Source: Opitutaceae bacterium
GTDB lineage: Bacteria; Verrucomicrobiota; Verrucomicrobiia; Opitutales; Opitutaceae
Reading direction: 5' to 3'
Assembly: GCA_014376585.1 (NCBI GenBank)
Contig: JACMRG010000055.1
Location: forward strand, 1-41,195
DNA length: 41,195 nucleotides
Shown here: positions 1 to 41,195 of the stretch, one piece after another
Layout: every line of letters begins with the position of its first letter
Numbering within the stretch: position 1 is the first letter of the stretch
Notes under the pieces: model-generated
Seen by the model: only the letters and a program-made list of their open reading frames with translations
What the model was told of the DNA's origin: nothing
The model's database searches: none
Translations under genes and position numbers: made by a program

Positions 1-1
1 C

Positions 2-160
2 CGCGCCCAGCTCGCCGCCGGCGGCCCCGCCGCCGAAATTCGCACCAGCCTCGCCGCAGCCGAAAAACTCCTCGCCAGCCTGTCCGACGAATTCAAAGGC
101 ACGAGCTGGGTCCAACGCGTGCAGACCAAACTCGCCGCGACGCGCGCCCTCGCGCCGTAA
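2..160 (+). CDS. C-terminal fragment of an unknown protein, cut by the window edge
   Basis: An open frame runs from the first bases of the window to a TAA at 158-160, giving the last 52 residues of a protein. The fragment is rich in Ala, Leu, Glu and Lys and looks helical, as at the end of a tetratricopeptide or coiled-coil protein. No motif identifies a family. GC-rich third positions and a clean stop support coding. The start lies outside the window. Confidence 0.5.
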   Translation, partial: RAQLAAGGPAAEIRTSLAAAEKLLASLSDEFKGTSWVQRVQTKLAATRALAP

Positions 161-212
161 CTCTACCGGCCGCTCGGCTTGACGCTCCGCGCCGTGCCTA
201 CAGCGTGCTCAC

Positions 213-425
213 ATGCGCACCTCCATCACGGCAAAAGTCTTCAAGGCGGGAAACTCCAAGGCGCTGCGTCTGCCGCGCGGGCTCGACGTGAAAGCCAAGT
301 CCTACGAGGTCACGCCGACGGCCACCGGTTTCATGATCACCGACCCGAAGGCGGAGGCGCGGCGGCTGAAGGCGTTGCAGGCCTTGTGGGGCTCCGCACC
401 TGATTTTCCGGATCACGCGACGTGA
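213..425 (+). CDS. vapB: VapB-like antitoxin (AbrB/SpoVT fold)
   Basis: This 70-residue protein begins MRTSITAKVFKAGNSKALRL, the usual start of swapped-hairpin AbrB-type antitoxins: a short beta strand, then 'F..GNSKALRLPRGL'. Such antitoxins bind their own promoter through the N-terminal domain and block the partner PIN toxin through the C-terminal tail. Here the tail (about residues 45-70) is charged, then ends in aromatic and acidic residues, as expected for toxin binding. The ATG at 213 sits at the natural start of the fold. Its TGA (423-425) overlaps the GTG start of the toxin gene as GTGA, so the pair is translationally coupled. Autoregulation is inferred from the family. Confidence 0.8.
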   Translation: MRTSITAKVFKAGNSKALRLPRGLDVKAKSYEVTPTATGFMITDPKAEARRLKALQALWGSAPDFPDHAT

Positions 426-838
426 TTTTTCTGCCGGACACCAATGTCCTCTCCCGCTACCTCAGGGGGCGGGCGGAGGACGTTTCTCTAAAGGTGCGGT
501 TGGAACAATCCTTGGCCGATTGCCGGCTGTCGGCCGTTGCGCTGATGGAGTTGGAATACGGCGCGGCGAAGCGGCCGGAGATCGTGGTCTTTCGTGACCG
601 TATCGCCCGCCTGAAGGCCGTGTTTCCCGGGGTGGCCGCTTTTGACGCTGCTGCGGCGTATCACACGGGAATCGTCCGGGCCTACGTCGCCCGCCTGAAA
701 CCCAACGCCCAGCCCATCGGCGCCTACGACGCGCTTTTGGCCGGACACGCGCTGGCGTTGGGCGCGGTCTTCGTGACCCATAACACGGTCGAGTTTTCTC
801 GCGTGCCGGGACTGGGCGTCGAGGACTGGCAAGGGTAG
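422..838 (+). CDS. vapC: VapC-like PIN-domain ribonuclease toxin
   Basis: A 138-residue PIN-domain protein, the normal length for VapC. It starts with GTG overlapping the antitoxin stop. The acidic metal site is visible: Asp6 in 'LPDTNVLSRY', Glu43 in 'LMELEYG' and Asp103 in 'AYDALLAGHA', followed by 'THNTVEFSRVPGL', where Asn121 takes the fourth site as in many VapC proteins. Family members are Mg2+-dependent RNases, mostly cutting tRNA or rRNA, and are held inactive by VapB. All the catalytic positions are present, so the toxin looks intact. The pair stands alone between an unknown gene and the sugar module, which is typical of chromosomal VapBC modules. The RNA target cannot be told from sequence. 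Confidence 0.85.
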   Translation: MIFLPDTNVLSRYLRGRAEDVSLKVRLEQSLADCRLSAVALMELEYGAAKRPEIVVFRDRIARLKAVFPGVAAFDAAAAYHTGIVRAYVARLKPNAQPIGAYDALLAGHALALGAVFVTHNTVEFSRVPGLGVEDWQG

Positions 839-1014
839 ACGTGTGCGGCGGGCCGGTGAGGTGTCGCGACGCTTTTGCACAAAATATTGTCGCAGCCGTT
901 CTAGTCGGTGGATCGTCTGGCGGGTAGGGTGGTGTCCCCCGTTTCCCTTTCACGGTCCTTACCTCGCGACCCCACGCCGCCCCGCTGTTTTTCGTCTCCC
1001 CGCTCCACCTTACC

Positions 1015-2286
1015 ATGGCCATCCCCTCCGTCCTCGATCTCAAGATCGTCAAAAAATCCACGCAGAGCCTCGTCGAGGCCGAGCTCGCCGCCACCGGCGG
1101 CCTCCTCCGCCTCGCGCCCGCCTGGGTGCCGCGCTCCTTCCTGCAGCCCGGCCTCCGCATCAAGCTCCACCCCGACGACACCTACGCCTACGGCCTGAAC
1201 CGCGGCGGCATCGACGAGCGCTGGTTCGCCTCGACGACCGTCACCGCCAACGAAGGCCGCGCCGCCGATGAAGGCTTGAGCTACGCCGTGATTGGCAACA
1301 AACGCCTCACGCTCGCGCAAGCCGTCGAAGACTGCGGTGCCACCCTCGTGGGCAAATCCATCTGGAAGAAATACGGCAAATGGCCCGTCTACTCGAAGTT
1401 CTTCGATAACATGGGCCCGATCCCGCACCACATGCACCAGAGCGCGAAGCAGGCGAAGCTCGTCGGCCAGGAAGGCAAACCCGAGTCCTACTACTTCCCG
1501 CCCCAGCATAATCCCGTCGGCAACAATTTTCCCTACACGTTCATGGGCTTCGAGCCGGGCACGACCAAGGCGCAAGTCCGCCAGTGCATCGCCAACTGGA
1601 ACAAAGGCGACAACGGCATCCTCGATCTCTCAAAAGCCTACCGCCTAAAAGTCGGGTCCGGCTGGCTCATCGACCCCTGCATCCTGCACGCGCCCGGTTC
1701 CCTCTGCACATACGAGCCGCAGTGGGGCAGCGATGTTTTCGGCATGTATCAAAACCTCGTCGAAGGCCGCGAGGTGCCATGGTCGCTCCTCGTGAAAGAC
1801 ATGCCCAAGAACAAGCACAAGGACATCGACTTCATCGTGGACCAGCTCGACTGGGACAAAAACGTAGACCCGAACTTCAAGGACAACCACTACCTCGAGC
1901 CCGTCCCCGTCGCCGACACCCGCAGCGAGGGCTACGTCGACCGCTGGATCGTTTACGGCAAGGTCGATGGCGAGCAGCTCTTCACCGCCAAAGAACTTAC
2001 CATCGATCCTGGCACCAAGTGCATGATCAAGGACACCGGTGCCTACGGCCTCATCTGCGTGCAGGGCAGCGGCAGGATCAACGGCCAGCCCCTCGTCAGC
2101 CCGAAGCTCATCCGTTTCCACGAGCTCACCGAAGACGAGTATTTCTGCACCGAAGACGGCGCGAAGCAGGGCGTCACGTTCGAGAACACGAGCAGCACCG
2201 AACCCCTCGTCTGCCTGCGCTACTTCGGCCCCGAGGTAAACCCCGACGCCCCCAAGATGGGCGCGTATCGCGACAACAAATTCTAA
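1015..2286 (+). CDS. Bicupin protein resembling class I phosphomannose isomerase
   Basis: A 423-residue cytosolic protein without a signal peptide. Visible signatures match the metal site of class I mannose-6-phosphate isomerases: 'PHHMHQ' at residues 137-142 (candidate ligands His139 and His141), 'KPESYYF' with Glu157 (compare the family's 'KPE'), and 'CILHAPGSL' with His225. A second beta-rich region (about 330-410) looks like the other cupin half. Family members interconvert aldose and ketose phosphates using Zn2+. Here the substrate is unknown; context suggests an unusual sugar. It is the first gene of the plus-strand sugar module. The 176-base gap upstream (839-1014) holds no gene and probably the promoter, though I could not fix -35 and -10 boxes. 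It could also be a non-phosphorylated sugar isomerase. Confidence 0.6.
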   Translation: MAIPSVLDLKIVKKSTQSLVEAELAATGGLLRLAPAWVPRSFLQPGLRIKLHPDDTYAYGLNRGGIDERWFASTTVTANEGRAADEGLSYAVIGNKRLTLAQAVEDCGATLVGKSIWKKYGKWPVYSKFFDNMGPIPHHMHQSAKQAKLVGQEGKPESYYFPPQHNPVGNNFPYTFMGFEPGTTKAQVRQCIANWNKGDNGILDLSKAYRLKVGSGWLIDPCILHAPGSLCTYEPQWGSDVFGMYQNLVEGREVPWSLLVKDMPKNKHKDIDFIVDQLDWDKNVDPNFKDNHYLEPVPVADTRSEGYVDRWIVYGKVDGEQLFTAKELTIDPGTKCMIKDTGAYGLICVQGSGRINGQPLVSPKLIRFHELTEDEYFCTEDGAKQGVTFENTSSTEPLVCLRYFGPEVNPDAPKMGAYRDNKF

Positions 2287-2298
2287 ACCGCCTTCATC

Positions 2299-2390
2299 TC
2301 TTTCTCTTTCCTCTTAATCCTTCTCTTTCGTCAGGAGGCCACACCCCATCCCACGAGGAAAAAGATTAGGAGAAAGAGGAAAGAGAAAGA
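2299..2390. repeat. Intergenic inverted repeat made of pyrimidine/purine tracts
   Basis: The 138-base gap after the bicupin gene holds a perfect 17-base inverted repeat. The left arm at 2299-2315 is tctttctctttcctctt and the right arm at 2374-2390 is its exact reverse complement, with 58 bases between. Further partial pairing continues inward. A transcript would fold a long A/G against C/U stem. There is no T-run immediately after the stem, so it is not a classic intrinsic terminator. It may stabilise or partly attenuate the mRNA. Confidence 0.75.
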
Positions 2391-2424
2391 TTATCCAATC
2401 CCACTCCGCAACTCCCCACATAAC

Positions 2425-3462
2425 ATGCCCGCCAATAACTTCCCCAAACTCCACAACGCCGCCTGGCCCGGTCTCGTCGGCAAAGGCAGCCCCGGCGCCG
2501 AGCCGTTTATCGATCTCGATACCATGCTCGACATGACCGCGAAAGCCGATGTCGGCGGCGTGAAGTTCGATGGCATCGATCTCTTCCTCTACAATCCGCA
2601 TACCGACATCGATATCTCCGACGACGGCATCAAGGCCCTCGTCGCGAAAATCAAAAAGAAGAACCTCGTTGTCGGCTCCGTCGTTGCCCCCGTGTGGTTC
2701 GACGCCGCCGCCGGCGGTGACGCGCCCGCCCGCGCCAACTGGGTCAGCCACGTCCGCAAAGCCGTCCGCATCGCCGCCAAACTGCGCGAACTCGGCGTGC
2801 GCCCCCACGGCATCGTCCGCATCGACAGCGCCACGAGCGTCACTGCGTGGGACAAGGCTCCCAAAGCCACGACCAAGCTCATCGCGCAGTCCTTCCGCGA
2901 AGCCGGCAAGATCGCCAAGGACTCCGGCGAACGCCTCGCCGCCGAAGGCGAGATATGCTGGGGCGGCATGCACAGTTGGAAGCACATGGTAAATCTCCTT
3001 GAAGAGACCGCCATGCCCAAGGTCGTCGGCTTCCAAGCCGACATGTCGCACACCCACCTCTACACGCTCGGCGCGAATGCCGAAGCGCACCGCATCGTCC
3101 CGAAAAATTACCACTACGAGCCCGCCGCCTTCCATGCCGCGATGACGAAGCTCACCGACGCGCTCCGCCCTTGGACGATCGACTTCCATGTCGCGCAGAA
3201 CGACGGCAGCACCTACGGGTCCGGCTCGCACGAGAAGACCGGCCGCCACTGCCTCGCCACCGACCCGAAGGGCAAACTCAACATCGCCCGCGACTCCGGC
3301 TACTGGCTCCGCGACGGCAAGGGCAAGGTCACGAAAAAGATGAAACACATCTGCTGGGACGGCTGCATGTTCTCCAACGAAGTGCTCATGAAGCAGCAGA
3401 CCTGGAACGACATCCTCGCCGCGATGATCGAGGTCCGCACCAACCACGGCTGGGTTGGCTAA
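2425..3462 (+). CDS. Sugar phosphate isomerase/epimerase-like TIM barrel
   Basis: A 345-residue cytosolic protein with the layout of xylose-isomerase-like TIM barrels (PF01261 type). Beta-strand ends carry likely metal ligands: 'AEGEICWGG' (Glu), 'GFQADMSHTHLY' (Asp, His), 'DFHVAQND' (Asp, His). The 'GGVKFDGIDLF' segment near residues 40-50 matches the first strand of the fold. Members isomerise or epimerise sugars, or dehydrate inosose or keto-sugars. The exact reaction is not recognisable. It is the second gene of the module, between the bicupin and a Gfo/Idh/MocA oxidoreductase. That pairing is common in inositol and 3-keto-sugar pathways, so a keto-sugar substrate is a reasonable inference. 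Each neighbouring gap carries an inverted repeat. Confidence 0.65.
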   Translation: MPANNFPKLHNAAWPGLVGKGSPGAEPFIDLDTMLDMTAKADVGGVKFDGIDLFLYNPHTDIDISDDGIKALVAKIKKKNLVVGSVVAPVWFDAAAGGDAPARANWVSHVRKAVRIAAKLRELGVRPHGIVRIDSATSVTAWDKAPKATTKLIAQSFREAGKIAKDSGERLAAEGEICWGGMHSWKHMVNLLEETAMPKVVGFQADMSHTHLYTLGANAEAHRIVPKNYHYEPAAFHAAMTKLTDALRPWTIDFHVAQNDGSTYGSGSHEKTGRHCLATDPKGKLNIARDSGYWLRDGKGKVTKKMKHICWDGCMFSNEVLMKQQTWNDILAAMIEVRTNHGWVG

Positions 3463-3467
3463 AAAAC

Positions 3468-3557
3468 AAAGCGCAAAGACGCAAAGTCGCGAAGGTCCGA
3501 GCGAGTCAGAACCGTATTCTTCGCTCCCAAATTAGCGCCTTCGCTTCTTTGCGCTTT
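3468..3557. repeat. Intergenic inverted repeat based on 'gcaaag' units
   Basis: The 123-base gap contains a perfect 12-base outer stem: aaagcgcaaaga at 3468-3479 pairs with tctttgcgcttt at 3546-3557. A second inner stem pairs gcgaagg (3489-3495) with ccttcgc (3538-3544). The left arm carries near-tandem gcaaag units. There is no T-run for termination. It starts 6 bases after the upstream stop codon. Confidence 0.75.
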
Positions 3558-3585
3558 ATTTCCCCTTTCAACTTCCCCCGTCCCC

Positions 3586-4731
3586 ATGGCCAAAAAACAA
3601 CTCCGCGTCGGTCTCATCGGCTACAGCTTCATGGGCCGCGCCCACAGCAACGCCTTTCATCAGGTTAACCATTTCTTCCCCTCGAGCTACGAAGTCATCC
3701 CGCAGGCCGTCTGCGGCCGCGACGAGGCCAAGGTCAAAGAATTCGCCGGGAAATGGGGCTACAAATCCATCGAGACCGACTGGAAAAAACTCATCGCGCG
3801 CGACGACATCGACGTCATCGACATCGCCACGCCGAATAACATGCACGCCGAGCAGGCCATCGCCGCCGCCAAGGCCGGCAAGATGATCCTCTGCGAAAAA
3901 CCCCTCGGCCTGAATGCCAAGGAAGCCGAGAAAATGCTCAAGGCCATCGAGAAGGCCGGCGTCGCCAACATGGTCTGGTATAACTACCGCCGCTGCCCGG
4001 CCGTGGCCCTCGCGAAGCAGATCATCGATTCCGGCAAGCTCGGCCGTATCTACCACTACCGCGCGAATTTCCTCCAAGATTGGACCATCAACGCCGACCT
4101 TCCCCAAGGTGGCACCGGTCTCTGGCGCCTCGATGCCAAAGTCGCCGGCTCCGGCGTCACCGGCGATCTCCTCGCCCACTGCATCGACACCGCGCTCTGG
4201 CTCAACGGCGGGATCAAGGACGTGAGCGCGATGACCGAGACCTTCGTCAAGCAGCGCAAACACACCCTCACCGGCAAGGTCGAGAAGGTGAGCATCGACG
4301 ACGCCTGTCTCTTCCACTGCCATTTCAACAACGGCTCCCTCGGCCTCTTCGAATCCACCCGCTACGCCCGCGGCCACAAGGCCCTCTACACCTTCGAGGT
4401 GAACGGCGCGAACATGTCGCTCAAGTGGGACCTCCACGATCTCCACCGCCTGCAGATCTTCGACTACACCGACGAGAGTCAGGAACGCGGCTGGAAGAGT
4501 GTCCACGTCTCCGACGGCGACCACCCCTATTGCGGTAACTGGTGGGTGCCCGGCCTCCAACTCGGCTACGAACACAGCTTCGTCCACGCGATGGTCGAGT
4601 TCGTGCGCGGCCTCGAAAGCGGCAGGGGCTGCAAACCTGATTTCAAAGACGGTCTCGCCACCGACTACGTCGTGGACGCCGTCCTCAAATCCGCCGCCAC
4701 CGCCCGCTGGGCGAAGGTGAAGCAGGCGTGA
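3586..4731 (+). CDS. Gfo/Idh/MocA-family NAD(P)-dependent oxidoreductase
   Basis: A 381-residue cytosolic protein. The N-terminal Rossmann fold shows '[17 protein letters not shown]' (about residues 8-24), and '[16 protein letters not shown]' (about 105-120) is the family's conserved EKP motif. The C-terminal half has '[19 protein letters not shown]', with the Asp/His pair (D..H..D) that forms the proton-relay site. Members oxidise or reduce a sugar or cyclitol hydroxyl; ThuB of rhizobia, which works with ThuA on 3-keto-trehalose formation, belongs here. The downstream gene cluster encodes a ThuA domain and a DUF1080 protein, which supports action on a 3-keto-sugar. Direction (oxidation or reduction) cannot be decided. 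Start at the ATG 17 bases before the 'LRVGLIGY' strand fits family length. Confidence 0.85.
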
Positions 4732-4745
4732 CCCGGGCTCACGCA

Positions 4746-4858
4746 GTTGAGAGTTGAGAGCTGAAAGTTGAGAGAAAAACCGCCGCACGATCTCTCAAAT
4801 CCCGCCCGCGTTTCCCTCGGTTCCGTCTTTCAACTCTCAACCCTCACTCTCACCTCTC
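4746..4858. repeat. Intergenic inverted repeat based on 'gttgaga' units
   Basis: The 140-base gap carries short tandem purine-strand units (gttgagagttgagag at 4746-4760, with more at 4766-4774) and, about 70 bases on, complementary units (caactctcaac at 4831-4841, and further imperfect copies to 4858). The best perfect match is 11 bases. The arms can pair in more than one register. It is the third consecutive spacer of this kind in the module. Confidence 0.7.
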
Positions 4859-4871
4859 AACTTCTCCGCAA

Positions 4872-5728
4872 ATGCCCAAACTCGGCTTCAACCTCCTCGC
4901 CTGGACCGCCTCGATCTCCGACGACTTTTTCCCGCACATCGAGCGCCTCAAAAAAATCGGCTACGACGGCATCGAGATCTGCAACGGCTCCCAAGACCCC
5001 GCCGCCTACAAGCGCGTCAAGAAACTCGTTAACGATCTGAATCTCGGCATCACCTGCGTCACCATCGTCGGCGCCGAGGCGAACCCGATCAGCCCCGACG
5101 CCGCCGTGCGCGCCAAGGCCCTCGATCTCATCAAATGGAATATCGACCGCACCGTGGACTGCGGCGCCAATCTCCTCTGCGGCCCGTTTCATTCGGCGTT
5201 CGCGACCTTCACCCGCGCCGACATCAATCCCGACGAATACAAACGCAGCGCCGAGGTCCTCCGCGCCGCCGGCGATTACGCGAAGCAGGCCGGCGTCACG
5301 CTCTGCCCCGAGGCGCTGAATCGTTTTGAGTGTTATCTCTGCAATACGATGGCCCAGCTCCGCATGCTCATCGAGCTCACCGATCACCCCAACGTCCGCG
5401 CGATGTATGATACCCACCACGCCAACACCGAGGAAAAAACCTTCGCCGACGCCATCCGCACCATCGCGCCCGTCCTCGCCCACGTTCATTTGAGCGAAAA
5501 CGACCGCGGCACGCCCGGTTCCGGCCATATCAATTTCAAAGAAAATCTCCAGACCCTCCACGCGGTCGGCTACGACGGCTGGATGACCATCGAAGCCTTC
5601 AGTCGCTCCGATCCCGCCTTTGCCAACGCGATCAACGTCTGGCGCGAATTTTCCCCCGCTTGGGAAATCGCCGAACGTGGTTATACCTTCCTCCGTCACG
5701 AAATCGCCGCCGCCGGCTACCGCACCCC

Positions 5729-5732
<4 letters not shown>
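4872..5732 (+). CDS. Ketose 3-epimerase-like protein (D-tagatose/D-psicose 3-epimerase family)
   Basis: A 286-residue TIM-barrel protein, the usual length for ketose 3-epimerases. The four metal ligands are all visible: Glu147 in 'CPEALNRFE', Asp180 in 'MYDTHHANTEE', His206 in 'HVHLSENDRG' and Glu241 in 'MTIEAF'. Their spacing (33, 26, 35) is the same as in Pseudomonas cichorii tagatose 3-epimerase (152, 185, 211, 246, from memory). Family members move the proton at C3 of free ketoses using Mn2+ or Co2+. 'LNRFE' and 'GSGHINF' are further family marks. A closely related possibility is a 3-keto-sugar or hydroxypyruvate isomerase. No signal peptide, so it is cytosolic. Its TGA overlaps the next ATG as ATGA at 5729-5732, so the two genes are coupled. 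Confidence 0.75.
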
Positions 5733-10854
<5,122 letters not shown>

Positions 10855-10858
<4 letters not shown>

Positions 10859-11610
10859 AATCCCTCCGCTTCGCCTCCCTCGCGCTCCTCGCGTTCGCCT
10901 CGTCCTCGTTTGCCCGCGCGGCCGACGCCGGCTTTAAATCGATCTTCAACGGCAAAGACCTCACCGGTTGGGAAGGCCTCGGCTTCTGGTCCGTGAAAGA
11001 CGGCGCCATCGTCGGCCAGACCACCGCCGAAAAACCCACCAAGGGAAACACGTTCCTCATCTGGAAAGACGGCCGGCCCGCCAACTTCGAGCTGCGCGCG
11101 TCCTTCCGCCTCACGGCGCAAAACGACAAGGCCTTTGGCAACTCCGGCATTCAATATCGCAGCAAGATCGTGGATGCCGCCGGCTTCGTCGTTGGTGGCT
11201 ATCAGGCCGACATCGACGTCAGCGGCCAATACGCCGGCATGCTCTACGAGGAAAAAGGCCGCGGCCTGATCATGGGCCCCGGTGAAATTATCCGCCTTGG
11301 CCCCACCACCATGATCGACGACGCGAAGAAACCCGGCGCCAAGAAATCAAAGACCGAAATCGAGAAACTCCCCGGCGCCACGCCGCCCGCCGAGATCCTC
11401 GCCGCCTACAAAAAAGGCGAATGGAACGACCTAGTGATCATCGCCGAGGGCAACCACCTCCGCCACTACCTCAACGGCAAGCTCAGTGCCGACGTCACCG
11501 ATACCGACCCGTCCCGCGGCGCCGCCTCCGGCGTCCTCGCCCTCCAACTTCACGCCGGCCCGCCGATGACCATCGAGTTCAAAAACGTGCAGCTGAAAAC
11601 CCTGCCGTGA
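10855..11610 (+). CDS. DUF1080 / 3-keto-disaccharide hydrolase family protein, exported
   Basis: A 251-residue protein with a clear signal peptide ending near 'SFARAAD'. The mature part is one jelly-roll domain of the DUF1080 family (PF06439). Typical marks are 'IFNGKDLTGWEGLGFWSVKDGAIVGQ' shortened here to its ends, 'NSGIQYRSKIVD', 'GYQADIDVSGQYAGMLYEE' and the closing 'EWNDLVIIAEGNHLRHYLNG'. The family is now named for cleavage of 3-keto-glycosides, where C3 oxidation labilises the glycosidic bond. Start ATG overlaps the upstream stop as ATGA, so it is coupled to the ThuA/cupredoxin fusion. A periplasmic hydrolase acting after a C3 dehydrogenase is the natural reading, given the GMC pair at 21771-24019. 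Substrate unknown. Confidence 0.85.
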
Positions 11611-11630
11611 TTTTCCGCCCGTCCGGTGGG

Positions 11631-11649
11631 GCCGCCTCTCCGAGGCGGC
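11631..11649. repeat. Short perfect palindrome (8-base stem, 3-base loop)
   Basis: Sequence gccgcctctccgaggcggc lies 20 bases after the DUF1080 stop in the 118-base gap. The stem is perfect with loop tcc. No T-run follows, so a REP-like element or RNA stabiliser is more likely than an intrinsic terminator. Confidence 0.7.
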
Positions 11650-11728
11650 CTTGAATCGCGGAGCCCCCTTGTCCCGCCCGCTTCCACGCTTTCGAAAACT
11701 CAGCGCAGATTAATTTCCCCATACCTCT

Positions 11729-14458
11729 ATGACTTCCTTTTCCCGCCTTCCCCTTCTCGCGCTCCTCGCCGCCACCCCGCTCTTCGCCCAGCCCGCCGCC
11801 GCCCCCGTCGTCGTCCCTCCCGCCGCGCTGCAAGTCGCCCCCGGTTTCAAAGTAGAGCTGCTCTACGCCGTGCCGAAAGAGGAGCAGGGTTCGTGGGTCG
11901 CGCTCACCGTTGATCCCAAGGGCCGCATTTACGCCGGCGACCAATACGGCGGCCTCTACCGCCTCACCGTGCCCCCGCTCGGCAGCTCCGAAGGCACCCG
12001 GGTGGAGAAACTCAACGTCACGCTCCCCGCCGCCGTCCTCGGCGCTGACTCCGAGCCGCTCCCGCCGCCACCGAAAAAAGGCAAAGGCTCCGACGGCCTC
12101 CCTCCGTCCATCGGTGCCCACGGCCTGCTCTACGCCTTCGACAGTCTTTACGTGATGGTGGACGAGGTCCCCAACCGCCGCGGCATCTGGCGCCTGCGCG
12201 ACACGGATGGCGACGACCAGTTCGACGAGATCAAATTCCTCCGCGAGATGAAGAGCCTCGGCGGCGAGCACGGCCCGCACTCCCTCGTTCTCTCGCCTGA
12301 CGGCAAGTCCATCTATTTCGCCAACGGCAACCACACCGATCTCCCCAGCAACTTGAACCAGTCCCGCCCCGTCCGCTGGGATGAAGACCACCTCCTCCCG
12401 CGCATGTGGGACGCCCGCGGCCACGCGAAAAACAAATACGCCCCCGGCGGCTACGTCGGCCGCATGGACCCCGACGGCAAAAACGTCGAACTCTTCGCCC
12501 TCGGTTTCCGCAACCAGTTCGACATCGCCTTCGACCAAAACGGCGAACTCTTCACCTACGATTCCGACATGGAGTGGGACCAGGGCTCCCCTTGGTATAT
12601 CCCGACCCGCATCAACCACATCGTGGACGCCGGCGACTACGGTTGGCGCTCCGGCGCCGGCCGCTGGCCCGCCTACTACGCCGACAGCCTGCCCTCCGTC
12701 ATCGACATCGGCCCCGGTTCGCCCACCGGCACCGTCTTCGGCACCGGCGCGAAATTTCCCGCCAAATACCAGACTGCGCTTTACGCCGCCGATTGGACCT
12801 ACGGCACGCTCTACGCGATCCACCTAAAACCCGACGGCGCCACGTTCACCGCCGAGAAAGAAGAATTCGTCGCCGGCAAACCGCTCCCGCTCACCGACCT
12901 CATCGTCAACCCGGGCGACGGCGCGATGTATTTCGCCGTCGGTGGCCGCAAGACCCAGTCCGCCCTCTACCGCGTCACCTACACCGGCAGCGAAAGCACC
13001 GCGCCCGCCCAGTCCGCCCTCTACCGCGTCACCTACACCGGCAGCGAAAGCACCGCGCCCGCCCGCCCCGCCGCGCCCACCGAAGCCGCCGAACTCCGCC
13101 ACACCCTCGAAGCCCTCCACGCCGAAGGCACCGGCCCCGAAGCCATCGCCGCCGCGTGGCCGCATCTTGCGAGCCCCGACCGCTTCGTTCGCTTCGCCGC
13201 CCGCGCCGCCATCGAGCGCCAGCTCCCCGCCAACTGGACCGAGCGGGCGTTGAAGGAAACCAATCCCCAAGCCGCCATCGAGGCGCTCATCGCCCTCGCC
13301 CGCGTCGGGGAAAAACACTTCCAGCCCCAGATCATCGACGCTCTCTCTCGCCTCGATTTCACGAAACAACCCGCCGAACTCCGCCTCCCGCTCCTCCGCG
13401 CGTGGCAACTCGTCTTCACCCGCATGGGCAAGCCCGACGCCGCCACCTGCGCCCGCGTCGCCGCCAAACTCGACCCGCTCTTCCCGCAGGGCGATGCCTT
13501 CATCAACCGCGAACTCCTCTCGCTCCTCGTCTTCCTCGATTCCCCGACCGTCGTCGCCAAGACCGTCCCGCTCCTGAAAATCGCCGAGCCCACCGGCACC
13601 GCCCCCGAGGAGGTTGCCAGCCGCGCCCTCCTCGCCCGCAACGACGGCTATGGCCGCACCGTGCAGAGTGTCACCGATGCCCGCCCCGACCGCCAGCAGA
13701 TCGCCTACGCCTACGTGCTGCGTAACGCCGCCGTCGGCTGGACACCCGCGCTGCACACGCAGTTCTTCTCCTGGTTCCCGACCACCCGCGATTGGAAAGG
13801 CGGCGCCAGCTTCACCGGTTTCCTGCGCAACATCCGCAACGAATCCCTCGCCCGCGTCACCGATCCGCTCGAACGCCAGAAACTCGACGACCTCTCCAAA
13901 GTCCCCGTCCACTCCATGGTCGCAGGCGCCGCCAGCCCCAAAGGCCCGGGCCAAACCTACACCGTGGAAACGGCCGCCGCGCTCTTCCCCGCCAAACTCA
14001 CCGGCCGCGACTACGCGCAGGGCAAGGCGATGTTCGGCGCGACGGCGTGCATCTTCTGTCACCGCTTCAACGGCGACGGCGCCGGCATCGGCCCCGACAT
14101 CTCCGGCGCCGGCAGTCGCTACAGCGTGAAAGACCTCCTCGAAAACATCATCGAGCCCTCGAAGGTGATCAGCGACCAATACGGCACCGAGCAGCTCGAG
14201 ATGGCCGACGGCGAAATGATCGTCGGCCGCGTCGTCGCCGAAGACGCCAACCGCTATTCGGTCATGACGAATCCGTTCGCACCCGACGAGCTCGCGCGCC
14301 CCGAGATTTCAAAGGTGCGTTCCCGCAAACCCTATCCGACCTCGATGATGCCCCCCGGCCTCATCAACGCGCTGAACCCCGACGAACTCAAAGACCTCGT
14401 CGCCTACCTCCTCTCCGGCGGCAACCCCGCCGACCCGATGTTCACCAAGGCGAACTAA
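11729..14458 (+). CDS. PVC-type propeller/HEAT protein with C-terminal cytochrome c domain
   Basis: A 909-residue exported protein with a signal peptide (MTSFSRLPLLALLAATPLFA). Residues about 30-430 form a sugar-dehydrogenase-like beta-propeller ('LALGFRNQFDIAFDQNGELF' region, 'NPGDGAMYFAVGGR'). About 455-730 is helical and HEAT-like. About 755-905 is the Planctomycete/Verrucomicrobium-type cytochrome c domain, with heme motif CIFCH at residues 774-778, 'GDGAGIGPDISG' and the axial-Met candidate in 'TSMMPPG'. Members are periplasmic c-type proteins thought to oxidise sugars or accept electrons from dehydrogenases. In this module it is the obvious electron acceptor for the GMC dehydrogenase. 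Oddity: an exact 18-residue tandem duplication at the propeller/HEAT junction (residues about 410-445). The heme motif is intact. Confidence 0.8.
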   Translation: MTSFSRLPLLALLAATPLFAQPAAAPVVVPPAALQVAPGFKVELLYAVPKEEQGSWVALTVDPKGRIYAGDQYGGLYRLTVPPLGSSEGTRVEKLNVTLPAAVLGADSEPLPPPPKKGKGSDGLPPSIGAHGLLYAFDSLYVMVDEVPNRRGIWRLRDTDGDDQFDEIKFLREMKSLGGEHGPHSLVLSPDGKSIYFANGNHTDLPSNLNQSRPVRWDEDHLLPRMWDARGHAKNKYAPGGYVGRMDPDGKNVELFALGFRNQFDIAFDQNGELFTYDSDMEWDQGSPWYIPTRINHIVDAGDYGWRSGAGRWPAYYADSLPSVIDIGPGSPTGTVFGTGAKFPAKYQTALYAADWTYGTLYAIHLKPDGATFTAEKEEFVAGKPLPLTDLIVNPGDGAMYFAVGGRKTQSALYRVTYTGSESTAPAQSALYRVTYTGSESTAPARPAAPTEAAELRHTLEALHAEGTGPEAIAAAWPHLASPDRFVRFAARAAIERQLPANWTERALKETNPQAAIEALIALARVGEKHFQPQIIDALSRLDFTKQPAELRLPLLRAWQLVFTRMGKPDAATCARVAAKLDPLFPQGDAFINRELLSLLVFLDSPTVVAKTVPLLKIAEPTGTAPEEVASRALLARNDGYGRTVQSVTDARPDRQQIAYAYVLRNAAVGWTPALHTQFFSWFPTTRDWKGGASFTGFLRNIRNESLARVTDPLERQKLDDLSKVPVHSMVAGAASPKGPGQTYTVETAAALFPAKLTGRDYAQGKAMFGATACIFCHRFNGDGAGIGPDISGAGSRYSVKDLLENIIEPSKVISDQYGTEQLEMADGEMIVGRVVAEDANRYSVMTNPFAPDELARPEISKVRSRKPYPTSMMPPGLINALNPDELKDLVAYLLSGGNPADPMFTKAN
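12956..13063 (+). repeat. Perfect 54-base tandem duplication inside the cytochrome gene
   Basis: Bases 12956-13009 and 13010-13063 are identical and in frame, encoding QSALYRVTYTGSESTAPA twice. No base differs between copies, so the event is recent or kept by conversion. It lengthens the linker between propeller and HEAT regions and keeps the frame. Confidence 0.95.
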
Positions 14459-14476
14459 TCCGTTCTCCGAACTGTA

Positions 14477-14620
14477 GGCCCGACCGCCGGTCGGGCCCCG
14501 CCGCAATGGTGCCGGTTTCTCCAAGCCCGATCCAAATATAGCCCGGGTGCTACCCGCCCGTTCCGAGTAGCGCCGGCATCCTGCCGGCTCCGCTTGTTGT
14601 CGCCGTAGGCGCCGGCGAGC
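14477..14620 (+). repeat. Cluster of GTAG-headed REP-like palindromes
   Basis: The 228-base gap holds several short palindromes. At 14477-14497 ggcccgacc-gcc-ggtcgggcc has a perfect 9-base stem, preceded by tgta. At 14544-14556 cgggt-gct-acccg follows a tag. At 14572-14588 gccggca-tcc-tgccggc follows gtagc. A fourth, weaker unit starts at gtaggcgccgg (about 14605). A GTAG tetranucleotide before a hairpin is the mark of REP elements mobilised by RAYT transposases in other phyla. No RAYT gene lies in the window. Confidence 0.65.
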
Positions 14621-14686
14621 GGAATCACGTTAGCGGAAATTGGTCCTCGTTTTGGTTTCGACCGCTTCATCTTTACCCCAACTCCC

Positions 14687-16480
14687 ATGCCCACGCGCCG
14701 CCAATTCCTCCGCACCGCCACCGTCGGCGCCACCGCCGCCACGGTGCTCCCCGCTCTCGCCACGGCTGCCGCTACACCCACCGCCGGCTCCTCGCTTTCC
14801 ACACCCACCACCACATCCGCACCCTCGGTCGACATCACCGCCCGCGAAGCCGTGCTCACCGGCCATCGCAACCTCTTCAACGGCGATACCTGCGTCTATT
14901 TCTACAACCCGGAAAAATGGCAGCCGGAGGGCGGCGCGTTTTCCACCAAGGTCATCCACCGATACGTGGATACGCTCGCCGACAACGGCATCGACACCTT
15001 CGTCATCAACGCCAACGCCTCGCGCGCGTGGTATCCGAGTAAAACCATTCCCACGATCCTCGACGGTTATCGTCGCGGCGACCGCGAGTATTTCCGCGGC
15101 CACGCGATCTGCGCCGGCGCCACCGAGCCCGCCGCCGTCGAGAAGTATATCGATACGATCATGGCATTCATGAACCGCTACCAGGATCTCCTCGATGCTG
15201 GCGTTGATTGGCTCGCCGAGACCGCCGTCGCCTGTCGCCGTCGCGCCGTTTCGCCGTGGGTCAGCGTCCGCATGAACGACATGCACGGCCACCTCAACTA
15301 CGCCGGCAGTTTCTTCAACGCGCCGCTGCTCAAAGATCCGGCGATGCGCCTCCACCACAGCGCCTACTCGCCCACGATGCGCCTACCCGATTACCGCTCG
15401 GGCCTGAACTACGAGAAACCCGAAGTGCGCGCCTTCATATTCGCGCAGATCAAAGAAGTTGTGGAGGACTACGATTTCGCAGGCCTCGAACTCGACTGGT
15501 GGCGCAACGCCCTCTGCTGCGAGCCCAACGCCACACCCGAAACCACGGCGATGATGACCGACTGGTTTCGCCAGATCCGTGCGCTCACCCGGCGCCGCGC
15601 CGAAAAGACCGGCCGCGCCTATCCGTTTGGCTTTCGCATCCCCGGCCGACTCGAAGCCCTCAAAAACATCGGTCTCGATATCGTCACACTCTGTCGCGAG
15701 GGCATCATCGACTTCGTCTGCGTTTCCAATTTCTGGCGCACATCGTGGGACATGCCGCACGACGAACTCCGCCGTCAGCTCGGCGACCGCGTCGCGATCT
15801 ACGGCGGCATCGAAGCGGGCGCGAACCGCCTCGCGACCTTTTCGCCCGCCGCCAACGTCACGCGCGAGGTTCGCCTTATCGGTGGCAGCCGCGAGATGCT
15901 GCACGCCAATGCCGCCGGCAAACTCGTCCTCGGGGCCGACGGCATCGAGTGGTATAATTTCTTCTGCACCGATCAGCCCACCCTGCCGGGAGTGGTCTGT
16001 GACTACACCGCGCTCCGAGACATCCACAAACTCGACCTCCTACGCGGGCAACCGAAGCACTACACGTTCTCCGACAAAGGCGGCACCCTGGAGCAAATCC
16101 CCTTCGACCAACCCACGCCGCTGCCCGTCGTGCTCGAGCGCGGTTGGATGCAATCCTTCCGCCTGCCGATGTGCGCCGAGCCCACGGACCGAAACCTCGA
16201 ACTCGTCGTGCAGGTCGTGCTGAAGAAAACCGACACCTTCGCCCGTCTGCCCGTGGCCGTGAACGGCACCTGGCCGCTCCTCAAGCACACTACCTCAGAA
16301 AAACTTCTTTTCCCCAGCGGTTCATTCACCGACCACAGCGCCGCTCACCTCGGCTACAATTTCCGTTTCCCGATCTCGCTCCTCCGCGACGGCTGGAACG
16401 AAATCACCGTCGAAAACGGTGGCGACCAAACGATCACCGTCGTCGCCCTCGAGCTAGCCGTGCGCTCCGTGGCCTCCTAA
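14687..16480 (+). CDS. Tat-exported glycoside-hydrolase-like TIM-barrel protein
   Basis: A 597-residue protein beginning MPTRRQFLRTATVGATAATV, a twin-arginine signal. The body (about 60-430) looks like a TIM barrel of the glycosyl-hydrolase-like GHL10 type: 'YVDTLADNGIDTFVINANAS', 'AGLELDWWRNALCCEP' (Glu/Asp at a strand end, candidate acid or nucleophile) and 'GIDFVCVSNFW'-like later strands. A C-terminal beta-sandwich (about 460-595) ends 'YNFRFPISLLRDGWNEITVE'. The catalytic residues are not proven, and it may bind rather than cleave sugar. Tat export suggests it folds before export, perhaps with a metal. It is the last intact gene before the accessory island. A degraded copy of its last 45 codons is found at 21591-21737. 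Confidence 0.6.
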   Translation: MPTRRQFLRTATVGATAATVLPALATAAATPTAGSSLSTPTTTSAPSVDITAREAVLTGHRNLFNGDTCVYFYNPEKWQPEGGAFSTKVIHRYVDTLADNGIDTFVINANASRAWYPSKTIPTILDGYRRGDREYFRGHAICAGATEPAAVEKYIDTIMAFMNRYQDLLDAGVDWLAETAVACRRRAVSPWVSVRMNDMHGHLNYAGSFFNAPLLKDPAMRLHHSAYSPTMRLPDYRSGLNYEKPEVRAFIFAQIKEVVEDYDFAGLELDWWRNALCCEPNATPETTAMMTDWFRQIRALTRRRAEKTGRAYPFGFRIPGRLEALKNIGLDIVTLCREGIIDFVCVSNFWRTSWDMPHDELRRQLGDRVAIYGGIEAGANRLATFSPAANVTREVRLIGGSREMLHANAAGKLVLGADGIEWYNFFCTDQPTLPGVVCDYTALRDIHKLDLLRGQPKHYTFSDKGGTLEQIPFDQPTPLPVVLERGWMQSFRLPMCAEPTDRNLELVVQVVLKKTDTFARLPVAVNGTWPLLKHTTSEKLLFPSGSFTDHSAAHLGYNFRFPISLLRDGWNEITVENGGDQTITVVALELAVRSVAS

Positions 16481-16502
16481 AGATCGCCGCGTCTTTGTTG
16501 AT

Positions 16503-16556
16503 GTAGCCGCGCTCGCCGAGCCCGGTCCGAATGTGGGCGGGGTGACCTCACCCCGC
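16503..16556. repeat. REP-like palindromes at the left edge of the island
   Basis: Two elements sit just after the Tat-exported gene. The first begins gtagccgcgctcgccgagc (16503-) with an imperfect stem around a gcc loop. The second is a perfect 9-base stem gcggggtga-cc-tcaccccgc at 16537-16556. No T-run follows either. They resemble the GTAG units at 14477-14620 and mark the boundary between the sugar module and the island. Confidence 0.6.
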
Positions 16557-16638
16557 TTCTCCTCCCCACCCAGTTTTTACCCAGCCCGGCTCGCTCCGCT
16601 CTTGCGGCCCATTCTGCATCTCGCTCTCGTAGCGGCCG

Positions 16639-16782
16639 ATGGCCCAACCCGAGGCATTTTCCCGCGCACTGATCGACCGCGCCCTCGCAGATTGCTGCGG
16701 GAATTTGCTCGAGCCGAAACGGATCCGCTTCGAATTCGAAGCCGCAATCACGCGTGCCGACTGGATTAGACCCCAATTGTGA
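16639..16782 (+). CDS. 47-codon ORF resembling the N-terminus of a type I restriction (HsdR-like) subunit
   Basis: ATG at 16639 opens a 47-codon frame ending TGA at 16780-16782, overlapping the helicase GTG as GTGA. The residues 'SRALIDRALADC' and 'NLLEPKRIRFEFEAA' followed by 'RADW' resemble the first 40-45 residues of HsdR-like nuclease-helicase subunits, where an Ile-Asp helix leads to a 'VRFE' strand and a 'GRADY' site. This recognition is from memory and is weak. It may be a remnant of a replaced restriction gene, a tiny partner peptide coupled to the helicase, or chance. The codons look bacterial, but no strong ribosome site precedes the ATG. Confidence 0.4.
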   Translation: MAQPEAFSRALIDRALADCCGNLLEPKRIRFEFEAAITRADWIRPQL

Positions 16783-19700
16783 AAGTTTCAGCTCCCAGAC
16801 ACCCGCTCGCTCGTTGGTTTGTTGGCCAGTTCAGGTTGTCAGTCCTGAATAAATTCGCGGAGTTTGAAGCCCACGTAGCGACGCTGCCCTCCGAGCTAGA
16901 TCGCGGGAACGCATTTGAAGTGTTCGCGGAGGCTTGGCTTGCCACGCAACGCCTCCCGCAGGCTCGTGAAGTTTGGCCGGGCAGCACGGTGCCGCTTTCG
17001 CTACAAGAAAGTCTCCGGCTGCCCCTAAACGATATGGGAATAGACGGAGTGTTCGAATCGGCTGAAGACGATCCGACCTGCTATCAAGTAAAGTTTCGGA
17101 CTGATCGGCCGCGCCTCAGTTGGGCCGAACTTTCCACCTTTTTTGGACTAGCGGATGCGCCATGCGCACGACTGGTTTTTACCAACTGCGACGAGATTGC
17201 ACGCATAGCCGAGACTCGGCGGGACGTCGTCTTCGTGCGCGGAAGCGACTTGGATCGGCTTACGAAAGACGACTTGGCGGAAATGGACGCGTGGTTGGCT
17301 GGCTCGGTCGTTGCTCGAAAGACAAAATCCCCGCGGCCTCATCAGGAAGCAGCTATCGTCGATATCCTGACGGCCTTTGAACGCCATTCGCGTGCGACGG
17401 CGCTGATGGCCTGCGCCACGGGTAAGACACTAATTTCCCTCTGGGTGGCTGAACGTCTTGAAGCGAAGACTGTGCTCGTGCTGCTGCCGTCGCTCGCCCT
17501 CGTGCGCCAGACGCTGCATGAATGGCTGCACGAAACGAATTGGGCTGATCTTCAATATCGCTGCGTCTGCTCCGATCCCACGGTTCTGCCCGAGGAAGAC
17601 GCTCTTGTGGTCCGTCAGGCTGACCTCGATTTCAAGGTAACAACCGAGATCGCGGCAGTGCGCCGTTTCCTTCAACAACCGTCCACAGGAGTCCGCATCG
17701 TTTTTTCGACTTACCAGTCTAGCGAAGTCGTAGCGACGGCGATGGCGGGAATGGCAGCTTTCGACCTAGGAATCTTTGACGAGGCGCATAAGACGGCTGG
17801 CCTTGAAGGACTGAAGTCCGCGGTCGCGCTGAAGGACGAAAAGATACCGATCCACAAGAGACTCTTCCTCACTGCCACACCGCGCCACTACAACGTTGCC
17901 GCTCGCGAGAAAAGTGGAGACGCGAAAATCGTCTATTCCATGGACGTGCCCGAGGTCTACGGCGTGGTGGCGCACCGCTTGCCGTTCAGTGCCGCCGCCA
18001 GCGCAGGGATCATCACGAACTATCGGGTGGTGATCTCAATCGTGACATCCCAAGAGGTCACCGCTGAAGCAATTCGCCGTGGCGTAGTCTTGGTCAAAGG
18101 CGATACGGTCAAAGCGCGCCAAGTTGCGCACCAGATCGCACTCCAGGCCGCTATCGCTCGCTACGGGGTGCGAAAGATATTCACTTTTCACGGCCGGGTG
18201 GCGGCGGCGGAATCTTTTGTTTCGTCCGGCCCAGAAGGCATCGCGACACACCTTCCGGAGTTTCATTGCGATCACATCAGCGGCGCCATGCCCACGGGTC
18301 AGCGGGAACGTCGGATGAGGGAGTTCGAAAAACAGCCACGCGCAGTGATGTCGAACGCGCGCTGTTTGACCGAAGGAGTCGATGTTCCCGCCGTCGACAT
18401 GGTCGCCTTTCTTAGCCCGCGTCGCAGCCTGGTCGATATCGTCCAGGCGACCGGTCGGGCCATGCGCCATTCTGAGGGCAAAACGTTCGGCTATGTCTTT
18501 GTTCCGCTCTACGTCGAGCAGTCGCGAGGCGAAACCACCTTGGAGGCCGTAAAGCGAAGCAACTACGATGAGATTTGGAACGTTTTGAACCGACTGCAGG
18601 AGCATGACGATTTGCTGGCGCAGATCATCGACGATCTGCGCACACAACGTGGAGCAACCGGCGGGTTCGACGACACCCGTTTCCGCGAACGCGTCGAAGT
18701 GCTCGGTTCGGCCATGTCTTTAGAGGAGCTACGTCGTTCCATCACGGCAGCGTGTCTCGACGCCATCGGCGATCCTTGGATGGAGCGATACGGGCAACTC
18801 AGCGCCTATTTGAAGCAACACGGGAACTGTGACATTCCGGTGCGCTACTCTGCTAACAAACCGCTGGCAACATGGGTCGTGGCTCAGCGCTATGAGCGAA
18901 GGCTTGGAAATCTCTCGAAGGAGCGGATCGAGCTCTTGGATCGGCTCGGTTTCACTTGGGACCCTTACAGCGCCGAGTGGCGCGGGAACTATCTCGCCCT
19001 GCTCGCCTTCAAGGAGCTTCACGGACACTGCCGCGTGCCGACCAATTCCACGGAGCACAAGGGGCTCCGCGCTTGGATCACGGCCCAACGCAGCAAACGC
19101 GGCACACTGGACGAAGAGCGCGTCCGCCTGCTCGATAAATTGGGATTCGATTGGCATTCGGTTCTCGCGACATGGGATGAGCGGTTTAAAGAGCTATGTT
19201 TGTTCAAGGAAAAATTCGGGCATGTTCGCGTGCCCGTAACATGGAAGGAAAATAAAACCCTCGCCGGCTGGGTTGTCCGTCAACGCGTTTGGAAGAGGGC
19301 CGGTAAAATCAGCGTTGATCATCGACAGAAACTCGAAGGTCTGGGCTTCGAATGGGATCTGTTGGCCGATCAAGCAAAGCAGTGGACGCAAAACATCGAG
19401 AAGCTTCGGGCGTTTAAGGAGGCAAATGGCCACACGATGATTTCCATCAAACAGGGCCACGATCCGGCGCTCAGTCGTTGGCTCGCCAACCAACGTCGTC
19501 TAAGACGAGCGGGTAAGCTCTCGGTCGATCAAATCGCCGTGCTTGATGGACTCGCCGTCGCCGGCGATGCCGGGGAAGAATTCCGCGCCCTTCAATGGGA
19601 AAACAAATTTCGGCAGTTAGAAAAATTGCGCCAATCTACAGGGTGGTGCGAGCCATCCCGCGGGGCGACCGACCGCGAGGCAAAGGCGCTGCGTTCTTGG

Positions 19701-21590
19701 GCTAACGATCAACGAATGCTCAAACGGCGAGGCCGCCTGGATGTTGCTCGCGTTGCGCGGCTCGACACCCTGGGTTTCAGGTGGGAACCGCGAGGCAACC
19801 CCGGTGGATATTCGCCTGCTCACGACCACCCGACCAATCCGCCCGCAAAATCATGGGATGAGATGTATTCCGAATTGACCGATTTCTTCCGGAAGAGCGG
19901 GCATTGTGACGTCCCTGATTCGTGGGTCATAGCCCCTGATCTTCCGCGCTGGGTGAATCTACAACGGACCCTCAAGAGCACCGGCAGGCTGAATTCCGAT
20001 CATGAAAAGAAGCTCAGCAACCTCGGATTTTCATGGGCGATTTTCGATGCTCAATGGGAGCAGAAACTCGTGGCACTAAAGGCCAAGCTGAGTGCCATTC
20101 GGCGCGGGCAGGCGGCCGCTCTTGAGCCGCTCCTCGCGCGCTGGAGCCAGACACAACGGCAGCAAAACCTCCGTGGCACTCTCCCGCCCGAAAGAAAAGC
20201 CCGGCTCGACGCGATCGGTTTCGAATGGAGTCCCTACGCGGAACGGTGGGACCAGATGCTGGCGGCGTTTCGCCATTTTCGTGAGGTGAATGGTCACTGC
20301 CGCGTGCCCACAAAGTGGGCAGAGAATCCCCAACTCGCCAGATGGGTCGGAGTCCAACGGGCCCAAAAATCATCAGGTCGCCTCAGGCCGGCGCGCGAGA
20401 AAGCGCTCGATGCACTCGGATTTTCATGGGCGGTCAGCCGTCTTGGGGGGAGTCCCAAGCGCGATGGTTGGTCCGCGATGCTGAGTAAGCTCGCGGCATT
20501 TCACGCCGAGCACGGCCATGCACGGGTCCCTCAAAATTTTATCGCCGACAGAAAACTGGGTTGGTGGGTTGCCACTCAGCGCAGGAACCGGCGCAACGGG
20601 AGCTTAACCCCGGACCAGATTCGCGCGCTGGACAGCCTTGGTTTCATTTGGAGCTTCGCCGAAGCTTCCACGTCCCGTTCACACCTAACCACGGCCCCCT
20701 TTGTAGAGAGATGGAATACAATGCTCGAGGCCCTTCGTAAGTTTCGGGCCGAACACGGTCACTGTCGTGTCCCTACTGCTTGGTCTAACAATCGACCGCT
20801 CGCCAATTGGGTTTCGGTTCAACGGCGGCGTATGAAACTGAAAGAACTTTCACCCGAACGCATTATGACCCTGAACGAACTTGGATTCGACTGGATCGTA
20901 ACCCGTGAAGATTCGGTTGCCGGGGCAAAATTAATAGGCCGCACCACTCCTGCCAGCGCAACGAATCGATGGCCGGAGATGTTGGCAGCGCTATTGGAAT
21001 ACAAGAAAGCGCATGGCGACTGCCGAGTCCCACAAAAGTGGAAGCATAACAAAGCCCTTGCCTCTTGGGTTGCGGACCAAAGAGCAGCCTACCAGAGCGG
21101 ACGGTTGAACACAGAACACCAATTCGTTCTCGAGAATTTAGGGTTCGACTGGGACCCGATCGCCACGCGATGGGAGACAATGTTTGAGCAGTTGGTGGAA
21201 TACAAAAAGCGCTTTGGAGACACAAACGTTCACAGCAATGACCGTGAGTATTTTAAGCTTGGGAACTGGGTGAAGATGCAGCGCCGCGACAAGAAGATTG
21301 GTCGCCCGATCAGCCGGGTCCGTCTCGTCCGTCTTGAAGAACTTGGATTCACATGGAGGCTCGTTGAGCCGACCGCGTGGGAGAAAATGTTCAGCCTGCT
21401 AACCGACTTCAAATCTCGCCACGGCCACTGCAATGTGCCCCAGCGTTTTCCCGAGAACATCAGATTTGGGCGGTGGGTGAATACCCAGCGTATGAAGTTC
21501 AAGAACGGGAAGCTCGGGATGGAAAAGCAGCGGCGCCTAGAAGTATTGGGATTCTCGTGGAACACAAAAGCTTCGCCGCAGATCCTCTGA
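16779..21590 (+). CDS. Giant nuclease-helicase with 13 Helicase-Associated (HA) repeats
   Basis: A 1603-residue cytosolic protein. Residues about 10-170 form a restriction-endonuclease-like domain with Asp89 in 'MGIDGVFE' and Gln103-Val-Lys105 in 'CYQVKFR', a PD-(D/E)xK-type site. About 185-640 is a complete SF2 helicase: Walker A 'CATGKT' (Lys216), DEAH at 334-337, 'TATP' from 365 and motif VI QATGRAMR at 556-563. Residues about 667-1600 are 13 HA repeats (PF03457 type), each reading W...L..F....GHCRVP....LA.WV..QR......L....LD.LGF.W. GTG start at 16779 puts the usual 'KFAEFEAHVATLP' lead-in at the N-terminus. Base use is more A/T-rich than in the flanking genes, which suggests transfer. A DNA-translocating restriction or anti-mobile-element role is inferred. 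No methyltransferase is nearby, so it may not need one. Confidence 0.85.
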   Translation: MKVSAPRHPLARWFVGQFRLSVLNKFAEFEAHVATLPSELDRGNAFEVFAEAWLATQRLPQAREVWPGSTVPLSLQESLRLPLNDMGIDGVFESAEDDPTCYQVKFRTDRPRLSWAELSTFFGLADAPCARLVFTNCDEIARIAETRRDVVFVRGSDLDRLTKDDLAEMDAWLAGSVVARKTKSPRPHQEAAIVDILTAFERHSRATALMACATGKTLISLWVAERLEAKTVLVLLPSLALVRQTLHEWLHETNWADLQYRCVCSDPTVLPEEDALVVRQADLDFKVTTEIAAVRRFLQQPSTGVRIVFSTYQSSEVVATAMAGMAAFDLGIFDEAHKTAGLEGLKSAVALKDEKIPIHKRLFLTATPRHYNVAAREKSGDAKIVYSMDVPEVYGVVAHRLPFSAAASAGIITNYRVVISIVTSQEVTAEAIRRGVVLVKGDTVKARQVAHQIALQAAIARYGVRKIFTFHGRVAAAESFVSSGPEGIATHLPEFHCDHISGAMPTGQRERRMREFEKQPRAVMSNARCLTEGVDVPAVDMVAFLSPRRSLVDIVQATGRAMRHSEGKTFGYVFVPLYVEQSRGETTLEAVKRSNYDEIWNVLNRLQEHDDLLAQIIDDLRTQRGATGGFDDTRFRERVEVLGSAMSLEELRRSITAACLDAIGDPWMERYGQLSAYLKQHGNCDIPVRYSANKPLATWVVAQRYERRLGNLSKERIELLDRLGFTWDPYSAEWRGNYLALLAFKELHGHCRVPTNSTEHKGLRAWITAQRSKRGTLDEERVRLLDKLGFDWHSVLATWDERFKELCLFKEKFGHVRVPVTWKENKTLAGWVVRQRVWKRAGKISVDHRQKLEGLGFEWDLLADQAKQWTQNIEKLRAFKEANGHTMISIKQGHDPALSRWLANQRRLRRAGKLSVDQIAVLDGLAVAGDAGEEFRALQWENKFRQLEKLRQSTGWCEPSRGATDREAKALRSWANDQRMLKRRGRLDVARVARLDTLGFRWEPRGNPGGYSPAHDHPTNPPAKSWDEMYSELTDFFRKSGHCDVPDSWVIAPDLPRWVNLQRTLKSTGRLNSDHEKKLSNLGFSWAIFDAQWEQKLVALKAKLSAIRRGQAAALEPLLARWSQTQRQQNLRGTLPPERKARLDAIGFEWSPYAERWDQMLAAFRHFREVNGHCRVPTKWAENPQLARWVGVQRAQKSSGRLRPAREKALDALGFSWAVSRLGGSPKRDGWSAMLSKLAAFHAEHGHARVPQNFIADRKLGWWVATQRRNRRNGSLTPDQIRALDSLGFIWSFAEASTSRSHLTTAPFVERWNTMLEALRKFRAEHGHCRVPTAWSNNRPLANWVSVQRRRMKLKELSPERIMTLNELGFDWIVTREDSVAGAKLIGRTTPASATNRWPEMLAALLEYKKAHGDCRVPQKWKHNKALASWVADQRAAYQSGRLNTEHQFVLENLGFDWDPIATRWETMFEQLVEYKKRFGDTNVHSNDREYFKLGNWVKMQRRDKKIGRPISRVRLVRLEELGFTWRLVEPTAWEKMFSLLTDFKSRHGHCNVPQRFPENIRFGRWVNTQRMKFKNGKLGMEKQRRLEVLGFSWNTKASPQIL
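18777..21560 (+). repeat. Coding array of 13 HA repeats
   Basis: Thirteen units of about 62-85 residues follow each other without a break, each opening with a Trp and closing near 'LGF.W'. Units 1-3, 6, 8-11 and 13 keep most of the consensus. Units 4, 5, 7 and 12 have lost part of the 'GHCRVP' strand, unit 7 completely. The DNA sequences of units differ widely, so the expansion is old. Linkers of 10-20 residues follow units 5, 8, 9 and 10. Confidence 0.85.
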
Positions 21591-21737
21591 CGCTGGTGCT
21601 ACGACTACCGCTTCCCCGTCGCTCTCCTGCGCGGCTGTTCGAACCAATTAGCTTTCGAAAACGGCGGCGACCGAACGATTGCTCTCATTGCCCTCCAACC
21701 CGTGGTATGGTCGGTCGCCGTGTCGACACGGGCTTGA
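21591..21737 (+). pseudogene. Decayed 3' end of a second copy of the Tat-exported glycosidase-like gene
   Basis: Directly after the helicase stop, 49 codons to a TGA at 21735-21737 encode 'YDYRFPVALLRGCSNQLAFE' followed by 'NGGDRTIALIAL'. The C-terminus of the protein at 14687-16480 is 'YNFRFPISLLRDGWNEITVE' followed by 'NGGDQTITVVAL'. Roughly half of the aligned positions are identical by eye. No start codon or upstream part of such a gene is present. The piece is therefore the tail of a diverged paralogue, most of which was lost when the helicase cassette came in, or an old duplication made by the insertion. It is in the same frame as the helicase, separated only by the helicase TGA. Confidence 0.75.
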
Positions 21738-21770
21738 GAAATTGGCGCGGCTTGCTTCGAATCGTTCCCG

Positions 21771-23486
21771 ATGGCGAATCACCCCACGACTCCCGGCGCT
21801 CGCGAGCACACGTTTGACGCGATCGTCATCGGCTCCGGTATCAGCGGCGGCTGGGCGGCGAAGGAACTCTGCGAGGCCGGCCTGCGCACCCTCGTGCTGG
21901 AGCGCGGCCGCGACGTGAAACACCGCGATGATTATCCCACTGCGTTGAAAAATCCGTGGGATTTCCCGCACCGCAACAAGACCTCCCGCGCCGTCGCCAC
22001 CGCGAATCCCATCGCCAAAAAATGCTACGCCTTCGACGAAGCCACCGCGCACTTCTTCGTCAAAGACGACGAGCACCCCTATGTGCAAGACCGGCCCTTC
22101 GACTGGATTCGCGGCTATCAGGTCGGCGGCAAATCCCTCATTTGGGCCCGCCAGACCCAGCGCTGGAGCCGGTTTGATTTCGAGGGCCCGGCCCGCGACG
22201 GCTTTGGTGAGTGGCCGATCACTTACGATGAGCTCGCTCCGTGGTATTCCCACGTGGAGCGCTTCGCCGGTATCAGCGGTAACTACGACGGCCTCGAGAC
22301 CTTGCCCGACGGCGAGTTTCTCCCCGCGTGGGAGATGAACGACGTCGAGAAACACGCTCAGGGCAAAATCATGGCCGCCTTCCCCGGCCGCCACGTCATC
22401 CAGGGCCGCTGCGCCCACCTCACCGCGCCCCAGCCCCAGCACCTCGCGCAGAACCGCGGCCAATGTCAGGCCCGCAACCTCTGTTATCGCGGCTGCCCGT
22501 TCGGCGCCTACTTCAGTTCCAACTCGTCGACGTTGCCCGCCGCGGCCGCCACCGGCCGGCTCACGCTCCGGCCGCACTCCGTTGTAGAGTCGATCCTGCA
22601 CGATCCCGCTACGGGCCGCGCCCGCGGTGTGCGCGTGATCGACGCCATCACGAAACAGGCCACGGAATTTTTCGCCCGCGTCATTTTCGCCAACGCTTCC
22701 TGCCTCAACACCAACCTCCTGCTCCTCAACTCCACCTCCGCCCGTTTCCCCGCCGGCCTCGGCAACGACAGCGGACTCCTCGGACACTACGTCGCGTTCC
22801 ACAACTACCGCGGCAGCCTCGCCGCCTCGATCGAGGGCTTTGAAGATTCCTACTACTCCGGCCGCCGCCCCACGCAGTTGATGATGCCCAATTTTCGCAA
22901 CGTGCGGAAGCAGGAGACCGATTTCCAGCGCGGCTACATGGTGTTTTTCGGCGCGGCGCGCGCCGGCTGGCAGCTCGGTAACAGCACGCCCGGCGTCGGC
23001 GCGGCCTACAAAGACCAGATCACTAGCCCCGGCCCGTGGGGCATCTCGATGATGATGCAGGGCGAGACCGTCCCGCGGAAAGAAAACCACGTCCGTCTCT
23101 CGGCCGACCGCAAAGACGCCTGGGGCATCCCCCAGCTCGTCACTTCCATCGGCTACCACGACAACGACGAGAAGCTCATGCGCGACTTCCTCACCCGCGG
23201 CCAGGAGATGCTCGAAGCGGCCGGCGCCAACAAAATCACCGCCCGCGACTCCAAGCAGAACCCCGGCCTCGATATCCATGAGATGGGCGGTGTGCGCATG
23301 GGCAATGATCCCAAGACTTCGTTGCTCAACCGCTGGAACCAACTCCACGCCTGCCCCAACGTCTTCGTGACCGACGGCGCCTGCATGACCTCGACCGGCA
23401 CCCAAAACCCCTCGCTGACCTTCATGGCGCTCACCGCCCGCGCCGCGCAGCACGCCGTGGCGGAGCTCAAGAAAGGCAACCTGTGA
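21771..23486 (+). CDS. GMC-family FAD oxidoreductase, likely glycoside 3-dehydrogenase large subunit
   Basis: A 571-residue protein. The FAD-binding 'AIVIGSGISGGWAAKELCEAG' region begins near residue 18 (quoted only in part: GSGISGG). 'HEMGGVRMG' with His503 and 'TQNPSLTFMALTARAAQH' with Asn546 form the His/Asn active pair of GMC enzymes. Cys232-x5-Cys238-x3-Cys242 matches the 3Fe-4S cluster spacing of FAD-dependent glucose dehydrogenases (from memory). There is no signal peptide; it probably crosses the membrane bound to the Tat-exported small subunit encoded next, as in gluconate and glucose dehydrogenases. Its TGA overlaps the partner's GTG as GTGA (23483-23486). The DUF1080 hydrolase upstream argues for C3 oxidation of a glycoside. 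Alternative: another sugar or gluconate dehydrogenase. Confidence 0.8.
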   Translation: MANHPTTPGAREHTFDAIVIGSGISGGWAAKELCEAGLRTLVLERGRDVKHRDDYPTALKNPWDFPHRNKTSRAVATANPIAKKCYAFDEATAHFFVKDDEHPYVQDRPFDWIRGYQVGGKSLIWARQTQRWSRFDFEGPARDGFGEWPITYDELAPWYSHVERFAGISGNYDGLETLPDGEFLPAWEMNDVEKHAQGKIMAAFPGRHVIQGRCAHLTAPQPQHLAQNRGQCQARNLCYRGCPFGAYFSSNSSTLPAAAATGRLTLRPHSVVESILHDPATGRARGVRVIDAITKQATEFFARVIFANASCLNTNLLLLNSTSARFPAGLGNDSGLLGHYVAFHNYRGSLAASIEGFEDSYYSGRRPTQLMMPNFRNVRKQETDFQRGYMVFFGAARAGWQLGNSTPGVGAAYKDQITSPGPWGISMMMQGETVPRKENHVRLSADRKDAWGIPQLVTSIGYHDNDEKLMRDFLTRGQEMLEAAGANKITARDSKQNPGLDIHEMGGVRMGNDPKTSLLNRWNQLHACPNVFVTDGACMTSTGTQNPSLTFMALTARAAQHAVAELKKGNL

Positions 23487-24019
23487 ACCGCCGCGAAGCC
23501 CTCCGCCAAACCGCGCTCGCCGCCGGCGCCGCCGCCCTCTGGGCGAGTCTGCCCGCCCGCACTTGGGCCGCCCTCGCCGTGCCCGCGGACTGGTCCGGCG
23601 ACGATGAAGCGCTGCTCACCCTCATCGGCGACACCATCATTCCGGCCACCGCTACTTCGCCCGGCGCTGGCTCCGTGGCCGTCGGCCGGTTTATCATCAC
23701 GCAGGCGACCGACTGTTACCCGCCTCAGTCAATCGAAACGCTCCGCCGCGCCCTCCGCGAAATCGACGCCGCCAGCCGCCAGCGTTTCAGCCAACCGTTC
23801 AGCGCGCTCGGCGTTGGCGAACGCGAACAAGTCCTCACTGCCTACGAGGCCGCGCCGCAGTCGGGTGCCCATCCCTTCCGGCTCATCAAGGAACTGACGC
23901 TGCTCGGCTATTTCACCTCGGAGCTCGGCGCCACGCAGGCCTTGCGTTACGACCCGATCCCCGGCGCCTACCGTGGCGCCGTGAAACTCGCCCCGTCAGA
24001 TCGCAGCTGGGCGCTGTAG
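23483..24019 (+). CDS. Gluconate 2-dehydrogenase subunit 3-like small subunit, Tat-exported
   Basis: A 178-residue protein with GTG start overlapping the GMC stop. It begins MNRREALRQTALAAGAAALW, a twin-arginine signal, then has the helical small-subunit domain: 'ALLTLIGDTIIPATATSPGA', 'VGRFIITQATDCYPPQSIE' and 'PFRLIKELTLLGYFTSELG'. The last element before the end, 'RYDPIPGAYRG', is typical of the family. Small subunits carry the large GMC subunit through the Tat pore and stabilise it. No cytochrome subunit follows, so electrons probably pass to another c-type protein such as the one at 11729-14458. Confidence 0.85.
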   Translation: MNRREALRQTALAAGAAALWASLPARTWAALAVPADWSGDDEALLTLIGDTIIPATATSPGAGSVAVGRFIITQATDCYPPQSIETLRRALREIDAASRQRFSQPFSALGVGEREQVLTAYEAAPQSGAHPFRLIKELTLLGYFTSELGATQALRYDPIPGAYRGAVKLAPSDRSWAL

Positions 24020-24042
24020 CGGGGAGGATTTGCGTTTCTTTT

Positions 24043-24122
24043 TGGTGGCGTCGGGACCTCTGGGCCCGGCTGCACGACCCAACCCTCCATTCCCGTCGCG
24101 CCCGGAGGTCACGACGCTACCT
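24043..24122. repeat. Large imperfect palindrome between convergent genes (two facing REP-like units)
   Basis: The region between the plus-strand sugar genes and the minus-strand sulfatase locus holds a palindrome with arms at 24043-24067 and 24098-24122. By eye 20 of 25 positions pair, around a 30-base loop. The right arm, read on the minus strand, begins aggtagcgtcgtgacctccg, again with a GTAG head. Two REP-like units facing each other resemble a BIME. There is no T-run, so it is not a standard bidirectional terminator. Apart from this and the small ORF at 24141-24365, I see nothing in 24020-24364. Confidence 0.7.
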
Positions 24123-24140
24123 GGCAACGTCCAAGTGATA

Positions 24141-24365
24141 TCAGCCGTTGGTATCAAACCAGACGCCGGTATTCCCCGGCGCGAAGAAGAAGGCGGAGAA
24201 GACACTGAAAATCGAAATCGTCCAGGAAGCCTTCTCCTGCCTCCACGGCCACAAAGTCACCCGTCCTACGTAGCGTCCGGCCGGCAAATCGCGGTCCGCG
24301 TCATCAGCCGATTCGACGGGGAAGCGACCAAGGTCCGTTCGCGGCGGCGGCGGGCCGCGCGCCAT
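24141..24365 (-). CDS. Small hypothetical ORF coupled to the upstream sulfatase
   Basis: On the minus strand the sulfatase stop and an ATG share one base (TGATG at 24367-24363). The frame then runs 74 codons to a TGA at 24141. The product is basic and Pro-rich at the start, followed by 'DLPAGRYVGRVTLWPW' and a hydrophobic stretch 'WTISIFSVFSAFFFAPG' (about residues 48-64) that could be a membrane segment, ending 'TGVWFDTNG'. Codon third positions stay GC-rich, which favours a real or recently real gene. I do not recognise a family. It may be a small membrane protein, or the tail of a degraded gene. Confidence 0.4.
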   Translation of the reverse strand: MARGPPPPRTDLGRFPVESADDADRDLPAGRYVGRVTLWPWRQEKASWTISIFSVFSAFFFAPGNTGVWFDTNG

Positions 24366-25714
24366 CACGGTGTGGAGTCGGAAATTTCCCGGCGCCACAC
24401 GGTGAGCGCCATGCGGAGGCGGTCGCGGGTCGCGCGGTGCGCGGGATCGGGGGCGAGGTTCACGAGTTGGCCGGGGTCGCGGTCGAGGTCGTAGAGTTCT
24501 TCGGCCGGCGCGGTCGGCGCGGCGAAGAGCGCCTGCGCGGGGGTGAGTTTGCCGGCGGCGGCGAGTTCTTGGAAGAGCGCCCAGACGGGGTATTGTTTTT
24601 CCTTGTAGGCGTTGGCCGACATGAGCGGTTTTTGCGGCGTGAGATTTTGAATGTAGCGGTAGCGCGGGTCGCGCACGGTGCGGAGGACGAGTTCGGTTTC
24701 GTCGCAGCGGTCGCGCGCGCCGAACACGTAGTCGCGCGGTGCGGCGGCGTGGGCGCCGAGGAAGGCGCGGCCCTGCATCTTTTCCGGGACGGGCTCGCCG
24801 GCGAGGGCGAGCATTGTGGGCGCGAGGTCGATGGCGGCGAGGAGGCGGTCGGCCACGGTGCCGGGCTTGAAGCCGGCGGGCGCGGGGAAGTTTTTCGGCC
24901 AGCGGATCAGGAGCGGGACGTGCAGGCCCTCTTCGTAGCAGAATTGTTTGTCGCGGATGTGGCAGCGGCCGTTGTCGCCGAAGAAGACGACAATGGTGTC
25001 GTCGGCCAGGCCGTCGGCGGTGAGTTGCGCGAGGACGGCGCCGACCTTGCGGTCGAGCTCGGCGACGGAGTCGAGGTAGGCGGCCCAATCGGCGCGCACG
25101 ACGGGGTGGTCGGGGTAGAACGGCGGGAGGGTGACGCGGGCGGGGTCGGCGAGCCGGGGGGCTTTGAATTCGCGGTGGGGTTCGCGGAAATTGATCTGCG
25201 CGAAGAAAGGCCGGCCGGGCGCGAGGTCGGCCCAGCGGGCGGTGTCGAAGGCGGGGGCGTCGTAGCGGAAATTCCAATCGGTCTTGCCGGGGATCTTGAT
25301 GGCGAGGTCGGCGGGGAACGCGGTGAGGTTGGCGGTGCGGTAGCCGGCATCATGGAAGCGGTGAGAGAGCAGGCGCACGCCGGCGGGAAGGGGGCGTTTG
25401 TCGGCTTCGGCGGTGCGGTGCTGCTGCGCGCCGAGCGGGTGGGCATACATGCCGGTCATGAACGCGGAGCGCGAAGCGGAGCAGACGGGGGCGGTGGTGT
25501 AGAAGCGGGTGTAGCGCACGCCCTCGGCGGCGAGGCGGTCGAGGTGGGGCGTGCGCGCGTCGGGATCGCCGTAGCAGCCGAGTTCGACGCCGAGATCGTC
25601 GCCGATGAGCCAGAGGATATTGGGGCGCGGCGCGGGCGCAGCGGAGGCGAAGACGGGGAGAAGGAGGGTGAGGAGGAAGGCGCGGGCGGGGGCGAGGGTG
25701 GGTAGGGGCATCAT
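24365..25714 (-). CDS. Formylglycine-type sulfatase with CSASR motif (heparan N-sulfatase-like)
   Basis: A 449-residue family S1 sulfatase with a signal peptide (cleavage near 'VFASAAPA'). 'NILWLIGDDLG' supplies metal-binding Asp39 and Asp40. Cys78 in 'CSASR' is the residue turned into formylglycine; the middle Pro of the usual CxPxR is Ala here, a change I recall in heparan-N-sulfatase-like and related clades. 'GDNGRCHIRDKQ' gives the second Asp/Asn metal pair. The start overlaps the upstream sulfatase stop as ATGA (25711-25714), so they are coupled; a second ATG one codon later is equally possible. Likely periplasmic desulfation of a glycan. The position of the sulfate removed cannot be told. 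Confidence 0.85.
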   Translation of the reverse strand: MMPLPTLAPARAFLLTLLLPVFASAAPAPRPNILWLIGDDLGVELGCYGDPDARTPHLDRLAAEGVRYTRFYTTAPVCSASRSAFMTGMYAHPLGAQQHRTAEADKRPLPAGVRLLSHRFHDAGYRTANLTAFPADLAIKIPGKTDWNFRYDAPAFDTARWADLAPGRPFFAQINFREPHREFKAPRLADPARVTLPPFYPDHPVVRADWAAYLDSVAELDRKVGAVLAQLTADGLADDTIVVFFGDNGRCHIRDKQFCYEEGLHVPLLIRWPKNFPAPAGFKPGTVADRLLAAIDLAPTMLALAGEPVPEKMQGRAFLGAHAAAPRDYVFGARDRCDETELVLRTVRDPRYRYIQNLTPQKPLMSANAYKEKQYPVWALFQELAAAGKLTPAQALFAAPTAPAEELYDLDRDPGQLVNLAPDPAHRATRDRLRMALTVWRREISDSTP

Positions 25715-27231
25715 GGTCGGGTGCGGGGGGATTGTTGGAGGAGGGCGAGTTTCGCGGCCATCGCGGCGGCGCGGGCGGGTTCGGCGGGGGCGAGATTTTT
25801 GGTCTCACCCGCATCGGTGGCGAGGTCGTAGAGCTGGGGCGCGGCGAGGTTGGCGGTCTCGGTGTTGGTATTTTTTTGGACCGCGACGCCGGGGGCGGGC
25901 GCGATGAATTTCCAATGGCCTTCGCGGAGCGCGAGTTTGCCGGCGTGCTCGATCACGTAGGCGCGGCCGGCGGGGGAATCGCCGAGGAGGGCGGCGCGCG
26001 CGTCGGGGCTGTCGGGGGCGTCGTTCTGGGCGAGGGTTTGGCCGGCGAGGGCGGCGCAGGTGGCGAGCAGATCGACGTGGCTGACGAGGGCGTCGGACAC
26101 GCCGGGCTGCACGCGTGCGGGCCAGCGGACGAGGAAGGGCACGCGGGTGCCGGCTTCGAAGCGGCTGTATTTGCCGCCGCGAAAGTTTGCGGCGGGGCGG
26201 TGGTCGCCGAGGCGGGTGACGGCGCCGTCCTGGTAGCCGTCGTCGATCACGGGGCCGTTGTCGCTGGAGAGGATCACGAGGGTGTCGCGCGCGAGGCCGT
26301 GGCGCTCAAGGGCGCCGAGGATTTCGCCGACCTCCCAGTCGAGCTGCACGATGGCGTCGCCGCGCGGGCCCATCGTGGTTTTGCCGACGAAGCGCGGGTG
26401 CGGGACGCGGGGGACGTGGATGTCGTGCGGGGCGAAGTAGAGGAAGAACGGGCGGGCCTTCTCGCGGCCGATGAAGGCGACGGCGCGGCCGGTGAAGGTG
26501 TCGGCCATGTCCTCATCGACCCATTGGGCGGCGCGGCCGCCGGTGGAGTAGCCGATGCGGCCGATACCGTTTACGACGGCCATGTTGTGGCCGTGGGACC
26601 AGTCGAGCTTGAGTTTCGCGCGGTCGGAGACGCCGGTGGGCTCGCCGGGAAACGGTTTATCGTAATCCACGCGGAGGGGGTCTTGCGGATCGAGGCCGAC
26701 GACGCGTTGGTTCTCCACGTAAACGCAGGGCACGCGGTCGGCGGTGGCGGCCATGATGAAGCTGTAGTCGAAGCCGACTTCGCGCGGACCGGGGGCGAGG
26801 GGTCGGTTCCAATCGAGTGGGACGCCGGGCGCGCCGAGGCCGAGGTGCCATTTACCGACGGCGGCGGTGATGTAGCCGGCGCGTTTGAGGACGGAGGGGA
26901 GGGTGGCGCGGGCGGGGTCGAGGACGAGGGCGGCGTCGCCGGGGAGGATGCCGGTGTTGGCGCGGCGCCAGGGGTATTCGCCGGAAAGGAGGGCGAAGCG
27001 CGAGGGCGTGCAGGTGCCGGAGGTGGCGTAGCCGGAGGTGAAACGCAGGCCTTCGCGGGCGAGGCGGTCCATATTCGGCGTGGCGACGCGGGTGGCGCCG
27101 TAGCAGCCGAGGTCGCCGTAGCCGAGGTCGTCGGCGTAGATGATGACGATATTGCGCGGGCGCGCGGGCTCGGCGGCGGGGAGGGTGGTGGTGAGGGCGA
27201 GGGCGGCGAGGAGGGCGGGGAGTTTCATCAT
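25711..27231 (-). CDS. Arylsulfatase A-like sulfatase (CTPSR)
   Basis: A 506-residue family S1 sulfatase with a signal peptide ending near 'LPAAEPA'. 'IIYADDLGYGDLGCYG' carries the first metal Asp pair, and Cys74 in 'TCTPSRFALLSGEYP' is a canonical formylglycine site. 'GKWHLG' (Lys, His) and 'SSDNGPVIDDGY' complete the active site. 'DWEVGEILGALERHGLARDT' is the common helix before the DNG motif. Length fits arylsulfatase A-like enzymes. It lies 47 bases downstream of a TonB-dependent receptor gene and is coupled to the next sulfatase, so all three are likely co-transcribed. Substrate is not known; the receptor pairing suggests a sulfated oligosaccharide. Confidence 0.88.
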   Translation of the reverse strand: MMKLPALLAALALTTTLPAAEPARPRNIVIIYADDLGYGDLGCYGATRVATPNMDRLAREGLRFTSGYATSGTCTPSRFALLSGEYPWRRANTGILPGDAALVLDPARATLPSVLKRAGYITAAVGKWHLGLGAPGVPLDWNRPLAPGPREVGFDYSFIMAATADRVPCVYVENQRVVGLDPQDPLRVDYDKPFPGEPTGVSDRAKLKLDWSHGHNMAVVNGIGRIGYSTGGRAAQWVDEDMADTFTGRAVAFIGREKARPFFLYFAPHDIHVPRVPHPRFVGKTTMGPRGDAIVQLDWEVGEILGALERHGLARDTLVILSSDNGPVIDDGYQDGAVTRLGDHRPAANFRGGKYSRFEAGTRVPFLVRWPARVQPGVSDALVSHVDLLATCAALAGQTLAQNDAPDSPDARAALLGDSPAGRAYVIEHAGKLALREGHWKFIAPAPGVAVQKNTNTETANLAAPQLYDLATDAGETKNLAPAEPARAAAMAAKLALLQQSPRTRP

Positions 27232-27278
27232 GGGGCGAGGGGTCGGGCGGTCGGGGCTGGGGGCGGCTGCATTGCCAT

Positions 27279-30200
27279 TTAGAAGGAGAAGGTGCTGGCG
27301 AGGGTCCAGCGGGTTTCGTTGGGGATGCGGATGACGGCGATGGTGCCGTCGGGGTTGGCGGTGACAGGGATGTCTTCGCCGTTACCCCAGGCGTTGCGGA
27401 CGTTGAGTTGCAGGCGCCAATCGACGGTTTTGAAAATCTTGCGGCGGTAGCCGACCCAGAAATCGCCGGCGAGTTCGGCGGGGCCGTAGTAGGGGTGTGC
27501 GAGGTCGGGAAACTGGGACTGCATCACCGGATCGGTGTCGCGGATCTGCGCGGTCGAGGGGTAGAGCGGGTTCGTGGCGACGATTTTTTGTTTGAGGCGT
27601 TCGCCGGTGAGGAACGGATTGCCGATGGCGATTTTATCCTGCCAGCGGACGGCGGTGCCGACGGTCATTTTGTTGAGGATGAAATTTTCGAAGCCCTTCA
27701 GGTCGTAGCTGGTGACGAGGTTGGCGCGCCATTTGCGTTGTTCGGGGGAGAGGGCGCCGTCGCGGGCGACGGTAGCGGAGAGGGGCGTGGTGATGTCGGA
27801 CGCGAAGCGTTGGGCGGTGGTCTGGCGCTCGGGGAGCGCGGGCGCCTGGTCAACGCCGAGGAGATTGAGTTTTACGAGGTTCGCGTAAACGGCGTCGGCG
27901 ACTTCTTTGGTGAGGCGGGCGGAGCCGTTGAGGACGGTCTCTTGTTTCGCGACGTTGAAGGAGACGCGCCAGCGGCGGGTGACGTTGCCGACGAGTTCGG
28001 CCTCGAAGCCGCGGGCGTCGAGGTCGCTGGTATCGGTGAGGCCGGCGATGCCGTCGGAAAGGAGGGTGGTGCCGGCGGGGTTGAAGCGGAGGTTTTTGAT
28101 CGTGTTGGCGGGCTCGGGGAGGAGCTTGAAGAGGGCGGAATAAATTTGGGCGTAAGAGGTGTAGCCGGCGGTGGTGACGCCGGGGATGGTGGCGAATTCG
28201 ATGCCCTGCGTCTGGGCGGCGAGGTAGCGGTTGATGAGAAAATTGGGGAAGCCGTAAGTGGCCGCGGTGGCGCCCTGGGCGTTGTTGGAGGAGTCGGTCT
28301 GGACGGTGTGAAACCAGTTCAAACGGAGGGAGACGCGGCGCTCGAGCATTTCGAGGAGGAGGCCGTATTCCCCGGTGGTGCCGGCGGGGGCGGGGATGAT
28401 CGCGCCTTTAAGATTGGTGCGGATGTTCTGGGGGTTGAAGTTGCCGGAGGCGTTGTAGTAGCCGCCGATTTCGAGGCCGAGGGGGAGGTTGGAGACGAGG
28501 CGGCGGGGCAGGCGGCCGACGAGGCTCCAGGTGAATTTGTGGGCGCTCTCGTCGAGATCGGGTGCGGAGCGGAGGCGGGTGCCGGAGAGGTCGAGCGCGC
28601 CGTCGGGGAGGCGGACGTTGCCCTCGCTGGAGAAGGTTTGGAGGGAGTCCCAGCGCCAGCCGACGACGCTGACGAGGGTGTCTTTGAAGAAATCGCTTTT
28701 GATGCTGACGGACTGGGAGTCGATGAGTTGGCGGCTCGTGGAACCACCGTTGAGGAAGCGGCGGACGAAAAGATTTTCGGTGACGAGGCGTTTGTTGGTG
28801 AAGTCGAAGAAGGTGACGTTGTGAACGTCGCCATCCTTGGGAATCCGGCCGTTGAAGACATCGGTGATGCGAACGTCGTTGGCGGAGGTGGCGGAGAGGA
28901 CGGAGGGGCCGACGTATTGGACGACGACGGGGCTGCGCCGGAAACCGTCGTTGATGGCGGTCTGGAAGACGTCGGTGTTGAGGTTGCGGGTGCCGCTCTC
29001 CCAGCCGACCTGGTAGTTGCGGTTAAACGTGTCGATACGCTGGCGGTTGAAGAGGCCGGTGACGATGTGGTTGCCGAGGGGGAGGCCGAGGAGCTTCACG
29101 CCGCGGTCTTCGAGATCGAGTTTGTAGAAGGCGGTGGCGCGGGAGGCCTCGCGGAGACGTCGGGTGATGCGGTCCTGGACGCCGAGCTGCTGGACGAAGG
29201 GGCGGCCGAGGTTGGGGTTGGGCTGGTCGTTGCCGAGGTATTGGGAGACGTCGATGTAGATGTCGCTCTGGCCGTTGCCCGCGCCGTTTTGGCCGAAGGA
29301 GAAGGGGAGGACGCGGCTGGAGGCGGTGCGCTGTTGATCGAAGGCGATCTCGACGCCGCCGCGGCCGGCGAAGAGTTCCTGGGAGAGGGCGGCGTTGCCG
29401 ACCTGGAAGGTTTGTTCGACGCGGTTGGAGCCGCCGGAGATGAGCCGCTCGCGGTAGTCGAAGATCCGACGGTTCTGAATCGTGGGGGCGACGAAGCCGG
29501 AGTAGGTGGCGTTGATGTTGACGGTGGAGATGGCGTCGATGGCGGGGCGGAGGTTGGGGTTTTGGGCGTAGCGGATGCGGCCCATGATGCCGGAGAGCCC
29601 GGCGAGGGCGGGGTTGGTGGTGTTGCGGTAGCCGGGGGTGATCTGGCCGGGCGTGTCGTAGATCAGCGGGACCTGGATGAAGTAGGGCACGGCGTAGTAG
29701 CCGCCGAAATTTTGAGGGATGGCGGAAGAGCTGATGCGGTTGTCCACGGTGACTTTGGGTGCCCAAATATAGCCGGGCGCGCCGACTTTCACGCGGGGAT
29801 CGACGGTGATGCCAGGGATGTCGTCGATCGCGGGATCGGGCGGGGCGAAGAAAATGCCGAAGGCATTAACGGGCGGGATGACGTTGACCGGGGTGGACTG
29901 GCTGTCGCCGATCTCGCCGGAGGCGCGGAGGGCGGTGCGGCCGAGGATGCCGGATTTTTTGCCGTCGCGGAGGACGAATTCGAGCGCGCCGTAGAGGCGG
30001 CGTTTGCGGTCGAAGGCGGGCTTTTGGAGGTAGTTGTTCTCCTCGTTGACGGTGGCGACACGCAGGGCGAGGCGGTCGCGGATAAGGACGCGGTTGAGGT
30101 CGAGCGTGGCCCGATAGGAGCCCTCGGAGCCGTAGCGGGTGCCGAGCTCGGTGCGGTCGCGGCGGAGCAGCGGGCGGACGACGGAGGCCTCGATGATGCC

Positions 30201-30803
30201 GGCGGGGTTGCCGATGCCGAAGAGGAGGGCGTTGGGCCCGCGGCTGATGGTGACGCGCGCGGTGTTGTAGGAATCGAAGGGGATATCGGTGGTGAAATAC
30301 TCGCGCGCGAGGGTGGCGGCGCCGATGCCGCGGACGCGCTGGTTGCCGGAGGGATTCTCGCGGCTCTCGGATTGGTCGGGACGGGTGTTGGCCTGCTCGC
30401 CGCCGGCGAAATTGCCGGAGACGCCACCGACTTCGGTGCTCGTCGTGAAGGAGAGGAGTTCGCCGATGTTGGTGGAGGCGGTGTCGGCGAGGAATTCGGG
30501 CGTGATGATGCTGATGGAGGCGCCGATGTCGCGGAGGGCGGTGTTGAGGCGGGTGCCGGAGAGGGTGCTGTTGGCGGAGTAGCCGACGGTGTCGTTGTCC
30601 TGCACGACGAAGGGGTCGAGGCGGACGGCGGTTTCGGCGGACGGGGGCGGGGCGGCGGGCGGGAGCGGAGGCACGGATTTGGCGGGCGCGGGGGTGGGGG
30701 CGGGGGCGGGATTGGCCGCGGCGGTCTGCGCGCGGAGGCAGGCCAGCGGCAGGGCGAGAGCGAGGGCAAGCAACAGGCCGCGGGGGTGAATGGCAGGGTG
30801 CAT
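27279..30803 (-). CDS. TonB-dependent receptor (large, no STN domain)
   Basis: A 1174-residue outer-membrane receptor with a signal peptide (MHPAIHPRGLLLALALALPL). A Pro/Ala-rich stretch (about 28-55) leads to 'VRLDPFVVQDNDTVGYSANS', the TonB-box-like lead-in typical of Opitutaceae receptors. The plug spans about 75-225 with 'RDIGASISIITPEFLADTAS' and 'RVTISRGPNALLFGIGNPAG'. The rest is a 22-strand-type barrel ending in 'RWTLASTFSF', with the C-terminal Phe needed for outer-membrane assembly. No N-terminal STN signalling domain, unlike the receptor at 34482-37688, so it probably imports without signalling. It lies 5' of two coupled sulfatases. A sulfated glycan fragment is the likely cargo. 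Confidence 0.9.
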   Translation of the reverse strand: MHPAIHPRGLLLALALALPLACLRAQTAAANPAPAPTPAPAKSVPPLPPAAPPPSAETAVRLDPFVVQDNDTVGYSANSTLSGTRLNTALRDIGASISIITPEFLADTASTNIGELLSFTTSTEVGGVSGNFAGGEQANTRPDQSESRENPSGNQRVRGIGAATLAREYFTTDIPFDSYNTARVTISRGPNALLFGIGNPAGIIEASVVRPLLRRDRTELGTRYGSEGSYRATLDLNRVLIRDRLALRVATVNEENNYLQKPAFDRKRRLYGALEFVLRDGKKSGILGRTALRASGEIGDSQSTPVNVIPPVNAFGIFFAPPDPAIDDIPGITVDPRVKVGAPGYIWAPKVTVDNRISSSAIPQNFGGYYAVPYFIQVPLIYDTPGQITPGYRNTTNPALAGLSGIMGRIRYAQNPNLRPAIDAISTVNINATYSGFVAPTIQNRRIFDYRERLISGGSNRVEQTFQVGNAALSQELFAGRGGVEIAFDQQRTASSRVLPFSFGQNGAGNGQSDIYIDVSQYLGNDQPNPNLGRPFVQQLGVQDRITRRLREASRATAFYKLDLEDRGVKLLGLPLGNHIVTGLFNRQRIDTFNRNYQVGWESGTRNLNTDVFQTAINDGFRRSPVVVQYVGPSVLSATSANDVRITDVFNGRIPKDGDVHNVTFFDFTNKRLVTENLFVRRFLNGGSTSRQLIDSQSVSIKSDFFKDTLVSVVGWRWDSLQTFSSEGNVRLPDGALDLSGTRLRSAPDLDESAHKFTWSLVGRLPRRLVSNLPLGLEIGGYYNASGNFNPQNIRTNLKGAIIPAPAGTTGEYGLLLEMLERRVSLRLNWFHTVQTDSSNNAQGATAATYGFPNFLINRYLAAQTQGIEFATIPGVTTAGYTSYAQIYSALFKLLPEPANTIKNLRFNPAGTTLLSDGIAGLTDTSDLDARGFEAELVGNVTRRWRVSFNVAKQETVLNGSARLTKEVADAVYANLVKLNLLGVDQAPALPERQTTAQRFASDITTPLSATVARDGALSPEQRKWRANLVTSYDLKGFENFILNKMTVGTAVRWQDKIAIGNPFLTGERLKQKIVATNPLYPSTAQIRDTDPVMQSQFPDLAHPYYGPAELAGDFWVGYRRKIFKTVDWRLQLNVRNAWGNGEDIPVTANPDGTIAVIRIPNETRWTLASTFSF

Positions 30804-30908
30804 GGGTGGGGTTGAGCCGGATCCGCCGACGGGATGACGGGGGATATCCTGACGGACTCAGGCCAGCGGGCTTATTGGGGGGCAATCCAAGGGAGAGACG
30901 TGGCCGGG

Positions 30909-33059
30909 TTAAGGGGCGTTGAACCGGAGCGTGCCGGTGGTTTCGCGGCCCGTGGCGAGTTCGCGCACGATGGCGGTGGCGCGGTGTTCACCGGGGGCGA
31001 GGGTGGGCAGGGCGAGGAGGTGGTAGTGATCGGAGAGGCCGGGTCCTTTGGCGCGCGGGCGTTCCACAAGGACGGCCGTGGCGGGCGCATCGTCGAGGGT
31101 GAGGCGCACCAGCTCGGCGAGGGGAGATTGGGGGAGGCCCTGCGGGGTGTTTTTCCACGCGCAGCGCACGCGCAGGGCGAGGCCGTGCGCGGGGCGGCCG
31201 ACTTCAAATTCGTCGTCGGGCCGCAGCGCGACGAGGGAGACGAGGGGGCGCGAGGCGGGGCCGTCGTTCCACCAGCGCCACGTGGCCTCGCGGGCGCGGA
31301 CGAAGGCGAGGACTTCGTCGGAGCCGCTGTGCAACCAAGTCTCGCCGCGGCTGACCTCGTCGTGGCGCGCGGCGACGACGCGGTTTTTCGCCAACGCCTC
31401 CAGCCAGCCGGCCCAAGTGGGCGCGGTGGCGAGGAAGAGCGTGCGATAGCCGGTAGTCTGATCGGCGAACCACCAGGACTCGGCGCCGTGCGCGTCTTGC
31501 AGGCCGACGAACGGGAGCTGTCCGCGCCAGCGATGAAGGAAGGGTTCCGAGTTGGTGAAATCGGGATTGCCGAAGTGAAACGTGCTGATGGCCGCGAAGC
31601 CGCCGCGCTCGACGGAATCATCAAGGAGGGCGCGCACGAGTTCTTCGTTTTCGCCGAACTGCCATACGAGGCGGCCTTGCCCGCGACGGAGCGGCTCGAG
31701 GCGGCGCGTGCGGAAATCCGGCCACGTCACGGGTGGCGACGTTTCGCCACGCGCGCCGAGGGGCGGGCCGATGGCGGTGTCGGCGGGGGCCATCACGTCG
31801 CTCATGTGGCTGTAGGTGCCGAGGCCGGGCACGTCGATCCAAGTGCCGTATTCTTCGTCGGCGCGGAAAAATTTTACGGGCACGCGCGCCTCGGCGGCGA
31901 GGGCGGCGGCGCGGGCGAGCCTCGCGGGGGTGGCGTTTTTCGCGCCCCAGAGGTCGATGCGCAGCGCGCCCGCGAGGGCGACGGCTTCGGCGGGGCTGCC
32001 GGTGCCGTGGGCTTCGAGCTGGAGGGAAAAAAGTTTCAGATTTTCCGGCAGCGCGGTGCGCGTCGGCGCGGCGCGGCGGGTGATGTCCGCCCGAGGTTCG
32101 GCGGGGCCGAGCGCGGCGAGGGCGTCGAGCGCGTGGTAGGTGGCGAGGGGGTTGCTGAGCCAGCCGGGGCGGTCGGCGAAGCCGCCGTCGGCGTTGGCCA
32201 GGCGGTGCAGCCAGGCGCGGGTGGCGGCGGGATCGGCGGGCGCGGCGCCGAGGAGTTGGAGGGCGCGCAGGACGGCGCGCGTGTAGGCGACGTCGGTGAC
32301 GCCACCGAACGCGGGCGCGGGTTGATAGGTGAAACCGCCGTCGGGCAACTGGCAGGCGTGGAGCCACGCGACGGTCGCGGCGGGATTCCCGGGGGGCGGC
32401 AGGCCGAGGGTGCGCGCGGCTTGGAGGCCCCAGAGCGTGTTCATGACGTGGCCGTCGCCGCCGTCGGCGGCGGGGGTGTTGTTGTAAGAGCCGTTGGCGC
32501 GGCGGCGGGCGGTCACGTAATCGGTGAACGCGGGGCGGAGCGGGGCGAGGGGCAGGCCGAGGAGGGCGCTGGCCTGCACGAGGCCGAGCTCGGATTGGAA
32601 GACGGGGTAGCCGTGCTGCTCGTATTGCTTCAGGTAGGGGAGCGGGGCGGTGAAGGTGGCGATACGAGCGTGGAAATCGACGGCGGCGTCGCCGAGCCAC
32701 ACGAGGGCCTGCACCTGTTGGAATTCAAAGCTGCGGCGCTCCTGCTCCAGTTTCTTCAGCTCGCGCGGGTGGTGTGTGCGGACGAAGTGGGCAAGCGCGG
32801 CGGGAGCGGGCGGGGTGACGCCGAGGAGGTGGTGGCAGCCGATGGTGGCGTAGGTGGGCGTGAGATGGGAGCGCGCCTGGTCGGAGAAGGCATAGCCGCC
32901 GTCGGGGCGGGCGTGGGCGGCGAGGTAGCGGAGGATGGGCGCGGCGGCATCCCCGGCGGCGGCGGATTGCGCGGAGAGGCGGCGCGGCAGCGAGGCCGCG
33001 AGGCCGGCGGCGGCGAGGGTTTTGAGCAGCGTGCGGCGGGTGAGGCGGGGTGCGGGCAT
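30909..33059 (-). CDS. Tat-exported alpha/alpha-toroid protein with PHP-like C-terminal region
   Basis: A 716-residue protein beginning MPAPRLTRRTLLKTLAAAGL, a twin-arginine signal. Residues about 35-330 are prenyltransferase/squalene-cyclase-like toroid repeats: 'RPDGGYAFSDQARSHLTPTY', 'LPDGGFTYQPAPAFGG', 'NADGGFADRPGWLSNPLATY'. About 335-580 looks PHP-like, with candidate metal residues in 'STFHFGNPDF', 'LQDAHGAESWW' and 'RHDEVSRGETWLHSGSDE'. A beta-sandwich follows (about 590-716). I do not know the reaction. The toroid may bind or cyclise a lipid or act as a lyase-like sugar-binding domain; the PHP part suggests metal-dependent hydrolysis. It lies 5 bases downstream of a sulfatase gene and 105 bases upstream of a TonB receptor gene. 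Confidence 0.55.
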   Translation of the reverse strand: MPAPRLTRRTLLKTLAAAGLAASLPRRLSAQSAAAGDAAAPILRYLAAHARPDGGYAFSDQARSHLTPTYATIGCHHLLGVTPPAPAALAHFVRTHHPRELKKLEQERRSFEFQQVQALVWLGDAAVDFHARIATFTAPLPYLKQYEQHGYPVFQSELGLVQASALLGLPLAPLRPAFTDYVTARRRANGSYNNTPAADGGDGHVMNTLWGLQAARTLGLPPPGNPAATVAWLHACQLPDGGFTYQPAPAFGGVTDVAYTRAVLRALQLLGAAPADPAATRAWLHRLANADGGFADRPGWLSNPLATYHALDALAALGPAEPRADITRRAAPTRTALPENLKLFSLQLEAHGTGSPAEAVALAGALRIDLWGAKNATPARLARAAALAAEARVPVKFFRADEEYGTWIDVPGLGTYSHMSDVMAPADTAIGPPLGARGETSPPVTWPDFRTRRLEPLRRGQGRLVWQFGENEELVRALLDDSVERGGFAAISTFHFGNPDFTNSEPFLHRWRGQLPFVGLQDAHGAESWWFADQTTGYRTLFLATAPTWAGWLEALAKNRVVAARHDEVSRGETWLHSGSDEVLAFVRAREATWRWWNDGPASRPLVSLVALRPDDEFEVGRPAHGLALRVRCAWKNTPQGLPQSPLAELVRLTLDDAPATAVLVERPRAKGPGLSDHYHLLALPTLAPGEHRATAIVRELATGRETTGTLRFNAP

Positions 33060-33064
33060 GGGCG

Positions 33065-34417
33065 TTACTGGCCGTCAGCTTTGGCTTTGGCCGCATTTTT
33101 CCCGGCGCCGGGGCGCGGGGTTTCGTCGATGGGCCAGAGGGCGGAATCCACGCGGGCGATTTTGAGGAATTCCTCGAAGCGTTTCACCTCGGCGGGGTGG
33201 CTCGCGGCGAGGTCGGTCTGCTCGGCGGGATCGGTGGCGAGGTCGTAGAGTTCGACCGGGCGTTTCGAGCCGAGGCGGACGGCCTTGAAGTCGCCCATGC
33301 GGGCGGCCTGGGTGAAGCCGCGCTCGTGAAATTCGAAATAGAGCGGCGGGTGGGCGACGGGTTTGCCCTCGAGCCACGCGGGGAGGACGGAGATGCCGTC
33401 GAGGCCGGCGGGGGCGGGCTGGCCGGTGAGGGCGGCGAGGGTGGGAAGCACGTCCCAGAAGGTCCAGACTTGCGGGCTGGTGGCGCCGGCTTTCACGTGG
33501 CCGGGCCAGCGGAGGATACTGGGGGAGCGGAGGCCGCCTTCATACATGTCGCGCTTGTAGCCGCGGAGCGCGCCGGAATGGGCGAAGAGTTCGTCGCGCC
33601 AGGCGGCGCCGTTGTCGCTGGCGAAGATGACGAGGGTGTTCTCGTCGAGGCCGAGGTCCTTGAGGAGGGCCATGATGCGGCCGACGTCGCGGTCGAGGCG
33701 GGTGATCATGGCGGCGAGGGTCTTGAGATCGGCGGGCCAGGTTTCCTTTTCGTAGGGGGCGAGGTCGGGGACCTGGAGTTTGGCGTGGGGGAGGGTGAAG
33801 GCGGCGTAGAGGAAAAACGGGTGGTCTTTACTGCGGCGGATGAAGTCGAGGGCTTCGTCGGCGATGAGGTCGTGGGAGTAGGTTTTACCGTCGAGGGGGA
33901 CGACCTGGTCGTTGCGCCAGAGGTGATCGGGGTAGTATTCGTGGGCGCGGAGCTGGCAGTTGTAGCCGTAGAAATAATCGAAGCCCATTTTGTTGGGGAC
34001 GCTGGCGGAGCCGGGCTGGCCGAGGCCCCATTTGCCGGTGATGCCGGTGGCGTAGCCGGCGCGTTGCATGAGGTGGCCGAGGGTGAAGGTTTCGGCCGGC
34101 ATGGGGGTCTGGCCCTCGGGCTTGAGCTCGCGGTTGCCGCGGATGTAGGCGTGGCCGCCGTGGAGGCCGGTGAGGAGGGAGCAGCGCGAGGGCGCGCAGA
34201 CGGTCGCGCCCGCGTAGGCCTGGGTGAACTTGGTGCCTTCGGTGGCGAGGCGGTCGAGGTGCGGAGTCCGGATGAGCTTTTGGCCGAAGGCGCCGATGTC
34301 GCCGTAGCCGAGGTCGTCGGCGAGGATGAAGACGACGTTGGGCGGGCGGGCGGCGGCGGCGGTCGTGGCGAATGCGAGCAACGCGAGAGCGGAGCGGGCG
34401 AGGACGGGGAATTTCAT
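33065..34417 (-). CDS. Arylsulfatase-like sulfatase (CAPSR)
   Basis: A 450-residue family S1 sulfatase with a signal peptide ending near 'TTAAAA'. 'VVFILADDLGYGDIGAFG' holds the metal Asp pair; Cys74 in 'VCAPSRCSLLTGLHGGHAYI' is the formylglycine site; 'TGKWGLGQPG' has the active-site Lys but Gly replaces the usual His of GKWHLG; 'ASDNGAAWRDE' completes the metal site. The 'HGGHAYIRGN' stretch after the signature marks the subgroup often met in marine and soil polysaccharide loci. The C-terminal tail (about 430-450) is Lys/Ala-rich and not conserved. It follows the STN-type receptor gene by 64 bases and likely shares its transcript. Confidence 0.88.
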   Translation of the reverse strand: MKFPVLARSALALLAFATTAAAARPPNVVFILADDLGYGDIGAFGQKLIRTPHLDRLATEGTKFTQAYAGATVCAPSRCSLLTGLHGGHAYIRGNRELKPEGQTPMPAETFTLGHLMQRAGYATGITGKWGLGQPGSASVPNKMGFDYFYGYNCQLRAHEYYPDHLWRNDQVVPLDGKTYSHDLIADEALDFIRRSKDHPFFLYAAFTLPHAKLQVPDLAPYEKETWPADLKTLAAMITRLDRDVGRIMALLKDLGLDENTLVIFASDNGAAWRDELFAHSGALRGYKRDMYEGGLRSPSILRWPGHVKAGATSPQVWTFWDVLPTLAALTGQPAPAGLDGISVLPAWLEGKPVAHPPLYFEFHERGFTQAARMGDFKAVRLGSKRPVELYDLATDPAEQTDLAASHPAEVKRFEEFLKIARVDSALWPIDETPRPGAGKNAAKAKADGQ

Positions 34418-34481
34418 CGGGGCGGGGGGATTTTAGGATTTCGCCGCGGAGGCGGGACCAGGAACTCGGAGGCGGAGGGGA

Positions 34482-37400
34482 TCAGTATTCCACGGTGAGG
34501 GTGAGGCGGATGGAGCGGGGGTCGCGGAGGTAAACGCGGCGGGCGCCGGTGAAATCGGCGTTGTAGCGGGCAAGGCTGACGAGGTCGGCGTTGAAGATGT
34601 TGCGGCCGTTGACCTGCACGGTGGCGGGGAGTTTTTTCCAAGGGAGGCGGAAGTGGTAGCCGGCGAAGGCGTCGGTGAAGAGGGTTTTTTCTGTGAAGTA
34701 ATCTTTGCCGGTGCCGCCGGCGCTGGCGGCGCGGGTGTCGGTCTGGCTGAAGGCGCCGGACTGGTAGCGCACGGCGCCGCCGATGAACGCGCCTTTGAGG
34801 CGGCCGCCGAAAGCGGCGGCGTCGAATTTATAGCGGGTGGTGAGGGTGGCCTTGTGCGGGATGGAGCCGAAGCCCTGCTCCTGCGCGGCGGCGCGGCCGT
34901 CGAGTTCGTTGGCCTGGATGGCGGCGATGTTGGTCTCGACGAGGGCGAGGAGGGCGGCGTCGCCGGCGGCGAGGGCGCGCCATTCGGGGAATTTTTTCGC
35001 GAAGAAGGCGTAGCCCTCGGTGAAGAATTTTTCGCGGGCGCGCTCGGAGTAGGAGTAGTTGGCGCGGACGGTCCAGTTCTTGGTGGCGTTGGCGATCAGC
35101 TCGGCCTCGAAGCCCTTGCTGGCGGTGTCGATGATGGCGGCGTTCCAGTTGAAGCCGAGGGCGTCGGACTGGGCCTGGGTGTATTTGCCGGCGGCGACGA
35201 AGGCGGCGTTCACGGCGAGGACTTGGGAACGGCCGAGGGCGGCGGCGTTGGTGACGGCGCCGCTGGGGGAGACGGCGGCGTCGCCGACCTGTTTGGTTTC
35301 AAAATAGGTGAGGCGGGCGAAGAGCCGGTCGTCGCCGAGGAGGTCGATCATGAGGCCGAGGTCGCGGCCCTCGCCCTCGGGGGGTTCGGGGATGGCGCCG
35401 GTGGGCAGGATGCGGCGGTCGAAGCGCGGGGCGCCGTGGTTGGTGGAGGTGTTGTAGAAAACGGAGAGGCGCTTGTGGAGGTGGAGGACGCCGCCGGCGG
35501 TGAGGGTGTCGGCGACGAAGACGTTTTTGTTGTAGCCGGGGAGGGCGACGACCTCGTTGAGGACCATCCGACCGGAGGTGACGCGGGGATCGGCGGGGTC
35601 GGTGACGCGGCCGGAGGTGGTGTCGAGATAGACGATGTCGTCGCGGCGGTAGCCGAGGGTGGTGGCGAGCCGGCCGCCAAACCAGGTGCTCTGCGCGGCG
35701 AGCATGTAGGAATCGATTTTCTTCACGGAGGTGAGCTCGCCGGTATTGATCTGGCGGGAGGAGACGGTGAGGCCGTTGTAGGTGAAGGGGGCGAGGGGCG
35801 CGTAGAGGCCGGCGAGGGCGTAGGGGGAGAAATCGCCCTCGGTGACGTAGGTGCGGCGGTAGAGGAGGGTTTGCGCGTTCTCGGGCGCGGCGACGTTGGC
35901 GAGGGGGCGGTTGAGCGGGTCCACAAGGATTTCGCGGCGGGAGCGGGTGTGTTTGTTTTGCCCGGCGTTCTCGTAGAGGCCGGCGAAGCGGTGGCGGCCG
36001 AACCATTTGCCGAGGTCGAGTTCGTAGGCGACGGTGAGACGCTTGATGGCGTTGTCGGTCTCGGTGGCGTCGCCTAGCTGGTTGGACTCGAGGTAGAGCT
36101 GGCCGGCGCGGGGGTTGGCGACCGTGCCGGTGCCGCCGGGGGCCGGGAGGGTGAGATTCGGGTCGCCGAGGAAATCCATGACGTTGCCGTTATAGACGAA
36201 GGAGCGGGCGCGGGCGTCGGTCTCGTTTTTGAGGTAGATGGCCTGGACGGTGAGGGTGTCGGTGAAGCGGTGTTCGAGGGAGAGCTGGTAGTTGGAAAAA
36301 TCGCGGGTGAGACGGGTCTGGGGACCGGCCCAGTTCACGTCGTAGGGGAAAACGGAGGACGGGAGGAGGGTGTCGGCGGTGCCGGGGGCGATGTTCGAAC
36401 GGAGTTCGTTGCGCAGGTTCGAGACGAAACCGTCCTGAGTGTAGAAGGTGAAGCGCTGGTTGGCGCCGAAGCTGGAGAAACCGAGCGCGGGGTCGGCGAC
36501 GGTGGCGTCGGATTTGGGGCGGCCGGCGGCGAGCCAGCGGGAGACCTGGTCGGTGGTGTTCCACTTGAGGCCAATGCTGTTTTTGACGAGGCCGTCCTCG
36601 TAGTTGGCGGCGAAGGTGGTGCGGGGGAAGGGGCGGTAGGTGACGGCGCCGGAGAGGCGCTTGGCTTCATTGAATTCGTAGCGGCGCCAAGAGTCGGACT
36701 CGGTGTAGAGGGCGTTGAGGCGGAGGGCGAGGGTGCGGGGGACGAGGACGTGGTTGAGGTCGGCGGTGTAGCGGCGAAAATCCCAGGTGCCGAACTGGGC
36801 CTGGCCGGTGTATTTGGAACGGGCGACGTTGGCTTTTTTGCTGGAGAGGGAGACGAGGCCGCCGGCGTCGCCGGAGCCGAAGAGGATGGAGTTGGGGCCG
36901 CTGGCGACCTCGGCGCGCTCGATGTTGTAGAGGTCCTGGGGGGCGGCGTTTTCGACGTAGTCGGTGGAGACGCCGCCGGGGATGCCGCGGATGCGGAAGG
37001 GCTCGCCGCCCGTGGAGTCCCTGTCGCGGGGGTTGCTGAAGCCGGCGCCCTCGGCGTCGCCGGCGTTGAGTTCGGCGTTGGCGGCGTAGCGGAGCATGTC
37101 GTTGACGTTGGTGGCGCCGATGTCGGAGAGGAACTCGGCGGTGAAGGGGGAGATGGAGGCGGCGGTGTCGCGGAGATTGGTGCCGAGGCGGCTGCCGGAG
37201 GTGGTGTTCATGGCCTGGTAGCCGACGTCGTCGTCGGAGCGGATCTCGAAGGGCGAGAGCTTGAGCGGGGTGTCGTCGTCGGCGCGCGCCGCCGGGGAAT
37301 CAGCGGGCGCGCGGGCTTTTTTTGCGGCCGTTTCTTCCGGCGCGCGGCGCACGGTGAGGGCGCCGGTCTGCGGGTCTTTCACGCCGACGAGGCCGGAGCC

Positions 37401-37688
37401 GGCGAGGAGGGTGCGCAAGGCCTCCTCGGCGGTCATCTCGCCCAGCACGGCGCGGGTGCGGACGCCCTCGACGGCCTCTGTTGGGAAGAGGATTTCGCGG
37501 CCGGATTGCACGGCGAGGCGCTTGAGGGCCTGGTCGGCGGAACCGGCGGGGAGATCGTAGCGCTTCCGGGCGGCGGCCGGTTCGGCGGCCGGGAGCGCGG
37601 GTGGCAGCGCGCACGCGAGCAGGGCGCAGGCGAGGAGCCAGGCAAGGGGATGCTTACGGCGGGGGCGGACGCAGGGCTGGTGGGTCAT
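34482..37688 (-). CDS. TonB-dependent receptor with N-terminal STN signalling domain (FecA-type)
   Basis: A 1068-residue outer-membrane receptor. After the signal peptide (about 1-34) comes an STN domain (about 42-112): 'YDLPAGSADQALKRLAVQSG' and 'EALRTLLAGSGLVGV'. Then 'LKLSPFEIRSDDDVGYQAMN' as TonB-box-like lead-in, the plug (about 165-300, 'IERAEVASGPNSILFGSGDA'), and a barrel ending 'DPRSIRLTLTVEY' with an aromatic C-terminus. STN domains contact a FecR-type anti-sigma factor in the periplasm. The FecR gene lies 46 bases upstream and the ECF sigma gene overlaps it, so this is a complete surface-signalling unit. Occupied receptor would release the sigma factor, which likely activates this locus. 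The ligand is probably a sulfated oligosaccharide, by context. Confidence 0.9.
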   Translation of the reverse strand: MTHQPCVRPRRKHPLAWLLACALLACALPPALPAAEPAAARKRYDLPAGSADQALKRLAVQSGREILFPTEAVEGVRTRAVLGEMTAEEALRTLLAGSGLVGVKDPQTGALTVRRAPEETAAKKARAPADSPAARADDDTPLKLSPFEIRSDDDVGYQAMNTTSGSRLGTNLRDTAASISPFTAEFLSDIGATNVNDMLRYAANAELNAGDAEGAGFSNPRDRDSTGGEPFRIRGIPGGVSTDYVENAAPQDLYNIERAEVASGPNSILFGSGDAGGLVSLSSKKANVARSKYTGQAQFGTWDFRRYTADLNHVLVPRTLALRLNALYTESDSWRRYEFNEAKRLSGAVTYRPFPRTTFAANYEDGLVKNSIGLKWNTTDQVSRWLAAGRPKSDATVADPALGFSSFGANQRFTFYTQDGFVSNLRNELRSNIAPGTADTLLPSSVFPYDVNWAGPQTRLTRDFSNYQLSLEHRFTDTLTVQAIYLKNETDARARSFVYNGNVMDFLGDPNLTLPAPGGTGTVANPRAGQLYLESNQLGDATETDNAIKRLTVAYELDLGKWFGRHRFAGLYENAGQNKHTRSRREILVDPLNRPLANVAAPENAQTLLYRRTYVTEGDFSPYALAGLYAPLAPFTYNGLTVSSRQINTGELTSVKKIDSYMLAAQSTWFGGRLATTLGYRRDDIVYLDTTSGRVTDPADPRVTSGRMVLNEVVALPGYNKNVFVADTLTAGGVLHLHKRLSVFYNTSTNHGAPRFDRRILPTGAIPEPPEGEGRDLGLMIDLLGDDRLFARLTYFETKQVGDAAVSPSGAVTNAAALGRSQVLAVNAAFVAAGKYTQAQSDALGFNWNAAIIDTASKGFEAELIANATKNWTVRANYSYSERAREKFFTEGYAFFAKKFPEWRALAAGDAALLALVETNIAAIQANELDGRAAAQEQGFGSIPHKATLTTRYKFDAAAFGGRLKGAFIGGAVRYQSGAFSQTDTRAASAGGTGKDYFTEKTLFTDAFAGYHFRLPWKKLPATVQVNGRNIFNADLVSLARYNADFTGARRVYLRDPRSIRLTLTVEY

Positions 37689-37734
37689 CTCCCCTGAAGT
37701 CGGGCGAGCGGGGTGAATCTATTACGCGAAATTT

Positions 37735-38721
37735 TCAACGCGCGCGGCGGAGGGCGATCTCGCCGGAGGGCTGCGGCTCGGCGGCGATGCCGAAACCCTG
37801 GTCGAGCAGGCGCACGAGGGCCGCGGTATTATCGAGGCGAAAAAGACCGCTGATGCGCACCCCGGCGAGGGCCGGATCGGCGATCACGAAGTGCGCGCCG
37901 CGCCCGGCGCTCTCGCGGTTTAGGAGCGCGACGGCCTCGGCGAGGGTGGCGCCGGTGAACTCGACGCGCGGCGCGCGCCACGCGAGGAGGGCGTCGCGCT
38001 CGGCGGCGGGCACCGGGTGCGCGGGCTCGGGCGCGGGGCCGACGACGACGCGTTCGCCGAACCCGAGGGTGGCGCCGGCCGCGCCGCCGGTGTTAACCGC
38101 CACGCGGCCGTGCGTGGCAAGCACGGCGACGGTGCCGCCCCGCTCCAGGCTCACCGGGAAGGCCGTGCCCCCGGCGCGCACCTCGACGCCGCCCGCGCGC
38201 ACGAAAAACGGCCGAGTCGCGTCCGCCACGACCTCGAAATGGGCCTCGCCGCCTTCGAGGATGACGTGGCGCGCGGCCGGCGAATACTCGGCACGGATGC
38301 GCGCGCCGGCGTTGAACTCCACGACGGAACCGTCGGGTAGCACCTCTTTCGCCGGCTGCCGAAGCACCGCCACCGGCTGGACGGCCGCGATACGCTTCGG
38401 CGCAGCCGACGGGCGGTGGAGCCAGAGGCCGGCGATGCCGAGAAAAAGACCGATCACGGCGACGCTCGCGAAGCGGTGGCGGCGACGGCGAACGGCGCGT
38501 GCCGCCAACAGCCCGCCAAGCGCATCGGCCCGCCCGGCCGCGAAGGGCGCGTCGAGGCGGCTCCACGCGGTTTCCCAGTGGGTGAAGGCCGCGCGGTGGG
38601 CGGCGGCGGCGGCGAGCCACGCGCGCAGGGTGGTTTCTTCCGCCGGGGAGAGGCCGGCGTCGCGGCGCGCGACCCAAGCGGCGGCGAGATCGAGGATGCG
38701 CGCTTCGGGGGTGGACTTCAC
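37735..38721 (-). CDS. FecR-type anti-sigma factor
   Basis: A 328-residue inner-membrane protein. Residues about 1-75 are the cytoplasmic sigma-binding region, with 'LRAWLAAAAAHRAAFTHWET' as the FecR N-terminal mark. About 84-100 is a single membrane segment after a run of arginines. About 115-215 is the periplasmic FecR domain ('LPDGSVVEFNAGARIRAEYS', 'GEAHFEVVADATRPFFVRAG'). The C-terminal part (about 255-328) looks STN-like ('GLFRLDNTAALVRLLDQGFG'), as seen in FecR proteins of this phylum. It transmits ligand binding by the STN-type receptor (34482-37688) to the sigma factor. Its ATG overlaps the sigma stop as ATGA (38718-38721). Confidence 0.88.
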   Translation of the reverse strand: MKSTPEARILDLAAAWVARRDAGLSPAEETTLRAWLAAAAAHRAAFTHWETAWSRLDAPFAAGRADALGGLLAARAVRRRRHRFASVAVIGLFLGIAGLWLHRPSAAPKRIAAVQPVAVLRQPAKEVLPDGSVVEFNAGARIRAEYSPAARHVILEGGEAHFEVVADATRPFFVRAGGVEVRAGGTAFPVSLERGGTVAVLATHGRVAVNTGGAAGATLGFGERVVVGPAPEPAHPVPAAERDALLAWRAPRVEFTGATLAEAVALLNRESAGRGAHFVIADPALAGVRISGLFRLDNTAALVRLLDQGFGIAAEPQPSGEIALRRAR

Positions 38722-39254
38722 GGGCGCGCCCTCCCGAGACCGCGGGCCGCGAGGTAGGCGCCGCAGCGTTTGACACCTTTCAGGACCTGCACCTGCACGG
38801 TCAGCTCGGAAATGCCCAGCAGGGCGGCGATTTCCTTTTGCGACAGCCGGCGGAGTTTCCGCAGCACGACGATCTCGCGGCAGCGCGGGGGCAGGGTCTC
38901 GATCGCGGCGGCCAGCAGCGCGAGCTCCTCGCGCACGCAGGCGGCCTCGGCGGAATCGGCGGCCGTGTCGGCCACGGGCAGGGTGGTGAGGTCGGCCACG
39001 CCCACGAGTGGCGAGGTGCGCTCACGGCGCGCGAGGTCCGTCGCGACGCAGCGCGCGATGTGGAAAAGAAAACCCCGCGCCGAGCGCACGGTCTGCGCGG
39101 TGCCGATACGCCAGAGGCGCAGATACGATTCCTGCACCACGTCGTCCACATCGCGCACGCCGGGAAACGTGCCGCGCAGGTAGGAGCGGAGGATGGGTTC
39201 GCAGGGCTGGACCTCTTTGGCGAACCAGCGGGCTTGGTCGGCGGGGGTGGGCAT
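38718..39254 (-). CDS. ECF RNA polymerase sigma factor (FecI-like)
   Basis: A 178-residue ECF sigma factor. I place the start at ATG 39254 (protein MPTPADQARWF...), because the frame continues upstream into the sulfatase gene without family similarity and 178 residues is normal. Sigma region 2 includes 'FPGVRDVDDVVQESYLRLWR'; region 4 has 'LPPRCREIVVLRKLRRLSQK' and 'EIAALLGISELTVQVQVLKG', the -35-binding helix-turn-helix. It is probably held at the membrane by the FecR protein encoded next. Its target promoter is not identifiable here. Gene order, sigma then anti-sigma then receptor, is the FecI-FecR-FecA layout. Confidence 0.9.
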   Translation of the reverse strand: MPTPADQARWFAKEVQPCEPILRSYLRGTFPGVRDVDDVVQESYLRLWRIGTAQTVRSARGFLFHIARCVATDLARRERTSPLVGVADLTTLPVADTAADSAEAACVREELALLAAAIETLPPRCREIVVLRKLRRLSQKEIAALLGISELTVQVQVLKGVKRCGAYLAARGLGRARP

Positions 39255-39294
39255 CGACAGGGCGGTGATAGCGGACGGTCCGGCGAAGGCGCGC

Positions 39295-40866
39295 CTATTT
39301 TTGCTGCTTCCGGCCGGCAGCGGGCGCGCCGTTCTCGCCGTCGCTCCCGCCCCGTGGCGCGCCGAACCAGCTCGCGGGCACCTGCTCGGGGGCCTTGAGT
39401 TCCCGGCGCAGGCGCGCGAGCTCGGCGGTAAGCTCGGCCTCGGTGGCGGCGTATTCGGGCCGGCCCGAGACGCTTCGCAGCTCGTGGGGGTCAGTTTGCA
39501 GGTCGAAGAGTTCGGTATAGTCATCGCCGACACCGTAGAAGCGGACGAGTTTGTAGCGGTCGGTGACGACGCCGTAGTGGGGGCGCACGCGGTGGGGTGT
39601 GGGATATTCGTAATACTGGTAGTAAAACGCCTTCCGCCAGTCGGCGGGCGGCCTGCCCCCGAGGGTCGCGACGAGGCTGCGGCCCTGCATCTCGGCGGGG
39701 ACCGGCTGGCCGGCGGCCTCAAGGAACGTGGCCGCGAAATCGAGATTCGAGACGAGGTCGCGCGAGGTCGTGCCCGGTTTGGTCACGCCGGGCCAACGCA
39801 CGAGGAACGGGGTGCGGATGGATTCCTCGAAGATCCAGCGTTTGTCGAACCAGCCGTGTTCGCCGAGGAAGAATCCCTGGTCGCTCGCGTAAACGACGAT
39901 GGTATTTTCGGCGAGGCCCTCTTTCTCAAGATAGTCGAGGATGCGGCCCACGCTCTCGTCCACGGAGCGGACGGTGGCGAGGTAGTCGTGCATGTAGCGC
40001 TGGTATTTCCAGCGGACGAGGTCTTTGCCGGTGAGGTTGGCGGCGCGGAATTTCGCGTTGCGCGGTTCGTAGTAGGCGTCCCAGAGCTTGCGCTGCTCGG
40101 GGTTGAGCTGGGCGGGGGCGACGAGCTTCGTGTCGCGGTTGTTCATGGTTTTCTCGATCGTCATGTCTTGGTCGCGCTCGGCGGGGCCGCGGCCGGCGTA
40201 GTCGTCGAACAGGGTCGGCGGCTCGGCGTAAACGCGGTCGCGGTCCGCATCGAGGTGGCGGAGGGCGGGCTCCCACTCGCGGTGGGGCGCCTTGTGCTGG
40301 GCCATGAGGAGAAACGGTTTTGAGCGGTCGCGCTGTTTCAACCAGTCGAGCGACGCGTCCGTGATGATGTCACTCACGTAGCCCTCGGTCTGCACGCGCG
40401 CGCCCTGGCGGAGCATGGGCGGGTTGTAGTAAATGCCCTGGCCGACGAGGATCTGCCAGAAATCGAAGCCGGTGGGATCGGAGCCGAGGTGCCATTTGCC
40501 GACCATCGCCGTCTGGTAGCCGGCCTTTTGGAGGAGTTTGGGAAAGGTGGTCTGCGCGCCGTCGAAGCGCACGTTGCCGCTGTTATTGTAAAAACCGTTG
40601 ATGTGGTTGTAGGTGCCCGTGAGGACGGTGGCACGGCTGGGGCCGCAGATGGAATTGGGCACGAGGCAGCGGTCGAAGCGCAGGCCCTGTTTCGCGATCC
40701 GGTCGATGTTCGGCGTGTCGAGGAGCTTGCGCGCGTCGCCATAGGCGCTGATGGCCTGGTAGGCGTGGTCGTCGGAAAAGATAAAGACGATGTTGGGCGG
40801 GGCGGCCGTCACGGAGGTGTGCGCGAGCGCGGCAAAAACCAAGAAGCCGATCGGGGTAAGTTTCAT
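39295..40866 (-). CDS. Sulfatase of the N-acetylglucosamine-6-sulfatase/choline-sulfatase-like group (CGPSR)
   Basis: A 523-residue family S1 sulfatase with a signal peptide ending near 'TSVTAAPP'. '[18 protein letters not shown]' carries the metal Asp pair; Cys74 in '[20 protein letters not shown]' is the formylglycine site; '[16 protein letters not shown]' has the active-site Lys and His; '[20 protein letters not shown]' is the second metal site and is strongly like enzymes of the S1_11 type. A Lys/Gly tail ends the protein. It is the first gene of the minus-strand locus, 40 bases upstream of the sigma gene, so sulfatase and regulator are likely on one transcript. The sulfate position is not known. 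Confidence 0.88.
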
Positions 40867-40975
40867 GGGGTGGGAATTTTTCGGACACTGCGCACCCGCG
40901 CCCGGAGCCGTCGAGTCTGCATTTTTGGCGCGGAGAAATGTAACGGGGGAAAACGGTCGCCCGGGCTGCGACCCG

Positions 40976-41032
40976 AAAAAACGCCCCGCCTCACTTTCAC
41001 GATCACCGTCGAGAGTATTTACCGCGGGGCGT
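40976..41032 (-). terminator. Intrinsic-terminator-like hairpin with long loop, minus strand
   Basis: On the minus strand a stem ACGCCCCGC (41032-41024) pairs with GCGGGGCGT (40989-40981), followed by a run of six T (40981-40976, sharing one base with the stem). The loop is 34 bases, longer than usual. It lies 110 bases upstream of the first sulfatase start and next to the insertion sequence end. It could end a transcript from the right, or act as an attenuator in the leader of the sulfatase locus. Confidence 0.5.
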
Positions 41033-41057
41033 CCGGGCGCTTCACGGTCGTTAGCCT

Positions 41058-41195
41058 AGGGCCTGTTAACACTATATCAAGGCTAGCCAGATAAGGGCGA
41101 AGGTGACGAAAGAGCGGAAAAGCACATCGAGTCTGTCGTAACGGGTGAAGATGCGGCGGAAGCCCTTGAGGCGGCGGAAGAGTCGTTCGACGTGA
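41058..41195 (-). mobile_element. End of an IS5-like insertion sequence, cut by the window edge
   Basis: The transposase tail below runs off the window. Between its stop and the neighbouring locus sits gggcctgttaacac (41059-41072), a plausible terminal inverted repeat. The exact outer end is uncertain because the other end is not in the window. The sequence just outside (41040-41057) carries no gene. Confidence 0.6.
41072..41195 (-). CDS. IS5-family transposase, C-terminal fragment
   Basis: The minus strand encodes 40 residues ending in TAG at 41072-41074. 'HVERLFRRLKGFRRIFTRYD' followed by 'RLDVLFRSF' is the well-known C-terminal segment of IS5/IS427-type DDE transposases, where the Glu of 'HVERLFRRLK' is the last catalytic acid. 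The rest lies beyond the window. No internal stop or frameshift is seen in the visible part. Confidence 0.85.
   Translation of the reverse strand, partial: HVERLFRRLKGFRRIFTRYDRLDVLFRSFVTFALIWLALI

Follow-up and report, generated by a model that had tools for sequence, protein, structure and literature searches.

Thirteen Helicase-Associated repeats on a type ISP-like nuclease–motor chassis: a probable mobile, stand-alone defence enzyme

What is the function of a protein that joins a nuclease site to a helicase motor and then gives over most of its length to a single kind of small repeat? The window analysed here (41,195 nucleotides of contig JACMRG010000055.1 from an Opitutaceae bacterium) raises this question through one open reading frame, which starts at a GTG and runs without interruption for 1603 residues. 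The original prediction gave this one protein a nuclease motif, a full SF2 helicase and an array of 13 Helicase-Associated (HA) repeats, and all three were confirmed. The catalytic positions that it named are correct, since the window protein and four homologues aligned with it all have D89, Q103, K105, G215-K216-T217, DEAH 334–337 and Q556/G559/R560/R563. One homologue, L031, is 66% identical over the same length of 1603 residues, begins at the identical position and also carries 13 HA repeats. The features are as follows, with the evidence in brackets.

16779..21590, forward strand: whole gene, nuclease–helicase–HA array (1603 residues, stop included; start and length common to L031)
16779..17312, forward strand: Mrr-like nuclease domain, residues 1–178, with E47, D89 and Q103-x-K105 (LlaBIII alignment)
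17313..18698, forward strand: SF2 helicase/translocase, residues 179–640, with K216, DEAH 334–337 and motif VI 556–563 (Pfam, LlaBIII/LlaGI match, alignment)
18774..18953, forward strand: HA repeat 1 (PF03457)
18969..19148, forward strand: HA repeat 2 (PF03457)
19170..19349, forward strand: HA repeat 3 (PF03457)
19374..19553, forward strand: HA repeat 4 (PF03457)
19590..19778, forward strand: HA repeat 5 (PF03457)
19848..20030, forward strand: HA repeat 6 (PF03457)
20046..20222, forward strand: HA repeat 7, the lowest-scoring, 30.9 bits (PF03457)
20238..20423, forward strand: HA repeat 8 (PF03457)
20463..20645, forward strand: HA repeat 9 (PF03457)
20706..20888, forward strand: HA repeat 10 (PF03457)
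20964..21146, forward strand: HA repeat 11 (PF03457)
21165..21350, forward strand: HA repeat 12 (PF03457)
21372..21554, forward strand: HA repeat 13 (PF03457)
14468..21731, no strand assigned: segment unaligned with the same-genus genome G509 (comparison with G509)

The HA profile PF03457 matches 13 stretches of the protein (whole-protein E 5.5e-209), all of which exceed the curated cut-off of 28.4 bits and lie beside the SF2 helicase. Together with their linkers the repeats occupy residues 666–1592, or 58% of the protein, as the prediction of an array filling more than half of it had required. The motor scores over the Pfam cut-offs for ResIII, DEAD and Helicase_C. Even with hits admitted up to E 1, Pfam did not recognise the nuclease of the window protein, and that of its clade-mate L056 also went unnamed by Pfam; the nuclease was assigned from the LlaBIII alignment, which begins at residue 39, and from other relatives that match Mrr_cat_2. 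The residues of the proposed PD-(D/E)xK-type site are present, and the type is refined to the Mrr-type D...QxK variant. Of the 35 rows in a selected set, all but L065 (34 rows) retain E47, D89, Q103 and K105. Rough dN/dS values, given that dS is saturated, are low in the nuclease (~0.06) and in the array (~0.08) alike.

The best matches of the window protein among solved structures are the type ISP restriction enzymes LlaBIII (E 3.6e-59) and LlaGI (E 1.4e-52), to which its nuclease–helicase half is, as judged from sequence, homologous. Both kinds of protein place an Mrr-family nuclease and an SF2 helicase-like ATPase in the same order on a single polypeptide; where the type ISP enzymes continue with coupler, methyltransferase and recognition domains, the window protein has its 13 HA repeats. 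In type ISP and similar ATP-dependent restriction enzymes the methyltransferase protects the host and the recognition domain reads the target; type ISP enzymes cleave after two translocating enzymes have converged head to head. The window protein does not match the ISP coupler (PF22240) at E<=1, whereas the comparison protein L063 does so at E 4.2e-53, and Pfam found no N6 adenine methyltransferase in the window protein, whose residues from 666 to 1592 are HA repeats and linkers. Nor did Pfam match a methyltransferase among the 22 window ORFs scanned, in agreement with the claim that none lies nearby. In the helicase tree the 14 ISP rows, all with the NPPY motif, form one clade (100) and the window protein lies outside it, in its own clade of five members, which carry 5, 5, 11, 13 and 13 HA repeats.

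A second clade (100) has the same nuclease–motor chassis followed by 4–12 copies of a 71-residue ‘integrase repeat’ (PF14882). Its members L057, L058, L059 and L189–L192 share with the window protein an Mrr-like nuclease, an SF2 motor and a tandem array of variable length, but differ from it in the kind of repeat and in their separate position in the tree; no methyltransferase was matched in L057, L058, L059 and L159, each scanned whole. INT_rpt matches exceed the Pfam cut-off in L057, L058 and L159 and are absent from L160, L162 and L059, whose repeats were assigned by a purpose-built profile instead; L059 also matches NUMOD1 and the I-TevI DNA-binding domain below the Pfam cut-offs, and these matches were not relied on. 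Treating HA and integrase repeats as one family was rejected at the sensitivity of hhalign (probability 0.2). At the level of sequence, a known nuclease–motor chassis recurs with two unrelated kinds of repeat chain of very different lengths, and a C-terminal slot that takes different tandem arrays is as expected of a reader module.

HA-repeat helicases from Pseudomonas and actinobacterial plasmids share the order of SF2 motor then HA repeats with the window protein but have fewer repeats than its 13 (7 in L069, 10 in L068), and in five of them the nuclease is missing or its QxK residues are lost. Two of these five, the Rhodococcus plasmid relatives L065 and L188, have lost the QxK residues ahead of a motor and 5 HA repeats; the other three, L052, L054 and L070 from Pseudomonas plasmids, have no nuclease domain and carry 6 HA repeats after the motor. 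The expected conservation of the nuclease site holds for the window's clade, in which all five members retain E47, D89, Q103 and K105, and fails in these five relatives, where the HA–motor pair appears to have been kept without cutting; this would argue against the wider group acting purely as nucleases. AU tests, on groups set by architecture and run after the tree had been seen, reject a single clade of the six nuclease–HA proteins (p 1.9e-53), of all HA-bearing rows (p 0.0017) and of all nuclease-bearing rows (p 2.4e-6). The family is patchy: among 273 genomes sampled from the order, full-length nuclease–HA forms were found in three.

The gene appears to have been acquired, as indicated by a GC3 of 0.64 against 0.81–0.87 in seven window neighbours and by an alternative content of the site in G509, a genome of the same genus. 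There, the same two conserved genes enclose 1.08 kb with an AbiEi (DUF6088) gene, and the genome has no match to a nuclease–helicase query. G509 is the only informative comparison, because the stretches also fetched from G160 and G520 showed no copy of the conserved gene that lies upstream. The flanks of the window gene are metabolic genes. The expectation that homologues sit near defence or mobile genes is borne out in part: in the PF14882 clade, L058 adjoins PglZ and BrxL genes (BREX), L059 lies near an integrase gene and tRNA-Met, and L191 lies near an integrase gene, two tRNA genes and a BglII-like nuclease gene, while L086 has a phage capsid gene on the same contig and further relatives are on plasmids. 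Of the 13 loci with repeat arrays, 5 showed no neighbour of a defence or mobile kind, a raw count over the few neighbours scanned and uncorrected for any background rate.

We consider it somewhat likelier than the reverse that the protein is a methyltransferase-free, single-chain relative of the type ISP enzymes, in which the HA array would read the target and the translocating nuclease would defend the cell. Because the repeats stand where related enzymes carry the parts for marking self and reading the target, the protein is probably a defence enzyme, mobile and working alone, that reads DNA in an unfamiliar way. Cutting, translocation, array-based DNA reading and cell defence are the activities that we infer. 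In the proposed mechanism, the 13 C-terminal repeats would take over from the methyltransferase and recognition domain by binding the target DNA. This binding would license DNA pumping by the SF2 motor, and once the motor ran into an obstacle or a second motor, the Mrr-type nuclease would nick or cut. As there is no methylation to mark self, the host would be spared by the rarity or absence in its own genome of the target, whether this is a composite sequence of great length or some trait of foreign DNA. The stand-alone restriction-like factor of the original prediction is the best-supported reading, given the ISP homology, the site kept in 5/5 clade members and the lack of a methyltransferase match among the 22 window ORFs scanned. 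If the chains do read DNA, they would represent a way of restricting DNA that needs no self-marking, together with a modular DNA reader of a new kind on a translocating nuclease, and the HA repeats would gain a directly testable role.

The likeliest of the alternatives, and still an unlikely one, is a helicase for maintenance or transfer of mobile elements, with the nuclease processing DNA in transfer or replication. A precedent is the DEAD-box helicase TtrA, which PMC8743542 describes as needed for SLP2 conjugation. HA arrays match in 346 of 72,556 plasmid records, including large Pseudomonas plasmids, and in 1 of 50,697 phage records, so that their function may be plasmid-borne housekeeping; the Pseudomonas gene sits amid many small plasmid genes, genes for an AAA ATPase and for ParB lie close to it in L054, and the two Rhodococcus plasmid relatives have lost the nuclease site. 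However, the window copy and L031 are on chromosomal-looking contigs with the site intact, and no transfer or replication gene was found among their scanned neighbours. Host DNA repair or fork processing in the manner of RadD is far less probable than this: the similarity of the motor to the RadD (NF053632, 39.3 bits) and Hef (31 bits) profiles is weak and far below the curated cut-offs (720 and 610), and the patchy distribution, the lack of a match in G509 and the foreign codon composition of the gene all argue against it.

Second among the alternatives, and also unlikely, is a modification-dependent (type IV-like) enzyme, in which the array would read a modified base or sequence, the motor translocate and the nuclease shred. 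The absence of a methyltransferase from the ORFs scanned and the union of nuclease, SF2 motor and C-terminal reader in a single chain are in keeping with this, as is the motor's top NCBIfam hit, to a profile for restriction enzymes of DNA phosphorothioation (Dnd) systems, although at only 57.8 bits against a cut-off of 600. SauUSI is not known to depend on a methyltransferase of its own, but its nuclease is of the PLD type, whereas that of the window protein, in which Pfam matched no PLD nuclease, is of the Mrr-like D-QxK type aligned to LlaBIII. According to PMC7913695, a single enzyme holds the nuclease, ATPase and TRD of SauUSI, and ATP-dependent type IV enzymes related to it likewise unite nuclease, SF2 motor and reader. 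Against this reading, Pfam matched no known modified-base reader domain in the array, and a length of 5–13 repeats would suit a reader of longer sequences better than one of single bases. A little more doubtful again is the idea that the Mrr–SF2 chassis is a general platform for interchangeable tandem arrays, of HA units or of 71-residue integrase-type units, in which each unit reads a fixed DNA step, with length and order setting the target, so that a TALE-like reader drives a translocating nuclease; such a target could reach a length at which the host genome lacks it, making a protecting methyltransferase unneeded.

In the preferred reading of the array as a target reader, the properties of the repeats themselves are of interest. 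HA repeats are predicted to bind nucleic acid, and no described function turned up for them among the papers that the literature searches listed. The window array is strongly basic (net charge +59, against -4 for residues 1–660), although in L055 the front half equals the array in basicity and the arrays of L086 and L053 are weakly basic. The suggestion that the array wraps or measures DNA is without direct support: the full-array model (984 residues, 3 rows; mean pLDDT 71, pTM 0.24) consists of separate three-helix units joined by low-confidence linkers, with breaks that include residues ~1005–1023, 1219–1228, 1293–1307 and 1375–1396, and has no confident overall path. A model of three repeats has good local structure (pLDDT 85), but how the repeats are arranged in it is uncertain (pTM 0.44), and neither model supports a rigid superhelical wrap. 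Foldseek found no fold relative of the three-repeat model in the PDB with E<=0.001; a match at the sequence level links the HA region to 2kta (‘Putative helicase’), at E 1.3e-4.

The repeats of the window protein and L031 are in register, with a mean identity of 0.60 on the diagonal and 0.35 off it, which 0 of 100000 permutations reach. A repeat specificity code was sought and rejected, as column 38 is not significant and ~1.03 such columns are expected by chance over the 29 variable columns. This column, which is the second x of W-V-x-x-Q-R and falls within predicted helix 2, is the most variable between repeats and also agrees best between corresponding repeats of the window protein and L031 (9/13), which makes it a lead only.

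The window carries at 16779-21590 (plus strand) an open reading frame of 1603 amino acid codons with no interruption. Pfam identifies ResIII, DEAD and Helicase_C matches in its product, followed by 13 Helicase-Associated (HA) repeats (PF03457; E 5.5e-209), the only HA matches in the genome (91.5% complete); with linkers of 5 to 25 residues these fill residues 666-1592. The profile thus bears out the original prediction of 13 repeats over more than half of the protein, and the catalytic and helicase positions then assigned were also right: D89, Q103, K105, K216, the DEAH box (334-337), Q556, G559, R560 and R563 do not vary across the window protein and four aligned homologues.

A homologue, L031 from an Opitutaceae MAG, has an identical start, 1603 residues and 13 repeats at 66% overall identity (79% over the first 620 residues); chance therefore accounts for neither the reading frame nor the number of repeats. 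When the two arrays are compared repeat by repeat, the best partner lies at the same position for 12 of the 13 rows and for all 13 columns, and identity averages 0.60 at the same position versus 0.35 elsewhere, a value that none of 100000 permutations reached. Likeness among the repeats inside the window protein is low (35% on average, 52% at most), and the array is therefore an old one that did not expand recently. Between the two proteins the array has the highest dN (0.368; nuclease 0.195, helicase 0.119) and, by this measure, evolves approximately three times faster than the motor. The dN/dS values (0.06 for the nuclease, 0.08 for the array) are rough, since dS is above 3 or, as for the helicase, could not be computed.

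HA repeats are predicted to bind nucleic acid. The window array has a net charge of +59, versus -4 for residues 1-660; five other HA arrays are also net positive, weakly so in the viral-contig locus L086 (+8) and the plasmid locus L053 (+9), and L055 is equally basic in its front half and its array (+34 and +34). AlphaFold2 models the HA repeats of the window protein as three-helix units with the W-V-x-x-Q-R motif on helix 2, the linkers being of low confidence and the global path of the array not confident. A Foldseek search with the modelled repeats found no significant fold relative.

The front half of the protein is related to type ISP restriction enzymes. Its best solved-structure match is LlaBIII (E 3.6e-59), aligned over the nuclease and both motor halves, followed by LlaGI (1.4e-52), aligned over the two motor halves. 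Among PADLOC models, that of a type IIG restriction enzyme-methyltransferase fits best; its best stretch pairs residues 36-430 with only positions 16-431 of its 1646. Pfam names no nuclease in the window protein or in its relative L056, but it names Mrr_cat_2 in L053, L057, L058, L059, L063, L188 and the fragment L061. The same domain was found in all nine proteins of a further scan, in seven with scores above the cut-off of 22 (in three of these by less than two bits); the scores of L095 and L089 are below it. Across a chosen set of 35 aligned rows (6 HA, 7 integrase-repeat, 7 with other C-termini, 14 type ISP, and L065), E47, D89, Q103 and K105 are kept in all except L065.

The protein differs from type ISP enzymes at the C-terminal side of the motor, where those enzymes carry a coupler, a methyltransferase and a DNA-recognition domain (PMC4666363, PMC7049714), and where the window protein has its HA array. 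The Pfam families for coupler and methyltransferase gave no match in the window protein, whilst both were matched in the comparison protein L063. In seven further proteins the Mrr-SF2 front is followed by tandem repeats of approximately 71 residues ending in DWLG or a variant; a profile built from units of L189-L192 counts 5 in L057, 4 in L058, 4 in L059, 5 in L189, 6 in L190, 12 in L191 and 7 in L192. Pfam's integrase-repeat family (INT_rpt) exceeds its cut-off in L057, L058 and L159 (the same gene as L189), and no similarity was detectable between HA and INT_rpt units. The twelve units of L191 are spaced at exactly 71 residues, with 75% average likeness over the eleven compared; arrays such as those of L191 and L190 therefore look recently expanded, unlike HA arrays. 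That unrelated, length-variable tandem arrays occupy the place of the methyltransferase and target-recognition domain (TRD) is the strongest clue to a reader in this C-terminal slot.

A 54-row helicase tree (quick search, SH-aLRT support) groups the 14 type ISP rows (support 100), all of which have an NPPY motif, the seven integrase-repeat rows (100), and five nuclease-HA rows including the window protein (98, or 96 after leaving out four long or odd rows). L111, intended as a fifteenth ISP row, was left out because its row had been built on a wrong ORF. Inner branches lack support in 18 of 51 cases (14 of 47 in the reduced tree). On this tree the window protein stands beside the type ISP enzymes as their sibling; it is not a broken ISP enzyme. 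The sixth nuclease-HA row, L053, falls outside the window clade and groups with L065, and an AU test rejects a single clade of all six; on at least two occasions, therefore, the pairing of nuclease and HA array arose or survived.

Beyond the domain assignments, we infer each step of the following mechanism. Binding of target DNA by the array would license the ATPase, the motor would then pump DNA, and a collision would set off the nuclease; self could be spared without methylation if the target is absent from the host. The proposed licensing resembles that of LlaBIII, in which the ATPase is partly licensed by target binding of the methyltransferase and TRD (PMC7049714). A modification-dependent variant is retained as a rival reading. 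So is a role in plasmid maintenance, which gains from relatives that combine motor and HA array without a working nuclease. In the Rhodococcus plasmid proteins L065 and L188 a nuclease-like region remains, with the aspartate kept and the QxK residues and E47 equivalent lost, whereas their relative L053 keeps the catalytic residues; the nuclease thus seems to decay while motor and array stay. Three Pseudomonas plasmid relatives are without any nuclease. Such proteins would suit plasmid maintenance or a non-cleaving blocker. Maintenance without cutting is, however, at odds with the intact nuclease site in 5 of 5 members of the window clade, so that the conservation on which the original prediction leaned holds within this clade but not across the wider group. 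For the window protein we continue to favour target-licensed cleavage.

The prediction also required that at least some homologues lie near defence or mobile genes. Seven of the 13 array-bearing nuclease loci surveyed (6 HA, 7 integrase-repeat) have a recognisable gene of this kind on the surrounding stretch, or a plasmid location:

Defence and mobile neighbours of array-bearing nuclease loci
L053 (HA): linear plasmid, NACHT protein
L055 (HA): PIN domain gene
L086 (HA): phage capsid gene
L058 (integrase-repeat): PglZ and BrxL
L059 (integrase-repeat): integrase adjoining tRNA-Met, approximately 1.2 kb from the gene
L191 (integrase-repeat): BglII-like nuclease and two tRNAs, all within 0.5-0.7 kb; integrase 5.7 kb off
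L189 (integrase-repeat): ParE-like toxin one gene away

At five further loci none was seen, with few neighbours scanned: L031 (three), L056 (two), L190 (two), L057 (none) and L192 (none). The window locus enters the tally solely through an AbiEi gene at the same site in G509, a genome of the same genus. Since genes of the PIN and ParE-like kinds are widespread, the pattern is support for a defence or mobile reading, not proof. Two of these loci have further features:

L191, 5641-10236, minus strand: twelve-repeat (71-aa) nuclease-helicase, 433 bases from the BglII-like restriction nuclease and flanked by tRNA-Phe and tRNA-Thr on one side, by the phage integrase on the other; the locus looks like an integrated island
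L058, 1-14654: the nuclease-helicase-repeat gene sits among BREX-type genes (PglZ, BrxL) and genes for a helicase of the Schlafen group and for a protein containing a TmtA-like stretch; it is possibly an addition to a BREX locus

The family is patchily distributed. Within the order, 82 of 273 sampled genomes match the nuclease-helicase query (E<=0.001), mostly over part of the helicase alone, and three have a full-length nuclease-HA protein: the window's genome, G391 (L055, 11 HA) and G502 (L056, 5 HA). Other long matches are integrase-repeat types (G429, G507, G479) or, in G354, G116 and G080 (L038-L040), show no HA within the partial stretches examined. Across the phylum, 30 of 387 sampled genomes match at E<=1e-20, and among these 30 loci only the window's own has HA repeats, the others being integrase-repeat types (4), NPPY/F/W-motif types, or stretches ending too early to class. 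One of 72 viral-contig loci is a nuclease-helicase-HA protein (L086, 5 HA), and the plasmid search gave L053 (8 HA; Rhodococcus qingshengii). Matches to HA arrays were found in 346 of 72,556 plasmid records and in 1 of 50,697 phage records. Full-text searches of a library from which most subscription papers and all preprints are absent brought up no description of this nuclease-motor-HA architecture; one may exist beyond it.

HA matches occur in 10 of 288 sampled phylum genomes, the window's included. Eight (G039, G110, G124, G139, G145, G165, G276, G285) have two-HA frames of 261-282 residues, too small for a helicase and possibly the simplest HA proteins for testing; G119 has an 860-residue HA protein without a helicase match. 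The window's genome also holds contig-end pieces of a second Mrr-SF2 chassis gene (L061 and L062; contigs C195, 3090-4199, and C41, 1-935). One piece has a stop codon counted in it, and in the other an apparent change of frame falls in the first kilobase; this second gene looks broken.

At the window locus, GC3 of the HA gene is 0.64 versus 0.81-0.87 in seven other window genes. In G509 (96% complete) two conserved flanking genes, whose proteins are 86% and 89% identical, enclose 1.08 kb, which carries the DUF6088/AbiEi gene, versus 7.26 kb in the window. Compared with the L031 locus, the HA gene alone of 11 window genes matches. The HA gene itself aside, no transfer, integrase or restriction gene was found among 22 window ORFs scanned. 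The surroundings include:

14687-16477: next to the HA gene on its upstream side, within the same 7.26 kb segment, and missing from the corresponding G509 site; 597-residue product whose start looks twin-arginine-like by eye and which neither Pfam nor NCBIfam matches
24365-40866: four sulfatases, two TonB-dependent receptor plugs, an alpha-alpha toroid protein, FecR and an ECF sigma factor
422-838, left edge: PIN-domain protein (PF01850)

The upstream gene has host-like GC3, and so it and the HA gene need not have arrived together. The 24365-40866 region looks like a locus for sulfated-polysaccharide use, and the PIN-domain protein is perhaps a VapC-like toxin.
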